DNA of 64,000 nt from Advenella sp. S44 (GTDB lineage: Bacteria > Pseudomonadota > Gammaproteobacteria > Burkholderiales > Burkholderiaceae_B), in assembly GCF_002810445.1 (NCBI RefSeq), contig NZ_NEXS01000011.1:62001-126000 (forward strand), in the 5' to 3' direction. The notes under the pieces were generated by a model. That model was not told the DNA's origin, searched no databases, and saw only the letters and a program-made list of their open reading frames with translations. Shown piece after piece: positions 1 through 64,000 of this stretch. Each line of letters begins with the position of its first letter. Within the stretch, counting starts at the first letter, position 1. Made by a program: the position numbers and the translations under genes.

Positions 1-49
1 AATATCGGTAATAACCCTCACTCGCTCAATTGCCCGTATAATTTCGAGC

Positions 50-790
50 ATGAAAAAACTGACGAAATACAACGAAATCGCGCTCAGCCTGAAAGAGGAC
101 ATCGTCTCCGGCAAGTACGGAATCGGCAGCCTGTTGCCAACAGAATTTGAGTTATCGGCCATGCACAGCGCAAGCCGGCAGACCATCAGATCTGCCATTG
201 CGGAACTGGCGCGCCAGGGGTTTGTCAGTCGTACAAAAAAACTGGGCACACGCGTAGAATCTGCGATGCCGCAAAACATGTACTTGCATCGGCTCGATTC
301 CATCAACGATCTGGTGCAGTTCAGCAACGAGAACAAAAAAGCGGTGCAAGGGATGGAACAGGTTGTACTGGACAAACAACTGGCTGCGGATCTGGGACTC
401 GAACCCGGCCTGCATGCCCTGAAAATATCAACAATGCGATATGGCAAGGCCGGTGATAAATTGCCAATTGGCTGGACCGATATTTATGTCGTGCTGGCCG
501 GCCTGGATTTATCTTTACTGGCTGAGAGGATCAAGGAAAAACCAGACGTTCTGGTCAGCGCAATATTGGAGGAAGAGTTCAACGTTACGCTCAAGGCCGT
601 GAGTCAGGAAATTGATTCCATCCTTTTGCCGGCAGAGCTGGAGACCGTCCTGCAGACCCCCTCTCCTGCTCCGGCCTTGAAAGTGATCCGGCGGTATATC
701 GATAGCCATGACGACGTTGTGCAGATCAGTATTACTTTACATCCCAGCGGCCGATTCTCTTTGCTGCTGGATGCAAAGCGGGAGATGTAG
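50..790 (+). CDS. GntR family regulator, HutC/UTRA type
   Basis: A 246-residue DNA-binding transcription factor. The N-terminal winged helix-turn-helix covers about residues 5-75 and has the usual GntR order (SGKYGIGSLLPTEFELS followed by SRQTIRSAIAEL). The remainder matches the length and character of a UTRA ligand-binding domain, ending in the typical I-R-R-Y-I and ISITLHPSGRF strands. Proteins of this class normally sense a small catabolic metabolite and repress a neighbouring operon. The gene lies at the window edge, so its target may be off-window to the left. The decayed dehydrogenase and the LysR gene lie downstream. The start is preceded by only a weak GAG. Family assignment is firm; the ligand is unknown. 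Confidence 0.88.
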   Translation: MKKLTKYNEIALSLKEDIVSGKYGIGSLLPTEFELSAMHSASRQTIRSAIAELARQGFVSRTKKLGTRVESAMPQNMYLHRLDSINDLVQFSNENKKAVQGMEQVVLDKQLAADLGLEPGLHALKISTMRYGKAGDKLPIGWTDIYVVLAGLDLSLLAERIKEKPDVLVSAILEEEFNVTLKAVSQEIDSILLPAELETVLQTPSPAPALKVIRRYIDSHDDVVQISITLHPSGRFSLLLDAKREM

Positions 791-981
791 GGCGCTCTTC
801 ACACGAACGCACTTACCGTGAACATGGCACAATCGAATAACACGCACATTAGTGCGCGAAATGGCAAACCAGAGAAGCTCAGCCACGCTCTGCGACGGGT
901 CGATTCTGAATAGAGAAGCGTAATTGACATGGCCAGGCAACAAGCACCTGAGCGCCTGTCGTTCAACCTGCCTGTGCAGTC

Positions 982-998
982 TTTGCAAATATTGCAAA
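982..998. promoter_or_regulatory. Perfect inverted repeat TTTGCAA-ATA-TTGCAAA in a non-coding gap
   Basis: The 344 bases between the GntR stop and position 1135 show no convincing gene. They contain this 7-bp perfect inverted repeat with a 3-base spacer, and further right an AT-rich stretch (TATAATCGTATTTAATATAG, about 1090-1109) that could serve as a -10 region for the decayed gene. The symmetry suits a dimeric repressor such as the adjacent GntR protein, but that link is inference. Confidence 0.35.
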
Positions 999-1134
999 AG
1001 TCATATCCGGCACCCTGCATTGTTTGCTCTGCCTGTCCTGCCTACAATCGGGCCATGACTTGCTTGCGACGGTACCGCAGCAAGCTACTATATAATCGTA
1101 TTTAATATAGAAATAGAACCAGGAGACATCGAAC

Positions 1135-1553
1135 ATGCGTCTAATTGATGCGGATACACCTGAGAAAATTCGCCTGCAGCCCCAACAGGCTGTGCACCTG
1201 GGAGAGGCGGCGTGGTTCCGTTTGCCGGACACAAGGGGTATGGCTTATCGCTAGCCATCCAGGCGCTAGGCCTGCTTGCAGGCGCCAGGCGACGCTCTGG
1301 TAAGGTATCTGACTTTGGCTTTCTTTTTATTGCCTTTGACCCTGAAATATTAATGCCGGCGGCCGAGTTCAAAGCCCAGTTGTCGGAACTCCTGCAATCG
1401 ATAAAAGACCTGCCCAGGCAGGACGGCGTGGACGAGATCCGCATCCCTTCAGAACGGTCACAACGAGAGCGAAGCATCAGAGAAGAACAAGGCATTCTCG
1501 TGCAGCGCCGGGTCTATGATCGGCTGATGCAAATGCGTGACTCAGATGGATGA
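1135..1553 (+). pseudogene. Remnant of a malate/L-lactate dehydrogenase family (Ldh_2) gene
   Basis: The frame from about 1200 to 1553 encodes the C-terminal roughly 115 residues of an Ldh_2-type NAD(P)-dependent dehydrogenase: VVPFAGHKGYGLSLAIQ corresponds to the family's PFGGHKGYGLAL motif, followed by the FIAFDPE strand and a normal C-terminus (EIRIPSERSQ, ILVQRRVYDRL). The N-terminal two thirds of the usual ~340 residues are missing. A ribosome-binding site (AGGAG, 1121-1125) and an ATG at 1135 remain upstream but are in another frame, which stops at TAG 1252-1254. An internal deletion plus frameshift is the simplest reading. The 3' end overlaps the following LysR gene by a few bases. Confidence 0.7.
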
Positions 1554-2460
1554 GCTGGCTGCAATCCGGGTGTTCGCCCGGGTAGCCAGAGTGGGCACCT
1601 TTTCCGAGGCGGCGCGCCAGCTCGATATGTCAACGAGCTCGGTCTCACGCCAGATCAACGCGCTGGAAGAGTCCCTGGGAATACGTTTGTTCAAACGTTC
1701 AACTCGCAACCTGGTCTTGACCGAAGCAGGGGAAACCTATCTGACATCAATTGACCCGGCATTGAAGCAGCTGGAGCTGGCCAGAAGGACAGCGCTCTCC
1801 TATCAGCGCACGATCAGTGGCTCCATACGCTTTCATGCCCGTACCTCAGCGGGGACAGAAGTCATCGTACCGGCCCTGTCTGAGTTCTTCGTCCGCTACC
1901 CAGATATTGAAATTGATATCACCCTGACCGATGAGCGTGTCGATCTTCTTGCCAATGGCATTGATGTCGCGGTATGGCTGGGCAAACTCGAAGACTCCAG
2001 CATGGTGGCAAGAAACCTGAGCAGCAGCAGGCGCGTGATATGCGGCAGTCCGGCCTATCTGCAGCGCCATGGCATTCCGTGCAAGCCCGACGATCTGCTG
2101 CAGCACAGCTGCCTGGTCTACTTGCAGCATAACTACCTGAAAGACTGGCGTTTTCAGAAGGATGGTCAGTCTTTTGTCATTCCGGTAACCGGCAAGTTAC
2201 GCACGCCCAACAGCGTGGTGCTCATGGAAGGCGCCAAACAGGGACTGGGGCTGGTCATGTTGCAGGGGTGGATGGTTCGCAAATCGGTGCAGGAAGGGTC
2301 GTTGCAAATAGTCATGGAAGACTATGAAGCCTACCCGACTGAAACGGACACGGCATTGTATATTGTTTACCCCCATCGACACGGTCTGCCGTTGAAAGTG
2401 CGGGTTTTTATCGACTTTTTGGTGCAGCTGTTTGGTCCTGAATCGCAGGCGTCTGCGTGA
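1546..2460 (+). CDS. LysR family transcriptional regulator, CrgA/AaeR-like
   Basis: A 304-residue LysR protein. The N-terminal helix-turn-helix reads FSEAARQLDMSTSSVSRQI with the family signature LEESLGIRLFKRSTRNL and LTEAGETY; the rest is a substrate-binding effector domain of normal length. I use the ATG at 1546 (MDELAAIRVF), the classic start of this subgroup, rather than the in-frame GTG at 1537. Its end overlaps the convergent amidohydrolase gene by 53 bases. It could control either the lost dehydrogenase or the leftward catabolic operon; the sequence does not decide which. Confidence 0.88.
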   Translation: MDELAAIRVFARVARVGTFSEAARQLDMSTSSVSRQINALEESLGIRLFKRSTRNLVLTEAGETYLTSIDPALKQLELARRTALSYQRTISGSIRFHARTSAGTEVIVPALSEFFVRYPDIEIDITLTDERVDLLANGIDVAVWLGKLEDSSMVARNLSSSRRVICGSPAYLQRHGIPCKPDDLLQHSCLVYLQHNYLKDWRFQKDGQSFVIPVTGKLRTPNSVVLMEGAKQGLGLVMLQGWMVRKSVQEGSLQIVMEDYEAYPTETDTALYIVYPHRHGLPLKVRVFIDFLVQLFGPESQASA

Positions 2461-3499
2461 TCGTCTTGCTCACGTCTGCCAGACGATAAATCCGGGCGGC
2501 ATTGCGCCAGAACAATAGGTCTTTTTCATCGGGTGTCGCAGCCTGCGTAATTCGCTTCATCGCATTCCAGCCCACACAATAACTGTGGGAGCCTCGGTCT
2601 GCCGGAAAATTACTTTCAAACATACAACGCGCTGCACCAAAAGCCTCAATACATGGCTCGATCCAAGGTCGCCAGATATCGGCCAACGCTTGCGAATTGG
2701 CCGGCATACCACCATGACCTGGCCAGCCAAGTCCCGTCATCGGCAATCCGAGCCCGCCCAGCTTCACCGTCACATTTTCGCAACCAGCCAGTTCGCGCAT
2801 ATTCTGCAGCCACTGGGTTCGCACCAGCGCTGCCTGGCCTTCGTATCCTCGTGTTCCCAGCACGCCGCCACAGTGATTAAGTATGATGCAAATCGATGGA
2901 AAATCCCGTGCTAGCGCGGTCAGCCTGGGCAGTTGATGAAAAAAGAGCCATGCGTCAAATGTTAGGCCAAAGCGGCCCAGTTGTGCGAACCCCCGGCGAA
3001 AGGTTTTATCGTCGAGCAATCCCGGATGGGATGGGTAGGCACGATTGAGCAGTTCAGTATCCTTGTCCCATGCCAGCGGTTGCCGAATACCCTTGAAATA
3101 ATTGCCGCCGGCGCTCATGTGCGATTCCAGTACGGGCCGGACCCGCTCGCCCAGTGTCAGGTCGGCGTATCCGACAATACCAGCACAGATACGCGGCACT
3201 TCAGGGGGCGCCTTATCGCAGGCCAGGGCAACATCATGGGCAAACGCCGTCTCGCCAACAGCCTTGAACGCTTCGGGCCCGTGTTCCCGCAGCATTGAGC
3301 GCGCCTGCACATAGACCGTTGCCCGGACATCATGCCCACTGCATATATCGGTGAGCAGATCATTTAGCAAATACCGGATGCCGGGCCTGTCGTACAAATG
3401 GTGGTGAGCATCGATAATCAACTGGTCCGGATCGAGTGCGAGCTCACGGGCAACAGGGGACCGACAGGTGCCTTCTTGGGACTGCTTCTGGCCGTTCAC
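2408..3499 (-). CDS. Amidohydrolase_2 family metal-dependent hydrolase (lactonase-like)
   Basis: A 363-residue TIM-barrel hydrolase of the COG3618 group, whose known members include 2-pyrone-4,6-dicarboxylate lactonase, fuconolactonase and ACMSD-like enzymes. The strand-1 metal motif is seen as IIDAHHHLYD near residue 28; other family landmarks are VGYADL, FKGIRQ, ILNHCGG and the closing MFESNFPADR segment with the conserved aspartate. There is no signal peptide. Its ATG overlaps the stop of the upstream gene (ATGA), so the two are translationally coupled, and it is the last gene of a four-gene leftward operon with a flavin monooxygenase and SDR. A lactone or ester hydrolase acting after an oxygenation step is a reasonable guess; the substrate is unknown. 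Confidence 0.8.
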   Translation of the reverse strand: MNGQKQSQEGTCRSPVARELALDPDQLIIDAHHHLYDRPGIRYLLNDLLTDICSGHDVRATVYVQARSMLREHGPEAFKAVGETAFAHDVALACDKAPPEVPRICAGIVGYADLTLGERVRPVLESHMSAGGNYFKGIRQPLAWDKDTELLNRAYPSHPGLLDDKTFRRGFAQLGRFGLTFDAWLFFHQLPRLTALARDFPSICIILNHCGGVLGTRGYEGQAALVRTQWLQNMRELAGCENVTVKLGGLGLPMTGLGWPGHGGMPANSQALADIWRPWIEPCIEAFGAARCMFESNFPADRGSHSYCVGWNAMKRITQAATPDEKDLLFWRNAARIYRLADVSKTITQTPAIQDQTAAPKSR

Positions 3500-4077
3500 G
3501 GCTGAACTCCGGCCTCGCTGGAGTCCGGGCGCTCCAGCTCGGACGCCCGGCTCTCTGGAAGACCTATTTCAAAGCAATTGAGCGTAATCGATACCAGACA
3601 GTAATAGCCCAGTATCGCAACCAGCTCTACCAGGCCGCGTTCTCCCAGCGCCTGAATACCCTCGGTGTAATGCGTGGGCGATAGCTGGCCGCTAGAGAGC
3701 ACCTCCCGTGAAATCACATAGACGATTTTCTCGTTCACCTCGGTAAACGCCGGTGCACGGTGGTCTGCAATTGCATCGATAGTGGCAGGCTCCAGTCCTG
3801 CCTGCAAGGCCAGTTTCTTGTGTGCGGTCCATTCGTGATGTGACGTCCAGTGGCGGGCACAAACCAGTATGGCCAGCTCTGTCAATCTGGGCGTCAATGA
3901 CGTATCAAAACGCAACAAGGCACCCAGATCCTGGGCGCGCCGCGCCAGCTCCGGGTTGCGAAGCCAGGCGATCATCGGAGCGGGAATTTTGCCCCGAGGC
4001 CCCGTTCGCGCCGCCTCGCAGGCAGCAGCCTGCTCCGCAGACATTTCAGATGGATCCAGCATGGGAAGGCGTTGCAT
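3496..4077 (-). CDS. Carboxymuconolactone decarboxylase (CMD/AhpD) family protein
   Basis: A 193-residue all-helical protein of the CMD family. The core motif is visible as LAILVCARHWTSHHEWTAH, in which the Cys and His of the usual E-x-x-I-L-x-x-A-R/C pattern are retained. The fold covers gamma-carboxymuconolactone decarboxylases and AhpD-type peroxidases; this group, which usually accompanies amidohydrolases and SDRs in catabolic operons, has no settled activity. A strong ribosome-binding site (AGGAGAACTGT-ATG) supports the start. It lies 18 bases after the SDR stop and its own stop overlaps the amidohydrolase start. Confidence 0.82.
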   Translation of the reverse strand: MQRLPMLDPSEMSAEQAAACEAARTGPRGKIPAPMIAWLRNPELARRAQDLGALLRFDTSLTPRLTELAILVCARHWTSHHEWTAHKKLALQAGLEPATIDAIADHRAPAFTEVNEKIVYVISREVLSSGQLSPTHYTEGIQALGERGLVELVAILGYYCLVSITLNCFEIGLPESRASELERPDSSEAGVQP

Positions 4078-4095
4078 ACAGTTCTCCTGATCATT

Positions 4096-4923
4096 CTAAG
4101 TAGTGGGACGTGCTGCGGTCATGCCGCCATCGACAACCAGTTGCGTCGCAGTGATATATCGCGCTTCGTCACTGGCAAGAAACAGCACAGCATGGGCCAC
4201 ATCCCAGGCGTCTCCCATCCTGCCCACAGGAACACTGGCGTGACGTTTTTCAATAAATGACCGGGTATCTTTTACACCCAGTTGCGTGACCAGCCGGTTT
4301 GAGACCAGGGGCGTGTCCATCACGCCTGGAACGACAGTATTGACCCGGATTCCCTTGCGCGAATAAGCGATCGCGACCGCGCGACTAAAGGAAAGCACGC
4401 CGCCCTTGGACGCAGCATACGCCACGCTCACCCGTCCTTGATCCTGAAAACTCATGCAACCGATGCTCGACAGGTTCACAATTGCCCCTCCCCTTGATTC
4501 CGAATTGAATTGTCGCTCCATGATAGGCAAAACGTGCTTGCATCCAAGAAACGCCGTTTTCAAGTTCAGTTCCATCTGTGCATCCCACGCCTCCTCTGGC
4601 ATCGAAACCGGGTCGCCCGGTGCACTCCCGCCCACATTATTGACCAGCACATCAATGCGCCCGAACCGATCCAGACAGTCACTAACGGCCGATTGCACTT
4701 GCCCGCTGTCTGTCATATCGCAGGTTTTGCAAGCCCAGTTTTCATGTCCTTCATCCAGCATGGCTGCATTCGTGCCTTGCAGCGCACTGTCGTCCCTGTC
4801 CACGCCGAATACATGCGCCCCCTGGCGGGCCATCAACACTGCCGTCGCTTTGCCATTTCCCCATCCCGGCCCGGCCGCCCCGGCGCCCGCCACGAATACT
4901 ACCTTTCCTGTCATATCAAGCAT
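4096..4923 (-). CDS. Short-chain dehydrogenase/reductase (SDR)
   Basis: A classical SDR of 275 residues from the ATG at 4923, which has a good ribosome-binding site (AAAGGAGCAGCG); an in-frame ATG at 4968 lies further upstream without one. The cofactor site is VAGAGAAGPGWGNGKA, a variant of TGxxxGxG in which Gly-rich residues are shifted. LVNNVGGSA, the catalytic serine region LSSIG and the active-site pair YAASK are all present, as is the C-terminal ITATQLVVDGGM. It sits between the flavin monooxygenase and the CMD protein, 37 bases after the monooxygenase. It probably oxidises a secondary alcohol or reduces a ketone in the same pathway. Confidence 0.85.
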   Translation of the reverse strand: MLDMTGKVVFVAGAGAAGPGWGNGKATAVLMARQGAHVFGVDRDDSALQGTNAAMLDEGHENWACKTCDMTDSGQVQSAVSDCLDRFGRIDVLVNNVGGSAPGDPVSMPEEAWDAQMELNLKTAFLGCKHVLPIMERQFNSESRGGAIVNLSSIGCMSFQDQGRVSVAYAASKGGVLSFSRAVAIAYSRKGIRVNTVVPGVMDTPLVSNRLVTQLGVKDTRSFIEKRHASVPVGRMGDAWDVAHAVLFLASDEARYITATQLVVDGGMTAARPTT

Positions 4924-4960
4924 CGCTGCTCCTTTCATGCTTAGTGAACCGCTGTTGGGG

Positions 4961-6730
4961 TTATGCAATAAGCCCGACTTCGTTCGCTTTTATCAGCAAC
5001 GCGACGTATTGAGAATAAATGCGCGCGTGTGCAAGCCCGCCACCCATGAACCACAGCCCCTGCTGTGGTGTTGGTCGAAACATATTGCTTAATTCGCCAT
5101 CCTTGGCCAACCCCCAAACCGGCCCGATCTTATCGGCTATGTTTTCGCCCAGTAACTCGCGCACCACCTCGTTCTGGTTCTGGTAGCCTGTGGCCGTCAC
5201 AAGCAGATCGGCCTTGTAAATGCGCCCGTCCTTCATTTTCAACCCGCTGTCGACAAAGCGCTCGATGTCTTCGTACTGGATCAGCCCGACCTGGCCATTG
5301 ATGATCAGTTCCGAGCAACCGCAATTGAGGTAGTAGCCCCCAAAGCGGCGACGCAGTTTCATTTGGTGCCCGGTGTTATCTTCCCCAATATCCAATTTCA
5401 TACCCCTGGCTCGAAGGCCTGCGATAAGCGCCTTATCCATTTCCAGCATTTTTTCGACAGCCAACTGGTAGCCACGCACTAGCAAAGGATAGGTACTTGC
5501 CGTGGCAATCAGATCGCAGTCCTCCAACGGCAGGCCTTCGTTGTAGTAAAGAGAATGATTGATTCCGGCAGCCTCGACACTTGCCACCGTAATGGAACCA
5601 CGCTGTATCAGCGAGACATTTGCGCCGTGAGCGTGCAGATCCTGCGCAATATCGTGCCCACTTGTACCAACGCCCAGCACCAACGCCGACTTGCCTTTCC
5701 AGGCAGAACCGTCACGGTAGTCGTGCGTATGCAGGATTTGCCCTGCGAAATCCTCAAGGCCGGGGGCACGCGCCGGCTTGGGCTTTCCCACGATGCCATT
5801 TGCGAAAACAATGTGGCGGGGATGCAGGAGCCGTTCGGGATGGCCGCGCCGTTGAACGCGCGCCGACCAATGCCCTGCTGCTTCTTCGTAACTGGCGCCC
5901 TTGAACTCGGTGTCCGTCCAGACGTTGCACTCCATGGCCCAGGCATACGTTTCGAGCCAATTGCCAAGCATATCCTTAGGCAGATAGAGCGGCCAACTGG
6001 GCGGGAAAGGCATATAAGGCAAATGATTAAGGGGAACACGGTTGTGAAGGGCCAGCGAGTGGTACCGGTTGCGCCACACATCCCCGACACGCTCCAGTCG
6101 TTCCACCACCAGAGTATCGACGCCCTGCAGGCGCAGCCGCGCCGCAAGGCTCAGTCCCGCCTGACCAGCGCCAACAATCAACACCGCAGGCTCTCTGTCT
6201 TCGAAAGCCCGCTCCCGTTGCCGCTTTTCTGTCCAGTTCTCGCCGCCAAAGGCGCGAGAGTATGCCTGCCCGCTGGGACGACGCCCATTGATAGGCTCTT
6301 CATACCCTTTCAGTTCGTCAAGAGAGGTCATCAGGACCCACGCCCGGTCCGGTTGATCTGCCAGGATTCTGACGATGCCGTGGCCCCGACCGACCCGGCT
6401 TTCAAACCCGAAGATCGCCTCTATAACATCGACGCCTGTCCGGGTGACGCGGCGCGGTGGCGTGCGGTTTGTATCCAACGCAAACATGCTGGTATGCGCG
6501 CTCATTTGGGCCTCAAGCAGGCCCTGGACAATCTCTTGGGCGCCAACATGAGGCGTAATGTTCCAGGTGAAAGCCAGCAGGTCCCGCCAATGGCTATCCG
6601 CAGCAAAAAGATCAAGAAGCTGCTCGCGATCTCCGGCACATAGCGAGGCCTCGAAACGCGATAGCCAATCCCGAACGATATCTGTATTCTCGATCAGCCG
6701 GGTTCGATCAAGGATCATGTCATCTTGCAT
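4961..6730 (-). CDS. Flavin-containing monooxygenase with N-terminal NTF2-like domain
   Basis: A 589-residue class B-type flavoprotein monooxygenase. Residues about 1-145 form a SnoaL/NTF2-like domain (DWLSRFEASL, FAADSHWRDLLAFTW). The FAD Rossmann motif GAGQAG is at about 187-192, the fingerprint F-x-G-x-x-x-H-x-x-x-Y at 328-338, and the NADPH motif GVGTSG at 353-358; the C-terminal strand LLVTATGYQNQ is also typical. These proteins use NADPH and O2 to oxygenate heteroatoms or ketones (FMO or type II Baeyer-Villiger style). The ATG at 6730 has an AGGAGC site eight bases upstream; the in-frame start at 6781 does not. It is the first gene of the leftward operon. An unrelated 362-codon open frame on the opposite strand is a shadow of it. 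Confidence 0.86.
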   Translation of the reverse strand: MQDDMILDRTRLIENTDIVRDWLSRFEASLCAGDREQLLDLFAADSHWRDLLAFTWNITPHVGAQEIVQGLLEAQMSAHTSMFALDTNRTPPRRVTRTGVDVIEAIFGFESRVGRGHGIVRILADQPDRAWVLMTSLDELKGYEEPINGRRPSGQAYSRAFGGENWTEKRQRERAFEDREPAVLIVGAGQAGLSLAARLRLQGVDTLVVERLERVGDVWRNRYHSLALHNRVPLNHLPYMPFPPSWPLYLPKDMLGNWLETYAWAMECNVWTDTEFKGASYEEAAGHWSARVQRRGHPERLLHPRHIVFANGIVGKPKPARAPGLEDFAGQILHTHDYRDGSAWKGKSALVLGVGTSGHDIAQDLHAHGANVSLIQRGSITVASVEAAGINHSLYYNEGLPLEDCDLIATASTYPLLVRGYQLAVEKMLEMDKALIAGLRARGMKLDIGEDNTGHQMKLRRRFGGYYLNCGCSELIINGQVGLIQYEDIERFVDSGLKMKDGRIYKADLLVTATGYQNQNEVVRELLGENIADKIGPVWGLAKDGELSNMFRPTPQQGLWFMGGGLAHARIYSQYVALLIKANEVGLIA

Positions 6731-7032
6731 CTGTGCTCCTGTATAGTGGCGTCGACAGAGCCTGGGATAGCCGGATAGCATGTTGGATTCTTTTCTACCC
6801 AGGCTTGTCGCCGTCAGGAAATTCTAGTTGTGACGGCGAGCTGGAACTAGTGATGTTCCCGGTAAACAATCTTGCTCCATACGCAAAGGCCATGAGAGTA
6901 CGCAGGAAATACGACAGCTTCCCTGATTATGCAAAACACATTTTCAGTTTCGTGCCATATACAACGTAAATCCAATCCCTAGAATGATGCTATGACACGA
7001 CATGCCAGTAACACACCAAAGGAGACAATATA
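6731..7032. other. Divergent intergenic region between monooxygenase operon and Bug gene
   Basis: About 300 bases without a recognisable gene. It must hold the promoters for the leftward monooxygenase operon and the rightward Bug receptor gene. The right part is AT-rich (around 6900-7010) and ends with AAAGGAGACAATATA in front of the Bug ATG. A short open frame at 6733-6969 has no recognisable protein features and I do not call it. Confidence 0.5.
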
Positions 7033-8007
7033 ATGAAAATGGATAGAAGGACATTTTTGAAAACAGCCGGCGCTCTCCCAATGATTGGACTGGGCACCAC
7101 AGCGTACGCAGAGCAATATCCTTCCCGGCCTATAAAAATCGTAGTGCCGGCATCGGCAGCCACTTCCATCGACGTAGCTGCAAGATTTTTCACCGAACCC
7201 CTGTCACGAAAGCTCAAGACCCCCGTGGTGGTCGAAAACAAGCCAGGTACCGGCGGGCTGATAGCCTATGCCAGCACAGCCAAAACCCAGCCTGATGGCT
7301 ATACGCTCATGCTTGCAGGAATTCCGATGTACTTGTTGCCCCTGTTATCGACGGGTACTGCCCAATTCGACGCCAGGGCGGACTTTACGCCAGTTACGCG
7401 AGTCGCCAGGGTATCTTTGGGCGTCGTCGTGGCGCCAGAGTCTCCCTATCAGACGTTAGATGACCTGATCCAGGCAATGAAGAAAAAGCCAAACGAACTG
7501 ACCTATTCCTCCCAGGGGATTGGCAGTACAGCACATCTTTGTTCAGTGCTGTTCACGCACATGAGCCATACCAAAGCGCAACACGTGCCCTACAAATCTA
7601 CCACCACTGCGACCACGGACGTAGCAGCTGGCCGAATAACATTTACGACTCAAACGGCACCCGCATTGCTAGGCTTGATCCAAAGCAGCAAATTGCGGCT
7701 TTTGGCAGTGACGGGAGAAGAACGCTGGGAACAGTTCCCCGACGTGCCTACCGTGCAAGAGGCAGGTGTCCCCGATTTCGAACTATCATCCTGGCTGGAC
7801 TTCGTGGCTCCAAAAGGAACACCTGAACCTGTCCTGCAATTACTCACGGATGAATTCAGCCAAATTGCGAATTCTTCAGAGTACAAAACATTCTGCAAGC
7901 AACAGATTATTTTTCCTGATGTCGTGGGCTATCAGGAACTTGCCCGGCAGATGCCCGACGAAGCAGCCAAATGGAAACGGATCGTCGATCTGTCAAAATC
8001 GAGCTGA
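7033..8007 (+). CDS. Bug family TTT solute receptor
   Basis: A 324-residue periplasmic receptor of the tripartite tricarboxylate transport class. The N-terminus (MDRRTFLKTAGALPMIGLGTTAYA) resembles a Tat signal with RR followed by a hydrophobic stretch. The mature part carries the Bug hallmarks YPSRPIKIVVP, VVENKPGTGG, PDGYTL, HVPYKS and the C-terminal region with PEPVLQLL. The usual PAGG(x)TD loop is replaced by PASAATSID, an unusual variant in the ligand loop. It diverges from the monooxygenase operon and may deliver its substrate. No TctA/TctB membrane genes are in the window. Confidence 0.88.
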   Translation: MKMDRRTFLKTAGALPMIGLGTTAYAEQYPSRPIKIVVPASAATSIDVAARFFTEPLSRKLKTPVVVENKPGTGGLIAYASTAKTQPDGYTLMLAGIPMYLLPLLSTGTAQFDARADFTPVTRVARVSLGVVVAPESPYQTLDDLIQAMKKKPNELTYSSQGIGSTAHLCSVLFTHMSHTKAQHVPYKSTTTATTDVAAGRITFTTQTAPALLGLIQSSKLRLLAVTGEERWEQFPDVPTVQEAGVPDFELSSWLDFVAPKGTPEPVLQLLTDEFSQIANSSEYKTFCKQQIIFPDVVGYQELARQMPDEAAKWKRIVDLSKSS

Positions 8008-8020
8008 CTCACTTGCATCG

Positions 8021-9235
8021 CTATGCGCACTCCGACCGCAACGCCCCCGCTACTTCTATGCTTTCTGTACTGACCTTTTCCCTGAATACCAACGGCACCA
8101 CACTCAGCACCCCGATCACCGCCAACCCGGCTCCTGCCCACAGCGGGGCGCGCATGCCAAAGTCCAGGCTGATGCCCAAACCACCCAGCGCAGAGCCGGC
8201 GAACAGGCCGATATTAATCACAGAGGCATGCAGCGTGTTCACAAGCGGACTCGCATTTGCCGTCTTGATCACGCGTGTCACCATGGCAGGATTCAGCGCA
8301 ACACCAGTCAGCCCGATCAGTATCAAAGCGCCCAGGGCGACAGGCTGCAGTTGTCCGAAAAGTGCGAATGCAATCAAGGCTGCTGTCAAGAGAACCTGTC
8401 CCCAGAACAGAACCTGCATGGTATGGCGGTCGGCCAGCCGCCCGACAACGAAATTGCCCACTACCGTTGCGGCGCCGTAAAGCATAAGCAGCAACGGGAT
8501 GGTTGAGGCGTCATACCTGCTCACGTTCAGCAGAATCGGGGAAAAGTAACTGAAGGCCGCAAAGGTTGCGCCGATAATCAGGGCGCTGGTAGCGTATGCG
8601 GCCCACAGGCGACCGTTATTGAGCGAGGCCAGTTCTGCCCGCGCACTGGTCCGCTGTGCAATACGCGAGGCTGGCAGCGTGATCGCCAGCACCACACCGG
8701 ATGCAGCGGTCATTGCCGCCACCAGCCAGAACACAAAGCGCCAGCCTAAGTTTTGCTCCAGGGCCGTTGCAGCCGGCACGCCAAACACAGTGGCAAACAT
8801 CAGTCCGCCGATCACGATGGCCGCGGCTCTGGCCATCTTGCCCGGCGGCACCATCTGGGCACAAATGGCCAGCGCCAGGCCGAAACATGCCGATGCAGCA
8901 ACGCCACACAATATGCGCCCTGCCACCATGATTTCATATGTGATTGCGGCTGCGGCGGCCGATTGGCCCACCGTATATACCCCGATAAGCACCAGCAATG
9001 CGCGCTTGCGCGGCACGTTAAGTAGAGCCAGCATCAAGACAGGCCCGCCGATCACCATGCCCGCTGCGTAATAGGAGATAAGATAACCAACCTCAGGCAC
9101 CGATACGTCCAACGCCTGCGCAAGCGAAGGCATCATGCCCGCCACCATGAATTCCGACGTGGTCAGGGCAAAAATCGCCATGGCCAGAAAATAAACAATG
9201 ACTGGCATGCTGTGTTGCGCTTCGATCTTAGACAT
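8021..9235 (-). CDS. MFS transporter, DHA1 (drug/sugar efflux) type
   Basis: A 12-helix inner-membrane major facilitator of about 404 residues. Recognisable landmarks are FALTTSEFMVAGMMPSLA in helix 1, the helix 2-3 loop variant with PRKR, and a second half beginning near SALIIGATFAAFSYF. The family members closest in pattern (AraJ/YdhP-like) export drugs or sugars by proton antiport. Starts at ATG 9235 or at 9247 are both possible; both overlap the end of the upstream SDR gene (stop at 9228), so the two genes are co-transcribed and likely translationally coupled. The pair is divergent from a TetR gene, the usual arrangement of an inducible detoxification or efflux system. Confidence 0.84.
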   Translation of the reverse strand: MSKIEAQHSMPVIVYFLAMAIFALTTSEFMVAGMMPSLAQALDVSVPEVGYLISYYAAGMVIGGPVLMLALLNVPRKRALLVLIGVYTVGQSAAAAAITYEIMVAGRILCGVAASACFGLALAICAQMVPPGKMARAAAIVIGGLMFATVFGVPAATALEQNLGWRFVFWLVAAMTAASGVVLAITLPASRIAQRTSARAELASLNNGRLWAAYATSALIIGATFAAFSYFSPILLNVSRYDASTIPLLLMLYGAATVVGNFVVGRLADRHTMQVLFWGQVLLTAALIAFALFGQLQPVALGALILIGLTGVALNPAMVTRVIKTANASPLVNTLHASVINIGLFAGSALGGLGISLDFGMRAPLWAGAGLAVIGVLSVVPLVFREKVSTESIEVAGALRSECA

Positions 9236-10010
9236 TGGCGCCGCCATCAATTACCATACTGGCGCCCGTAATCGAACGTGCGGCGTCACTGGCCAGGTAA
9301 ACTGCCATGGCGGCGATCTCTTGGGGCGTATTGTAACTGGGGATGGCGCGCAAGCTGCGCTGCTCCTGGGCGTGGGGCCCGCTGGCCGGATTCATGTCGG
9401 TATCGGTCGATCCCGGCTGAATGATATTGACCGTGATCCCACGCGGGCCCAGGTCGCGCGCTGCGCCTTTGGTCAGTCCCCACACCGCAGCCTTGCTCAT
9501 GGCGTATAGCGACATATTCGGCCTGGGCACCCGTGCAGCCAGGTTACTGCCGATATTGATAATGCGCCCACCGTCGGCCATGACCGGCGCAGCCTGCTGA
9601 ATAGCCGCGAAGACGGCACGCGCATTGACACCCATTTGCCTTTCGTAGTCTTCCATTGTGAACTCGCCGGTCGGCTTCAGTTCAAAGACGCCAGCGTTAT
9701 TGACCAAAATATCCAGTTGCCCGAAATGCTCAAAGGCGGTCAACACGGCCTTTTGCACTGCAATCGGATCTATGCTGTCAACCTGTAGCGCCAATGTTGC
9801 CGACTGCGCGCCGTGTTCTGCGGCGGCTTGGGCCTTGCGACGCAAGGCCTCGATCTCGCCCACCAAGTCTTGCGCCGCCTGGGACGAACTTGAGTAAGTG
9901 AAGGCCACTTGCGCGCCTTCTTTCGCCAGTTGACGAACAATGGCTGCGCCGATTCCCCGCGAGCCGCCGGTAACCAGCGCGATTTTTCCTGTGAGTAGCG
10001 ACATATCCAT
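9228..10010 (-). CDS. SDR family oxidoreductase, 3-oxoacyl-ACP-reductase-like
   Basis: A 260-residue classical SDR with TGGSRGIG at the cofactor site, LVNNAGV, and the catalytic motif YAMSK followed by the C-terminal ASMVIDGG. It begins at ATG 10010 or 10004 (MSLLTGKIALVTGG). A short extra segment (EALRRKAQAAAEHGAQSATLALQVD) lies in the cofactor-discrimination region, which is typical of NADP(H)-using members. It is the first gene of an SDR-MFS pair facing the TetR gene, with about 90 bases between the divergent starts. Confidence 0.87.
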   Translation of the reverse strand: MDMSLLTGKIALVTGGSRGIGAAIVRQLAKEGAQVAFTYSSSSQAAQDLVGEIEALRRKAQAAAEHGAQSATLALQVDSIDPIAVQKAVLTAFEHFGQLDILVNNAGVFELKPTGEFTMEDYERQMGVNARAVFAAIQQAAPVMADGGRIINIGSNLAARVPRPNMSLYAMSKAAVWGLTKGAARDLGPRGITVNIIQPGSTDTDMNPASGPHAQEQRSLRAIPSYNTPQEIAAMAVYLASDAARSITGASMVIDGGANV

Positions 10011-10024
10011 TTCCTTTTTTAGTG

Positions 10025-10092
10025 ATCGTTATATAATCGTAATTTGAACGAGCATCCGCCGTCAACAGATTTTTTGATCAATCGTTATAAAA
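10025..10092. promoter_or_regulatory. Divergent promoter with two ATCGTTATA(T/A)AA direct repeats
   Basis: The divergent gap between the SDR and TetR genes contains ATCGTTATATAA at 10025-10036 and ATCGTTATAAAA at 10081-10092, identical at 11 of 12 positions and each placed over a likely -10 element of one promoter. They are the obvious candidates for TetR operator half-sites. The second copy ends only eight bases before the TetR ATG, so that message would be nearly leaderless or start within the repeat. Confidence 0.4.
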
Positions 10093-10099
10093 TTTAATT

Positions 10100-10699
10100 A
10101 TGATTACCAGAGGCCGCCCCCGCTCCTTTGATAGAAACGCCGTCCTGCGCGCCGCCATGCAGCTGTTTCAGGCTCATGGCTATGAAGGCACGTCTATGGC
10201 AGACCTGACCGCCGCCATGGGAATCCCTGCGCCCAGTTTGTACAATGCATTTGGCAGCAAGGAAGGTCTGTTCAGGGAAACCGTGGAATATTACGTTGCC
10301 CATGATGGTAGCGCGACAGCCCGCGCGTTGCGCGAAGAGCCCACTGCACGCCGCGCCATCCAGGTCATGCTGCGCGAGGCATTGGGCGCAGTATCCAACA
10401 AGAGCAAAAACCACGGCTGCCTGGTGGTGCTGGGCGCAGCCAATTGCGCCGAAGAACATCGCAATGTGGACGACTATCTGAAGGGACTGCGACAGGGAAA
10501 CTACGAGGCTATCCGCCATCGGCTACAAAAAGCGCAGGCGGAAAAAGAGATCTCGGACAAGGTGGACACTTCGGCGCTCGCCAGTTTTTATGCAACGCTC
10601 ATGAACGGGCTGGCCATACAGATGCGGGATGGCGTGCCACGCGATGTCCTTGAAAAAGTGGTGGAAACAGCCATGACCGCGTGGCCGGATCAAGGCTGA
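10100..10699 (+). CDS. TetR/AcrR family transcriptional regulator
   Basis: A 199-residue regulator. The N-terminal helix-turn-helix (about 10-55) shows AMQLFQAHGYEGTSMADL, IPAPSLYNAFGSKEGLF. The C-terminal helical domain, with a Cys-containing segment HGCLVVLGAANCAEE, resembles the TetR_C_16/C_33-type group common next to SDR genes in proteobacteria. It most likely represses the divergent SDR-MFS pair and is relieved by the compound that pair handles. The two cysteines could respond to electrophiles, but that is speculation. Confidence 0.88.
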   Translation: MITRGRPRSFDRNAVLRAAMQLFQAHGYEGTSMADLTAAMGIPAPSLYNAFGSKEGLFRETVEYYVAHDGSATARALREEPTARRAIQVMLREALGAVSNKSKNHGCLVVLGAANCAEEHRNVDDYLKGLRQGNYEAIRHRLQKAQAEKEISDKVDTSALASFYATLMNGLAIQMRDGVPRDVLEKVVETAMTAWPDQG

Positions 10700-10734
10700 T
10701 TCCTTTTTTTTGGCTAAGCGACTTGATTTTTTCC

Positions 10735-11043
10735 CTATTTCGGCAAATCAATATCCTGCATCACATATGACAACGTCTTGCCATGAGCGTCCATGGCAAG
10801 TGAAATCGTCACGCCGCCCCCCAGTGCGTTTTCAATCACAAAGTTAAGCGCTCTGAGCTTCGGCAGTTCGTATCGTGTCACCGGTCCGCCAACCAGATGC
10901 TGATAGGCCTGCATAACTCGTTCGACGGTCAAGTCGCGACGCAATCGCTCCCAAGCCGCAGCATCATAAGCAATAACCGAAACATTCGATGTATTGCCCT
11001 TGTCGCCGGCACGTGAATGCCCCAGTTCATAGACTTTGGTCAT
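10735..11043 (-). CDS. AtuA-like ferredoxin-fold domain protein
   Basis: A 102-residue protein matching the small C-terminal domain that in many acyclic-terpene-utilisation AtuA proteins is fused to the large DUF1446 domain. The signature is ELGHSRAGDKGNTSNVSVIAY at the N-terminus and LNFVIENALGGGVT in the middle. Here it is a separate gene whose ATG overlaps the stop of the large subunit gene, so the two subunits are made in a coupled fashion. AtuA acts in citronellate/geraniate degradation in Pseudomonas, but most homologues occur in other acyl-CoA pathways with no known activity. Confidence 0.82.
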   Translation of the reverse strand: MTKVYELGHSRAGDKGNTSNVSVIAYDAAAWERLRRDLTVERVMQAYQHLVGGPVTRYELPKLRALNFVIENALGGGVTISLAMDAHGKTLSYVMQDIDLPK

Positions 11044-12389
11044 GCTGATCCTCCGTTCATGACAATTTCCGGGCGAACGTGCTCGCGCGGCAGCAGCAAG
11101 GATTTAACGCCAATGACTTGGCGCACCGTATTGGTGCCGCCCCCACCGCCAGCTGGTCCGTTCACGTTTAACGTCCTTACTTCAAACCCCACAGCCTCGG
11201 CTGCCTTGCGATCGTGGCTGCGTGCCGCGACGCGCAAGCGGACCTCATACGGTTCTGGCCGGTCGGGCAGCTCGCCGTGCAGGCTGGAAACCCCAATGTA
11301 ATCGACTCGGATTTCGGGATATGTGAATCCTCGCAAAGTCAGACGTTCACGTACGATTTGTTCGGACATGCGCGCCCGAGCCAATGCATGCGGGCCGGCA
11401 TAGCCAACCTCACCCTCGCCGATCCAGCCATCGTGGTAGCCAACCACGACTTTATAGCTGGGGGTGCGTGGGCGCCCGCGTGCACCCATCATCTGCACAC
11501 GATTTTCGGCCAGCTGTGCAAATTCCGCCTGGGTAATATCAAGAACGCAATCGGGCGTGATGTAACTTGCCGGATCGTGCATTTCGTATAGGGCCTGCTC
11601 CGTGCAGGTGGCTATATCCAGTCGTCCGCCGGAGCCATTCACTTTGCCGAACCGGACGTTGCCGTCGACATCGATATCCGCAAAAGGAAATCCAATACGG
11701 GCCATATCCGGTACGAATTTACGAGGCAAGTCGGCGAAACAACCACCGGTCAGTTGAGCGGCGCATTCCATCAGATGACCTGCAAACGTACCGGCTGCAA
11801 GTCGCGTGTAATCGTCGTAAGACCAGCCCAGACCATGCAACATGCAGGCAAGGAAAAGTGACGGGTCGGCCACACGACCAGTCACGACAATCTGCGCGTT
11901 CTGCCTGAGCGCATCACTGACAATATCTGCCCCCAAATAGGCGTTCGCCGCCGCCAGGTGAGGCAGCAGTGACTCCACCGGCTCACCGCTTTCCAGCAAA
12001 GGCAGTTGTGGATTGGCGCGGATAACCTCGGTCACATCATCGCCGACAATAGAAGCAACATTTGGCGCTTCCAGCCCCAATTGCTGCGCTTGTTCACGAA
12101 CAATCCGGGCTGCATATAGCGGGTTGGCGGCGCCCATATTGGTCACAATCCGTATCCCGCGCTGCATGCAGTCTGGCAAGACCATGCGCATGCGATCGAC
12201 GAGATAGGGTGAGTACCCCGCTTCGGGATTTTTAAGACGGGTCAGTGTTTCACGGGCAATCGTCCGTTCAGCCAGGCATTCAAATACCAGATAATCGATA
12301 TCACCATGTCGGGCCAATTCCAGTGCCGGCTCAAGACGGTCATCGGAAAAGCCCGAACCGGCTGCGACACGTATGCTTTTTTTTGTCAT
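11040..12389 (-). CDS. AtuA/DUF1446 family protein, large subunit
   Basis: A 449-residue cytosolic protein of the acyclic terpene utilisation AtuA (DUF1446) family. Landmarks are RVAAGSGFSDDRLEPALELARHG at the N-terminus, DYLVFECLAERT, VTNMGAANP, and NGPAGGGGGTN near the C-terminus. The start at ATG 12389 has GGAG seven bases upstream; a longer in-frame extension to 12503 overlaps the Bug gene and is not credible. The gene follows the Bug receptor gene by 22 bases and is coupled to the small subunit gene, so transport and this unknown activity form one operon under the divergent LysR regulator. Confidence 0.85.
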   Translation of the reverse strand: MTKKSIRVAAGSGFSDDRLEPALELARHGDIDYLVFECLAERTIARETLTRLKNPEAGYSPYLVDRMRMVLPDCMQRGIRIVTNMGAANPLYAARIVREQAQQLGLEAPNVASIVGDDVTEVIRANPQLPLLESGEPVESLLPHLAAANAYLGADIVSDALRQNAQIVVTGRVADPSLFLACMLHGLGWSYDDYTRLAAGTFAGHLMECAAQLTGGCFADLPRKFVPDMARIGFPFADIDVDGNVRFGKVNGSGGRLDIATCTEQALYEMHDPASYITPDCVLDITQAEFAQLAENRVQMMGARGRPRTPSYKVVVGYHDGWIGEGEVGYAGPHALARARMSEQIVRERLTLRGFTYPEIRVDYIGVSSLHGELPDRPEPYEVRLRVAARSHDRKAAEAVGFEVRTLNVNGPAGGGGGTNTVRQVIGVKSLLLPREHVRPEIVMNGGSA

Positions 12390-12411
12390 GCAATTACTCC
12401 AATTAATCCGC

Positions 12412-13371
12412 TTACTCCGGTTGGATGCCTGCGGCCTTGATGATCCTGGCCCATTTCTCGGTTTCAGAGGCCTGGAACCGCTTAAGGACCTCGCCATCAC
12501 CAAAGGCCACTTCGGTGCCGGTTTTCTCCGTCAATTGCTTCAATTCTGGTGAATTCATCGCCTTCTTGAGCAATTGGCTTAACTGCGCCGTGACTTCAGG
12601 CGAGGCATTGCCCGGCAGATAGACGGCAGTCCAGTAAGACATTTCGTACCCTTTGACGCCAGCCTCCTCCATCGTCGGCAGCATGGGCAGGATTTCCAGT
12701 CGCCGCTGGCTGCTGACAGCGAGGCCACGCAACTTTCCGCTTTTGATAAGGTTGACTGCAGAAGAGGTATCGACAAACATCACCTGAAGCAAACCGCCCA
12801 TCAAATCATTGAGCGCGTTTGGATTGCTTTTGTAGGGAACGTGGACCAGATCCACGCCAGCGATCTGCTTGTATAACTCGGAAGAAACACGTGACGAAGA
12901 ACTACCGCTACCAAAATTAAGCCTGCCGGGTTCTTTCTTTGCCTGAATAGTAAAATCGGCGACCGTGGTAGCCGGAAAGTCCGGCTTTGTGACCATCACC
13001 AGATATCCTTTGCGCAGCAAGGCGACTGGCGTGAAGTCCTTAACCGGATCGTACGGCACGTTCTTGTATAAATGTTCGGCGGCGGCATGAGTGCTATTGG
13101 TTGTCAATAGCATCGTATATCCGTCAGGCTTTGCATTTGCGACATCTTGTGCAGCAATAAAACCGTTGCCGCCCGGCCGGTTTTCAACCACAACCGTGAT
13201 TTTATCCGCTTGCCCCATCGCATGGGCCAGTGCTCGCGCAACCTGATCGGTACCGCTGCCAGCGCCGAACGGCACAACCATTCTAATGGGCTTGGAAGGA
13301 TAAGGCTGGGCTACGGCCGATTGAGCCATGGCGATGGACAGCGCAGCGCACAAGTAGAAAATCGATTTCAT
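12412..13371 (-). CDS. Bug family TTT solute receptor
   Basis: A 319-residue receptor with a classical Sec signal (MKSIFYLCAALSIAMAQSAVA, cleavage after AVA) and Bug motifs YPSKPIRMVVPFGAGSGTD, VVENRPGGNG, PDGYTML and HVPYKS. The start at 13371 has AAGGAGACCTG upstream. It is the first gene of the operon with the AtuA pair and is divergent from a LysR gene, a common Bordetella-type arrangement in which the regulator senses the imported acid. Confidence 0.9.
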   Translation of the reverse strand: MKSIFYLCAALSIAMAQSAVAQPYPSKPIRMVVPFGAGSGTDQVARALAHAMGQADKITVVVENRPGGNGFIAAQDVANAKPDGYTMLLTTNSTHAAAEHLYKNVPYDPVKDFTPVALLRKGYLVMVTKPDFPATTVADFTIQAKKEPGRLNFGSGSSSSRVSSELYKQIAGVDLVHVPYKSNPNALNDLMGGLLQVMFVDTSSAVNLIKSGKLRGLAVSSQRRLEILPMLPTMEEAGVKGYEMSYWTAVYLPGNASPEVTAQLSQLLKKAMNSPELKQLTEKTGTEVAFGDGEVLKRFQASETEKWARIIKAAGIQPE

Positions 13372-13491
13372 CAGGTCTCCTTGGATTAGTGGCAAATAAG
13401 CAAATGCGATAACTCGCCGGGCTTGCCTTCGTTGTCATTACTTGTGCGGACAGTGTAGATAGGGCACACTGATATCGGAAGTGAATTTATC

Positions 13492-13521
13492 TTATCAATT
13501 TGATGTTAATAAATTATCAAT
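13492..13521. promoter_or_regulatory. Two TTATCAAT direct repeats spaced 22 bp, probable LysR operator
   Basis: TTATCAAT occurs at 13492-13499 and 13514-13521, exactly 22 bases apart, that is two helical turns. The first copy is part of the inverted repeat ATCAA-T-TTGAT (13494-13504). The site lies 16-45 bases before the LysR ATG in the divergent gap with the Bug-AtuA operon, as expected for LysR autoregulation plus activation of the divergent operon. Confidence 0.4.
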
Positions 13522-13536
13522 AAGCCGGAGTACCCG

Positions 13537-14421
13537 ATGCGCTCAACATTGACTGTCCACGAATTGGAAGCATTTTTGTTGCTCGCAGAAACCTGTAATT
13601 TCCATCGCGCGGCTGAACGGTTCCATGTATCACAACCAGCATTCAGCCGTACCATCCAATCTGCCGAACAGAAATTGGTAACGCGGCTGTTCGACCGCAA
13701 TACCCGCCAAGTAGGGTTGACGCGCGCTGGGGAAGAGCTATTGCCAATCGCTCGCCGCATTGTTGCCGAGTTCCACGATTCATTGAGCGATCTGTCTGAA
13801 TTTGTAGCCGGGCGAAAGGGTCTGATCACGATCGCCTGCCTGCCATCGGCCGCTGCGCTACTGCCAGAAACCATGTTCAAGTTCGAACAGTCATATCCGC
13901 GAGTAACCATTTCATTGGTACCTCTATCGAACGAATTCGTGCGGGAGATGGTCTTTGACGGGCGGGCAGACTTTGGCATATCGGTTGCCCCAGGCCCACA
14001 GGGACAAGTCGTATTCGAACCCTTTACACGAGACGATTTCGTACTGATCTGCAGCCGCAAAGATCCCCTGGGAAGGCGCCGGCAGGTCGATTGGAACGTA
14101 CTGGCCGAGCGCCCAATCGTCGCCAGTGGCTCGGCAAGCAGCATTCGCCCCATCGTAGATCAGGTGTATGCAGATCTTGGCTTGTCTATCCAGCCCAAGT
14201 ACGAGGCAACGAATATTTCGGTGGTTGGTGCAATGGTGTCGGCCGGGCTCGGTATCGCGCCTATTCCCCGTTTGGCTTTGCGGCTGATGGATAGTACGGG
14301 GCTGGCGGTACTCAAGCTGGGTCGGCCAGTAGTGTATCGGGACATTGGGATATTGACGCGTAGCGGGCGCTCGCTATCGGCCGCAGCTACCAAGTTTCTG
14401 GATACATTGAGGATGCAGTAA
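13537..14421 (+). CDS. LysR family transcriptional regulator
   Basis: A 294-residue LysR protein. The winged helix-turn-helix spans about residues 7-66 (NFHRAAERFHVSQPAFSRTIQ, LVTRLFDRNTRQVGLTRAG), and the effector domain begins near GLITIACLPSAAALLP. It diverges from the Bug-AtuA operon with 165 bases between, and is the likely activator of that operon. A GGAG lies 13 bases before the ATG. The coinducer is unknown but is presumably the Bug ligand or a CoA-linked product. Confidence 0.88.
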   Translation: MRSTLTVHELEAFLLLAETCNFHRAAERFHVSQPAFSRTIQSAEQKLVTRLFDRNTRQVGLTRAGEELLPIARRIVAEFHDSLSDLSEFVAGRKGLITIACLPSAAALLPETMFKFEQSYPRVTISLVPLSNEFVREMVFDGRADFGISVAPGPQGQVVFEPFTRDDFVLICSRKDPLGRRRQVDWNVLAERPIVASGSASSIRPIVDQVYADLGLSIQPKYEATNISVVGAMVSAGLGIAPIPRLALRLMDSTGLAVLKLGRPVVYRDIGILTRSGRSLSAAATKFLDTLRMQ

Positions 14422-14972
14422 AGGGGGCAGGTTCATGACCAGCGTCCGGCTATGCGACCCCGTCATGCGACAATGACAATTGAAACGACAAATAGGCCTC
14501 TGTCATATTTGCCCAATACAGAAGTAATCCGTGTCGAGTACTCGTCCGACTTACCGCTGGAGTCAATAATTGCTTTATAAACTGATTTTGTTCAGAAGCA
14601 TTCAGTTGATCAAACGTGCAATTGAATAAACTGCCTGCCTTGTAGGCTTTCATATAAGGCCATAATCGCCCAGCGGGTTTCAATGCCTTCACATACTTTT
14701 CGCGATGCGACTGCTGCCCCTTCGCGTCAATTCCAATATTTCATTTCTTAATTTGTTTGCCTCAACAACCCCCGCTCTGGGATCTATTTTCCAAGGTCAA
14801 CCAGCTCTCGATATTCAATAAGGCGGCGGCGCTTTGTATTCTCATATAAAAGCGAATATCCTCTTCCGAATATCCTAAAATCAGCCCTATTTGCCGTTCT
14901 GCCTCGTCTGAACATCCATCCAGGAATGCTCCAGCAGCACGGCGCCTTGTGCTGCTCATTTTGAGTGTGCGC
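14422..14972. other. 551-base gap without a convincing gene
   Basis: Two short leftward frames lie here: 14762-14959 (65 codons from an ATG giving MSSTRRRAAGAF, containing a somewhat protein-like GLILGYSEEDIRFYMR segment) and 14450-14692 (80 codons). Neither has a good ribosome-binding site or a family I recognise. They could be relics of a degraded gene 3' to the dehydrogenase. No clear terminator hairpin was found. Confidence 0.35.
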
Positions 14973-15914
14973 TCACACCAGGTTTGTTGGCTCGCCAGCA
15001 AAAAAGTGGTTGATATTATCAAACGCAGTTGCGAAATAACTTTCATAATTGTCTCGCTCTACATACCCCAAGTGCGGAGTACACAATACATTTGGCATAT
15101 TAAGCAGCGGCGAGGCGGTGGCCGGTTCCTCCTCATAGACGTCAACGGCAGCAAAGCCGGGAGCGCCATTAACCAGCGCATTCTGCAGCGCGCCGGTTTG
15201 AATCAGCTCTGCCCTGCTGGTATTGACGATCAACGCGTGGGTGCCCATTCTGGCTAGATCGGTTTCTTTTACGATACCCTGCGTCTCATCATTAAGACGG
15301 ATATGCAGGGAAACGATGTCGCTTTGTGCAAAAAAATGTTCCCGGGAAGGCGCCACTTCAAAGCCGTCGGATCGGGCTTTATCTGTCGATCCTGATCTGC
15401 CCCAGACCCAAACGTTCATGCCGAAGGCTCGACCATATCGCGCAACCTGCTCGCCAATTCTGCCATAGCTCCATATGCCCAACCGGTGGCCGTGTAGTTT
15501 CTGACCAAGGCTTCCCTGCCACAAGCCCTGCTTAAGACGATTGGCCTCGGCCACGATATGCCGGCGGCTGGCCAGGATCAACGCCCAGGTAAGCTCTGCC
15601 GTCGCGGTGCCCGATCCGGCTCCCTGCGCCACGGCAATGTCCAGGCGACGGCAGGCCTCAAGATCAATGTGCCCTGCCACCTTGCCTATTTGACTGATGA
15701 GCTTTAACCGGGGCAATTGTCTGAGCATGTCTTCTGTCAACACCGTTCTTTCCCGAGTCAGCACCAACGCATCGGCGTGTGCAAAGCGTCGCACCAGTTC
15801 ATCCGGATCTTTACAACTGTCATTGTAGACAGTCACTTCATGCGATCGCAGTTTTTTGAAACAGTCCAGATCACGAACGCAATCTTGATAATCTTCAGGA
15901 ATGATGATGTGCAT
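14973..15914 (-). CDS. D-2-hydroxyacid dehydrogenase family protein
   Basis: A 313-residue NAD(P)-dependent dehydrogenase of the D-isomer class. The coenzyme-binding region reads LGIWSYGRIG, so the first glycine of the usual G-x-G-x-x-G is a serine, a variant seen in some members. The substrate/catalytic region retains NTSRAELI (Arg), DVYEEEP (Glu) and TPHLGY (His). It starts seven bases after the Bug stop, so the two form an operon. The expected reaction is interconversion of a 2-oxo acid and a D-2-hydroxy acid, possibly the ligand imported by that Bug protein. The ribosome-binding site is weak, consistent with coupling. Confidence 0.85.
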   Translation of the reverse strand: MHIIIPEDYQDCVRDLDCFKKLRSHEVTVYNDSCKDPDELVRRFAHADALVLTRERTVLTEDMLRQLPRLKLISQIGKVAGHIDLEACRRLDIAVAQGAGSGTATAELTWALILASRRHIVAEANRLKQGLWQGSLGQKLHGHRLGIWSYGRIGEQVARYGRAFGMNVWVWGRSGSTDKARSDGFEVAPSREHFFAQSDIVSLHIRLNDETQGIVKETDLARMGTHALIVNTSRAELIQTGALQNALVNGAPGFAAVDVYEEEPATASPLLNMPNVLCTPHLGYVERDNYESYFATAFDNINHFFAGEPTNLV

Positions 15915-15921
15915 AGTAGGT

Positions 15922-16923
15922 CTATTGAATTTTCAGATTAAGCTTTTTGGCAATCCCATGCCAGGTTTTCAGATCTTCCCTAATGACTTGATTGAACGCT
16001 TCCACGCTATTGCCACCCGGTTCGATACCCATCGATTTAAATGTCTCTGCCACTCGGGGGTCGGCCAGTGCTTTTTTTACATGTTCATTTAGCTTGCTGA
16101 TGATGGCCGGATCAGTTCCCGCCCGGGCGAGCAGGCCATACCAGGGATGAATCTCAAATCCCGGAAAACCTTGTTCAGCGATCGTAGGCACATCTGGCAC
16201 CAGCGGTGAACGCTTTGCCGTGGGCACGGCCAACGCCTTGATTTTATTGTCTTTCAACAAGGGCAAGGCAACCGTAGTATCCAGAAAAATGGCGTGAATC
16301 CTGCCCGACAAAAGGTCCTGAATAGCGGGCGCAGCGCCTTTATACGGCGTGTGCTCCAGTGCGATGCCCGCCCGGTCTTTGAACATCTCCATCGCCAAGT
16401 GCCCGGACGATCCATTGCCCGAAGAGCCATAGAAATAGGCGGAGGGCTTGGCTTTGACCATGTCAATGAATTCGCTCAAAGTGTTTACGGGCGTTTTTAC
16501 ATTGACCACGAGCAGATGCGAGATATAGCCCACCACAGAAACGCCGGTAAAGTCAGTGGTCATATCAAATGGAAAATCAGAACGCAGCGCCGGAGTCGTA
16601 ACGGCCTGGATAGAAGGAAAAGCCAGGGTGTAACCATCGGCAGGTGCGTTGCGCACTTCACTGAGCGCAATGACACCTGTGCCGCCTGGCTTATTGATGA
16701 CCACAATGGTCCGCCCCAGGTTCTCGCTCATGGGCCTCGAGATCGCCCGAGCCATCAGATCGGTCGGGCCGCCAGGTGCAAATGGCACCACAATCTTTAT
16801 CGGCTTTTCAGGATAGCCAACTGCTTCTGCTGTTGCGGCAAATACCCGAGCAGCGAAAGGCAGGCCAACCATAGCCGCCGCGCCCTGGATCAGAATCGCT
16901 CTACGCTTGTCATTCATCTTCAT
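15922..16923 (-). CDS. Bug family TTT solute receptor
   Basis: A 333-residue receptor with a Tat-like or Sec signal (MKMNDKRRAILIQGAAAMVGLPFAARVFA). Bug motifs present are YPEKPIKIVVPFAPGGPTD, VVINKPGGTG, ADGYTL, HTPYKGAAPA and PTIAEQGFPGFE. AAGGAGATAACA precedes the ATG. It is co-transcribed with the D-2-hydroxyacid dehydrogenase gene, pointing to a hydroxy- or oxo-acid ligand (inference). Confidence 0.9.
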   Translation of the reverse strand: MKMNDKRRAILIQGAAAMVGLPFAARVFAATAEAVGYPEKPIKIVVPFAPGGPTDLMARAISRPMSENLGRTIVVINKPGGTGVIALSEVRNAPADGYTLAFPSIQAVTTPALRSDFPFDMTTDFTGVSVVGYISHLLVVNVKTPVNTLSEFIDMVKAKPSAYFYGSSGNGSSGHLAMEMFKDRAGIALEHTPYKGAAPAIQDLLSGRIHAIFLDTTVALPLLKDNKIKALAVPTAKRSPLVPDVPTIAEQGFPGFEIHPWYGLLARAGTDPAIISKLNEHVKKALADPRVAETFKSMGIEPGGNSVEAFNQVIREDLKTWHGIAKKLNLKIQ

Positions 16924-17079
16924 TGTTATCTCCTTGTCATTGTCGTTTTATTATTCAAGAATTCTACCTTCCGCCTGACTGACAATCACAAGCGCAATTC
17001 CACTGGATGGAATTGCTGAGAAAATTCAAATGAACCGGGCTATTGATACGTTCGGTAGCCGCAACCAATAGCGCAATTT

Positions 17080-17820
17080 TTAAGCCGGGTCCTGCTCTTT
17101 ATTTATGTCTTTGAAGGAGAGCGTTTCCTTCACAGCAAGATAGGAACTGTGTAACAACGATTTGGCGGCGTTCTCCGCAGTTGCACCGTTGCCATTGGAA
17201 ACTTCTGCAACCACCGCTGCCCAATCGGAAGCTGACTGTTTTCTGCGCTTTTGTGTACGGAAGCTAACCGCCTTTTCTCTAATTGCAAAGCGCCATAGCG
17301 CCTGATCGCTCAGCGCCTCATACATCGTATGAAGACGTTTTATACCGCTTGCCGACATTAGAATCCGCTGCATGTGGACAGATATTTCCATGTAATCCAC
17401 CGGCTGGGTTTTCGGGTCATTGGCTAACTTTTTCAATTGAGCAACACCAGCCTGTAACTGCTCCAGGGTATCTGGCGAATGCTTCTCCGCCACAAGACGC
17501 GCAGCCAATCCGAGCAATTGAGCACGAATAATAAAGATTTGCTCAATTTCAAGCGGGTCGAAGGCAGTCACCCGAACGCCATATCGCGGGATCCTTTCGG
17601 CCACACCGTGTCGCTCAAGAATCGACATGGCTTCCCGTATGGTGCTGCGGCTGACAGCAAAACGTTCCGCATAGGTCTCTTCCTTCATGCGTTCGCCTGG
17701 CTCGATGACACCTTCCTGGATGGCTTTCAAAAGCTGTTCTGCGACCTGTTCCGGCAATGTTTTTGCATGACGGCCGATCTGGATAGCTTCATTCTGAAAG
17801 TAGGCATCTTGATGTTTCAT
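17080..17820 (-). CDS. GntR family regulator, FCD (FadR C-terminal) type
   Basis: A 246-residue regulator. The N-terminal winged helix is at about residues 18-85 (IQEGVIEPGERMKEETYAERFAVSRSTIREAMSILERHGV), followed by an alpha-helical FCD ligand domain (RAQLLGLAARLVAEKH). It has a good ribosome-binding site (AAAAAGGAATCGC). It lies between the leftward Bug/dehydrogenase operon and the rightward TauD/Bug operon and is divergent from the latter, so it most likely represses the dioxygenase promoter. The C-terminal part is slightly shorter than average but appears complete. Confidence 0.86.
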   Translation of the reverse strand: MKHQDAYFQNEAIQIGRHAKTLPEQVAEQLLKAIQEGVIEPGERMKEETYAERFAVSRSTIREAMSILERHGVAERIPRYGVRVTAFDPLEIEQIFIIRAQLLGLAARLVAEKHSPDTLEQLQAGVAQLKKLANDPKTQPVDYMEISVHMQRILMSASGIKRLHTMYEALSDQALWRFAIREKAVSFRTQKRRKQSASDWAAVVAEVSNGNGATAENAAKSLLHSSYLAVKETLSFKDINKEQDPA

Positions 17821-17890
17821 GCGATTCCTTTTTATGCAGTTTGTTCTATTTTAGCGACAATTATCTGGCTGCGGCCATAAATTTCGCCTA

Positions 17891-17945
17891 ACATTTAATG
17901 TCGACAAAATACATAAAACAAGGTTAGTATTAAATAGATGTATTT
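17891..17945. promoter_or_regulatory. Inverted repeats in the GntR-TauD divergent promoter
   Basis: The 149-base divergent gap holds ACATT-T-AATGT (17891-17901) and, overlapping the region just before the TauD start, AAATACAT (17907-17914) paired with ATGTATTT (17938-17945). FCD-type GntR regulators bind short AT-rich palindromes, so these are the best operator candidates. Which is bound cannot be told from sequence alone. Confidence 0.35.
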
Positions 17946-17969
17946 ATGCAAATTCTTATGGAGACGACA

Positions 17970-18896
17970 ATGGCGCAAATTCAGATCAAACCCGTGGGTT
18001 ATTCACTAGGCGCTCAAATAACCGGCGTAGATATCTCCAAGCCACTGACCGAACAGCAGATCCTTGACATCAAAGATGCGTGGACTCGGCACCAAGTACT
18101 GGTCTTCCCCGATCAGGACCTGAACCCCGAATCGCTACTTGCATTCAGCCGTAATTTTGGGGAGCTGGACAATTTTTCCAGCCAGCCATTTAACCGGCAT
18201 CCTGATTATGATGAGATATTCATGCTTTCGAACAAACCGATTAATGGCAAGGTGCCTCCCGGCTCTACCGGAGGACAAAACTGGCATACGGACCTGTCCT
18301 ATACAATCAGGCCAGCCAAAGCGACGCTTGTTTATTGCATAGAAAAACCTTCCGTGGGTGGCGATACGATGTTCGCTAATATGTACGATGCCTACGAAAC
18401 ACTGTCCCCTGTGCTGCAACAATTCCTGGATGGCCTGGAAGCCGTCCATGACGTCAATCTAATTACCGCAAAACGACCGCCGGAGATCGTCGCAGAGTTT
18501 GCCCGACTGAACCCGCCGGTCATCCATCCCGCCATTCGTACCCATCCGGAGTCCGAGCGCAAAGCGCTATACGTGAACCCCCGGACTCGCAGATTCGTGG
18601 GCATGACAGAAGCCGAAAGCGCCACCCTGATTAAATACCTGTCCGAGCACGCTGTTTCTCCCAGGTTTGTCTACCGTCATCGTTGGTCTGTCCGAGATCT
18701 TGTGATGTGGGATAACCGATGCTTGACTCATTTGGCGGTAGGAGATTTCGATCGTTCGGAAATCCGCCATATGCTGAGAACATCAACGATGGGCGACTAC
18801 TATGGACGCTACGAAGATGAAGCTACAGGAGCGGAAGCGATAAAAACCAAGGGCAACAAGGACTTGGCCAAGGCGCTATCGTTGTTACATGATTGA
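17970..18896 (+). CDS. TauD/TfdA family Fe(II)/2-oxoglutarate-dependent dioxygenase
   Basis: A 308-residue oxygenase. The metal triad is visible: WHTDLSY supplies the His-x-Asp pair (near residue 100) and DNRCLTHLAVGD the distal His, followed by the 2-oxoglutarate-binding arginine in RHMLRTS. Typical N-terminal landmarks are LGAQITGVDIS and HQVLVFPDQ. These enzymes hydroxylate next to a sulfonate, ether or acid group and release sulfite, phenol or aldehyde; taurine, alkyl sulfates and phenoxyacetates are known substrates. I chose ATG 17970 because GGAG lies six bases upstream. It is followed by a Bug gene and is probably controlled by the divergent GntR. Confidence 0.88.
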   Translation: MAQIQIKPVGYSLGAQITGVDISKPLTEQQILDIKDAWTRHQVLVFPDQDLNPESLLAFSRNFGELDNFSSQPFNRHPDYDEIFMLSNKPINGKVPPGSTGGQNWHTDLSYTIRPAKATLVYCIEKPSVGGDTMFANMYDAYETLSPVLQQFLDGLEAVHDVNLITAKRPPEIVAEFARLNPPVIHPAIRTHPESERKALYVNPRTRRFVGMTEAESATLIKYLSEHAVSPRFVYRHRWSVRDLVMWDNRCLTHLAVGDFDRSEIRHMLRTSTMGDYYGRYEDEATGAEAIKTKGNKDLAKALSLLHD

Positions 18897-18982
18897 TGCA
18901 ATAGTGTCGGCGTTGGACGAGTAACGCCGGCAGAGAACATCTACCTATGGCAGCCTGCATAATAAATTAATAGGGAACGCTT

Positions 18983-19960
18983 ATGGAAACCTGTATCAAC
19001 GCCATACTGAAGACAATGGCAATTAGCGCGTCTGTAATTTCCACGGTATTATCCCCGACCTCAGTTTTCGCCCAGAATCCCATCCGTGTCATGGTCGGGT
19101 TTCCGCCAGGAGGCGCCACGGACGTGATGGCGCGCGCGTTAGCAAATGAACTGTCAAAACAGATGCATCGGGAGTTTGTTGTTGAAAACAGACCCGGGGC
19201 AAGCGGAAATATAGCGGCATCTGCAGTAGCACGCGCAACGCCTAACGGCGAATCTTTGCTGTTCGTAGCCAGTACTCACGCGACTAACCCATCCTTGTAT
19301 TCCAACTTGAGCTTTGACGCAAAGAATGACTTCGCCACAATTGGTATGGTCGCCACTTCACCCTATGTTCTGGTCGTCAATCCCAAGTTGACGGTTAAAT
19401 CGGTGGATGAGCTGACTGCCTATCTAAAGCAGCACCCTGGTGAAATTAATTTTGCTTCTGCAAGTGCTGGAACCGGTCAGCACTTGGCAGGCGAAGTCTA
19501 TAAGAAAGATGCTGGGGTGAATATTCTTCATGTGCCCTACAAAGGAAGCTCAGCCGCACTTTCGGATTTAATTGCAGGAAGAGTAGAAATGATGTTCGAT
19601 AATGTGGCCGTGATGATGCCGCATATAAAAAGCGGTGCACTGCGTCCGTTGGCGGTAACGTCTCAGCAGCGTTTCAAGGAATTTCCTGACGTGCCCACGA
19701 TGGCTGAAGAAGGCTATGCCGATTTTAATGTTGTTAGCTGGTTCGCCTTACTAGCGCCCGCAAAGACGCCCGTTCAATATCTCGACGAATTAAACATCAA
19801 GGTCAATGAAGTACTCAAGAGCGAATCGTTTATCAAACAACTGGCTGAGTTTGGCGCAACCCCCAAGTCATCGACCAGGGAGCAATCAAATGCTTTCATT
19901 GATACCGAGATCACACGCTGGCACAAAGTAATTAATGACCTGGGATTGAAAATCAACTAA
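18983..19960 (+). CDS. Bug family TTT solute receptor
   Basis: A 325-residue receptor with a Sec signal ending at SVFAQ, then NPIRVMVGFPPGGATD, VVENRPGASGN, HVPYKGSSAALSDLI and PTMAEEGYADF. AGGGAACGCTT precedes the ATG. It follows the TauD-type dioxygenase gene by 86 bases in the same direction and likely binds the dioxygenase substrate or its degradation product. The aspartates of the GGATD loop expected to contact the ligand are retained. Confidence 0.9.
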   Translation: METCINAILKTMAISASVISTVLSPTSVFAQNPIRVMVGFPPGGATDVMARALANELSKQMHREFVVENRPGASGNIAASAVARATPNGESLLFVASTHATNPSLYSNLSFDAKNDFATIGMVATSPYVLVVNPKLTVKSVDELTAYLKQHPGEINFASASAGTGQHLAGEVYKKDAGVNILHVPYKGSSAALSDLIAGRVEMMFDNVAVMMPHIKSGALRPLAVTSQQRFKEFPDVPTMAEEGYADFNVVSWFALLAPAKTPVQYLDELNIKVNEVLKSESFIKQLAEFGATPKSSTREQSNAFIDTEITRWHKVINDLGLKIN

Positions 19961-20393
19961 TAGTGTCATCTGTCGAACCAGATATCTGGTCAGGCAAACT
20001 GCTGCCCGGGCGGTCAGCGCTTTTTTCACCGCGAATACCGTATGTGCTACTCACCGTATCCAAGATGAGCCATTGAGCTGTCTATGTTAAGCCCGTTCAT
20101 GCACTGCTCGCCGGAGACATAGAGGAAAGCATAAATTTACCGATATACAAAGTCAGTTCTTGTAGACTCTCACAAAAGTTCAATGCGTCTACTCGTCCGA
20201 AACCAATCGTGAAATCCGGCTTTCTTGCGGAAAAAAGACCACATAGTTACCCCGTCAAAAACAAAAGACGCAAAAGCCGGCCGAATAACCTTGCGACTGC
20301 GTCTTTTGTCGCTCTTCCCGAATATCTCGGCAGAGCAAGTGAACAGATCAACTTACTTATTACTTGTAGCGTGCCATTGTGAAAAAATCGATT
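19961..20393. other. 433-base convergent gap
   Basis: This lies between two convergent Bug genes and has no supportable gene. It contains a perfect 14-base palindrome ACCAGATATCTGGT (19977-19990) just after the upstream stop; without a loop or T-run it is not a normal intrinsic terminator. A small open frame at 20225-20443 lacks family features and runs into the opposite Bug gene. Confidence 0.45.
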
Positions 20394-21425
20394 TCACTCC
20401 ACGCGAGCACCGGAAATTTTCACCGCCTCGGCCCACTTGGTAATTTCCTCGTCGACAAACGTGCCAAACTGATCGGGCGAGGAAGGTTTGAATTCGCTGC
20501 CCGCTCCGATCATCTTCGCCTTAGCTTGTGGGTCGGCCATGACTTCACGCATGTCGGCAGCGATTTTTTCGATCAGTGCCTTGGGCGTACCCTTGGGCGC
20601 AAAAAAGCCTGACCATGGAGGTGCGGCAAAGCCAGGAAACCCTTGTTCCGCTACCGTAGGGTAGTCGGGTGCACTGTCAAAGCGATCGGCGGTCGTGAGC
20701 GCAACAATTTTCAGTTTGCCGCTTTTGGCATAAGCCTGTACTGCCGGCAGGCCGGTAATACCGACTTGAATCTGACCACCCAGCAAATCGGTCACCATTG
20801 GAGTGCTACCGCGATAGGGAATGTGCAATAGCTCAAATCCGCTGCGGTTCTTGAGCAACTCCATGCCCAAGTGCGACGCTGTACCATTGCCATCCGAGCC
20901 GTAGGAATACTTTCCCTCGTCCTCTGTCTTCAGGAGTTCGATCAACTCGGTCAGATTGTCAGCAGGGACCTTGTTATTGACCACGATGGCATTGGGATAC
21001 AGCGTGGCCTGGGTAATGGGCTCAAAATCCTTGATCGGATCGTAGCGCATATTTTTATAAAGCGAGACGTTGATCCCATGGGATCCTGTCACGCCCAGAA
21101 CCAGTGTATAACCATCCGGCTTTGAGCGAGCCACGTATTCCGAACCGAGATTACCACCGGCACCCGGACGGTTTTCAACAATAACCGATTGATCCCACTT
21201 TTTGGCAAGCCCATCGGCAACCAGGCGCGCGGTAATGTCCGTGGCGCCACCGGCGGGAAACGGAACAACGATTGTAACGGGACGCGAGGGATAGCCCGCC
21301 ACGCCATCATCAGCCGCCGCGCCGGTCATTGCAAATATACCCAGCGGCCCGGCCAGTAAACCCAGCGCGGTGCTTTTGAGCAGAGTACGACGCAAGCTGG
21401 CGCCGGCAGTGAAGAACTTTCTCAT
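20394..21425 (-). CDS. Bug family TTT solute receptor
   Basis: A 343-residue receptor with an N-terminal export signal of the twin-basic type (LRRTLLKSTALGLLAGPLGIFAMTGAAA) and Bug motifs YPSRPVTIVVPFPAGGATD, VENRPGAGGN, PDGYTLVLG, HIPYRGSTPMVTDLL and PTVAEQGFPGF. It is the last gene of a leftward operon with an isocitrate-lyase-family lyase and two SDRs. Its position suggests that its ligand enters the same pathway, for which a di- or tricarboxylate is expected. Confidence 0.9.
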   Translation of the reverse strand: MRKFFTAGASLRRTLLKSTALGLLAGPLGIFAMTGAAADDGVAGYPSRPVTIVVPFPAGGATDITARLVADGLAKKWDQSVIVENRPGAGGNLGSEYVARSKPDGYTLVLGVTGSHGINVSLYKNMRYDPIKDFEPITQATLYPNAIVVNNKVPADNLTELIELLKTEDEGKYSYGSDGNGTASHLGMELLKNRSGFELLHIPYRGSTPMVTDLLGGQIQVGITGLPAVQAYAKSGKLKIVALTTADRFDSAPDYPTVAEQGFPGFAAPPWSGFFAPKGTPKALIEKIAADMREVMADPQAKAKMIGAGSEFKPSSPDQFGTFVDEEITKWAEAVKISGARVE

Positions 21426-21491
21426 ATTCGTGTGTCTCTCTGTGCGTGAATCAATGTAGTTAATAAAAATGTAAAACAGAACGGATCGCCG

Positions 21492-22250
21492 CTATATTGC
21501 GGTATATCCCCCATCTACACGTACATCTACGCCCGTCATGAACGAAGCGCTTTTACTCATGAGGAACAAGGCCATTTGGGCGATGTCTTCTACTTCCCCC
21601 AGGCGTCCGACTGGATAGCGTGAGGCCAGCATATGACGCGCCGTCTCGGCATCGCCATAACGGCGCAACACTCGACTGGTCAATACCGCGCCGGGTGATA
21701 AACTCACGGACCGAACGCCTTCGTCAGCGTGATCCACTGCAATAGCCCGTGCCAGCGCGATCAACCCTGCCTTGCTGGTGCCGTAAGCGCCTCGTCCCGG
21801 CGCGGCAACACTGCCCAACTGCGACGCAATGTTGAGCACTAAGCCCCGACCGGCACGTCGCATGGGCCCCAGTGCAAACTTGCTCATCAGCCACGCCCCG
21901 GTCAGGTTGATGTCCAACGCCTGCTGCCAGTGCTCAAGGGACAGGTCGCCCAACTTCTCGCCGGGCGTCACGACCGCGGCATTATTTACCAACACGTCAA
22001 GGCGTCCCCAGCGCGCCAGTACAGCATCGATCACACGACGTACCTGTTCGGAATCTGCCACATCGCAGGGCAAACGCAACAGGCGCTCATCGTCCTGGCC
22101 GCTGCGCTGGGCAAGTCCTTCAGCATCCAGGTCAACCAACGCGACCCGCGCTCCAGCGCCCAGGCATGCTTGGGCGATTCCCCAGCCCAGGTCACCGGCT
22201 GCACCAGTGATGACAACGACATGCCCGGAAAGGTCAGCGTTGACTGTCAT
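21492..22250 (-). CDS. SDR family oxidoreductase
   Basis: A 252-residue classical SDR beginning at ATG 22250, which overlaps the upstream SDR stop as ATGA. Cofactor motif ITGAAGDLGWGI, LVNNAAVV and catalytic YGTSK are present, as is the C-terminal TGVDVRVDGGY. The pairing of two SDRs in tandem suggests two successive oxidoreductions, or a heteromeric enzyme, on an intermediate of the lyase/aconitase pathway. Confidence 0.86.
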   Translation of the reverse strand: MTVNADLSGHVVVITGAAGDLGWGIAQACLGAGARVALVDLDAEGLAQRSGQDDERLLRLPCDVADSEQVRRVIDAVLARWGRLDVLVNNAAVVTPGEKLGDLSLEHWQQALDINLTGAWLMSKFALGPMRRAGRGLVLNIASQLGSVAAPGRGAYGTSKAGLIALARAIAVDHADEGVRSVSLSPGAVLTSRVLRRYGDAETARHMLASRYPVGRLGEVEDIAQMALFLMSKSASFMTGVDVRVDGGYTAI

Positions 22251-22954
22251 ACCGATGCTGCTCCTATGGATGCGCCACCGCACACGTATAGCGTTTGCCC
22301 TGTGATCGCACCAGCCTCGGGCGAAAGAAAAAAGGCGATGGTCGCGGCCACTTCGTCGGGGCGAATCAGGCGACCTAACGGCAGATCAAGCACGGGGGCT
22401 GCGCCGCGCGCCGAATCGTTCAGCATCGGCGTATCGACCACCCCAGGCGCCACCACATTTACCGTGATGCCGCGCCCGATGAGTTCGGCCGCAAGACTAC
22501 GCGCCATACCGACCTGTGCAGCCTTGGTAGCTGCATATGCTGCTCGGCGTGCACGACCCAGCATGGCACGACTTGAGACCAGCACAATTCGTCCCAGCCT
22601 CTCGACCAGACGCGGGCCAAGATGGCCGACCAGAGCCAATGGCGCGGCACCATGCAGGCGCCACAGCAACTCCGTTTCTTGTGGCTGCGAATCAAAAGCC
22701 CCGCCGCTACGCATGACTCCGGCACAATGCACAAAAGCGTGCAGTTGCCCCGGCAGCTGTGTCACCATTGCGTCGATGCTAGCGTGGTCCGTCAGATCGC
22801 ACGAATAATGCGTATAGGCTGGGCAAGCCGACATCGGCCAGGGCTGACAGTCGATCCCGCATACCGTCCAGCCTGCGCCTAGCAAGCGCTGAGCGAGCGC
22901 CAGCCCTATACCCGAAGCCGAACCGGTAATGACGGCGACACGTTCAGCACACAT
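22247..22954 (-). CDS. SDR family oxidoreductase, divergent member
   Basis: A 235-residue SDR with ITGSASGIGLAL at the cofactor site and YAATK at the active site. The usual NNAG motif is replaced by VHCAG, and the protein is shorter than average, with an aspartate in CDLTD as the adenine-binding residue. GGAG five bases before the ATG supports the start, nine bases after the lyase gene stop. It is translationally coupled to the next SDR. Confidence 0.84.
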   Translation of the reverse strand: MCAERVAVITGSASGIGLALAQRLLGAGWTVCGIDCQPWPMSACPAYTHYSCDLTDHASIDAMVTQLPGQLHAFVHCAGVMRSGGAFDSQPQETELLWRLHGAAPLALVGHLGPRLVERLGRIVLVSSRAMLGRARRAAYAATKAAQVGMARSLAAELIGRGITVNVVAPGVVDTPMLNDSARGAAPVLDLPLGRLIRPDEVAATIAFFLSPEAGAITGQTLYVCGGASIGAASV

Positions 22955-22963
22955 CCGCGCTCC

Positions 22964-23857
22964 TCACTGATCCAGAGTCGTCAGGCGTTTTTCCAGGGCG
23001 CGCATGTTTTCATAATCCATGAGCTTCATAATGTCTTCAATGCCCACAAGCAAATCCGGTCGATCTGCCGGCTCGCCCGTGGCAATCACTTCCTGCATCA
23101 CGCCCAAGGCCTGCTGCATTGCGTGAATTGCTGCGGCCGGCAACATGCGCGGAAGGCTGATGCGCTTGACACCCATTTCCTTTAATCGGGGCAGTGGAAT
23201 GAGGGGCGTGGTGGGGCGCGCGCGAATGCCGAAGCCCATATTGACGCTCACCGGGATGCCCGCCGCATCGACAATTCGCTGGATGTCGTCCTCGGTGCGC
23301 ACAGCATCCGGAAACAGCATATCGGCACCCGCCGCTGCGTAAGCCTTGGCTCGTCGGATCGTGCCTTCGATTCCTTCTACTGCCAGGGAATCCGTACGAG
23401 CCACGATCACGAAGTCGTCATTGTGACGCGCCAGACATGCCGCCTCGATTTTCTTGACCATCTCGGCTTCGCTGATGACATCTTTGCCGGGCATGTGCCC
23501 GCAACGCTTGGGGCTGACCTGATCTTCAAGATTGACTCCCGCCACACCGGCCTCTTCAAACAACCGGACGGTGTGAAATACGTTTACCGGGTTGCCGTAA
23601 CCGGTATCTGCATCCGCCGTCAGGGGGATAGAGACCGAACGCGCCAGATTGCGGCAATGGTTGACATTCTCTGCCAGTCCCATAACGCCGATGTCAGCCA
23701 CGCCGAGCAGTGAATTGGAGATCGCAGCCCCGCTGGTGCATGCCGTCTTAAAGCCGGCGGCTTCGACCAGACGTATGCTATAGCCATCGTAGACTCCGGG
23801 TGAAACGATAAAGGCTTCACTTTTCAGTAACGCCCGAAACTTGCTGGCACTATTCAT
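22964..23857 (-). CDS. Isocitrate lyase/PEP mutase superfamily C-C lyase
   Basis: A 297-residue alpha/beta-barrel enzyme. Key motifs are TADADTGYGN (metal and substrate site), VNLEDQ and PKRCGHMPGK; the cysteine in KRCGH is the acid/base residue of true lyases (isocitrate, 2-methylisocitrate, 2,3-dimethylmalate lyases) and is absent from the oxaloacetate decarboxylase and PEP mutase branches. The expected chemistry is cleavage of a 2-hydroxy di/tricarboxylate into pyruvate or glyoxylate plus a smaller acid. The start is ATG 23857; a 55-codon upstream in-frame extension is AT-rich intergenic DNA. It leads the operon lyase-SDR-SDR-Bug and is divergent from the aconitase operon. Confidence 0.85.
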   Translation of the reverse strand: MNSASKFRALLKSEAFIVSPGVYDGYSIRLVEAAGFKTACTSGAAISNSLLGVADIGVMGLAENVNHCRNLARSVSIPLTADADTGYGNPVNVFHTVRLFEEAGVAGVNLEDQVSPKRCGHMPGKDVISEAEMVKKIEAACLARHNDDFVIVARTDSLAVEGIEGTIRRAKAYAAAGADMLFPDAVRTEDDIQRIVDAAGIPVSVNMGFGIRARPTTPLIPLPRLKEMGVKRISLPRMLPAAAIHAMQQALGVMQEVIATGEPADRPDLLVGIEDIMKLMDYENMRALEKRLTTLDQ

Positions 23858-23897
23858 TCTTTGTCCATTCCCACAAAAGTAAACATAAAGACTGTCT

Positions 23898-23983
23898 TCA
23901 CGAATCGTGAGAGGCGTTAAACACTTATCGCCCCCGAATGCCCAACAGAATATCAATCCATTCACTAAACTGTCAACTCTTTT
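23898..23983. promoter_or_regulatory. Operator-like elements in the lyase-aconitase divergent region
   Basis: Two elements are seen. TCACGA-A-TCGTGA (23898-23910) is a perfect 6-bp inverted repeat near the lyase start. TGTCAACTCTTTT (23971-23983) recurs exactly at 30888-30900 in front of the GntR gene that closes this region. A shared 13-mer at the two promoters suggests a common regulator, most simply that GntR protein. Confidence 0.45.
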
Positions 23984-24133
23984 GATCAATTTAATTTTCA
24001 AACCACTGCATGCTCGATACATCTCCAGGCGCTTTATGTATATAATCGATTGATAATTAACAATATTAAATTTTTATTGAATATATTTAGATTGACTGAT
24101 AGATGACAAAATCTACCTTCACCGGGAAAACTG

Positions 24134-26884
24134 TTGACAATTTCAGGCGTTAAATTTAACCTTATGAAATCCTTCATGCGCCAACAAGTCTATGCCATGA
24201 CAAAACAAATACAGATCCAACAGCAGTCCCTGCGCTATACCAACATACACGACATTACAGCGGCATCCGGACAGGACCTATCCGCCTTTCCGTACGTCAT
24301 ACGCGTGCTTCTGGAGAACGTCTGTCGCCATAAGAGCTGGGGCGCCAACATTACCGAAAACGAAGTCGCTGCCCTGCTCAAGTGGAATGAAAACGTCGGC
24401 GCCGAACTTGCGTTACACGTGGCCAGGGTTATTCTGCCTGACTCCAGTGGCCTGCCGGTGCTTCAGGATCTGGCAGCACTGCGCGATGCCGTGGCGCGCA
24501 ATAACGGGGACCCCGCCACCGTCGACACTCAAGTTCCCGTTGACCTGATAGTGGATCATTCGCTGCAGGTGGACAACTGGAAGAATGCAGACGCGATGTC
24601 GCTTAATTTGCGTCGTGAATTTGAGCGCAACAACGAACGTTATGAGTTTCTGAAATGGGCACAACAAGCGTTCCGCGGCTTGCGTGTATTTCCCCCCGGC
24701 ACAGGTATCATCCACCAGGTCAATCTGGAGTACATTGCCTCTGTGGTCATGAAAGACGAGCGAAAAGACGGCGCCTGGCTGTATCCGGACTTTGTCATCG
24801 GCGGCGACTCGCATACGCCAATGATCAATGCGCTTGGCGTGCTGGGATGGGGCGTGGGTGGTATCGACGCGGAAGCGGCTTTGCTGGGACATGCCTATAC
24901 CTTCCCTATTCCAGAGGTAGTCGGCGTCAGGCTGGTCGGCAGCATCGCGCCCCCTGCCATGACAACAGATGCCGCTTTGCTTATTACTGAGGCGCTGCGC
25001 ATGGAAGGGGTTACGGGAACCATGATTGAATTCTTCGGCCCCGCGCTGCCGGCCCTGTCAGTCCAGGAACGCGCCACCATCGCAAACATGGCTCCCGAGT
25101 ATGGTGCCACTTGTGGTTTCTTTCCTGTCGATGTTCGAACACTTGAGTATCTGCTCAGTTCGGGCCGCGACCCGGCGCACGTGCATCTGATTGAAGCCTA
25201 CTGCAAAGCCAATGGGCTTTTCCGGTCTTCGCCTGAACAGGAACCCCGGTACAGTCGCGTGCTGGAAATCGACCTGTCGCGCGCACAACCCTCGGTTGCC
25301 GGGCCACGTCGGCCGCAGGATCGGCTGCCAATCCATGCCGTCGCTGCTGACTTCAGGCGCCGGCTGGATAAGCCCCTGTCCGAAGACGGATTCGGCGCGC
25401 ACAACAACGCCACCCGCCCGCCGCGCTCGTATATTTCCAGCATCGACGAGCTCGATCACGGCGCTGTCGTACTGGCTGCCATTACCTCGTGCACCAATAC
25501 CTCTAACCCAAGCGTTATGCTCGCCGCAGGGTTGATCGCCCGTAAAGCCGTAGCGCTCGGGCTGACTGTCCCGGCATGGGTCAAAACGTCGCTCGCACCG
25601 GGCTCACGCACTGTCACACGATATCTGAAAGATGCCGGCCTGCTTCAACCGTTGGCAACGCTTGGATTCCATCTGATCGGATATGGCTGCACGACTTGCG
25701 GCGGCAAGTCCGGGCCACTGGATGACGCGGTCATAGCGCAGATCGAAAAGAAAGGGCTTGTCGTCGCAGCCGCGCTGTCAGGCAATCGAAACTTTGAAGG
25801 TCGTATACACAAACTGATCCGCGCCAATTATATCGGTGCACCGCCGCTTGTCGTGGCCTATGCACTTGCCGGAAGAATCGACATCGATTTTGAGCGTGAC
25901 CCCGTGGGCCACGACAGCAACGGCAAAGCCATTTATCTGCAGGACGTTTGGCCAACGCCGGATGACATAGCCGCCTTGTTGCCGCTGGCCGGCAAGCCAG
26001 AGACTTTTTCCGAGACATATCACAGTGCAGTGATCGATACTCAAATGTGGCGCGATATGCATGCCCCCGAGGGAGTGCTGTTCCCTTGGAATCCCGACTC
26101 GCATTACCTCATTGAGCCCCCCTTTTTCAAGCATCCGTCAGATGGCGACGGACTGGCCAGGCTGGCGCAATCACTGGATGCCACCCGCGTTCTGGCCGCC
26201 TTCGGCGATTCCTTGACAACAGACCATATTTCTCCCGGGGGCGAGATACCCAGCGATACTCCCGCAGGCCAGTACCTGCTGGAGGCCGGTATCACGCCAC
26301 GCGATTTCAACAGCTACGTTGCGCGTCGCTGCAATTATCAAATCATGACACGCGCGACATTCGCCAATATCCGCACTAAAAACCAATTGGTGCCGGAAGT
26401 TGAAGGCGGCTTTACCCGGTATTTTCCGGACGACATAGAAATGACGATATTTGAGGCGGCAACGCGCTATCAACAGGAAGGCCATGCAACAATTATCCTG
26501 GCCGGCAAAGAATACGGCACCGGCAGCAGCCGCGACTGGGCAGCAAAGGGCACCGCCCTGCTGGGAATACAGGCGGTAATTGCCGAGTCCTATGAACGCA
26601 TCCACCGCGCCAACCTGGTCGGCATGGGAGTTCTGCCTTTGGCGTTCCAGGAAGGAGAAGGTTGGCGACAACTGGGTCTGACCGGCAGCGAATCTTTCCA
26701 TTTCGAAAACGTTGAAGCAGGAATTACGAACAGCGAACTCATCAACGTCAGCGCCCGACAGGATGGTCGCGAAATCCGCTTCCAGGTACGCCCGCAAGTG
26801 TTGACGGCCGCAGAGCGACACCTGATCATGGAAGGCGGCATTCCCCGCAGCGTGCTTCGCGGCTTCCTGCAAGCAAACGATTAA
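24134..26884 (+). CDS. Aconitate hydratase family protein, AcnA-like variant
   Basis: A protein of up to 916 residues with all four aconitase domains. Counting from the TTG at 24134, the [4Fe-4S] cysteines are C453 (SCTNTSNP), C519 and C522 (GYGCTTC); DSHT near 225 and GTGSSRDWAAKGT in the swivel domain are conserved. Active-site neighbours differ from housekeeping AcnA: CTTCGGKSG instead of CTTCIGNSG, and GGDSHTPMIN instead of GTDSHTTMIN. This suggests a substrate other than citrate. The true start is uncertain: TTG 24134 has GGGA upstream, while ATGs at 24164, 24176 and 24197 lack good sites. It heads a four-gene operon with two C-N hydrolases and CobW. Confidence 0.85.
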   Translation: MTISGVKFNLMKSFMRQQVYAMTKQIQIQQQSLRYTNIHDITAASGQDLSAFPYVIRVLLENVCRHKSWGANITENEVAALLKWNENVGAELALHVARVILPDSSGLPVLQDLAALRDAVARNNGDPATVDTQVPVDLIVDHSLQVDNWKNADAMSLNLRREFERNNERYEFLKWAQQAFRGLRVFPPGTGIIHQVNLEYIASVVMKDERKDGAWLYPDFVIGGDSHTPMINALGVLGWGVGGIDAEAALLGHAYTFPIPEVVGVRLVGSIAPPAMTTDAALLITEALRMEGVTGTMIEFFGPALPALSVQERATIANMAPEYGATCGFFPVDVRTLEYLLSSGRDPAHVHLIEAYCKANGLFRSSPEQEPRYSRVLEIDLSRAQPSVAGPRRPQDRLPIHAVAADFRRRLDKPLSEDGFGAHNNATRPPRSYISSIDELDHGAVVLAAITSCTNTSNPSVMLAAGLIARKAVALGLTVPAWVKTSLAPGSRTVTRYLKDAGLLQPLATLGFHLIGYGCTTCGGKSGPLDDAVIAQIEKKGLVVAAALSGNRNFEGRIHKLIRANYIGAPPLVVAYALAGRIDIDFERDPVGHDSNGKAIYLQDVWPTPDDIAALLPLAGKPETFSETYHSAVIDTQMWRDMHAPEGVLFPWNPDSHYLIEPPFFKHPSDGDGLARLAQSLDATRVLAAFGDSLTTDHISPGGEIPSDTPAGQYLLEAGITPRDFNSYVARRCNYQIMTRATFANIRTKNQLVPEVEGGFTRYFPDDIEMTIFEAATRYQQEGHATIILAGKEYGTGSSRDWAAKGTALLGIQAVIAESYERIHRANLVGMGVLPLAFQEGEGWRQLGLTGSESFHFENVEAGITNSELINVSARQDGREIRFQVRPQVLTAAERHLIMEGGIPRSVLRGFLQAND

Positions 26885-26936
26885 CCCGATACTGCACACC
26901 CCCGGCTCAACACTTAACAATACTGAAGACGACACT

Positions 26937-28307
26937 ATGGAACTGGACCTCGTACTGACCAATACCCAAATCATGCTGCCTGGCAAGGGCCTGACACCAG
27001 GCCAGATCGGAATACGCAATGGCCGCATTGCACTCATTGTCGAGCCCAACGCCCGCCTCCAGGCAGCGGAAACGATAGACTGTGAGGGGCTCTGGACATT
27101 GCCCGGCGTTATTGACCCGCATGTGCATTTCGGTTTCGGCTCTCCTGAGACAGATTTCGAGACTGAGTCTCGCTTTGCTGCGCTGGGCGGCACGACAACC
27201 GTATTATCATTCCATCGCTCAGCAGACATACGCGACTCATTTGATGCCGTCCGCGAGCGCGCACAGAATCAAAGCTGTATTGATTTCGGCTTTCATTTTG
27301 GCATTACCAGTCATTTGCATGTTGAAACGTTGAGCGAGATCTCCCATCAGTTTGGCGTCCCTTCCTATAAGCTCTACATGATGTACAAAGGCGCATCGGG
27401 CTTGTCCAAAGGTTTCACTGACATCGACGACGGCCTGTTGTTCGCCGCGCTGCGCGAAACAGCCAAGATTCCTGGCGCGGTGCTCGGCGTGCACTGCGAG
27501 AACGTGGAAGTGATCCCCTTGCTGCGCGATCCCTTGCGGGCCGCCGGACGTGACGACTTGAAAGCATGGAACGAACAAAGTCCCGATTTCTTGGAAGCGG
27601 AAAACGTGCATCGCGTGTGCTACTTCGCCACAAAGACAGGCACCCCCGTCAACATTGTGCATCTGAGCAGCCGCGAAGCGCTGAACGAAGTACGCCGCCA
27701 CCGGCTTACCCCGAACGCGCCGCCCATGTACGTCGAAACATGTCCGCACTATCTTTTTCTGAACGACGAATCCTCTGCCGGCACCTATGCCAAAGTCAAT
27801 CCACCCGTTCGCGGGCAGGACGACGTCGAAGCAATGTGGGAAGGCGTGCTGGACGGCTCGGTAACGACCATTGGCTCGGATCATGTGCCTCGCAAGCGTG
27901 AAACAAAAGACAAGGACATCTGGGCAGCCAGCAATGGTTTTCCGGGTACCGGCATGATTTTGCCCATCCTGCTGCACGAGGGCTATCACAAGCGCAAGGT
28001 TCCGCTTGAAACCTTGATCAAAGTGGCAAGTGAAAATGCCGCGAAGATTTACGGCATGCCGGACAAAGGCAGCATAGAAATCGGCAAAGACGCAGACCTG
28101 TTGATTGTCGATCCAAATCTTGAGAAAACGGTCGATCCTGACACGCTGGAGTCCAACTCTGACTACTCACCCTACGAAGGAATGACACTCAAAGGCTGGC
28201 CGGTCAGAACACTGGTGCGGGGCCGGACCGTTGCCGTGGATGGGAAGATCACGCAAGACGCTAGCAATCTCCCAGGCGGGCGCTTCCTGCGTCGCCTGAA
28301 TCCTTAA
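26937..28307 (+). CDS. Dihydropyrimidinase/hydantoinase-like cyclic amidohydrolase
   Basis: A 456-residue binuclear-metal amidohydrolase. All metal ligands can be found: H62 and H64 in PGVIDPHVHF, the probably carboxylated K151 in YMMYKG, the histidines of GVHCEN and NIVHLSS, and the aspartate of IGSDHVPR. The family opens cyclic amides: dihydropyrimidines, hydantoins, allantoin, and in some members imides. The substrate-loop residues differ enough that I cannot name the substrate. It follows the aconitase by 52 bases and precedes an isochorismatase-type hydrolase, a combination expected for ring opening followed by release of ammonia or a carbamoyl group. Confidence 0.86.
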   Translation: MELDLVLTNTQIMLPGKGLTPGQIGIRNGRIALIVEPNARLQAAETIDCEGLWTLPGVIDPHVHFGFGSPETDFETESRFAALGGTTTVLSFHRSADIRDSFDAVRERAQNQSCIDFGFHFGITSHLHVETLSEISHQFGVPSYKLYMMYKGASGLSKGFTDIDDGLLFAALRETAKIPGAVLGVHCENVEVIPLLRDPLRAAGRDDLKAWNEQSPDFLEAENVHRVCYFATKTGTPVNIVHLSSREALNEVRRHRLTPNAPPMYVETCPHYLFLNDESSAGTYAKVNPPVRGQDDVEAMWEGVLDGSVTTIGSDHVPRKRETKDKDIWAASNGFPGTGMILPILLHEGYHKRKVPLETLIKVASENAAKIYGMPDKGSIEIGKDADLLIVDPNLEKTVDPDTLESNSDYSPYEGMTLKGWPVRTLVRGRTVAVDGKITQDASNLPGGRFLRRLNP

Positions 28308-28336
28308 TAACCCAACTTTGATTTATAGGAACAAAC

Positions 28337-29062
28337 ATGAGTGAAACCAAGCGGATTTGGGAAGATTTCCTCACCGAGCGCGACAAACAGGTTTTCCAGG
28401 CCGCCGGCTACGGCAAACGTGGCGGCTTCGGCAAACGCCCTGCTCTGTTTATCATCGATGTGCAATACAATTTTTGCGGCGATACGCCACAAGACATTTT
28501 GGAAGGCCTCAAGCAATACCGCACGCATTGCGGCAAAGAGGCCTGGGACGCTGTCGCGCACATGGTGCCTTTGCTTGAACTGGCCCGCGAAAAGAACATT
28601 CCAGTTTTTTATACAGAAAGTGGCCGTCGGCCTGACCTTCTGGATAGCGGCGTTCAGGTTGGAAAAAACCATCGTGGCGGTGAAAAAACCGTTGTGGCCA
28701 ATACCCACGCCACCGAAACCGTTGCCCCGCTGGCGCCACGCCCGCAGGATATCCGAATTACCAAACAGAAACCCTCATGCTTTTTCGGCACCATCTTCAT
28801 GAGCCATCTGAATTTTTTCGATGTCGATACGCTGATATTAGTAGGCTGCGCCACCTCTGGCTGCCTGCGCGCGACAACGGTCGATGCATATTCATATAAT
28901 TTCAAGGTAATCATTCCAGAAGAGGCGACCTTCGACCGGTTCCAGGCAAGCCACGCGGTCAACTTGTTCGATATGAATTGCAAGTACGCAGATGTGATCC
29001 CAACTGCAGAAGTTGCTGATTATTTGCGCGAGCTGCCGGATTCAGAACGTGGCGCAGCATGA
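28337..29062 (+). CDS. Isochorismatase-like cysteine hydrolase (amidase type)
   Basis: A 241-residue cysteine hydrolase. The catalytic triad reads D41 (FIIDVQ), K145 (KQKPSCF) and C176 (CATSGCLRATTVDA), with the cis-peptide VGCATS before the helix. The N-terminal extension of about 35 residues and the overall pattern resemble N-carbamoylsarcosine amidase and maleamate amidohydrolase rather than nicotinamidase or isochorismatase. The predicted role is hydrolysis of the half-amide or N-carbamoyl acid produced by the preceding ring-opening enzyme. AGGAACAAAC lies before the ATG, 29 bases after the upstream stop. Confidence 0.85.
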   Translation: MSETKRIWEDFLTERDKQVFQAAGYGKRGGFGKRPALFIIDVQYNFCGDTPQDILEGLKQYRTHCGKEAWDAVAHMVPLLELAREKNIPVFYTESGRRPDLLDSGVQVGKNHRGGEKTVVANTHATETVAPLAPRPQDIRITKQKPSCFFGTIFMSHLNFFDVDTLILVGCATSGCLRATTVDAYSYNFKVIIPEEATFDRFQASHAVNLFDMNCKYADVIPTAEVADYLRELPDSERGAA

Positions 29063-29087
29063 CTATTAACGCGAAAGGTTTCGTCTA

Positions 29088-30083
29088 ATGTCCGACCGAA
29101 CAGGCTCGATCACTTCGCAACCGACGCCTGTCTTTCTGCTAACGGGGTTTCTCGGCAGCGGGAAGACAAGCCTGTTGAGCCGCTTAATACATCGTCCCGA
29201 GTTCTCCGATACCGCCGTCATTATTAACGAGTTCGGTAAAGTTGGACTGGACCATCTTCTGGTGGATCAGTCCAGCGATACCGACATTGTTTTGCTGGAT
29301 TCCGGATGCCTGTGCTGCGCCATGAGCGGCTCCTTGCAGGAAAGCCTGGAGTCGCTTTATTACCGCCGGCTCAGACAAGAGATACCTCACTTTGACCGGA
29401 TTGTCATCGAAACCTCCGGGCTCGCCGACCCGGGCGCCATTATCAACGCGATTGGCGGCGATCCCGCTATTGCACGCCGATTCCGCCTGGCGGGCATCAT
29501 TACCACGATCGACGCCATTCATGGGCTGGAAGCCATCAGTTCCTATCGCGAGGCGGCGACCCAGCTTGCCGTAGCAGATCATCTCATTCTCACCAAGACC
29601 GATCTGCTGGAAAATCCTTCAGCAATCGGGAATCTGCAACAGGACCTGAGCATTCGCAACCCTCATGCCGAAATACAAATCGGACCGACGCTGGACGCAG
29701 CGGGAATAGGCCGGCTACTCGCGAATACCGATGACCGGCCTCGGCAGTTGCCGGCCATAAGTGACCGAACTTCTTTGCTGGGACACGTTTTCAGATATGG
29801 GATTACGGCGCACACCTTTCACATCAATAAGCCAGTATGCTGGGAAGATTATGCCAACTGGGTCCATGTCATGCAACGACAGCACGGCGAAGCATTGCTG
29901 CGCGCCAAGGGCATCCTGTGCATGGAGGATGGCGACTACTACGCCGTTCATGGCGTGCACCACCTTTTTAGCGCGCCCCGACAACTGCGCCGTGCCGTTG
30001 AAGAGCAGCAGCAAGGTGCTCTGGTGCTGATTACTGAAAAGCTCAGTCGAGAAGAGTTGGAAGCGGCCATCGCGCTTCTGTAG
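29088..30083 (+). CDS. CobW/COG0523 family GTP-dependent metallochaperone
   Basis: A 331-residue G3E GTPase. The Walker A is LTGFLGSGKTSLL (about 18-30), the metal-binding CxCC motif is SGCLCCAMSG, the switch region is ETSGLADPG, and the base-recognition motif is TKTDL. A CobW C-terminal domain with HxFHI-type strands follows. COG0523 proteins deliver Zn, Co or other metals to client enzymes. The natural clients here are the binuclear-metal hydrolase two genes upstream and perhaps other metalloenzymes of the operon. It is the last gene before the convergent GntR gene. Confidence 0.87.
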   Translation: MSDRTGSITSQPTPVFLLTGFLGSGKTSLLSRLIHRPEFSDTAVIINEFGKVGLDHLLVDQSSDTDIVLLDSGCLCCAMSGSLQESLESLYYRRLRQEIPHFDRIVIETSGLADPGAIINAIGGDPAIARRFRLAGIITTIDAIHGLEAISSYREAATQLAVADHLILTKTDLLENPSAIGNLQQDLSIRNPHAEIQIGPTLDAAGIGRLLANTDDRPRQLPAISDRTSLLGHVFRYGITAHTFHINKPVCWEDYANWVHVMQRQHGEALLRAKGILCMEDGDYYAVHGVHHLFSAPRQLRRAVEEQQQGALVLITEKLSREELEAAIALL

Positions 30084-30178
30084 AAACAGAGACGAGCAGA
30101 CCCCATCGGGCTCCGCTTACCGTGGTAAAACCGCCCCCCGCAGCCTCGTCATCAAATCGTCGCAGACTCATCAATCGC

Positions 30179-30853
30179 CTAAACCGGCAAATGATGAACA
30201 AGGTGCGCTGCCGCACGTTCAATATGTGAGCGCATCAGGGACTCAGCCAGATCTCCATCACGGCTTTTTATGGCCCGCACAATCTGCCAATGTTCGGCGT
30301 ATGCGTCATCCTTACGCTCAAGCACGGTGCCCGAGTGCCGACGATAAATGCGAAGCAGATGATACAGATCGCTGCAGAGCGCCGCGATAATTCGCTGGTT
30401 GCCGCAAGCGCGGACAATACGCTCGTGAAAATCAAATATCCGGGGCGGCTCGGCTCCGGTGGCGCGCAGTTGGCGGTCTTGCTCCATCTCATTGAGCAGT
30501 GCGGCTATCTCCTGATCCGACATGCGTTGTGTCGCAAGATTGCATGCCATGCCCTCCAGGGCCATACGCATCTGGAACAGTTCCAGTGCGGATTCAGCCG
30601 AGAGTGACATAACCCGCGCCTTGATGTATGGTTCACGAGTAACAAGCTGAATGCCCTGCAACCGCCGGATGGCTTCGCGCACGGGGCCTCGGCTTACGCC
30701 GAACTCTTGCGCCATTGATGCTTCATTAATGACACTGTCCGGAGCTAATCTGCCGTCATATATGGCATCCAGAATGCGTTGGAACACGGTGTCCGCCAAG
30801 GGAATTTGAGTCTCTTGTTTATTGATTGTGTTTTCGGTCGTGCTCATGTTCAT
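30179..30853 (-). CDS. GntR family regulator, FCD type
   Basis: A 224-residue regulator with a winged helix at about residues 20-80 (IYDGRLAPDSVINEASMAQEFGVSRGPVREAIRRLQ) and a helical FCD domain in which FDFHERIVRACGN, RRHSG and HWQIVRAI carry the usual metal-binding histidines and aspartate. It is convergent with the CobW gene and upstream of a Bug gene. The inverted repeat before its start and the 13-mer shared with the aconitase promoter make it the best candidate repressor of the two catabolic operons at 20.4-30.1 kb. Confidence 0.88.
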   Translation of the reverse strand: MNMSTTENTINKQETQIPLADTVFQRILDAIYDGRLAPDSVINEASMAQEFGVSRGPVREAIRRLQGIQLVTREPYIKARVMSLSAESALELFQMRMALEGMACNLATQRMSDQEIAALLNEMEQDRQLRATGAEPPRIFDFHERIVRACGNQRIIAALCSDLYHLLRIYRRHSGTVLERKDDAYAEHWQIVRAIKSRDGDLAESLMRSHIERAAAHLVHHLPV

Positions 30854-30877
30854 AGTGAGCCGTAGCCTATCAAATAC

Positions 30878-30906
30878 GATGTAAAAGTGTCAACTCTTTT
30901 TACATC
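30878..30906. promoter_or_regulatory. GATGTAAAA-N11-TTTTACATC inverted repeat, probable GntR operator
   Basis: Perfect 9-base arms at 30878-30886 and 30898-30906 lie 25 bases upstream of the GntR start. The spacer contains most of TGTCAACTCTTTT, the 13-mer that also occurs at 23971-23983 in the aconitase/lyase divergent promoter. This fits autoregulation. The rest of the 383-base gap (30854-31236) holds no gene that I can support. Confidence 0.5.
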
Positions 30907-31200
30907 ATCAAACAACCCAAGCGAACAAAGCGCCCAGCCACTGTTTCATCCCGCCACAACCGCTTTCTATTGATGTGTCAGCATTCCGTTCGAAAGACAA
31001 GACTGCACGCCACATGTGATTACGTCCACGGCAGAACATGGATTTCTTTGCGACCTTGTTTGGTCTGCCGCAAGGCCATCGGCAGGTCGAAGAGCGTGTA
31101 TCAATGAACCGAATTCCGAGGCCCTGCTGTGTTGGTCGGCAGGGGCCTCACCTTTGATCAGGTGGCATCTCACAGAATCCGGCCCCACCGCACCGAAACG

Positions 31201-31225
31201 GCAGGCCGCAATGAGCACGGCCTGC
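31201..31225 (-). terminator. Hairpin downstream of Bug gene
   Basis: GCAGGCCG (31201-31208) pairs perfectly with CGGCCTGC (31218-31225) across a 9-base loop, 11 bases after the stop of the leftward Bug gene. The stem is GC-rich but is followed on that strand only by CGTTTCGG, so the T-run is weak. It may be a poor intrinsic terminator or an mRNA 3'-end stabiliser. Confidence 0.4.
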
Positions 31226-31236
31226 ACGATCCGGCG

Positions 31237-32229
31237 TTAGTCTATTTTCAGGTTTGTTGCCTTCACAACCTCACCCCATTTGTTCACTTCGCTCTGGACG
31301 AATGCCTTGAATGAAGCCGGTGTGTTGGGTGCAGTGGGCATCAAGAAGCCATTATTGCTGTACTTTTCGATCAATGCGGGATCTGCAAGTGCCTTGTTAA
31401 GCGCCACATTGACTTTCTCGATAATCGCCGGCGGCGTTTCCGCGGGGGCCAATATACCGAACCAGGCGGCCACGTTAAAGTCTGCTACCCCGGACTCGGC
31501 AATCGTCGGAATTTCCGGAGCGAACGGTACACGTTCTGCGGTGGTCACAGCCAGTCCGGTAAGTTTGCCTGAGCGCACATGAGGCAGCAATGGGGGCAGG
31601 TTATCAAAAATCGAAGAAACCTGTCCGCCCAGCAAATCGGCTACTGCCGGGCCGCTGCCACGATAAGGCACGTGCAAAATTGAAATACCGGCTTTCATTT
31701 TGAACAGCTCACAACCAAGATGCGCCGAGGAACCGCTGCCTGGCGAGGCGCACGTCAGCGCATCCGGGTTCTTCTTTGCATACTCAATATATTCCTTGAC
31801 AGTCTTGACCGGCACCTTGGGGTTGACGGCCATAATATTGGGCACAATATTCAAGAGGCCGACTGCCGCAAAATCCTTCATAGGGTCATATCCCAGTTTC
31901 GAATACAGAGAGGGATTAATTGCAGTTGAAATTGATCCGACCAGCAGCGTATAGCCGTCAGCCTTGGATTTGGCAACATATTCGGCGCCAATATTGCTAT
32001 TTGCGCCAGGTTTGTTTTCCACGATGAATGGCTGACCCAGTTCCTTGGAAAGCATATCGGCCATCAAACGCGCACTGATGTCCGTTGTGCCACCTGGCGC
32101 GTAGCCAACAACCAGCTTGACGGGTTTGGCCGGGTAGTCCGTCGCGGCATCGGCCGCATAAGTCAGCGGTGCGGCCAGCAGCCCTAATACGGCAGCCAGG
32201 TTAGTCAGTTGGTGTTTTATGTGTTTCAT
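31237..32229 (-). CDS. Bug family TTT solute receptor
   Basis: A 330-residue receptor. The Sec signal is MKHIKHQLTNLAAVLGLLAAPLTYAADA; motifs are YPAKPVKLVVGYAPGGTTD, VENKPGANSN, ADGYTLLVG, HVPYRGSGPAVADLLGG and PTIAESGVADF. It lies 72 bases after an FMN-dependent hydroxyacid oxidase gene on the same strand, so a 2-hydroxy acid is a likely ligand. Confidence 0.9.
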   Translation of the reverse strand: MKHIKHQLTNLAAVLGLLAAPLTYAADAATDYPAKPVKLVVGYAPGGTTDISARLMADMLSKELGQPFIVENKPGANSNIGAEYVAKSKADGYTLLVGSISTAINPSLYSKLGYDPMKDFAAVGLLNIVPNIMAVNPKVPVKTVKEYIEYAKKNPDALTCASPGSGSSAHLGCELFKMKAGISILHVPYRGSGPAVADLLGGQVSSIFDNLPPLLPHVRSGKLTGLAVTTAERVPFAPEIPTIAESGVADFNVAAWFGILAPAETPPAIIEKVNVALNKALADPALIEKYSNNGFLMPTAPNTPASFKAFVQSEVNKWGEVVKATNLKID

Positions 32230-32300
32230 GGTTCCTCCAATAAAGTATCATCGCCCGGCAGCGCCGGGCGCATCGTTTTCTTGCTCTGTTGAGCGTTTGA

Positions 32301-33482
32301 TCACAATCGCGCGAGTCGCGGAGCGTCGACCGTTTGCAGACAATCGACTGTCAGCTCTTGCAAACAGCTGCTGCCGAGCAAGGCCATGTTCGTATCGATT
32401 TCGGAATGAAAAATATCGACGACTTTTTGAATGCCTGCGCTACCCGCTACTGCCGCTCCATATAATTGTGGCCTGCCGGTGAACACCATACTGGCGCCCA
32501 TCGCAACCGCCTTGAGTACGTCGGCGCCGCGCCTGAAACCGCCGTCGATCATGACCGGCATGGCGCCAGAAACCGCGTCAACGATATCGGGCAGCGCTTG
32601 CAGCGGTGAGATGGAGCCATCCAGTTGCCTGCCGCCGTGGTTCGATACGATCAGGCCATCAACCCCTGCCACGACTGCTGCCCGGGCGTCTTCCGGATGC
32701 ATGACTCCTTTGAGCACGAGTTTGCCTTCCCAGTTATCGCGTATCCACCGCATATGCTCCCACGATAACCGGTCGCGACCGCCACGAAATCCGTTAGGCG
32801 GATCTTGCGTGATGGGCGGGCCAATTTGCTCGTAAAGATTGGAGAATCTGGGAACACCGCCTTTAATCAACGTTCGCATGAAAACGTTCAAACTCCATTG
32901 CGGATGCAATATTCCGTCCAGGATCAGTCTCGGACTTATTTTGAAGGGCACGGTAAAATCCAGCCGCTTGATGTTCTCACGGTTGCCGGCTACGCATGTG
33001 TCAATAGTCACAACCAGCACCGGAATTTGCGCCCGCTTCAACCGCGTCAGCAGCTTGTCTATGCGTGCAATATCCCCCGGCAAATAGGCCTGATACCAGC
33101 ATCGATTCCCTGTGGCCTGCTGCAAATGCTCTAGCGGCACGTTCGACGCTCCGCTGATCACAAACGGAATGCGGGTCTCTGTTGCCACTGTAGCAAGCGC
33201 CAAATCACATTCATGCATCACGATAGCGGAAAAGCCCGTGGGTGCAAATCCCAGTGGCATCGCGTAGGTCTGTCCAAAAAGGGATACCGCGCTCGTACGC
33301 TGCTCGACCGGCCGCAGACCCCGATGTCGGAACCCGATACGCTTCATAACCGCCAGGCTCTCCGACAATGAGGCTTCGTCCTCTGTGCCGCCACAAACGT
33401 AACCCGCCACGCAACGCGGCATGAGCTTTCTGGCTTTCTTTTCAAAGTCGGATATGGAATAGTAGCGATCAAGGTTCTTCAT
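32301..33482 (-). CDS. FMN-dependent alpha-hydroxyacid oxidase/dehydrogenase
   Basis: A 393-residue TIM-barrel flavoenzyme of the L-lactate dehydrogenase, glycolate oxidase and mandelate dehydrogenase family. Seen are PRCVAGYVCGGTEDE at the N-terminus, the catalytic histidine region SNHGGRQLDGS, the FMN phosphate loop MIDGGFRRGADV and GRPQLYGAA. It oxidises an (S)-2-hydroxy acid to the 2-oxo acid. The ATG at 33482 is preferred to the in-frame start at 33512 because translation of the family begins with MKNLDRYYSISDF. The next gene on the strand is a Bug receptor, so uptake and oxidation are probably coupled. It lies downstream of an unusual tandem-repeat tract. Confidence 0.87.
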   Translation of the reverse strand: MKNLDRYYSISDFEKKARKLMPRCVAGYVCGGTEDEASLSESLAVMKRIGFRHRGLRPVEQRTSAVSLFGQTYAMPLGFAPTGFSAIVMHECDLALATVATETRIPFVISGASNVPLEHLQQATGNRCWYQAYLPGDIARIDKLLTRLKRAQIPVLVVTIDTCVAGNRENIKRLDFTVPFKISPRLILDGILHPQWSLNVFMRTLIKGGVPRFSNLYEQIGPPITQDPPNGFRGGRDRLSWEHMRWIRDNWEGKLVLKGVMHPEDARAAVVAGVDGLIVSNHGGRQLDGSISPLQALPDIVDAVSGAMPVMIDGGFRRGADVLKAVAMGASMVFTGRPQLYGAAVAGSAGIQKVVDIFHSEIDTNMALLGSSCLQELTVDCLQTVDAPRLARL

Positions 33483-33734
33483 GCACTTCTCTGCTGTTAT
33501 GACTACCGACACCCTGCCTGCACGCGATGCATGACGCCAGGGATGCCAAGGCGAGAATATCCGGAACAGCAGGCGAAAATCCTAGGGGCGCTATGGGAAG
33601 CTTTAGTCGCCGTGACCCGTACTGACCGGTTGCCGGTTCACCGGATTAATCTCGAACGCAAGCAACAAAGACTGCAATTAAAGCACGTTCGATCGCGTCA
33701 GCCAAATGAAAAAATATGGGCTCATCATTCCTTT

Positions 33735-33861
33735 TTTTCATGAACTCATTCATCATGCCTTTTCATGAACCTGTCCACTATCACTTTTTCATGAATCCAT
33801 GCACTATCGGCTTTTCATGGATCTAGCCACCAGATCGTTTCCATGAACTCTCCACTACCCG
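33735..33861. repeat. Five degenerate 25-26 bp tandem repeats (TTTTCATGAA...CACTATC)
   Basis: Units start at 33735, 33760, 33786, 33812 and about 33837, a spacing of 25, 26, 26 and 25 bases. The consensus is TTTTCATGAAyC followed by a variable part and CCACTATC; the best copies are the second and third. The tract lies between the hydroxyacid oxidase gene and the end of a LysR gene in a 380-base gap without a coding sequence. Spacing of about 2.5 helical turns, repeat number and position could mean a protein-binding array or the multiply repeated end of a lost IS21-type element; no transposase remnant is visible. Confidence 0.75.
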
Positions 33862-34758
33862 TTATAGCCCGGTGGCGACCTCTGATTGAACGAAGGCCAC
33901 AAAAGCCTTGATCTTGGGTACTTCTGCAGAGTGTTCTGAATACGCGACGAAGTAGGATCCATCGCTTGGCTGTTCATAATGCCATGGAATAATCAATTTG
34001 CCGTCGCGCAGTTCTTCCTGAACCAGCAGGCGCGGCACGATAGCAATGCCACAACCGGCCTGTGCGGCCCGCATGCACATATAGAACGTATCGAACCTGG
34101 GGCCGTTATAGCTGCTATCAGTATGAAAATGCTGGTGATAGAACCAATCATGCCATGCCTCAGGACGCGATGCGCATTGAATCAGAATCATATCGGCCAG
34201 ACACGCCAGCTCGTGTATTCCTTCTGGTGGTATCAGGCAGGGATGACACACAGGTATCATCCCTGCCTCAAACATTTCCCTGCATTCGGCCCCCGGCAGC
34301 GTGCCTCGTCCGTAAAAAAAAGCGATATCGATCTTGGCCTGTACCAGATCAAACGGCTTTAGCTCGCTCTGCACCTTGATGTGGATACTCGGATTTTCCT
34401 TCATGAAGCGGTTGATGCGGGGAATAAGCCAGCGGGCGCCGAAGGTTGGCTGGGTGCCGATAGTCAACACCTGGGTCTCGCTGCCATAAGAGAGGATATA
34501 CCGCGACGACATATCGATTCGCGTCAGGATCTCCTTGACTTCAGACTGATACAGTAATCCTGCCGGCGTCAACTGCAACCGCTGCCTGACCCGGCGAAAT
34601 AGCGGGTGCTTCAGGATTGACTCCAGCTGTGCAATCTGTTTGCTGACGGCACTTTGCGTCAAATGCATTTCTTCAGCGGCACGCGTAAAACTCATGTGTC
34701 GCGCTACGGCCTCAAAACACTGAAGGGAAGTAATGGAAGGCGTCAAACGTTTTTGCAT
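33862..34758 (-). CDS. LysR family transcriptional regulator, GcvA-like
   Basis: A 298-residue LysR protein beginning MQKRLTPSITSLQCFEAVARHMSFTRAAEEMHLTQSAVSKQI, the pattern of the GcvA/AmpR branch. The effector domain includes LTIGTQPTFGARWLIPRI and the YSEHSAEVPKIKAFVAF ending. It lies alone, with the repeat tract after its stop and a 282-base gap before the nitroreductase gene. Its target may be the hydroxyacid oxidase-Bug operon downstream on the same strand, but it could act elsewhere. Confidence 0.87.
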   Translation of the reverse strand: MQKRLTPSITSLQCFEAVARHMSFTRAAEEMHLTQSAVSKQIAQLESILKHPLFRRVRQRLQLTPAGLLYQSEVKEILTRIDMSSRYILSYGSETQVLTIGTQPTFGARWLIPRINRFMKENPSIHIKVQSELKPFDLVQAKIDIAFFYGRGTLPGAECREMFEAGMIPVCHPCLIPPEGIHELACLADMILIQCASRPEAWHDWFYHQHFHTDSSYNGPRFDTFYMCMRAAQAGCGIAIVPRLLVQEELRDGKLIIPWHYEQPSDGSYFVAYSEHSAEVPKIKAFVAFVQSEVATGL

Positions 34759-35040
34759 AAGTCAGTCATTCGCGTTTCTGGATATCATTGTTCGCGCTTT
34801 TCTGCGCTGTGCGGCGGCTTGTGGCTCGTTCTCTGCCGGTTGTCCGGTACGGGGCAGGCCGTGTCACGCTGGACTGCCTCGTACCGTGCCATGCTCGGCA
34901 GAGCGGCTTGCAGGCAGCGGCCTTTTAAAACGAAGGGCCGAGTCAGAATGATTACATTTGAAATAGCTTTTCGTGCACTCTCATCCTTCGGCTTGAAGAA
35001 CTGAACACGCCCTGCTCTCGCTGCTCAAACGCCAAATTGG

Positions 35041-35892
35041 CTATCGCAGCTCAAACCCCAGATTATTGAGCGCTTCAACCAGCCGGTGCCGGCCAGTGAG
35101 GGCTTGCGGTCCGCGAAGCCGGTTCAGCGAATGCATGTCCCACGCCGCGTCGTTCTTCATTCCCTGCGCCTTATAGAACTCTGCCATGGTGGCGTTATAG
35201 CTTTGGGTGGCGTCATCAAGCGCTGATGCATCGTACGTTTCTTTATGCAGAACCGCCGATTGCGGAAGGCGTGGTTTGATTGAAGCGGGCTTGGCCGGGT
35301 CTGGATAACCGATACACATGCCGAAGGTCGCAAATGCATAGTCGGGCAGTCCAAGCTCTTTGGCCACTTCCTCGGGTTGGTTGCGCATTCCGCCGATGTA
35401 AACAACGCCCAATCCCATGGATTCGGCAGCAACTGCCGCATTCTGCGCCGCCAGTGCAGAATCAATGGCGGCCACCAGAAAAGCCTCCATATATGTCAGG
35501 CCATCATGCGCGACGCCTCGCTTGACGCCCAGCGTCTTCAAGCGCGCCAGATCAGCCACCCAGACCAGATACAGCGGACAGCGCCGTATATGTTCCTGAT
35601 TGCCCGCCAGTTGTGCCAACCGGTCCTTGCGCGCCGGATCCTGGACCGCGACCACGCTCCAGGTCTGCAGGTTGGACGACGTAGAGGCCGATTGCGCGGC
35701 AGCAACCAGCAGTTGCAGCGTGCCGGGCTTGAGTGCCTCGTCGGTATAGGCGCGCACTGAGCGATGATTGAACAGCGTCTCGATGGTTGCGTTCAGTTCA
35801 TCCGGAATGAATGCAGCCTGCTGGTAACGTGCGTGCAGAAGGTCTTGCGCTGCGCCGCTAGTTTTGGCATGGGTAGAAGAATCTTGACTCAT
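35041..35892 (-). CDS. Nitroreductase family NADPH-dependent oxidoreductase (NfsA/Frp type)
   Basis: A 283-residue FMN enzyme. The flavin-binding segments are HRSVRAYTDEAL near residue 43, AAQSASTSSNLQTWSVVAV, and the GLGVVYIGGMRN region. Length and the long C-terminal extension match NfsA/NADPH-flavin oxidoreductases, which reduce nitroaromatics, quinones, chromate or free flavin by two electrons. It stands alone. An operator-like repeat lies about 80-100 bases upstream, so redox- or electrophile-induced expression is plausible. Confidence 0.86.
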   Translation of the reverse strand: MSQDSSTHAKTSGAAQDLLHARYQQAAFIPDELNATIETLFNHRSVRAYTDEALKPGTLQLLVAAAQSASTSSNLQTWSVVAVQDPARKDRLAQLAGNQEHIRRCPLYLVWVADLARLKTLGVKRGVAHDGLTYMEAFLVAAIDSALAAQNAAVAAESMGLGVVYIGGMRNQPEEVAKELGLPDYAFATFGMCIGYPDPAKPASIKPRLPQSAVLHKETYDASALDDATQSYNATMAEFYKAQGMKNDAAWDMHSLNRLRGPQALTGRHRLVEALNNLGFELR

Positions 35893-35974
35893 GATTTAAA
35901 AACAACTCCAAATAGGGACAGGCGACGAAATGGCCACCGCCTTATCGTCCGTCATCAATATCAATATTCGCATA

Positions 35975-35990
35975 ATGATATACGTATCAT
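35975..35990. promoter_or_regulatory. ATGATA-TACG-TATCAT inverted repeat upstream of nitroreductase gene
   Basis: Perfect 6-base arms around TACG, 83 bases before the nitroreductase start, embedded in an AT-rich stretch. It resembles an operator for a dimeric regulator. It also partly resembles a Fur box (CATAATGATA), but only about 11 of 19 positions agree, so I leave the regulator open. Confidence 0.3.
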
Positions 35991-36171
35991 CACTGTTAAT
36001 GGTGCAACCGGTGTTTATTCCCCTTCGATTGCAGGCGCGCGTCCTCGGGGAAACATCCCAAAACCCGGCTTTGTCGCGAGCGCGGTATCTTCTATCGTCG
36101 GCCCGATAAGCGCTTCCGTGAAAAATCTACATGGCGGCCCATGGCGGACAGGTATGCAATCCAGTCATGGG

Positions 36172-36945
36172 TCATCGATGATGTGCAGTCGCCTGCTCTT
36201 CGACCATGGCCTTGATTTCCCGCGCCATGGGATCGCGCAATTCTTCCAGGACATGCGCCACCAGGCCGATCGCACGTGCCATCACGCCGATCCCCCGGAC
36301 AATGTCCCACGGGATTTTCAGCTCACTGGCGACTGCCGCGATCGCGCCGGTGGCATTCACTGGCAGGCTCTTGCCCCGTTGCCTGCCGGCTTCATCGGCT
36401 ACCGCATTCATTAGCGCCACATACGGGCCTGAAAAGCCGTTGTCTTCGGCAATTTCAAACAGGCGCGGCGCACGTGGATCCACCGGTTTATGAATATGAT
36501 GACCAATCCCCGGAATGGATTTTCCATCACGCATTTGTTGCGCAACAATTTGCCGGGCAAGTGCAGAAGTATCCACCGTTACACTAGGATCCGGCAATGC
36601 GGTTTGCAAAAGACAGGCCGCATTTTCCATGCTGCCCACAAAAACACTGCCAAGCCCGTTCAGGCCAGCAGCGACTGCAGCTTGCATCGCTTCGGGGGCA
36701 CCGCAAATGGTCATGCGGGTCACGATGGCGCTGGGCGTCATGCCGTGCTCCACCAAAATGACAGCCAGAGCGTTAAATACCCTGGATTCGCGTTCGTTGG
36801 GCAGGCGATCGGTTAACTCCAGAAAAGCCATATCGCCCAACGAAACCTTGCCCATGATGTCCCTGCACAGGTCCAGGCCCTTGATGGTGATAGTGTCTTC
36901 GGTGCTCCAACTGATATCGGTTCTAAGTTGTTTACGTTTAGCCAT
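36172..36945 (-). CDS. Citryl-CoA lyase/citrate-synthase-superfamily protein, short form
   Basis: A 257-residue protein related to the large-domain helices of citrate synthase. GIGHHIHKPVDPRAPRL corresponds to the citrate synthase motif GFGHRVYKxxDPRA and keeps the histidine. By-eye alignment suggests that the HGGA histidine is missing (region FVGSMENAA) and that the catalytic Asp of NVDFYSG is Asn (LPVNATGA). Such short forms are annotated as citryl-CoA lyase and may catalyse the cleavage direction on a citryl-CoA-like thioester. The gene follows an acyl-CoA ligase gene by 91 bases on the same strand, so ligase plus lyase could split an imported tricarboxylate. Confidence 0.78.
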   Translation of the reverse strand: MAKRKQLRTDISWSTEDTITIKGLDLCRDIMGKVSLGDMAFLELTDRLPNERESRVFNALAVILVEHGMTPSAIVTRMTICGAPEAMQAAVAAGLNGLGSVFVGSMENAACLLQTALPDPSVTVDTSALARQIVAQQMRDGKSIPGIGHHIHKPVDPRAPRLFEIAEDNGFSGPYVALMNAVADEAGRQRGKSLPVNATGAIAAVASELKIPWDIVRGIGVMARAIGLVAHVLEELRDPMAREIKAMVEEQATAHHR

Positions 36946-37036
36946 ACCTCGTCGTCCTTTGCGCTAATAGATTAGTCAGGCGTACTATGCCCTGCTGGCA
37001 ATTCCATTCAAACAAAAGCGTGTCGCGCACACCGCT

Positions 37037-38629
37037 TTACCCTTGCAAATCCACTGCCCTGGCGCGTATTTGGGCATCATCGCGCAAAACTGCTTTGGCA
37101 ATTTTATGAGTCGGAGTCAGGGGCAATGCATCCAGCAAAGCCACATAACGCGGCATTTTGATGGCGGCCAGTCGATCCGCACACCATGCCGCCACGTCAG
37201 ATTCGCTCAGCACCTCGCCCGGCCTGGCAACAACGGCCACAAAGATATCGTCCTCGCCCATGTCGGAAGGCACGCCCAGGGCGGCAACCTGAAAAACTTT
37301 CGGATGTTCGCCAATCACCATTTCAAGTTCAGCCGCCGCGATATTTTCACCGCGCCGCCGGATAATGTCTTTCTTGCGGGAAACGTGAAAATAAAACCCG
37401 TCGGCATCTCGCCGCACCAGATCGCCGGTCTTGAGCCAACCGTCATGAAAGGCTTGCTGCGTCTGATCGGGGTCTCGGAAATAGCCTTGCATCACAATGG
37501 GCGACTTCACCCATAGCTCGCCAACCTGATTCGTCTCGACATCACAACCGTCATCATTCACGACCCTGCATTGTGCCCATTGCATGGCCGGATCCGGATG
37601 GGTGCCAATGATGCCCATGCTGCCGGGCTTGTTCGGCTGCCCGTAAGGGTTGCAGGTCACGCCCGGGATCTCCGTCATGCCAAAGCCCGAGAATAAATCG
37701 TCAATACCAAATTGCTCCCGGAACACGTCAGCGGCCTTCTTGCGTACGCCATATACAACGCGAAGCTGGTGATCGGAGCGGAACTCAGACCGAGAACGCG
37801 CACACAGAATGGTGCCAATCGCTTCGATAATATTGACAATGGTAGCCCCGTGTTCAGCAGCCGTATCCCAGAAGCGCGTCGCCGAGAACCGCGGCTCGAT
37901 AATCATGCTGGCCCCCGCAGCCAGCACACCGCCTACAGAATAGAACAGCGCATTGATGTGGAAAAAAGGAAGAATGATCATCACCCGGTCGTCCGGCTGC
38001 ATATGCAGACGCGCCACATTCGCCTCGCCGGCCAGCAGGAAATTTCGCTGACTGTGCATCACGCCCTTCGGATACCCCGTCGTGCCCGAGGTATAAATGA
38101 TGACGCAGGTATCAGAGGCGCTACCATTTTCTCCAAGCACAATGTCAGGTGCATTATCGATGGCTTGCTCAAGAGAGGCATCGTCAGGCGATTTTTGACC
38201 CCACAGCAAGGCCCATGGCTTTTGCGCCATGGCTTGCGTAGCCTGCTCAATAGGTTTAAGCAGTTCGGCCTGCGCGATGATGGCTTTAACGTCGGCATGG
38301 TTCAAGGCATAAGTTAATTCGCGGATGCTGTAATCCGGGTTGACCGGCACCATGGTCGCGCCAAGGCGAGCCAGCGCAAACAACGCCAGTAGATGGGATA
38401 TGTCATTGCGCCCCACGACAGCCACGCGGTCGCCTGGGCCAATGCCCCGCCCTTTTAGCACGCGCGCAAGCCTGTCATAACGCTCGCGAAATTGTCTCCA
38501 GGTAAGCGATACTTCCGACTGGATAATAAAAGTGTCGTCTTGCCTGTTTTGGCAACGACTTGAAAATGCCTCGTGTAGCGTCCCGCCGTGAGGGGGAAAG
38601 CTGCGCAGAACGTCAATCGGACTTTTCAT
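37037..38629 (-). CDS. AMP-dependent acyl-CoA synthetase/ligase
   Basis: A 530-residue ANL-superfamily enzyme. The phosphate loop is IIYTSGTTGYPKGVMHS, the adenine motif SGFGMTE, the hinge WLKTGDLVRRDADGFYF and the core RKKDIIRRRGENIAAAELE; the C-terminal lysine is in LTPTHKIAKAVL. It activates a carboxylate as an acyl adenylate and transfers it to CoA. It shares an operon with the citryl-CoA-lyase-like gene and is divergent from a Bug gene. A short-chain or tricarboxylic acid is suggested by context; sequence alone does not give the substrate. Confidence 0.87.
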   Translation of the reverse strand: MKSPIDVLRSFPPHGGTLHEAFSSRCQNRQDDTFIIQSEVSLTWRQFRERYDRLARVLKGRGIGPGDRVAVVGRNDISHLLALFALARLGATMVPVNPDYSIRELTYALNHADVKAIIAQAELLKPIEQATQAMAQKPWALLWGQKSPDDASLEQAIDNAPDIVLGENGSASDTCVIIYTSGTTGYPKGVMHSQRNFLLAGEANVARLHMQPDDRVMIILPFFHINALFYSVGGVLAAGASMIIEPRFSATRFWDTAAEHGATIVNIIEAIGTILCARSRSEFRSDHQLRVVYGVRKKAADVFREQFGIDDLFSGFGMTEIPGVTCNPYGQPNKPGSMGIIGTHPDPAMQWAQCRVVNDDGCDVETNQVGELWVKSPIVMQGYFRDPDQTQQAFHDGWLKTGDLVRRDADGFYFHVSRKKDIIRRRGENIAAAELEMVIGEHPKVFQVAALGVPSDMGEDDIFVAVVARPGEVLSESDVAAWCADRLAAIKMPRYVALLDALPLTPTHKIAKAVLRDDAQIRARAVDLQG

Positions 38630-38765
38630 TACCAGTACCCCGAACGTGGGAGAGTATATGTAGTTTACTTTAAATACACCTTAGTGCACAATAGTATACA
38701 GCTGGATCCTTGAGGTTTGATCACTCTACAAAAAATGACAAATGCAAACTATGCAATGGAGAGAC

Positions 38766-39746
38766 ATGATGAAACACCTATTAAAGGCAGTACTACTGGC
38801 AACTTCGCTCCTGACCACGGCCGGTTATGCCGCAAGCGCGAGCGACTACCCCAATAAACCAATACGTATCATCGTGCCCTTTGCTGCCGGCGGGGGCGGC
38901 GACTTTATTGTGCGTGCCTGGGCGGACAAGTTTTCCGCCGAGGTCAGGCAGCCCGTGGTTGTTGACAACCGCGGCGGCGGCAACACCGTGATCGGCACTG
39001 AAGCTGTGGCCAAAGCGGCACCTGATGGCTATACCTTGCTTATCGTCAGTCCCAGCTTTGCGACCAATCCCACGCTGCTGCCCTCACTGCCCTATAAAAC
39101 GCCGGAGGATTTCATGCCCGTCGGACTGGTTATTACCTATGCCATGGGGCTGGCGGCGCGCTCGAGCCTGGAAGCCGACGATATTCAGACGCTGCTTTCC
39201 AACGCCAAAAAGGATCCCAGGCAATTGACAATTGCCACGTCGGGCGCTGGCTCAGCCAGCGATCTGGCTGCTGAGCTGTTCCGTGAGGCCACACAACTGA
39301 ATTTGCTGAAAGTGCCCTATCGCGGAGCCGGGCCGGCCTTGTTGGACGTCGCAAGCGGACATGTCGATATGACATTCACCGGACTGTCCCAAATCAAGGG
39401 ACAACTGGATAACAAGCGCGTCAAACTACTGGGAACTTCCGGGAGCCAGCGGCTGCAGTCGGCGCCCGATACACCAACAATCGCAGAGCAGGGTCTGAAA
39501 GACTTCGAGGCTCTGGTATGGTGGGGGATTCTTGCGCCTGCAGGCACACCGTCGGACATTGTTGTGAAAATAAACAGCGCGCTCAAAAAAAGCCTTGCCG
39601 ATCCCGAAGTCGGCAGACGACTGGCCGTTATTGACGGCGAAGTCCAAGTTTCGTCACCCGAAGCGTTTCGCGACCTGATCAATAGTGAAATTGCCCGCTG
39701 GAGAGCGATTTTGAAACCTGATGCGAAAAACACCGCAGAGCGCTGA
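38766..39746 (+). CDS. Bug family TTT solute receptor
   Basis: A receptor of about 326 residues with a Sec signal (MMKHLLKAVLLATSLLTTAGYAASA) and motifs YPNKPIRIIVPFAAGGGGDF, VVDNRGGGN, PDGYTLLIV, KVPYRGAGPALLDV and PTIAEQGLKDF. The GGATD loop is GGGGDF here. GGAGAGAC precedes the double ATG at 38766/38769. It diverges from the acyl-CoA ligase/citryl-CoA-lyase-like operon with 136 bases between, and probably imports the acid that the ligase activates. Confidence 0.89.
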   Translation: MMKHLLKAVLLATSLLTTAGYAASASDYPNKPIRIIVPFAAGGGGDFIVRAWADKFSAEVRQPVVVDNRGGGNTVIGTEAVAKAAPDGYTLLIVSPSFATNPTLLPSLPYKTPEDFMPVGLVITYAMGLAARSSLEADDIQTLLSNAKKDPRQLTIATSGAGSASDLAAELFREATQLNLLKVPYRGAGPALLDVASGHVDMTFTGLSQIKGQLDNKRVKLLGTSGSQRLQSAPDTPTIAEQGLKDFEALVWWGILAPAGTPSDIVVKINSALKKSLADPEVGRRLAVIDGEVQVSSPEAFRDLINSEIARWRAILKPDAKNTAER

Positions 39747-39861
39747 CTCAACCAGCGCGCATAACGGCGCAAAAGCCATCGCAGTGGAAGCGTCCTAGAA
39801 CACGGACGCCGCAGGCCGCCGCCCAATGGTGCTTGACAAGCCGGGCATCCTGATTAATCTG

Positions 39862-40812
39862 TCAATACTGCGCAAGTATCTGCATTAGCGCCTGGCCGAT
39901 CTGCGGCAGAAACAAGATGTCTTCCGACACCGCCTTGCCATGGGAAAAAACCACAATCGTGATGGCGCCGTAGGCATTGCATTGAGCTTGCGACAACAGA
40001 AAGTGGGCACTGTCGTGCCGGTTGTAACTGGAGAGCGCATCGCCGGTCCAGCCGTTCCACCCCGCCTTGGAATAGTATTGCAGATTCTCAGGCAAACGCT
40101 CTCCCAGAAAACCGTTTACCTGAGAATGCGGAAGGCTTTTGAAGTTCTCTGCCAGAGATCGTTTCAGGAACTGCGCTGCCGCCAGGCTTGTCGCGGAATC
40201 CAGGAACCTGCCGGTACAAATTTCACTAAGCAGGCGTGCCACAAAATCGCTACTAAGGCAGTTGTGATTATTCTTTCCATCCAGTGTGACAAACCGTTTT
40301 TCCCTGCCGTAGCGATCATCATCCATCAACTTCTGGCAGATATTCATTTCCCGGGCCTCGGGCCAGCCCAATTCTGCAAAAAACCGATTCACGCCCTGGC
40401 GCTGCGCTATCCATTGCGCCATCTCCGCATCCGGCAATAGCGTGTCTCCGGTAGTTCCGGTCAACAAGTCAATCACATAATTGGTCGCATTATTGCTAGA
40501 CCACATAATCATGTCCGTGATAGCGCGATTCAATTCAGGATGCGGCGTTATTTTACCGTCACGCAACGCCGCCTGCGCTGCCGCCAGGTACGCCACCTTG
40601 ACAACGCTGGCCGGGTAAAAATGCCGTTGCCCCTGCCATGAAAATCCTTCCAGACTTCCGCTGGCCTGCTGGCCCGGATCCGACCGCGGAAACAAATGCA
40701 ACGTCAGGCCCGAATCGGCCACATCATGGCCAAGCGGCACAAAGATCTGCCGGGCAGACGACAGCAGTTGTTGTCCGATTTGCATTGATCGTTCTGTCTG
40801 ATGGTAATACAT
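39862..40812 (-). CDS. Class A beta-lactamase-fold serine hydrolase, no signal peptide
   Basis: A 316-residue protein with penicillin-binding/beta-lactamase motifs: S69-x-x-K72 in YPASVVKVAY, SSNN at 105-108 in the SDN position, and SKAGWNGW in the KTG position. No export signal is visible at the N-terminus, so it appears cytosolic, unlike a resistance beta-lactamase. It is the last gene of a peptide ABC transporter operon, starting 10 bases after the ATPase stop with AGGAAATTCTTT before its ATG. A role as an intracellular peptidase, amidase or esterase for the imported compound is more likely than antibiotic resistance. Confidence 0.8.
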   Translation of the reverse strand: MYYHQTERSMQIGQQLLSSARQIFVPLGHDVADSGLTLHLFPRSDPGQQASGSLEGFSWQGQRHFYPASVVKVAYLAAAQAALRDGKITPHPELNRAITDMIMWSSNNATNYVIDLLTGTTGDTLLPDAEMAQWIAQRQGVNRFFAELGWPEAREMNICQKLMDDDRYGREKRFVTLDGKNNHNCLSSDFVARLLSEICTGRFLDSATSLAAAQFLKRSLAENFKSLPHSQVNGFLGERLPENLQYYSKAGWNGWTGDALSSYNRHDSAHFLLSQAQCNAYGAITIVVFSHGKAVSEDILFLPQIGQALMQILAQY

Positions 40813-40822
40813 AAAGAATTTC

Positions 40823-41821
40823 CTAGATTTGCGCCAATCTTATGCATCTGGCGCGGTGCGTGCCCGAGACGGGCGTCAAGTCCGGATGGCTTTGCCCGCA
40901 AGCCGGTATTACATAAGGACAACGACTGGAAAACGCGCAGCCAGCAATAGTCTCATGCGGATCGGGCAATTCACCCTCCAGGATGGAGGACGGGGTCTTG
41001 ATTGACGGGTCGGCAACCGGAATGGCGGAAAGCAACGCCCGCGTATACGGATGCCGGGGCGTGGAAAAGATATCCTCTTTTGTCCCTTCCTCTACGATCT
41101 GGCCCAGGTACATGACCAGGACACGGTCGCTCACGCGTTTGACCACGTTCAGATCATGGGCCACAAACAGGAAAGCCACCCCCAATTGTTGCCTGATATC
41201 CTCGAACAAATTGATAATCTGCGCCTGTACAGAAGCATCCAGCGCAGAAACCGGTTCGTCCGCAATCACCAGTTGCGGCCTGACCGCGAGCGCCCGCGCA
41301 ATAGACACGCGCTGGCGCTGACCGCCACTGAGAGCGTGTGGAAATTTCTGCTTCAGCGACTGCGGCAAGCCGACAATGCCCAGCAGGCGATCAACCGCGG
41401 TGTTCAATGGGCTTTTATCGTGCGCCGCTTTATGCGTGGCCAGCGCCTCTTTAAGCAGACGCCCGATCGTAAACCGGGGATTGAGCGACGAGTAGGGATC
41501 CTGGAACACCATCTGGATTTTGGTGCTGCGCTCGAATCGCGAAAACGCGTGCATTGGCCTGCCATCAGACCAGGTTACCGTCCCGCCCGATGGCGGTTGC
41601 AAGCCGACGATGCATTTTCCCAATGTACTTTTGCCACAACCGGACTCTCCGACCACGCCGACGATCTCGCCCTGACTCACCTGTAGCGATACGCCCTTGA
41701 GGGCCTGCAGCGCTGTTGTCGATTTGCCGCCAAGCCAATCGCCAAGCCGGCGATTGCCGCCGTAACGCTTTTCCAGCTTGTCCACGGTCAGCAGAATCGG
41801 AGACTGTGATTGAGTTACCAC
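40823..41821 (-). CDS. ABC transporter ATP-binding protein, OppF/DppF type
   Basis: A 332-residue ATPase with Walker [10 protein letters not shown], signature LSGGQRQRVSIARAL, Walker B LVIADEPVSALD and the C-terminal oligopeptide-transporter domain (CAFSSRCPYVIPAC) with cysteines typical of DppF/OppF. The start is the GTG at 41821, preceded by AAGGAGG at ideal distance; it overlaps the previous stop by seven bases (GTGGTAA). It energises peptide uptake together with the adjacent DppD-like ATPase. Confidence 0.9.
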   Translation of the reverse strand: MVTQSQSPILLTVDKLEKRYGGNRRLGDWLGGKSTTALQALKGVSLQVSQGEIVGVVGESGCGKSTLGKCIVGLQPPSGGTVTWSDGRPMHAFSRFERSTKIQMVFQDPYSSLNPRFTIGRLLKEALATHKAAHDKSPLNTAVDRLLGIVGLPQSLKQKFPHALSGGQRQRVSIARALAVRPQLVIADEPVSALDASVQAQIINLFEDIRQQLGVAFLFVAHDLNVVKRVSDRVLVMYLGQIVEEGTKEDIFSTPRHPYTRALLSAIPVADPSIKTPSSILEGELPDPHETIAGCAFSSRCPYVIPACGQSHPDLTPVSGTHRARCIRLAQI

Positions 41822-42807
41822 AATATTTCCTCCTTGCGATGACAGGCGCACGCATGCTCGCGGGTCAGTTGTTCATTATCAGGAATCTCGTTATGACATC
41901 TGTCAATCGCAAACCTGCAACGGGGATGGAAACGGCATCCCGCCGGATACTGTCCGGCGGCCGGAGGTTCGCCCGGAATGGGCTCCAGCTTATGCTCGGG
42001 ATCAACATGCGCCGGCAGCGCATTAAGAAGCGCACGGGTATAGGGATGGCGTGGATTGGCGAAAATCTCGGCCACACTACCGCTTTCCACAATCTTCCCT
42101 GCGTACATTACCGCCATATCGTCACAATGCTGGGCCACAACGCCCAGATCATGCGTGACCAACAGGACCGACATGCCTATGCGTTCACGCAGATCGTGCA
42201 GCAGCCGCAGGACCTGCGCCTGAATCGTCACATCCAGCGCCGTCGTGGGCTCATCGGCAATAAGCAACTGTGGCGCACAGGACAGGGCCATGGCAATCAG
42301 CACCCGCTGGCGCAGGCCACCGCTTAACTCATGCGGCCAGGCACTGAAACGACGCTCGGGCGAGGTAATGCCCACTTCCCGCAACAGCCCCACCACTTTT
42401 TCGCGGACCTGGGTCGATGACAGGCCGACATGATTGCGCCGTACAATTTCGGCCACCTGATCGCCCACCCGCATTGTCGGGTTCAGCGCTGTCATGGGAT
42501 CCTGGAAAATCATGGAGATCTTTCGACCCCGAATGCCTGCCAATTGCTGGTCGTCCATGGCTGCCAGATCTTTGCCGTCAAAGAGAATACGCCCTTGTTC
42601 AATCACAAACGGCGAGCCGCCGAACAAGCGAATAATCGAACGACAGGTGGTACTTTTGCCGCATCCGGACTCTCCGACCAGCCCGAACACCCGGCCCTTT
42701 TTTACCTGGAATGTCACTCCTTCAATAGCCATTTGTGCTCGGCCACGCTGGCCAAAGCCCGCATGCAGGTTCTCCACCTGCAGCACCTGCTCTGCTGCCG
42801 CATTCAT
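41815..42807 (-). CDS. ABC transporter ATP-binding protein, OppD/DppD type
   Basis: A 330-residue ATPase with Walker [11 protein letters not shown]-loop [10 protein letters not shown], signature [15 protein letters not shown], Walker [13 protein letters not shown] and the C-terminal oligo_HPY-type segment [15 protein letters not shown]. The ATG overlaps the permease stop by four bases. The Q-loop and helical segments match nickel/peptide transporters. It forms the nucleotide-binding pair with the next gene. Confidence 0.9.
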
Positions 42808-43643
42808 AATTTCACCCTGAGCTGATTATCGATGCCGTCGCCCAGCAGGGAAAACGTCACGCCGATATAAATGATCATGATGCCGGGAAACACAGAAATC
42901 CACCACGCATCGAATATGTAGTTGCGGCCTTCGGCAATCATGACGCCCAGCTCCGGTGTGGGCGGCTGGATCCCCAGGCCCAGAAACCCCAGGGAGGTTA
43001 CCGCCAGAATCGTCAGGACAACATCGGCCATCATGAACACAATAGCAGGCGTAATAACATTGGGAAGAATGTGCAGGAACAGTATTCGCAAGTGGCTGTA
43101 TCCCATTACCCTGGCCGACTGAACATATTCTGTGGTCTTGACCAGCAGCACTTCGCCGCGCACAATCCGCGCAAAAGAAATCCAGACTACCAGCGTAAAG
43201 GCCAGGTACATGTTCTGAGTACTAGGGCCAAGCGAGCCGACAATCGCGATAACCAGCACATAAAACGGGAAAGCCCACACAATATCTACAATGCGCATGA
43301 TCAGCGTATCAAACCAGCCGCCAACATAGCCTGAAACCAGCCCGATCAGCGAGCCAGTCACAAATGGAATTAACACGCAAACCGCAACAATCTCAAGATC
43401 TGTCTTGAGCGCTTCAATTGCCCGCCAAAACACCGGCCGACCCAAGTCGTCGGTGCCGAACAGATATTGCAATGTCGGGCCCTGCAGGCTGCTATCAAAA
43501 TTGATTTCAGACGTGTCAATCTTGAATACCGCTGGAACCACGTAAGTGACCAGGATCAGGAAAATGAACAGGGCAAGACCGGCCCACAAAGAATAATTCT
43601 GCGCCAGCCTGCTACTGCGCCAGCCACTCAATATTGCGTTCAT
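42804..43643 (-). CDS. ABC transporter permease, DppC/OppC type
   Basis: A 279-residue inner-membrane permease with an N-terminal extracytoplasmic loop (FDSSLQGPTLQYLFGTDDLGRPVFWR, a hallmark of DppC proteins) and about six helices. The coupling EAA-like motif around RIVRGEVLLVKTTEYVQSARVMGYSHLRILFLHILPN is clear. ATG overlaps the upstream permease stop by four bases, so the membrane pair is made in equal amounts. Confidence 0.9.
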   Translation of the reverse strand: MNAILSGWRSSRLAQNYSLWAGLALFIFLILVTYVVPAVFKIDTSEINFDSSLQGPTLQYLFGTDDLGRPVFWRAIEALKTDLEIVAVCVLIPFVTGSLIGLVSGYVGGWFDTLIMRIVDIVWAFPFYVLVIAIVGSLGPSTQNMYLAFTLVVWISFARIVRGEVLLVKTTEYVQSARVMGYSHLRILFLHILPNVITPAIVFMMADVVLTILAVTSLGFLGLGIQPPTPELGVMIAEGRNYIFDAWWISVFPGIMIIYIGVTFSLLGDGIDNQLRVKL

Positions 43644-44578
43644 GATAGTTCCACCCTTGGGTCGGCCGCGACATAAGCCAGATCTGCCGCCAGGTTGATC
43701 AGAACTACCAGTACTGCAAAGGTCACCGTCAGCCCCTGCACCATGGGATAGTCCCGTGCAGCAATGGACGAGACCATCAGCCCGCCCAGGCCCGGCAGCG
43801 CAAACACGGCTTCAACCACAACTGTGCCGCCGATCACCCAACTGGTATGCACTCCGAGCACCGAGATTGTCGAGAGCAGCGAGTTGCGAAAGACATGACG
43901 CCGCAAAATCTGCATGCGGCTCATGCCTTTGGCGTAGGCAGTATCAATGTAGTCGGCATTGAGAACCGCAATAATCGAACTTCTGAGGGAGCGAACCGTT
44001 AGCGCCGCCGTACTCAATGCAATCACCAAGGCAGGGAGAAACAGCGAGTGCAAAAGACCAGAAAATCCACTATTTAAGCCCGACACCGGAAAGATCGGGA
44101 TATAGACCGAGAATACCAGCACAAGCAAAATGCCAAGCCAGAAGGCCGGCATAGACATAAAGCAAATGAACAAAAACTTGATCAGGTTGTCGGTCGGCGA
44201 GTTCTTGCGCAGCGCAGCCAGGAAAGCCAGTGGTATGGTCAACACAATCGCAATAACGGTGCTATAGCCGACCAGCGCGAGCGTGACCCACAGACGCTCA
44301 AAAATCAATGGTCCCACAGATGACTTGAAAGCGATAGACGTGCCAAAATCGCCCTTCAGGCAATTGACCAAAAACTGAAAATACTGGATTAGCAACGGCT
44401 TATCCAGACCGAGCTGCCGTTGCAATTGCGCTATATCTTCGGCGGTGCCACGGCTACCCAGCAACAGCGTTGCCGGGTCTCCGGGCATCACCCGCAAAAG
44501 CAGAAAAGCCAGGATGGTGATGCCCAGCAACACCGGGATTAACTGCACCAACCGCAAGACAATAAAACGCAAAATCAC
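43640..44578 (-). CDS. ABC transporter permease, DppB/OppB type
   Basis: A 312-residue permease with the family N-terminus (ILRFIVLRLVQLIPVLLGITILAFLLLRVMPGDPA) and the EAA-like loop DYIDTAYAKGMSRMQILRRHVFRNSLL. It pairs with the DppC-type permease. It is separated from the upstream binding-protein gene by 113 bases that contain a threefold tandem repeat, which probably affects relative expression of the transporter parts. Confidence 0.9.
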   Translation of the reverse strand: MILRFIVLRLVQLIPVLLGITILAFLLLRVMPGDPATLLLGSRGTAEDIAQLQRQLGLDKPLLIQYFQFLVNCLKGDFGTSIAFKSSVGPLIFERLWVTLALVGYSTVIAIVLTIPLAFLAALRKNSPTDNLIKFLFICFMSMPAFWLGILLVLVFSVYIPIFPVSGLNSGFSGLLHSLFLPALVIALSTAALTVRSLRSSIIAVLNADYIDTAYAKGMSRMQILRRHVFRNSLLSTISVLGVHTSWVIGGTVVVEAVFALPGLGGLMVSSIAARDYPMVQGLTVTFAVLVVLINLAADLAYVAADPRVELS

Positions 44579-44586
44579 AAGCCACT

Positions 44587-44705
44587 CCTGTTCAATCCTG
44601 GAATCGTTTTGCTTACTCTACCCGGACCTGTTCAGCCCTGGGTTCGTATTGCTTACTCTACCGGGATCTGCTCACCCTAGATTTGTTTCGCTTACTTCAC
44701 CCGGA
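44587..44705 (-). repeat. Three 39-40 bp tandem repeats at the 3' end of the binding-protein gene
   Basis: Units start at 44587, 44627 and 44667, each reading roughly CTGTTCA(x)CCTGG(x)TTCGT(x)TTGCTTACTCTACCCGGAC. The third unit includes the stop codon and last codons of the binding-protein gene (44692), so the first two look like copies of the gene end moved into the spacer before the permease gene. Copies have diverged at roughly a fifth of positions. The array could arise by slippage and may tune message stability. Confidence 0.75.
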
Positions 44706-46200
44706 CCTCTTCAAGCCGGTAGTTTGATGTGGGAAGCACCTGGAACCCTTCGACATTAGAACGGTAGGCGTAAGGCACACCCTGGTGGTACAGGAAAATG
44801 AACGGCACTTCTTTATTAATGATCGCCTCGATCTCCTGGAACATGCGTCCGCGTTCGGCGCCTTCAGGGGTCTGGCGCTCTTGCGCATATAATTCGTTGA
44901 CCCGATCGCTTTTCCAGTTCGTATGCATGGCATTGGCCCGCTCGGGATTGACGGCGGTAAAGCCGATCAATTGGTCAGGGTCAATCGTATCGCTGGTCGT
45001 ATAGGCAAGCGACATTTCATAATTGCCGGCTTTGGTCGTCGTAAACTGAGAACCGCTCTCGATGGTTTGCAGCTGAATCGTCACGCCGATCTTGCTCAGG
45101 GCATTCTGGATCACCTGTCCCACCTGCCGCGAAGTAACGTTGCCCGATGGTACAAGCAGCGTCGCCTTGAAACCATCAGCCAGCCCGGCTTCAGCAAGCA
45201 ATTGCTTGGCTTTGGCCACATCATAGGGGTACGGCTGGATATCAGTATTGTGATGCGCCATGATGGGCAAAGAGGACGAAGCCGGCTCGCCATTTCCCTT
45301 CAATACCCCCTGAATAATCGTTTGCTTATTGACCGCGTAGTTCAAGGCCTGGCGAACACGAATGTCATCAAATGGCTTTTTGCTGGTATTGAGCTGCACC
45401 AGGTCGGTGCGAAACACCTTGGCCACGGCTGTCTTGATATTGGGGTCGTTCTGCAGCATGGCCACCTGGTTAAAGGGAATATCCATGGCTGCATCCAGCT
45501 CGTTGGCTTTCAGTTTCAGAATGCGCGCATTATCGTCGCCGATAATTTCCAGGGTGGCGTGCTCCACAGCGGGCTTGCCCTCTTGCCAGTAGTTCGGGTT
45601 TTTATCCAGGGAAACGCGTTGCCCCTTGTCCCAGGCCTTGAGCGAGAAAGGCCCGCTGCCGACGGGGGCCTTGAAAAAATCCTCGCCCTTGCTCTGCAGT
45701 AGCGCTGCGGGCAATATGGATGCGGAAAACAACGCCAGGTTATTTAGCATCGGCGTAAAAGGCGCATCCAGACTCAATTTTACTGTTCTGTCGTCAACTT
45801 TTTCATAGCCGGTAATGGGCTTGAAAAATCGGGCCCAGCCGGATGTTTCTCCGGCAGCCCGCTTCAGGGAAAAAATCACATCGTCGGCCGTTACCGCCTG
45901 GCCATCACTGAATTTGGCGTTTTCCCGCAAATGAAATGTGTAGGTTTTGCCATCCGGACTGATTTCCCACTGGTCGGCCAGACCGGCCACTATTTCTGTA
46001 CCATCGGCAGAGGGCCGCACCAGTTGATCGTAAATCAGCAATTGCGTCCAGATAGACGGGTTGTCGCTAGAGGCAATCGGATCGAGCGTGAGCAGATCCT
46101 TTGACAGGCCCAGGCGGAACTGGTCCGCCGCAGCGTGGGCGACATTCATCGCACAGGCAAAGACAATGCCCATTTTCAATAGGGAACGAAATCTGATCAT
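44692..46200 (-). CDS. ABC transporter substrate-binding protein, family 5 (peptide/nickel)
   Basis: A 502-residue periplasmic lipid-free binding protein with a Sec signal (MIRFRSLLKMGIVFACAMNVAHAA). SBP_bac_5 landmarks are FRLGLSKDLLTLDPIASSDNPS, VRPSADGTEIVAGLADQWEISPDGKTYTFHLRENAKF and FDDIRVRQALNYAVNK. These proteins bind peptides, opines, glutathione or modified amino acids. It is the first gene of a six-gene operon ending with a serine hydrolase and is divergent from a LysR gene. Confidence 0.9.
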   Translation of the reverse strand: MIRFRSLLKMGIVFACAMNVAHAAADQFRLGLSKDLLTLDPIASSDNPSIWTQLLIYDQLVRPSADGTEIVAGLADQWEISPDGKTYTFHLRENAKFSDGQAVTADDVIFSLKRAAGETSGWARFFKPITGYEKVDDRTVKLSLDAPFTPMLNNLALFSASILPAALLQSKGEDFFKAPVGSGPFSLKAWDKGQRVSLDKNPNYWQEGKPAVEHATLEIIGDDNARILKLKANELDAAMDIPFNQVAMLQNDPNIKTAVAKVFRTDLVQLNTSKKPFDDIRVRQALNYAVNKQTIIQGVLKGNGEPASSSLPIMAHHNTDIQPYPYDVAKAKQLLAEAGLADGFKATLLVPSGNVTSRQVGQVIQNALSKIGVTIQLQTIESGSQFTTTKAGNYEMSLAYTTSDTIDPDQLIGFTAVNPERANAMHTNWKSDRVNELYAQERQTPEGAERGRMFQEIEAIINKEVPFIFLYHQGVPYAYRSNVEGFQVLPTSNYRLEEVRVK

Positions 46201-46252
46201 AACGGCTCTCCGGGTGACACACCTAAAAATGGCAAATAGGGAAGATGCTGCT

Positions 46253-46294
46253 CTTTGCAGGCTATTGTGCAGGCAATAGCAATAGCATGCAAAG
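46253..46294. promoter_or_regulatory. Nested inverted repeat in the LysR-ABC divergent promoter
   Basis: Outer arms CTTTGCA (46253-46259) and TGCAAAG (46288-46294) enclose inner arms GCTATTG (46261-46267) and CAATAGC (46274-46280) around TGCAGG. All four arms match perfectly. The site is centred in the 142-base divergent gap between the peptide transporter operon and its LysR gene, the expected place for a LysR binding region. Confidence 0.45.
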
Positions 46295-46342
46295 GAAAAA
46301 AGTTATATCATCCATGAATAAAACTCATACCCTGGAGCGCAG

Positions 46343-47230
46343 GTGAAACTCAGACATATCGAAATTTTTCATGCCATACGCACCACTGGCTCGGTCAGCC
46401 GGGCGGCTCGCCTGTTGAATATTTCACAATCCGCAGTCAGCAAAACCCTGGGGCATGCTGAGCTACAGCTGGGTTTCCAGCTTTTTGAACGGGTAAAGGG
46501 TCGGCTCAAACTGACGCCAGAGGCGCAGTCGCTCGCCCCCGATATTGAAAAAATGATGCATCTGCTGGAGCATATCCGGTCATTGGCGACCAATATTCAC
46601 CAGCATCCGGCAGGCTCGCTCAAACTGGGCTGCCTGCCCAGCCTTGGCCTGCACCTGATGCCGCGAGCCGTGTCGCTTATTCGGCAAAGATATCCGGATA
46701 TCAACATTGAAATAACCACGGGACATGAATCGGAGCTGATCCGCAAGTTGCGTTCACGCGAAATCAATATCGCGTTCACTTTCAAGCCGAACGACTATCC
46801 GGACTGCATGGTCTCCACCATTGCGAAAGTGAACATGGTGCTTGCCGGTCCGCAGAGCGGGCACATAAAAGACCCGCGCCAGGTCGATTTCAGCAAATTG
46901 ATCACCTACTCTGAGGGTGATCCGGTGACGCGCATCATAGAATCCATGGCTGTCCCCAATCAATTTACCAATCAAGTCAAGGTCGAAACGTATTACGTAG
47001 CTGCCGCCATCGCTGAGTATGAAGATCGGCTTGCGATTGTCGATGAATTTACGGCAAAGTTCGTCCTGGAGGATCAATCCCGATACATTCATTTTGACCC
47101 GCCCATCACGCTCGAGCTGGTCGCCATCTACCGCGAACAGGGGCCGCCTAGCACTCTGGAAAAACAGTTTATCGGCGGCGTGCGTCGTCTGGTCAGGCAC
47201 GAGCACGCATACGGGCAGCAAACGCGTTAA
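46343..47230 (+). CDS. LysR family transcriptional regulator, OccR/NocR-like
   Basis: A 295-residue LysR protein starting at a GTG with CTGGAGCGCAG upstream. The helix-turn-helix is SVSRAARLLNISQSAVSKTL with LGFQLFERVKGRLKLTPEA. The effector domain begins near GSLKLGCLPSLGLHLMP. The closest pattern is the opine/amino-acid responsive group (NocR, OccR, LysR proper). It is divergent from the peptide-type ABC operon, which it probably activates. Confidence 0.87.
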   Translation: MKLRHIEIFHAIRTTGSVSRAARLLNISQSAVSKTLGHAELQLGFQLFERVKGRLKLTPEAQSLAPDIEKMMHLLEHIRSLATNIHQHPAGSLKLGCLPSLGLHLMPRAVSLIRQRYPDINIEITTGHESELIRKLRSREINIAFTFKPNDYPDCMVSTIAKVNMVLAGPQSGHIKDPRQVDFSKLITYSEGDPVTRIIESMAVPNQFTNQVKVETYYVAAAIAEYEDRLAIVDEFTAKFVLEDQSRYIHFDPPITLELVAIYREQGPPSTLEKQFIGGVRRLVRHEHAYGQQTR

Positions 47231-47625
47231 TAAAACAGAACCCAATAACAAGAAAATGCAATAACAAGAAAAGTTCCGGCACGCCGGGCAACGCTTTTTG
47301 GCAAATGATTTGCTATAGCGCCATTTTCCAACAGACCCAGGTAAATCTGCATGTGTTTTGGCGGGTTGACTCACGCATTTTGCATGAATGGCAATCGGGT
47401 AACCCTTCATTTATACTGGTCGGCGACGGGCGCTATCGCGCCAACTGTAGCCAGGCATATCGCGGGGCTTAAAGAGTATCCCGTTGTGAATATTTTCCAG
47501 GGTGGCAAACATACCCAGAATTCGCACATTCTGCTTTGCCCAAAGTCGAAGTCGACAAGCTGGCATGTCGCAGGTCAATGTCTGGCGACAAAGGATATTG
47601 ATCTTCGCAATATGTTAGCCGGTGA
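47231..47625. other. 395-base gap without a supportable gene
   Basis: The region lies between the LysR gene and the convergent YchJ gene. A 92-codon rightward frame (47351-47629) has no recognisable family, an odd Cys/His-rich composition and no ribosome-binding site. I do not call it. No strong hairpin terminator was found. Confidence 0.4.
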
Positions 47626-48078
47626 TTAGACCTGCCCGTCTACATAAAACCACCGTCCGTCTTCCCGCACAAACCGGCTGATCTCATGTTGTCGGCTTGC
47701 GCGCCCGTTCTGGCGGAATCGGGCGACAAACTCTACCGTGGCATGATCATTGTCCTGCAGCATATGGCGCCGTACATCCAGTCCCAGCCATTTTGTCCCC
47801 GGCGCATTCGGTTCCAGCGAGGCTGGCCGGGTGCTGCTGTGCCAGGTATCGAGCAGATAATCGAGCTCGTCCAGCACAAAGGCGCTGTATCGACTGCGCA
47901 TAAGGGTTTGCGCATCGGGCGCCAGAAGGCGAAGCGCGCCGTGGTGCCAGCGCTGGCAGCAGCTTTCATAGCTTGCTGAACTGCCGCAAGGACAAGGCGA
48001 CTGTGCTGAAAACGATTGATGTTTCTTCACGACGAAATACCGGTTTGCAAATTGAATACTGGAGTATAAACGCGGCAT
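47626..48078 (-). CDS. YchJ family protein with SEC-C metal-binding motif
   Basis: A protein of about 150 residues. The SEC-C zinc motif is CPCGSSASYESCC near the N-terminus, followed by the YchJ core: AQTLMRSRYSAFVLDELDYLLDTWHSSTRP and VEFVARFRQNG, ending FVREDGRWFYVDG. The family (UPF0225) has a nuclear-transport-factor-like fold and no settled function. ATG 48078 has GGAAAAGG upstream; a longer start at 48123 is less likely. It ends just before the gap and is divergent from the TonB receptor gene, though unrelated to it in function as far as can be seen. Confidence 0.82.
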   Translation of the reverse strand: MPRLYSSIQFANRYFVVKKHQSFSAQSPCPCGSSASYESCCQRWHHGALRLLAPDAQTLMRSRYSAFVLDELDYLLDTWHSSTRPASLEPNAPGTKWLGLDVRRHMLQDNDHATVEFVARFRQNGRASRQHEISRFVREDGRWFYVDGQV

Positions 48079-48194
48079 GCTACCTTTTCCGTTGACCCGG
48101 CTTGATATCCAGCAGCAACCCAATCCAGCAGATTATGTTCCCGCTTTTACCGGTATGACGACTTTCATATAAATTACTCCAGAATTCATACGCT

Positions 48195-48213
48195 TTAAAT
48201 AAGACTCATTATC
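48195..48213. promoter_or_regulatory. Fur-box-like site upstream of TonB receptor gene
   Basis: TTAAATAAGACTCATTATC agrees with the 19-base Fur consensus (GATAATGATAATCATTATC) at 13 positions by eye, including a perfect CATTATC half. A second half-site GATAATC follows at 48218-48224. It lies about 70 bases before the receptor ATG, where a Fur repressor would block the promoter. Iron control is inferred. Confidence 0.45.
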
Positions 48214-48280
48214 ACTTGATAATCTACAATCTTATATTCTTGCCGCGTCGGCAATGCGTATAGATTTGTAGGTGTCATTG

Positions 48281-50311
48281 ATGAGAAAAATCCGATCTTC
48301 CTATTGTGAAGCCGCCTGGCCGGCGTTAGCGATTTGCGCGGCTTGGACATTACCGGTGCCGGCGCTGGCGCAGAGTGTGCCACCCTCCCATCAGCAACAG
48401 ACCACGGAATTGGCCCCCATTACGGTAACGGCAGAAAAAACCAGCCGTCTGCTGGAACAGGTGCCCGCAAGTATTGCGGTCATCGACGGCCTGGACATCG
48501 AGCAGACAGGCATCCAGCGCATGGAGCAGCTAGAGGGCCGCATGCCCGGTCTTTCCTTTCAGCCCTTCGGTCAGTCGGGCCTGAACTCGCCGGTCATGCG
48601 CGGCGTAACCGCAAACTTTAATACTTCGTCTACGTCGGTATTGATGCTGGTCGATGGCGTGCCCACGTTGACGGCCCAGGGATTCGAAAACAGTTTTTTG
48701 GACCTGGATCGCATTGAGGTGCTGCGAGGCCCGCAATCGACCTTGTATGGACGCAATGCCGAGGCCGGTGTGGTATCCATTCACACCCAGCCCATGGACA
48801 ATACTCCAAGAGCTGCGATATCCGGTGAATTTGGAAGCCGCGCCAAGCGTGCGGGCAGTTTTTCGCTAAGCCAGCCGATTACACAAGATACCCTGTATGG
48901 TTCCATTTCCGGTAGCTGGTCCAGCCAGCACGGCTTTATTAATAATTCCCATACGGGAAAAAAAGACGACAGGCGCGAACGCGGCAACCTGAACATCGGC
49001 CTGCGCTGGACGCCGACACCGGCCACCGACGTGGTCTTGCGTTATGCCCGGCAAGAGTTTCATGATGGTTCGGCCCTATGGGGCAGCCCCAGCGCCGAAC
49101 GCAACGAAGTGGCATCTGGAACAGCGGGATGGAACAAATCTGTCGGCCAGACTTTCTCGCTGAGCGCCTCGCATCAATTTGCCTCTGGGCTTACGCTGCG
49201 CTCCATCACCGCCTATAACGACTATCGGGATCGCGTCCAGCAGGACACAGACTTCATGCCCATGGACGTTCTTCATGTTGGGCGTGATCATCACTTTCGC
49301 AATCTGTCGCAGGAACTGCGGATCGAAGGCAAGGCGGGCAAGGCAGACTGGCTGGTCGGCGTGTATGCGGACAAGCAGGACAATGACCTGGTCAATATTT
49401 CAAAAACGATGATGGGCAGCAGCCATCTGCAAGTCGGTCAAAAAGGCAGCTCGCTGGCCTTGTTTACGCATTGGAACGTCCCGCTTTCGGATGCGTGGAC
49501 CGTATCGCTGGGAGGGCGCATTGAGCGCAACAACGTTTCAATTGCCCCTGACGACAAGCAGAAAATGAGCGAGGGCTGGACACATTTCTCTCCCAAGCTG
49601 GCATTGCAGTATCAGATGACGCCAGACCACCAATGGTATATCAGCGTTGCCAAGGGGATACGTACCGGCGGCTTTAATGTGGTGTCTCCTGCGGCCAACT
49701 TTATGCCGTACAGTCCGGAGAAAACCCTCTCGTACGAGACCGGGCTCAAGGGTTCGTTCGATAACCGCCGCGGACGCTATTCAATCGCAGCCTATTACAT
49801 GACCGTGCGTGACATGCAGGTGATGCAAATGCCCACTGCCGGCATGATGTATATCACCAGCGCTGCCGCTGCAAACGCCAAAGGGATTGAGCTGGATTTT
49901 GACTACATGCTGGCACCGGGTTGGCGCGTCAATGCGGGCCTGGCCTGGAATCACACCCGCTTTGAACGCTTTCAGGATGGCATGGCCGATTATTCGGGCA
50001 AACGTAATCCCTTTGCACCTGACCTGAGCGGCCATGCCGGCGTACGCTATACCTCTTCAAAAGGCTGGTACGCGCAGGCGCAAGTTGTGGGCACCGGCAA
50101 AGTGTATTTGGATGCAGCCAATAAATACAAGCGCAATGGCTACGGACTGATCAATCTGACGGCCGGCTATGCCGGCAAGAATTGGGAAGTGGCAGCCTAC
50201 GTCAACAATGCCGCCAATAAAAAGTATGACGCCGTTGGTTATCAGAATGGCTTTGTGACCGTATACAGTCCGCCGCGCGAAGTGGGCATGCGCCTGACGT
50301 GGCGTCTTTAA
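48281..50311 (+). CDS. TonB-dependent outer-membrane receptor (siderophore type)
   Basis: A protein of about 676 residues with a Sec signal (MRKIRSSYCEAAWPALAICAAWTLPVPALAQ). The TonB box region is LAPITVTAEK; the plug domain runs to about residue 150 with VMRGV, VLMLVDGVP and IEVLRGPQSTLYGRNAEAGVV; a 22-strand barrel follows, ending in the aromatic-rich MRLTWRL with a terminal hydrophobic residue. Such receptors import ferric siderophores, other metal chelates or cobalamin. It starts a three-gene rightward operon with a methyltransferase and an RhtX-like permease and faces a thiocarboxylate biosynthesis set, so the ligand is probably the cluster's own metal complex. The pdt clusters have an equivalent receptor, PdtK. 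Confidence 0.88.
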   Translation: MRKIRSSYCEAAWPALAICAAWTLPVPALAQSVPPSHQQQTTELAPITVTAEKTSRLLEQVPASIAVIDGLDIEQTGIQRMEQLEGRMPGLSFQPFGQSGLNSPVMRGVTANFNTSSTSVLMLVDGVPTLTAQGFENSFLDLDRIEVLRGPQSTLYGRNAEAGVVSIHTQPMDNTPRAAISGEFGSRAKRAGSFSLSQPITQDTLYGSISGSWSSQHGFINNSHTGKKDDRRERGNLNIGLRWTPTPATDVVLRYARQEFHDGSALWGSPSAERNEVASGTAGWNKSVGQTFSLSASHQFASGLTLRSITAYNDYRDRVQQDTDFMPMDVLHVGRDHHFRNLSQELRIEGKAGKADWLVGVYADKQDNDLVNISKTMMGSSHLQVGQKGSSLALFTHWNVPLSDAWTVSLGGRIERNNVSIAPDDKQKMSEGWTHFSPKLALQYQMTPDHQWYISVAKGIRTGGFNVVSPAANFMPYSPEKTLSYETGLKGSFDNRRGRYSIAAYYMTVRDMQVMQMPTAGMMYITSAAAANAKGIELDFDYMLAPGWRVNAGLAWNHTRFERFQDGMADYSGKRNPFAPDLSGHAGVRYTSSKGWYAQAQVVGTGKVYLDAANKYKRNGYGLINLTAGYAGKNWEVAAYVNNAANKKYDAVGYQNGFVTVYSPPREVGMRLTWRL

Positions 50312-50317
50312 GGAACA

Positions 50318-51370
50318 ATGATGGATTTGGTAAATACACACGCGCTCCAGCCTTTCTGGAGCATGGCCGCCGCACCCGTACAGGTTAGCGCGCTGGAACT
50401 GGCTTTGGACAACAAGCTGTTCGATTACCTTGTGCAGGACGCCACTGCAAAGCAGGTGGCCAGCAAACTGGCCATGCAGCCCGGCCCTGTTTCCGTCTGG
50501 CTTGACCTGCTATGGAGTATGGAACTACTGGCTCGCAACTTGCCCCCGGGCTCGCCAGGCGACTCAGGCGCGGCTACGCACTATCAATGCACCAGTCTGG
50601 CAAAGCGCTACCTGGTTTCGTCCTCGCCCGAGAACTGCGCTGCCGCCTTGAGTTATCGCCTACGCATCTTGCGCCACGCGGGTACGCAATTTGAGGACTT
50701 CGTTCGTTCGGGGCGCAGCGAACGTACCATACCGGGCGGCGAGGCAACTCACACCAACTGGGCAAAAGCGGCGGAACAACAAATCAGCCAGGAACAGCGG
50801 GCCGTCAGCGTGCCCTCGATTCTTGACCGTCTGCCACCGGCGTCTTCACTTGTCCAGCAGGGCAGGTTTCTGGACCTGGGCGGCGGCCCCGGCCATATTG
50901 CAATTGCGCTGGCCCACCACCTGCCACAATGGACGGGAACCGTCTGTGATCTGCCGGCCACGGCTACCGTCGCTCAGGGTTCGATTGACAACGCCGGCCT
51001 GGCCGACCGCATCAATGTGCGGTCAGCAGATCTGGAACATGACGACATCGGGACCGGCTACGATCTGATTTGGTGTTCCTGCGTCCTGCACTTTCTGCAG
51101 GACCCTAAGGCCGCGCTTAGCAAAATATGCCAGGGGCTGCGTCGCGGCGGCGTGCTCTACATTGCGCATGCCGAAGTGCCCTCGCAGGCGCGCGACGCAT
51201 CTCGAATACTGCCCTTTTATGCGTCAATGATGTTGCGCGGTCGCTTTGTTCCTGCCACCGGCCAGATGCACGACATGCTGGTCGCCACCGGCTTTTCACA
51301 GATCCGGTCACTCGGACCGATCGCGTTCCCCATGACGCCGGTCTGGCTTTACACAGGAATCAAACCATGA
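50318..51370 (+). CDS. SAM-dependent O-methyltransferase-type protein
   Basis: A 350-residue methyltransferase of the plant-COMT/hydroxyneurosporene type: an N-terminal dimerisation helix-turn-helix domain (about 15-110; ALELALDNKLFDYL) and a C-terminal Rossmann domain with the SAM motif FLDLGGGPGHIAIAL, CDLPAT and WCSCVLHFLQDP. It starts six bases after the receptor stop with AAGGAACA, and its stop overlaps the next ATG. Methylation of a thiol, thiocarboxylate or hydroxyl of the cluster product is plausible: it could tailor the metallophore or detoxify it inside the cell. Confidence 0.85.
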   Translation: MMDLVNTHALQPFWSMAAAPVQVSALELALDNKLFDYLVQDATAKQVASKLAMQPGPVSVWLDLLWSMELLARNLPPGSPGDSGAATHYQCTSLAKRYLVSSSPENCAAALSYRLRILRHAGTQFEDFVRSGRSERTIPGGEATHTNWAKAAEQQISQEQRAVSVPSILDRLPPASSLVQQGRFLDLGGGPGHIAIALAHHLPQWTGTVCDLPATATVAQGSIDNAGLADRINVRSADLEHDDIGTGYDLIWCSCVLHFLQDPKAALSKICQGLRRGGVLYIAHAEVPSQARDASRILPFYASMMLRGRFVPATGQMHDMLVATGFSQIRSLGPIAFPMTPVWLYTGIKP

Positions 51371-52659
51371 ATACCACGGCAAGCACGCCTAACCAGCATC
51401 AACCAAACGAACCGGCAGTGATCCGGGCCGAATCCGGATATTGGCCGCTTCAATTGTTGCTCGGCTGGATTAACCTGACCCTGACTGCACCGGTAGTCTA
51501 TCTGTATATCGGCCTTCCGTTGGTGCTACGCCAACATGGCTGGTCCGGAACAGACATCGGCCTATTGCAATTGGCCGGCCTGCCGGCGATTCTCAAGTTC
51601 CTTCTGGCCGCTCCCGTTGACCGCTACCCCCTGGGGCGCGCCGGTTACAGAAACTGGAGTATCGTGTTGTCAGTCGTTTACGCAGCATTGCTTCTGTTCT
51701 TTTCGCGCACCAGCCTGCAGGAGTCGCCCTGGTCTTTTCTCTTCACACTGGCGCTCAGCATTAATTTATTGGGAACCTGGACGGATGTCCCGATCAACGC
51801 CCTGGCGATTCGCTATTTGCCCGAATCGCAACGCATGCGGGCAGGCGCAATCCGGTCCGCAGCAACATCGCTGGGCGCTATTGTCGGCGGCGGATTAATG
51901 CTGCTGTTATACACCCGCTTTGGCTGGGCCGCACCGTTTCAGGTCATGGCCCTGGCCTTGCTATCGGGCTGCGTTCTGCTGGCGTTCATGCAGCGCAAGC
52001 CCTTGCCCGGCGTCTCCAGTGAGCCAGTGCAGACCGGCATCAACTGGCGTCTGTGGAAAGCGTACTTTACGATAGCCGGACACGGCAAATGGGCAATACT
52101 CATGCTGTTTTATTTTCCCTTTGTGGGCAGCGCCTGGGTCTATATGAAACCGCTACTGCTGGATAGCGGACTGTCCACCGAGAGGATTGCCATGATCGTT
52201 GGCATTCTGGGTGGCGTACTCGCGGCGCTGGCCAGCCTGGTGGTGGCGCGCATGACAAAGCACTACGGTATTGGCCAGATGTTATCCGGTGTTGCCTGGC
52301 TGAACGTGCTGGCCCTGGCCATGTTACTGATGTTTGTTCTGGCCGGGGCATCCGCTACCATACTGATTGCCATGGCGATCCTGCTTGCTATTGCCGTTGG
52401 AGCAGCATCGGGCCTGGTGTTTGGCGTCATGATGTATTTCGTTCGTCCAGCGCTGGTGGCGCTCGATTATGGAATACAGTCAAGCCTGTTTATCCTGACC
52501 CGCACGCTCATGCCTGCAGTAGCCGGCGTGCTGATGGATCGTACCGGTTATGCCGGCATGATGGGCTTTCTGGTTTCCGGCGCGCTGATCATCGCCTGGG
52601 CCACGACATCATGGCATCAATCGCTGACGGCCGCCATGACCGCTTCAAGCAGGAAATAA
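51367..52659 (+). CDS. MFS permease, RhtX/FptX/AmpG-like siderophore importer
   Basis: A 430-residue 12-helix transporter. The N-terminal region YLYIGLPLVLRQHGWSGTDIGLLQLAGLPAILKFLLAAPVDRY is the pattern of the AmpG/RhtX group, in which RhtX and FptX alone move rhizobactin and pyochelin across the inner membrane. Its ATG overlaps the methyltransferase stop (ATGA). With the upstream TonB receptor it would make a complete one-protein-per-membrane import route. The 3' end overlaps the convergent GH88-like gene by 43 bases. Confidence 0.83.
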   Translation: MNTTASTPNQHQPNEPAVIRAESGYWPLQLLLGWINLTLTAPVVYLYIGLPLVLRQHGWSGTDIGLLQLAGLPAILKFLLAAPVDRYPLGRAGYRNWSIVLSVVYAALLLFFSRTSLQESPWSFLFTLALSINLLGTWTDVPINALAIRYLPESQRMRAGAIRSAATSLGAIVGGGLMLLLYTRFGWAAPFQVMALALLSGCVLLAFMQRKPLPGVSSEPVQTGINWRLWKAYFTIAGHGKWAILMLFYFPFVGSAWVYMKPLLLDSGLSTERIAMIVGILGGVLAALASLVVARMTKHYGIGQMLSGVAWLNVLALAMLLMFVLAGASATILIAMAILLAIAVGAASGLVFGVMMYFVRPALVALDYGIQSSLFILTRTLMPAVAGVLMDRTGYAGMMGFLVSGALIIAWATTSWHQSLTAAMTASSRK

Positions 52660-53717
52660 AGGGCGCAAGGCGTCTCTACGATTGAGGCTGCTTGCGCATC
52701 GACTTTATACAGGTGACCGGCAAAAATGCCATTTTCTCCAACCATGCAGCTCACCAGGTTGGCCCGTTCTTGCTGCGCCGCTTCGCGCAGCCACGGCTGC
52801 CCGGACATCTGCCGGGACATCTGTTCCAGCGCAACGCAGGCAATCGCCGATGCGCAAGGATCAAACTCGCTGGCGCCGGCCGCGGCCGACGGCAAAGGCC
52901 AAGGCCGGCTACTCTCTGCCGGCTGATTCTGCTGGCTGCGGACCTGCCTCCACCACTGGCAGGCAAGCAGGGCCGCAGCCTGATAATCGTCTCCATAGCA
53001 CCTGACGGCTTGCGCCAAGCCAAGCATGGCCCACGCCTGTCCGCGGGCTGACCATATCAATGATGCATGACGATTCTCGTGCGCAACACCGGGCATCACT
53101 TGAGTGGCCCATCGGCCATCGGCGTCAGCCAATTGTGCCACACACGTATCCAAGTGCTGTCTGCCCAGGGTCATGTCTAGCGGATCTCCGTGAAGATGGG
53201 TCAGCAACAGCAAGGAGGCGAGCGAATCGACATTCAAAATACGATCGCCTTCAGGGCCACCTCCCATGTCTTGTCCGAGCGGATACATTTTCTGCTGATG
53301 ATCATAACTATTACGCAATCGCGCGCATGCCGCACTGGACAGCGCGTGCCACGCCGAATCGCTATCATACTGATTGGCCACGCCCGCCCCATACCAAAAG
53401 ACAAAGCTTCTATTTATGCTGGCTTGCGGCAGAACCGGTTCAAGCCGGCGGCTCCATTGGCGGGCCGTATCAATGGACGTTGCCGTTCTCTCAACGGCCG
53501 CCCGTTTCCACCAGAGCGCCGCCCAGAATCCGCCCAGCCAGGACCCTCGTCTAGATAACTTCCAAGGCTGGTCACGTGCCTTGCGGTATAGCGGAAACTG
53601 CGAATCACACGCCTGGGCAATACGGTCCATATGCCGGAAAATATCATGCACTAACGGGTTTTGCGGCGCCTCGCCGACCCGCGCGTCATGTGCATCATGT
53701 ACGTCATGTGCTGCCAT
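52617..53717 (-). CDS. GH88-like (unsaturated glucuronyl hydrolase fold) protein
   Basis: A 366-residue protein with an (alpha/alpha)6-barrel pattern of glycoside hydrolase family 88. Matches seen by eye are GSWLGGFWAALWW (family W-x-x-G-F-x-x-G-x-L-W), an Asp in NQYDSDSAW, ILNVDSLASLLLL with the second Asp, SARGQAWAMLGLAQA and DPCASAIACVALEQM. Family enzymes hydrate unsaturated uronides. In a metallophore cluster this is unexpected: it may act on the product or have a non-glycosidase role. No signal peptide is present; the His/Asp-rich N-terminus (HDVHDAHDA) is odd. It is the last gene of the leftward operon and overlaps the MFS gene by 14 bases. Confidence 0.7.
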   Translation of the reverse strand: MAAHDVHDAHDARVGEAPQNPLVHDIFRHMDRIAQACDSQFPLYRKARDQPWKLSRRGSWLGGFWAALWWKRAAVERTATSIDTARQWSRRLEPVLPQASINRSFVFWYGAGVANQYDSDSAWHALSSAACARLRNSYDHQQKMYPLGQDMGGGPEGDRILNVDSLASLLLLTHLHGDPLDMTLGRQHLDTCVAQLADADGRWATQVMPGVAHENRHASLIWSARGQAWAMLGLAQAVRCYGDDYQAAALLACQWWRQVRSQQNQPAESSRPWPLPSAAAGASEFDPCASAIACVALEQMSRQMSGQPWLREAAQQERANLVSCMVGENGIFAGHLYKVDAQAASIVETPCALYFLLEAVMAAVSD

Positions 53718-54900
53718 GGGATCGGATCCGGTAAAGCATCAAGGAAAAGGCGGCGCCAGCCAGGGTCGTGCCTATCAGTAAGAACCAGGCGATTCCAAAC
53801 CCCTGGGGCTGGGATAATAAAACGCCAAATAATAGAGGTCCCACCGCAAACCCGCCGAAAAATCCCACAGACAACATACCGGCAGCGGTAGCCGTCTTGC
53901 CGAACCGCTCGTCGCGCAACAGCATGCTCATGGCAATCGCATTGGTGGCCGCCACTGTCAACCCCATGCCGGTTATGCCGATCCATAAAGGAAAGTGTCG
54001 GGTTGGGGTAGCTAGTGTCGTGACATAGACGGCCAAGCAGGCAAGAATAAAAAGCATGACCATCAACTGCGTCTCGTCGCGCAGTCGGCTGCCCAGGGGA
54101 GTTAGCGCGATCCGCGACACGATGCCCATAACGCCGAAGACGCTGATCATAGCACCTGTCATTTGGGCCGACATACCCAGCTGTGATGCATAGACGCCAA
54201 AAAAAGTGATGAAGGACGATAACGTCAGGCCGGCGCATAACTGCACGAGCATCAGCAATCCCAGCAACACATTGGGACGCGGCAGCGCAAGGGCCCGGCC
54301 GCCGGCAAGCGGTTGAGCGCTGGCCATTCCCGCTGGCAACCGTCGACTTACCAGGAAAAACATGACCAGCGCCAGTGGGACCCATAACGCCAGCGCCCCT
54401 CGCCAGCCTAACCATTGCGCGAAAAACGGCAGCAAGATACCGGCCACAAGCGCAGAAATTTGCACGCCCGACTGTTTGATTCCAACCATGGCTGGCTTTT
54501 TCGGGGCAGGCACCAGTTTTGCGATCGCCATATTGGTTGCCGGATTCGCCAGAGATTGCGCGGCGCCACACAGCAACATGGCCAGGATCAATCCGACGAA
54601 TCCAGGCAACACAGCCATGAGAAAAAAAGACAGCGCGACCAGCCCGAACAACCCCATCAGTCCCGATCTCATGCCAAGTCGCTGTACTGCCTGGCCTGAC
54701 CACGGAGAAACAACGGCCGCCACACCGAAGGAAGCGGTGGTCAGCCAGGCAAGCTGTCCGCGCGATATGCCCAGTTCCTGGATCAATTGCGGGCCGAGCA
54801 CACCGATACCGTAAAATATCATCATCGGCATCCCCATTGCCAGGGTCAGCAGGCTGCCGACCGCCAGCGCAGACTGAACGGGATATCGGGCTTCATCCAT
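53704..54900 (-). CDS. MFS transporter, probable product exporter
   Basis: A 398-residue, 12-helix major facilitator unlike the importer on the opposite strand. Helix 1-2 reads GMPMMIFYGIGVLGPQLIQELGISRGQLAW, and PWSGQAVQRLGMRSG provides the conserved loop 2-3. The gene overlaps the acyl-CoA-dehydrogenase-like gene by eight bases and thus belongs to the biosynthetic operon. Export of the finished thiocarboxylate or related metallophore is the simplest role. A 350-codon open frame in another phase over the same bases is a shadow. Confidence 0.84.
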   Translation of the reverse strand: MDEARYPVQSALAVGSLLTLAMGMPMMIFYGIGVLGPQLIQELGISRGQLAWLTTASFGVAAVVSPWSGQAVQRLGMRSGLMGLFGLVALSFFLMAVLPGFVGLILAMLLCGAAQSLANPATNMAIAKLVPAPKKPAMVGIKQSGVQISALVAGILLPFFAQWLGWRGALALWVPLALVMFFLVSRRLPAGMASAQPLAGGRALALPRPNVLLGLLMLVQLCAGLTLSSFITFFGVYASQLGMSAQMTGAMISVFGVMGIVSRIALTPLGSRLRDETQLMVMLFILACLAVYVTTLATPTRHFPLWIGITGMGLTVAATNAIAMSMLLRDERFGKTATAAGMLSVGFFGGFAVGPLLFGVLLSQPQGFGIAWFLLIGTTLAGAAFSLMLYRIRSHGST

Positions 54901-56119
54901 GATTGCTTGCTCTGTTTACGACTGAGGGATAATCACTGTCAAATAGCTCAGGGTTGCGACTGTTGGCAAGAAGCGCGCGCCCCACGGAGCTGACCAGCGC
55001 ATCGTCTGTTCCGTCTAGAATGTGGGTCGTCCTGGCATTGCGATACAGGCTGGACAAGGGTGTCCCGTCGCTCAATCCCTCTGCCCCCATGATCTGGATG
55101 GCATTATCGGTCGCCACGCTCAAGGCATCGGAAGCGGCCAGTTTGGCAATATTGACTTCTATGGAATTGGCCTGCCGGTCATCGAATTTGCGGGCTGCGT
55201 CTCGCAGTAACGCACGGGCCGTGGCAATATGCCGATACACATTGCATACTCGGGCCCGAACCAGTTGTTTTTCCACTAATCGGGCCTGAACGCCCCGTTC
55301 CGAATGGATACGTTCGCACATCAGCTCAAAACTGCGCTGCGCCATACCCAGCCACTGACTGGCTCGCAGTATCCTGCCCAGTCCGAGCCTTTGCTGCATC
55401 AGCTTGATGCCTTGCCCGGGCACGCCCAGCACATGATCCGACGGGACAACAACATTGGTAAAGGACAACTCGCCCTGCCCCTGCATGCGTCCCAGCACAG
55501 GAAGTTCGCGCAGCACCTCGAAACCGGGTGCGTCGGCAGGCACAATCAGCATCGAGAGCCCCTGTTCCACCGGTTTGTCTGACGTACGCGCCACTACGGT
55601 AATGAAATCGGCGTGCAGGGAGCGGCACACAAACCATTTTTTGCCAGTCAACACCCAGTGGCTATCCTGCCACCTTGCACGCGTCTGCATAGTATCGGGT
55701 ATTGAGCCGATACTGTCCGGCTCGCTCATGGCGTAACTGCAGACGGCACGCCCCTTTACCAACGGATCAAAGTAGCGCGCGCGTACGACCGGGCTGCCAT
55801 GCCAGAACAGCATGTGAGCATCAAGCGTGGCATCCGCGCCCATAATGGCCGGCCCGAATTCGGAGCGGCCCTCCTGCTCGGCGATAGGCAGATAATCGCT
55901 CAATCGGTTGACAATACCGCCATGTCCCTTCGGATAAAAACTGCCAAACAGCCCTGCCTGGCGTGCCTGTGCAGACAACGCGGCAGCGATTTGCCTGGCA
56001 TTGTCGTCGCCGGCAAGCAAGGCGGTTTCTTTGGGAATGATTTGCGTATCAACAAATTGCTTTACACGCTGACAAAGGTAAGTCACCGGATTATCCAGGG
56101 GTTCGGTAACGGCATTCAT
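54893..56119 (-). CDS. Acyl-CoA dehydrogenase family protein with Asp at the catalytic Glu position
   Basis: A 408-residue flavoprotein with the acyl-CoA dehydrogenase fold: N-terminal helices, a middle beta domain (SYAMSEPDSIGSIPDTMQTRA, WVLTGKKWFVCRSLHADF) and C-terminal helices (GRILRASQWLGMAQRSFELM). The motif that usually reads Y-E-G-T is HILDGTDD here, so the catalytic base would be Asp. It should oxidise an acyl thioester, or, as in related natural-product enzymes, act on an aminoacyl or aryl intermediate. Its ATG overlaps the ligase stop by one base (TAATG). Confidence 0.83.
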   Translation of the reverse strand: MNAVTEPLDNPVTYLCQRVKQFVDTQIIPKETALLAGDDNARQIAAALSAQARQAGLFGSFYPKGHGGIVNRLSDYLPIAEQEGRSEFGPAIMGADATLDAHMLFWHGSPVVRARYFDPLVKGRAVCSYAMSEPDSIGSIPDTMQTRARWQDSHWVLTGKKWFVCRSLHADFITVVARTSDKPVEQGLSMLIVPADAPGFEVLRELPVLGRMQGQGELSFTNVVVPSDHVLGVPGQGIKLMQQRLGLGRILRASQWLGMAQRSFELMCERIHSERGVQARLVEKQLVRARVCNVYRHIATARALLRDAARKFDDRQANSIEVNIAKLAASDALSVATDNAIQIMGAEGLSDGTPLSSLYRNARTTHILDGTDDALVSSVGRALLANSRNPELFDSDYPSVVNRASNHG

Positions 56120-57768
56120 TATGCAGACAGCCTTTGAGGATTGACCATGGCCGCAGCATCCTCGGCCAAGGCACGCTTATCGATTTTTCCGGCAGGCGTC
56201 AGCGGCAGGCTTCGATAGAACCTGAGATATTCGGGTAGTTTATTGATTTCCAGGCCCTGTTCGCGCAAGTAATTGGTGATCTCGGTAAGCGAGAAACGAT
56301 CAGCCTGGGGCCGCAGCGTCACGCATAGACATACCCGCTGGCCCAAATCGAAATCGGGAACCGGCACGCAAGCGACCGTTACGACATCCGGATGGCGAGT
56401 CACCAGCCCCTCTATCTGGACCGGACTGATATTGGCGCCGCCACGGATAATGATGTCCTTCTTGCGGCCGGCCAGCACCAGATGCCCCTGCGGGTTGATA
56501 TAGCCCAGGTCACCTGTTTTGACCCAACCTTCCTGGTCGCGATATGTCTGATCCAGCTCTGGTGCATTGACATATTGCATGGGGCTGACGGGCCCCCGGG
56601 CGTAAATTTCACCAATCTGGCCGCGGGCAAGTTCGACACCGTTATCATCAACGATCCGTATTTCGCAAACGGAAGGGTTGGGGGTTCCAACACTATTGAA
56701 CGCCACTTCTATCGAATCGCTCAGCGTATTATGGCAATTGACGCCATCGGCCGATCCGTAGAGACTGATAAAACCGCAGTCAAAGGCTTTGCTGCAACGT
56801 CTGACGGTCGTCTCGTCAATCACGGAGCCGCCCACGATCAGCCCCTTGAGGCTGCTTTTGTCCACTGCTGCAAGCGCCGGCTCCGCTGCAATACGCTGCA
56901 GCATGGTAGGAACACCAAGAATGAAAGTCGGTTTAAATTTTCGAATGGCATCAATGGCGCTATGCACATCGAAGCGAGGCAATACAACAAGAGAACCGCC
57001 AAGGCAGCACAACACCCCGAAGGTCGCCGTCGAGCCAAACGAGGAGCCCAGCGGAACCAGATACAAGCCTCGGAACTCACTGTTCTTCGGGTTGATTCGC
57101 TCAAGAAAACGGCCACGCCCGCCCACCAGCGCGTTATGCGAATAGGCGACCAGCTTGGGTTCGGATTCCGTACCGGAAGACACCAGCAATCGCACCGGAG
57201 AGTCGGGATCAACCTGGGGCAACTGCGCAGGATCCGCCGGAGCACTGGCCAGTAATGAATCGAGCGTGACCCAGCCATCGCGGGCATTGCCCTGCACCAC
57301 TAACGCCCGCAACGACAATAGCGTTGGTCGCAGCGACTCGATGATTTCGCACAGCGCCGTGTCGGCAAAAACTTCCGGCACAATGACCACACGGGCATCG
57401 CAGCGACGCAGCAAAGACTGGATATCCAGCTTCCCGCGCCCTGGCGGAAACGGTGCGACAATGGCTCCCAGCGCGGCAGCCGCCAGATCAATGGCGCAAC
57501 ACACCCAATGATTGCTCAGTTGATAGGCCACAACGTCGCCAGGCATGACGCCGGCGCCGCGCAACCCTGTAGCCAGGCGCAATGCATGCTCGTACAACTG
57601 ACCATAACTGACGGTGCTCTCCTCGGACAAGACGGCCGGCTTATCGGGGGCGTTCTGTGCTTTTTCCCGAAACAGCTCAAATACCGGTTTGTCCGGATAA
57701 AGGGACTCTTGCGCCCAGCGCCGACGCAGTGAATGGGGAACAAGATCGATGATACCGGCTGAATTCAT
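56119..57768 (-). CDS. Acyl-adenylating ligase (ANL superfamily)
   Basis: A 549-residue adenylating enzyme. Core motifs are LLVSSGTESEPKLVAYSH in the phosphate-loop position (the usual TSGTTGxPK is altered), YGSADG, WVKTGDLGYINPQGHLVLAGRKKDIIIRGGANISPVQIE and the C-terminal lysine in PAGKIDKRAL. I use ATG 57768, which overlaps the CaiB-like stop as ATGA and has GGAG upstream. In pdt and qbs clusters an equivalent ligase (PdtJ, part of QbsL) activates the carboxylate that becomes a thiocarboxylate; the same role is likely here. Confidence 0.85.
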   Translation of the reverse strand: MNSAGIIDLVPHSLRRRWAQESLYPDKPVFELFREKAQNAPDKPAVLSEESTVSYGQLYEHALRLATGLRGAGVMPGDVVAYQLSNHWVCCAIDLAAAALGAIVAPFPPGRGKLDIQSLLRRCDARVVIVPEVFADTALCEIIESLRPTLLSLRALVVQGNARDGWVTLDSLLASAPADPAQLPQVDPDSPVRLLVSSGTESEPKLVAYSHNALVGGRGRFLERINPKNSEFRGLYLVPLGSSFGSTATFGVLCCLGGSLVVLPRFDVHSAIDAIRKFKPTFILGVPTMLQRIAAEPALAAVDKSSLKGLIVGGSVIDETTVRRCSKAFDCGFISLYGSADGVNCHNTLSDSIEVAFNSVGTPNPSVCEIRIVDDNGVELARGQIGEIYARGPVSPMQYVNAPELDQTYRDQEGWVKTGDLGYINPQGHLVLAGRKKDIIIRGGANISPVQIEGLVTRHPDVVTVACVPVPDFDLGQRVCLCVTLRPQADRFSLTEITNYLREQGLEINKLPEYLRFYRSLPLTPAGKIDKRALAEDAAAMVNPQRLSA

Positions 57769-59588
57769 GAAAAGCTCCAAGGACAATTTACGGAAGAATA
57801 GGACTTATGGTTAAGATGTCTGGCCAGTTGACCATGGGTAGCCATATCGGCCAGATTGCTCACAACGGGGCTGCATGGGATACCCTCAAGCCGCAGCCGC
57901 GAGACCCAGATATCACTGAGATCGCTGGCCAGACTGATTTGCTGCGCCTGAGTGGCCTGCCCTGAACACGTCATGCCAAGAATCCTGTCCAGCGCCTGTC
58001 TATGCCCCTCGGTTGTGCATTCAATCGCCAGCATGCCGTCCCGCGTTGGCAACACTTTGGAAAACCCGCCCTTTGCCTGACTCAGCGATGCCGATTGCAT
58101 CAGCAAGTCTGCCGCGCCCAGCAAGGAACTTTCCACGCTGCAGCCCAGGCCCGTACTGGCGCGTCTCAGTAATGCGGCTGTCGTGCCCAGAGAGGCGACT
58201 ACCCCGCCCAGCACGTCGAGCACGGTAAAGAGCGATCCGCCCCGAATACCATTGCTTGCAGCAATTGCCGAAGCCACCCCCGACCATGCCTGGACCGTGA
58301 AATCAGTGCCCGGCGCTGCGATATTGGCATCGCCCCAGCCACCCGCATAGGAGTAAACCAAATCAGGTCTGATCGCATGCATATTTTGGGCATCCAGTCG
58401 CAACTGGGCCGCTTTGCCGGGCGCCCAGTTGTGCAGAAACACGTCCGACTCACGGACATATTCATAAACTTGCCGGCGGCCGGCTTCGCTTTTGATATCC
58501 ACTTGCCGCACCTGTTTCAAATGGTTCAGGGCGTCGAACCGGACCGAGCAGCCATTGGCTACCGGCGGCATCGCCCGCAAGGGATCCCCGCCTGGCGGTT
58601 CCAGACGAATCACTTCGGCGCCAAGCATGGCCAGCATATGCCCAGCCAGAGGCCCCTGGATACGTCGGCACGATTCGATCACCCGAATTCCCTGCAAGGG
58701 CAACTCATTGGGCCGCACCCCATGCCGCAGATATGGCAAACCACTATCGCACGATATTTTCCAGGGCGATACCGCATCACGCGCGTAGTCGGGGTCTTTG
58801 CGTCTTTGGTCAAGTGTGCGAACCGGAACCAGGGCAAGCCCCGCCTTGCCGGCAGCCTCGCTGATACGGCTATAAGGCACTTCGGACAACAGTTGCAGGC
58901 ACACGCCAGGAATGGGGGCAATCGCCTTGGCATAGCGCAGCAAAAATGCGGTCCAGGCGCGCCCTGCCGTTTCGGGATCCAGTCCCAGTATTTCCCAGAA
59001 GCGTCGCCACGGCGCACTGTCCAATGTCTCGATTTCAAAGACAACGCCATCGGCAGACGTAAAAGGTGGACGCAATACCGGGTCGGTGCTGCCCGGCGCA
59101 ATCTGTTCCGGATCTTCCTGGGCGCTAGCACCGGCCAGGTACTGGCTGACACTGAGCAGGCCGCAAGCGAGCGCAGAGACCTCGACTTTTTCGAATGCAC
59201 CTCCATTCATTTGCCCGAGCAAACCTGCCAGACCGCTTTGCAGGGTCACGGCGCCCGTCAGCACAGACAGATAAGGCAAGCCCAGCGGCTGCGGGCCTCC
59301 GCTTGCCCTGCCATGGACAGACATGAGACCACAAACTGCCTGCAGGGTAGATTCGGTGATATGTGGGCTGCCCGAGCCAATATCGTCTCCCAGGCCGACA
59401 TGTACCGCACCTGCCTTGGGATGGTGCAGACTACACAACGCATCTGCCGGATTATCGACGAGGTTGGCCTCTTGCATGCCAAGCAATGCCGCTTGCCGGG
59501 ACACGCTGGCCCCCAGTTCCGTCCAATCCTGCGGGACCGTCCCCGGCCGCCAGTTGACGCCCAGGTTTTCTAAAATTGTTTCTGCCAT
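57765..59588 (-). CDS. CaiB/BaiF-family (CoA-transferase III) protein, long two-part form
   Basis: A 607-residue protein. The C-terminal part (from about residue 300) is a family III CoA transferase: LQGIRVIESCRRIQGPLAGHMLAMLGAEVIRLEPPGGDPLR, FLHNWAPGKAAQLRL and PGTDFTVQAWSG with an aspartate in the catalytic region. The N-terminal 290 residues look like a second, degenerate copy (VGLGDD, LPYLSVLTGAVTLQSGLAGLLG). A protein of this kind (PdtI/QbsK, as I recall) accompanies the sulfur-transfer genes in pdt and qbs clusters and may pass sulfur or an acyl group between the carrier and the activated acid. The gene lies between the sulfur carrier and ligase genes. Confidence 0.8.
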   Translation of the reverse strand: MAETILENLGVNWRPGTVPQDWTELGASVSRQAALLGMQEANLVDNPADALCSLHHPKAGAVHVGLGDDIGSGSPHITESTLQAVCGLMSVHGRASGGPQPLGLPYLSVLTGAVTLQSGLAGLLGQMNGGAFEKVEVSALACGLLSVSQYLAGASAQEDPEQIAPGSTDPVLRPPFTSADGVVFEIETLDSAPWRRFWEILGLDPETAGRAWTAFLLRYAKAIAPIPGVCLQLLSEVPYSRISEAAGKAGLALVPVRTLDQRRKDPDYARDAVSPWKISCDSGLPYLRHGVRPNELPLQGIRVIESCRRIQGPLAGHMLAMLGAEVIRLEPPGGDPLRAMPPVANGCSVRFDALNHLKQVRQVDIKSEAGRRQVYEYVRESDVFLHNWAPGKAAQLRLDAQNMHAIRPDLVYSYAGGWGDANIAAPGTDFTVQAWSGVASAIAASNGIRGGSLFTVLDVLGGVVASLGTTAALLRRASTGLGCSVESSLLGAADLLMQSASLSQAKGGFSKVLPTRDGMLAIECTTEGHRQALDRILGMTCSGQATQAQQISLASDLSDIWVSRLRLEGIPCSPVVSNLADMATHGQLARHLNHKSYSSVNCPWSFS

Positions 59589-59655
59589 GATGGTTGTTGC
59601 TATCTACAAAAAATAGGTTTCAATGAATGGATGCGACACGCGGAACAAGCCCGGT

Positions 59656-59928
59656 TCAGCCACCGGCCACGGCGGGCAATACGGTCAGGCTGTCGCCCGG
59701 CTTTGTCTTCGTGTCCAGCCCCTCGCAAAAACGGATGTCATTGTCATTCACATAAATATTCACGAAGCGATGAACCTGACCATCCTTGACCAGCCGCTCG
59801 CCAACACCTGGAAATTGCGTATCCAGGTGCTTGATGATGTCCGCGACCGTCTCGCCCTGAGCCTGGACTTTTTTCTCTCCGTTGGTCAATGGGCGCAAAA
59901 TGGTGGGAACGGCAATAGATATCGACAT
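59656..59928 (-). CDS. ThiS/MoaD-family sulfur carrier protein ending in Gly-Gly
   Basis: A 90-residue beta-grasp protein. It starts ISIAVPTILRPLTNGEKKV and ends GDSLTVLPAVAGG, with the bare di-glycine at the very C-terminus that is adenylated and converted to a thiocarboxylate. The sequence is CysO-like (LRPLTNGEKKVQAQGETVADIIKHLD). Thioquinolobactin's QbsE is reported to carry extra residues after Gly-Gly that a JAMM protein removes; none are present here. AAGGAATCACT precedes the ATG. Partners are the MoeZ-like enzyme and JAMM hydrolase just upstream in the operon. Confidence 0.9.
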   Translation of the reverse strand: MSISIAVPTILRPLTNGEKKVQAQGETVADIIKHLDTQFPGVGERLVKDGQVHRFVNIYVNDNDIRFCEGLDTKTKPGDSLTVLPAVAGG

Positions 59929-59945
59929 AGTGATTCCTTGTTCAA

Positions 59946-59969
59946 GTTAATGAGTTAATGAGTTAATGA
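59946..59969. repeat. Three copies of GTTAATGA
   Basis: A perfect 8-base direct repeat in triplicate in the spacer between the JAMM and sulfur carrier genes, upstream of the carrier ribosome-binding site. It is a simple slippage-prone tract and could vary in length between strains. No effect on coding is expected. Confidence 0.6.
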
Positions 59970-60006
59970 GTAAGTGTCTGAGCGCAAGCGGGAAGGCGCG
60001 TTGCGC

Positions 60007-60441
60007 TCATGCCACGGCCTGTGCCTGTGTCGCGGCAACAAGGTGGATCGATTCTTCAAATACGCTGCCGGCGATGATGCGGAAACTTCGAAACGGCACC
60101 GTGCTTGCGTGCCAGGTCGAAACGATCAGATAATGCATATCGGGGTCGTTGGCAAATTCGATATCTTCACGACTGGGCGTGGCGTGGGTTGCCGTATGAG
60201 AATGATAGATACCGATACATTGTTCGCCACGCTCGTCAAGATCGCGCAGAACCCGCAGCTGCTCCGTCGAATCGAAGGAAAAGTACACTTCCGATGCCGC
60301 CACATTGCGCATCGGAATGCACCTGGCAACGTGGCTGCGGCCAGCCGGCGCCACCAGCATGCCGCAACATTCGACAGGATGCGCCTGCTGCGCCTGCTTC
60401 ATGATTTGGGCGTAAACCGCCTTGTTCATAATAAGGGCCAT
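60007..60441 (-). CDS. JAMM/MPN+ metallohydrolase (Mec/QbsC-like)
   Basis: A 144-residue zinc hydrolase. The complete JAMM motif is visible: E24 in HPVECCGMLV and H80-S-H82 followed seven residues later by S90-x-x-D93 (GIYHSHTATHATPSREDI). Relatives are Mycobacterium Mec+, which releases cysteine from the CysO-cysteine adduct, and QbsC/PdtG in thiocarboxylate siderophore clusters. Since the carrier already ends in Gly-Gly, hydrolysis of a carrier-linked product fits better than C-terminal trimming. The start at 60441 is chosen over the in-frame ATG at 60537, which lies inside the MoeZ gene. Confidence 0.86.
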   Translation of the reverse strand: MALIMNKAVYAQIMKQAQQAHPVECCGMLVAPAGRSHVARCIPMRNVAASEVYFSFDSTEQLRVLRDLDERGEQCIGIYHSHTATHATPSREDIEFANDPDMHYLIVSTWHASTVPFRSFRIIAGSVFEESIHLVAATQAQAVA

Positions 60442-60466
60442 GGTGTTTTCAATACCTGTCTTCGAT

Positions 60467-61636
60467 TCAATACGTTGGCAGCGATGGGTCAATATCCCGC
60501 ACCCATGCCAGTACGCCGCCTTCCAGATTCCGGACATTGCGGCGATCGATCTTCAACAGCTCTTCCAGCACCGCCTGGGAACGGGCGCCCGAGCGGCAGG
60601 AAATGACCAGCGGCTGCTCTTGCCCGTAGCGCTCGACAATTTCCTGCGCCACGGTCGGCGACTTGCTCAGCGGCACAGCATCGGGAATACTGACAATATC
60701 CCGTTCATGCGGTTCGCGCACGTCAATCAGAATTGGCGCCTTGCCCGCATCGCGCAGTGCCTTCAATTCCTTGACCGTCATCTGGTCAGTGGTTCGGTCG
60801 GGTGTCGCGGTTTGGGTCAGGCCGCAAAAAAATTCATAATCGGCCAGCTCAGTAATGGGCTTGCGCTCGGGCAGGCGTCGGATCGGCAGTTCACGGTAAG
60901 TCATTGCAAGTGCATCGTAGGCCAGCAAACGCCCCAGCAGCGGATCGCCGATGCCCGTAATTAGTTTTACGGCTTCAGTGCTCATAATGGAAGCAATGGC
61001 GGCGCACAAAATCCCCAGCACACCGCCCTCTGCGCATGATGGGGCCAGCTCGGGCGGCGGTGGCTCGGGGTACAAATCGCGATAGTTCAGGCCCGCATCG
61101 CCTGGCGCGTTCTCCCAGAAAACCGAAGCCTGTCCTTCAAAGCGGAAAATGGACCCCCAAACATAAGGCCGGTCGGCCAGAATGCATGCATCATTGACCA
61201 GGTAGCGTGTGGCAAAATTATCGGTGCCATCGAGAATCAGGTCGTACCTGGAAAAAAGGGCTACGGCCATGTCGGGCTCCAGCCTATCGGTATAGGTTTC
61301 CACATGCACCAGGGGATTTAGCCGGGCAATGGCCTGTCGCGCGCTCTCTACCTTGAGCTCTCCCACCGTGTCGACAGAATGAATCACCTGGCGCTGCAGG
61401 TTGGACACATCAACTCGGTCAAAATCAATAATACCGATAGTGCCTACACCGGCGGCGGCAAGATACAGTAGCGTGGGCGCGCCCAATCCTCCAGCGCCAA
61501 TCACCAGCACCCGGGCGTTTTTCAGCCGGCGCTGACCCGTCATGCCCACATCCGGAATCAGAAGATGACGACTATAGCGACCGATTTCCTCTCGACTCAA
61601 CGGCTCGCCGGGCTCAACAATGGCCGGTATGTTCAT
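60467..61636 (-). CDS. MoeZ/MoeB-type activating enzyme with C-terminal rhodanese domain
   Basis: A 389-residue E1-like enzyme. The ThiF/MoeB domain has the nucleotide motif GAGGLG (47-52), the conserved R/D residues in DFDRVDVSNLQRQ, and C201 in PSCAEGG. The rhodanese domain starts near 285 and has the catalytic loop CRSGARS with C347. The zinc-binding CxxC pairs of MoeB are not evident, as in MoeZ. It adenylates the Gly-Gly end of the sulfur carrier and transfers sulfur to it. AAAAGGAACGCGAT precedes the ATG. A Fur-box-like site lies just upstream. Confidence 0.9.
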   Translation of the reverse strand: MNIPAIVEPGEPLSREEIGRYSRHLLIPDVGMTGQRRLKNARVLVIGAGGLGAPTLLYLAAAGVGTIGIIDFDRVDVSNLQRQVIHSVDTVGELKVESARQAIARLNPLVHVETYTDRLEPDMAVALFSRYDLILDGTDNFATRYLVNDACILADRPYVWGSIFRFEGQASVFWENAPGDAGLNYRDLYPEPPPPELAPSCAEGGVLGILCAAIASIMSTEAVKLITGIGDPLLGRLLAYDALAMTYRELPIRRLPERKPITELADYEFFCGLTQTATPDRTTDQMTVKELKALRDAGKAPILIDVREPHERDIVSIPDAVPLSKSPTVAQEIVERYGQEQPLVISCRSGARSQAVLEELLKIDRRNVRNLEGGVLAWVRDIDPSLPTY

Positions 61637-61658
61637 ATCGCGTTCCTTTTATTTAAAT

Positions 61659-61677
61659 ACGAATAATTATTATTCTC
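61659..61677. promoter_or_regulatory. Fur-box-like site upstream of the MoeZ-led operon
   Basis: On the minus strand, GAGAATAATAATTATTCGT agrees with the Fur consensus at 13 of 19 positions by eye. It lies 23-41 bases upstream of the MoeZ start in a 128-base gap after the fused reductase-aminotransferase gene. It implies a separate, iron-controlled promoter for the eight-gene set from MoeZ to the GH88-like gene. Confidence 0.5.
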
Positions 61678-61764
61678 ACCTTTTGCAGACGGCAAAACAA
61701 GGCCCTAATACCGCCCATTCATATGCATAAAGGAGAAAAATCTATTCATTTGTACGATCGGCGC

Positions 61765-64000
61765 TCAATGTTGAACTGTGGACATATCCGCACACACCGC
61801 AGCAAACGCGCAAACAAAGCGATCTGCTTCCTCCATGGTCAATATCAGCGGAGGCTGTATGCGCATGACCCTATTATTATTTGCCGTCACGAAGGTGAGC
61901 ACACCGTGCTCTTGCGACAGGCGTGTCATGAAACGCAAGACAAACAGATCTTCCATACTGCCTTCCAGCTCTTTCATTGCCTGGCTCAGATGCATGTGCA
62001 GGCTATCGGACATCATCCGATACGTCATGAATGCCTGTGCCGGGATCCGGGCAGCCATCTCCCGCAGCAAGGCGCGAGCGCCACCAGTCATGTCATAAGA
62101 GAACTCAATGGCAATCATCATGCCCCGGCCGCGAACCTGTCGGATGAACCCGTATTGATCGGCGATATCCTGCAATTGTTGTTGCAGATAAGGACCAACG
62201 TGAGCAGCGTTCTGTGTCAGCTGTTCCTGTTCCAGCACATCCAGTGCCGCCATCGCACTGGCAGCGGCAAAATTGCCGCCCCCGAAAGTAGAGGTATGCA
62301 AGGCAAACGTATCCATCGTGCCATAGGCCTTGCGCCAGACATCGCCTGTGGCCAGCGTCGCCCCTATCGGTACGGCGCCCCCCGAAAGCGATTTGGATAA
62401 CGCCATGATGTCCGGCGCCACCCCTTCCCAATCGCAGGCGAACAACTTGCCGGTACGGCCCAGACCGGTCTGTATTTCGTCCAGCACCCAGAGGCAATCG
62501 TATTGGTCGCAAGCGGCCCTGACCTGCGCAAGATAGCCGTCCGGCGGAATAATGACGCCGCCCTCGCCCTGTATCGGCTCCATGACAAAAGCGGCAACAT
62601 CGCCTTGCGCCAGCCTGGCGCGCAGCGCCTGGGCATCACCGAAAGGCAGTTGCTCGCAATGGGTCAGTAGCGGTTCAAACGGCTTACGATGTTTGCTTCG
62701 CCCGGTAATCGATAGTGCGCCCAGGGTCTTGCCGTGGTAGCCATTGCCGCAATAAAGAATCACCTTGCGATCGCTGGCGGCCAGTGCCATTTTCATTGCC
62801 GCTTCCACGGCTTCGGTCCCGGAATTGCTGAAAAAAACATGCTGCATCTTGCCGGGCGCCATTTGTGTCAGGCGCCGGGCCAACTGGCTGGTGTGCAGGG
62901 GCGCGGACACATACTGAACAAACGTCGGATACTGCTGTTGCAGGTATTCGGTCAGAGCCGCACTCACTTTGGGATGATTGTGCCCGGTATTGAGGCAACC
63001 GTAGCCGGCCACAAAATCCAGATAGCGACGACCGTCCAGGTCTGTCAGCCAGCACCCCTCTCCCTTAACGAAAACGCGCTCCACATGATTGAATTGGTAA
63101 AACTCGCGCAGCACCGGATTGATGTGTTTGCCGAAATCGTCCAATACCTGTTGGCGCAGAGCATGCGCTGGCAAAGGGTGATCAGGCTGGCCGATTTCGG
63201 GATTGTGATGATATTGGCGCAAACCGTCAAAGCGCGCACCGGCCACCGGTTCCGAATCGCTTGCCATGGGGTTGGGAACAAAACCGTGTCGCTTTGCCAC
63301 CTCGCCAATTTCTAGCACCCGCTCAACGGGCAATTCCCGTCCGATGGAAAATGGCTGCGCCCTGCCCTCCAGGGCCAGAATGATGGTTTCTGCCATGCAG
63401 CCGTTTAAATTTCGCATGGGGTCCAGGCCCAGCGCCATGGCTCCGAAACTGACGTCGGAGGTGGCCGAAACCAGGCCGCCATCAATGACCAGAATATCGT
63501 CCCGCTGCCCAGCCCCGGGCAAGACATCCTTGGGCAGGGCGGTATCCACGACCACTGACCCCGGCTGCAATCGGGCCGGATCAATAACCCCGCCACTTGA
63601 TGTGGCGGTCACGAAAAATCGGGCAATGCCGTAGCATACGTCCATCCGGGAATGGTACTGGACCTGATCCGGACTCTGCAGCGGCAGGTCGCTGGGCAGG
63701 TTCGACGTTGGACCGCGATGCACCAGGTGTAATCGACACCCATGGGCCAGCAATAAGCGCGCCACCGCCTGGGCAATCGATCCCGGATAGCCGGCCACGA
63801 CCACTTGTGCACTTTCTGCAGATACGCCCAGCCGCTCCATACAATCAACAACATTGCGGTACGCGGCAAAGGCGGTCAAGGAATTTCCGGTAGTCACCGG
63901 TACAAGCGCGCGCTCGAGCGTCTGTAGACCACGGTTGCCGACAATGGCCGTGAACCCGCCCAGGCCGACCAGTTCAGCGCCACCGTGGTGCAAGGCATTG
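61765..64000 (-). CDS. Fusion of acyl-ACP-reductase-like domain and class III aminotransferase (5' end beyond window)
   Basis: At least 743 residues, open to the right edge, so the true start lies outside. The first ~240 visible residues resemble aldehyde-forming acyl-ACP reductase: ELVGLGGFTAIV, VTTGNSLT, a cofactor loop VVAGYPGSIAQAVA, and C199 (counting from 63993) in NLNGCMAETIILALEG at the position of the acyl-enzyme cysteine, followed by IGRELPVERVLEIGEVAKRHGF. From about 290 onward is a class III aminotransferase (GVxxxYLDFVAGYGCLNTGHNHP; SNSGTEAVEAAMK; DEIQTGLGRTGK; PLP lysine in ALSKSLSGG). One chain could reduce a carrier- or CoA-bound acid to an aldehyde and aminate it. Confidence 0.82.
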   Translation of the reverse strand, partial: NALHHGGAELVGLGGFTAIVGNRGLQTLERALVPVTTGNSLTAFAAYRNVVDCMERLGVSAESAQVVVAGYPGSIAQAVARLLLAHGCRLHLVHRGPTSNLPSDLPLQSPDQVQYHSRMDVCYGIARFFVTATSSGGVIDPARLQPGSVVVDTALPKDVLPGAGQRDDILVIDGGLVSATSDVSFGAMALGLDPMRNLNGCMAETIILALEGRAQPFSIGRELPVERVLEIGEVAKRHGFVPNPMASDSEPVAGARFDGLRQYHHNPEIGQPDHPLPAHALRQQVLDDFGKHINPVLREFYQFNHVERVFVKGEGCWLTDLDGRRYLDFVAGYGCLNTGHNHPKVSAALTEYLQQQYPTFVQYVSAPLHTSQLARRLTQMAPGKMQHVFFSNSGTEAVEAAMKMALAASDRKVILYCGNGYHGKTLGALSITGRSKHRKPFEPLLTHCEQLPFGDAQALRARLAQGDVAAFVMEPIQGEGGVIIPPDGYLAQVRAACDQYDCLWVLDEIQTGLGRTGKLFACDWEGVAPDIMALSKSLSGGAVPIGATLATGDVWRKAYGTMDTFALHTSTFGGGNFAAASAMAALDVLEQEQLTQNAAHVGPYLQQQLQDIADQYGFIRQVRGRGMMIAIEFSYDMTGGARALLREMAARIPAQAFMTYRMMSDSLHMHLSQAMKELEGSMEDLFVLRFMTRLSQEHGVLTFVTANNNRVMRIQPPLILTMEEADRFVCAFAAVCADMSTVQH

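Follow-up and report, generated by a model that had tools for sequence, protein, structure and literature searches.

At one end of the window (the whole stretch of DNA analysed, 64,000 nucleotides at positions 62001-126000 of a contig in the 4.3 Mb genome of Advenella sp. S44) lies a gene encoding a bifunctional enzyme of the PigE family, which corresponds to PdtM by position. Together with the adjacent PigD-like enzyme, PdtL by position, it quite probably makes long-chain dihydropyrroles, products whose chain length and identity we infer. The pair belongs to a 14-gene cluster with a thiocarboxylate cassette. A curated family model would name the fusion a prodigiosin enzyme, yet no prodigiosin pathway was found in Advenella, and the cluster context suggests a second, non-pigment use of PigD/PigE chemistry. 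The interest of the finding is this location in a metallophore cluster and a putative link to an orphan metabolite family. Besides an AraC regulator, the cluster comprises the following genes:

64269-66818 in window numbering, beyond the window: PigD-like ThDP enzyme, 849 aa (PdtL by position)
61765..64000, on to 64278 in window numbering, minus strand: PigE-type fusion of reductase and class III aminotransferase, 837 aa (PdtM by position)
60467..61636, minus strand: MoeZ-like E1 adenylyltransferase with rhodanese, PdtF type (Pfam ThiF and Rhodanese; NCBIfam; also matched in Thauera and in three genomes of g204)
60007..60537, minus strand: JAMM/JAB peptidase, PdtG type (Pfam Prok-JAB)
59656..59928, minus strand: ThiS/MoaD-like sulphur carrier with GG at its end, PdtH type (Pfam ThiS; sequence)
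57765..59588, minus strand: two-domain type III CoA-transferase of the thioacid cassette, PdtI type (Pfam CoA_transf_3, two stretches)
56119..57786, minus strand: AMP-forming acyl ligase, PdtJ type (Pfam AMP-binding)
54893..56119, minus strand: acyl-CoA-dehydrogenase family protein, PdtO by position (Pfam)
53704..54900, minus strand: MFS transporter, PdtN by position (Pfam MFS_1)
52617..53717, minus strand: conserved cluster protein of 366 aa, the 14th gene (33-41% homologues in three g204 clusters)
51127..52659, plus strand: MFS permease, PdtE by position (Pfam MFS_1)
50318..51370, plus strand: SAM methyltransferase, O-methyltransferase-like, PdtP by position (Pfam)
48272..50311, plus strand: TonB-dependent outer-membrane receptor, PdtK by position (Pfam; matches in two of the three g204 clusters)

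Within the window, the reading frame of the fusion (61765..63999, minus strand) runs through 744 codons without interruption and is open at its 5' end. Completed from the adjoining sequence (L002:2766-5279:-), as the sequence-only reading had proposed, it is one minus-strand gene with zero internal stops, which begins 278 bases outside the window. Three annotated plasmid homologues start at a Met aligned with Met3 of the Advenella fusion, indicating that Met3 may be the true start here, too.

A domain search of both halves, likewise proposed, placed Aminotran_3 at residues 400-826 (E 7.1e-102), with no Pfam match for the N-terminal part. In a sequence search, the first 367 residues matched PigE (371 bits) and the cyanobacterial acyl-ACP reductase 6jzq (E 1.1e-25). 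The whole-length PDB match was 4ppm (residues 3-834, 894 bits), and the score for the NCBIfam PigE equivalog was 1335.6 bits at a cut-off of 850. Cys294, located within GCMAE, aligned on the cysteines of 4ppm and 6jzq, i.e. the reductase cysteine; Lys629 in SKSLSGG is the PLP lysine. Both residues are invariant in all nine aligned PigE-type rows (that of Advenella included), and every row contains the nucleotide-binding motif G-Y/F-P-G-S-I as GYPGSI or GFPGSI. The two Advenella genomes form one row in this alignment and in the trees, the proteins of strains S44 and FME57 being 100% identical, and the plasmid PigE records H2, H5 and H6, from genera already represented, were left out. The same fusion was detected at eight further loci (833-848 aa) and is thus no assembly or frame accident in Advenella. 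Judged by its sequence, the fusion is an ordinary PigE-family protein. Its structure prediction, made from a two-row alignment only, reached a mean pLDDT of 31.8, too low for judging an active-site channel.

The Pfam and 6jzq matches together with Cys294 and Lys629 bear out the sequence-only reading in its main observation, an acyl-ACP-reductase-like domain fused in frame to a class III aminotransferase. The doubts it had raised fall away: a join of two genes is ruled out by the single open gene and by the same fusion in other genera, a different dehydrogenase family (saccharopine- or shikimate-dehydrogenase type) for the N-terminal domain by the acyl-ACP reductase match, and a missing acyl-accepting cysteine by the aligned and invariant Cys294. 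Conversion of an acyl thioester via the aldehyde to the amine on one chain, as it had suggested, fits both the sequence and the reported PigE chemistry. It knew of no characterised enzyme with this architecture, but PigE shows the same domain order (PMC8341465) and TamH, according to a section of PMC9594044, the reversed one. Architecture and general reaction were already in print in 2021.

In PigE, a reductase domain is followed by a transaminase domain, and the enzyme is reported to reduce a thioester and to transaminate the resulting aldehyde (PMC8341465). The same study proposed the thioester as an intermediate, showed that a pigD mutant regains prodigiosin when supplied with a synthetic thioester, and identified Cys296 of PigE within the acyl-ACP-reductase-like domain (counterpart Cys294 of AAR). 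A PigE-containing lysate turned the thioester into H2MAP; the purified protein was without reductase activity in vitro and formed PMP with amino donors, of which ornithine or arginine are the likely ones (PMC8341465). According to a passage of PMC7065143, a delta-pigB strain accumulates H2MAP, whose structure is 5-methyl-4-pentyl-3,4-dihydro-2H-pyrrole. The structure 4ppm, titled just 'Aminotransferase' in the PDB, is named as Serratia PigE in part of PMC9594044.

The behaviour of purified PigE would also fit an enzyme that merely transaminates an aldehyde made elsewhere, the reductase domain being a structural remnant. We regard this as improbable for the Advenella fusion, given that the nucleotide-binding motif and a cysteine aligned on that of the acyl-ACP reductase are kept in 9/9 rows, that thioester conversion does take place in the PigE-containing lysate, and that the section of PMC9594044 on TamH describes its reductase domain as active in a cascade with a carrier-protein partner.

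The PigD-like gene is located directly upstream of the fusion gene, overlaps it by 10 nt and lies mostly outside the window. PigD was the sole NCBIfam match of its product, at 595.7 bits where the cut-off is 950; the Thauera partner scored 611.2 and two prodigiosin PigD proteins scored 1355.0 and 1379.8. By this score the partner is PigD-like, below the curated PigD family threshold, and its donor or acceptor may consequently differ from those of PigD. In a pattern search, a GDG...N motif of the ThDP type was detected in 8 of 9 PigD rows, among them all six pdt-type and G846 rows, and was absent in Thioclava; five of the nine contained CNEH or NNEH. A PigD-type gene adjoins the PigE-type gene in all nine loci compared. 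The sequence-only reading had named an amine as the product; given the adjacent PigD-like gene, this amine probably closes to a dihydropyrrole ring.

That reading had left the pdt/thiocarboxylate-type genes beside the fusion unconnected. Their core order in Advenella (MoeZ-rhodanese, JAMM, ThiS, CoA-transferase III, AMP ligase) corresponds to PdtF, PdtG, PdtH, PdtI and PdtJ, a set that a passage of PMC1779556 ascribes to clusters of the PDTC and quinolobactin type. For Pseudomonas F113, sections of PMC3570484 and PMC7415375 give the PDTC cluster as pdtCKPELMFGHIJON (PSF113_2605-2618, 14 loci). The Advenella cluster resembles this pdt cluster, which serves the siderophore PDTC in Pseudomonas, in the PdtF-G-H-I-J core, in gene content and in core order as far as the published string goes. 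It differs in that the receptor, methyltransferase and permease genes are found at the opposite cluster end and on the opposite strand.

A tblastn search with the 14 cluster proteins detected all of them in G662 and G1284 and 13 in G1259, where the TonB receptor was not found; all three genomes belong to genus g204, and their PigE proteins share 64-67% identity with the Advenella fusion. The genes are arranged there in the order AraC, (TonB), methyltransferase, MFS, PigD-like, PigE-like, MoeZ, JAMM, ThiS, CoA-transferase, AMP ligase, acyl-CoA dehydrogenase, MFS and unknown protein. This agrees with C K P E L M F G H I J O N in G662 and G1284, and in G1259 minus the TonB receptor, while Advenella is rearranged. 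Since the g204 order agrees with the F113 string, the PigD-like protein corresponds to PdtL and the PigE-like protein to PdtM. These names are positional and follow the gene order published for F113. The roles of PdtC, PdtE and PdtK, as we take them to be, served as a cross-check of the naming. OrfL and OrfM may carry other annotations in older accounts of the P. stutzeri KC pdt cluster, possibly with a methyltransferase among them.

Two of the remaining cluster genes require comment. The listed ATG of the PdtE-type permease overlaps the preceding gene by 244 bases, so that the true start is probably located downstream. For the 366-aa cluster protein, no significant Pfam, NCBIfam or PDB match was found, and its structure model (pLDDT 39.9) was too poor for use. 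Its stretch W--RGQAWA-LGL may resemble GH88 hydrolases.

Outside g204, Thauera sp. Sel9 carries nine of the 14 cluster genes within a 22.5-kb stretch (PigE 70%, PigD-like 57%; the last gene truncated by the stretch end), with the pair divergent from the cassette. For AraC, the TonB receptor, the methyltransferase, the second MFS protein and the unknown protein, tblastn gave no match in this stretch. PigE matches above the cut-off are rare: they occurred in 2 of 151 family genomes (both of one genus), 1 of 399 order genomes and 1 of 369 class genomes (in each case Advenella's own), 3 of 398 phylum genomes (its own, G662 and G846) and 3 of 59 genomes of genus g204. Comparison of the cluster regions of Advenella sp. 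S44 and FME57 (G095) revealed 99.85% identity over 36,470 bases, flanks included; since the flanks share this value, a recent between-species transfer of the Advenella cluster as a special event is unsupported.

The close association of pair and cassette raises the question whether PdtL and PdtM might help to build the thiocarboxylate metallophore itself, supplying a ring or a side chain for PDTC or a similar compound, without a separate product. The pair adjoins the cassette in Advenella, Thauera and the three g204 species. Furthermore, a search of the same 59 g204 genomes with the CoA-transferase gave near full-length matches (E < 1e-100) in exactly the three PigE-bearing genomes, and weak, partial matches in 23 others; the chance of the same three genomes coinciding is 3e-5 assuming independence, which genomes do not have. 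At E 1e-40, Advenella's own CoA-transferase was the only one among the 369 class genomes. Nevertheless, a role confined to the metallophore appears unlikely to us. G846 possesses the PigD-like/PigE-like pair (53% and 67%), but no thiocarboxylate cassette was found within a 40-kb stretch around it and no CoA-transferase match in the genome, although the same query gave full-length matches in three other genomes. The pair is thus separable from thiocarboxylate synthesis. In both nine-row trees (PigD and PigE), the five pdt-type rows were split from the three prodigiosin rows with a support of 100/100, and G846 fell among the pdt-type rows. The ring of PDTC derives from dihydrodipicolinate, a route not known to need a PigD/PigE-like pair, which also speaks against the metallophore as the sole product. 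Conversely, a PdtI-like gene (35% and 39%) occurs in two plasmid records, neither of which belongs to the six matched by PigE at E 1e-100, and a passage of PMC6006322 names just two genes that ptm/ptn have in common with the qbs, pdt and ytk clusters, those for the acyl-CoA synthetase and for the CoA-transferase. Thiocarboxylate clusters without the pair therefore seem to exist.

The family assignment of the fusion, which passes the PigE equivalog cut-off, would also be expected if the pair supplied a short-chain pyrrole precursor of the prodigiosin type (MAP) for a prodiginine-like pigment. We consider this highly improbable. The prodigiosin set, i.e. PigB, PigC and the MBC-branch genes, was not found in Advenella. 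Of 13 proteins of the Thioclava prodigiosin cluster searched against the window and its adjoining sequence, PigD and PigE matched, PigI and PigA hit AMP ligases and the acyl-CoA dehydrogenase at no more than 24-26%, and for the remaining nine there was no match. PigF matched the methyltransferase of one g204 cluster (30% over 163 residues). In the whole Advenella genome, PigC gave three partial stretches, the best with 36% across 286 of the query's 899 residues and located in a frame of 788 aa, and no full-length match. Nor was there a full-length match for PigB: stretches of 36-63 residues were detected in four of six genomes, one of 36 residues in Advenella's own, with the Thauera search covering the 22.5-kb stretch only. 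On these grounds, namely the lack of a full-length PigB or PigC match, we reject a prodigiosin pathway. The separation of both PigD and PigE rows from their prodigiosin counterparts by the 100/100 branch points in the same direction.

Long-chain dihydropyrroles as the product are suggested by compounds known from F113. As reported in the relevant sections of PMC7415375, this strain, alone among four, forms 3,4-dihydro-5-methyl-4-alkyl(C11:0)/alkenyl(C13:1, C15:1)-2H-pyrroles, and it is the sole strain shown with pdt in the corresponding row of Table 1. For the three compounds, the calculated [M+H]+ values are 238.2529, 264.2686 and 292.2999. Three of the eight lipophilic nitrogen compounds (25, 26 and 29) are listed there for all four strains, so part of the compound group does not follow pdt. 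The dihydropyrroles, long-chain (+)-3,4-dihydro-5-methyl-4-alkyl/alkenyl-2H-pyrroles, were originally obtained from P. putida DSM 3601 (Hildebrand and Budzikiewicz 1986, as cited in PMC7415375). They reappeared in work from 2020-2021, in which biofilms and wheat root extracts strongly increased their levels; passages of PMC7911646 describe related compounds, including one of m/z 280, and PDTC derivatives as both raised by such extracts. The compound of m/z 280 fits the acetyl C11:0 compound (calculated 280.2635). PDTC is listed for P. putida in a section of PMC10393863 that gives no strain.

The tie between compounds and cluster is limited to two strains, F113 and DSM 3601, the latter of which we take to be a producer of PDTC. 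The F113 dihydropyrroles have the same ring as H2MAP, which differs in its C5 chain, formed via PigD/PigE. By simple arithmetic, the side chain equals the acyl chain minus three carbons (C8 to C5 in H2MAP), and the F113 compounds would then originate from C14, C16 and C18 chains. These are ordinary fatty acyl lengths. A search of the open-licence literature yielded neither a gene assignment for the dihydropyrroles nor a link between them and the pdt cluster pair.

We therefore propose that the PdtM-type fusion works together with the PigD-like ThDP enzyme PdtL on C14-C18 fatty enoyl thioesters. The N-terminal domain would take the acyl group onto Cys294 and reduce it with NAD(P)H to a 3-acetyl aldehyde, which the C-terminal domain would transaminate via PLP on Lys629. 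The resulting 1,4-amino ketone is expected to close spontaneously to a 5-methyl-4-alkyl-3,4-dihydro-2H-pyrrole. As no PigB match was found, there would be no PigB-type oxidase to aromatise the ring, which is expected to remain a dihydropyrrole as in the F113 compounds, making the dihydropyrrole an end product beside the thiocarboxylate metallophore. With moderate confidence we suggest that the pdtL/pdtM pair is the missing origin of the long-chain dihydropyrroles of P. putida DSM 3601 and that pdt clusters are two-product clusters, in which lipophilic cyclic imines are formed from fatty enoyl thioesters of C14-C18 in addition to a thiocarboxylate metallophore. If true, this would connect a Pseudomonas metabolite family known since 1986 with its genes, assign a role to two members of the well-known pdt cluster, and show how fatty thioesters can be converted to lipophilic cyclic imines by just two enzymes.

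Compared with known enzymes, the Advenella fusion shares with cyanobacterial acyl-ACP reductase (6jzq) the family by sequence and the catalytic cysteine aligned with Cys294, but the cyanobacterial enzyme stands alone and its aldehyde passes to a deformylating oxygenase, without a transaminase (PMC8341465). According to PMC9594044, TamH of the tambjamine pathway in Pseudoalteromonas also combines a class III transaminase with an acyl-ACP-reductase-type domain and converts an acyl thioester to an amine; there, however, the transaminase comes first, whereas in the Advenella fusion it is the reductase, and TamH works with the ACP-ligase fusion TamA and yields a linear amine. The closest likeness is to Serratia PigE (4ppm), which matches it over the full length in both domains and their order, has the same Cys and Lys, and likewise follows directly on a PigD-type gene. 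The Advenella fusion differs from the PigE rows of three prodigiosin clusters in sequence (49-51% identity), in its other cluster genes, among which no PigB or PigC was found, and in the long-chain substrate predicted for it.

In Thauera sp. Sel9, the gene pair encoding the PigD-like enzyme and the PigE-like reductase-aminotransferase is divergently oriented to the thiocarboxylate cassette (7515-12508 and 298-7020, respectively, of the 22.5-kb stretch L013). A different large ORF, judged by eye to be TonB-receptor-like, follows this pair (12879-16127). A further pair from the pdt-type side was found in genome G846 (C17:21730-24255; stretches L019, L025 and L026). Within 40 kb of sequence around it the cassette is absent, and there are no matches to prodigiosin clusters beyond the pair itself. 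Nearby are:

a LysR gene
two MFS genes
a gene for a DUF1963 protein

The Advenella cluster itself includes one protein without a significant match in Pfam, NCBIfam or PDB:

52617-53717, minus strand, conserved cluster protein of 366 aa

Homologues with 33-41% identity are encoded in three clusters of another genus (g204), and these share a W--RGQAWA-LGL stretch.

Elsewhere in the window, a minus-strand ORF (39862-40812) adjoins a dipeptide-type ABC transporter; by eye, and on its translation alone, its product resembles either a serine beta-lactamase or a transpeptidase-like hydrolase. Several proteins encoded within a single stretch (window 31237-32229 and 38742-39746; adjoining sequence L002 12375-13352) were likewise judged by eye, from their translations, to be TctC-type periplasmic binding proteins, which looks like a common Burkholderiales expansion.

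The cut-off of NF053554, the NCBIfam equivalog for PigE, is passed by proteins from clusters lacking prodigiosin genes, and automatic naming as prodigiosin enzyme may therefore be misleading. The Advenella and Thauera proteins score 1335.6 and 1385.6 bits, respectively, compared to 1369-1400 bits for the three prodigiosin proteins tested. Unlike this cut-off, that for PigD does separate the PigD-type proteins (four tested).
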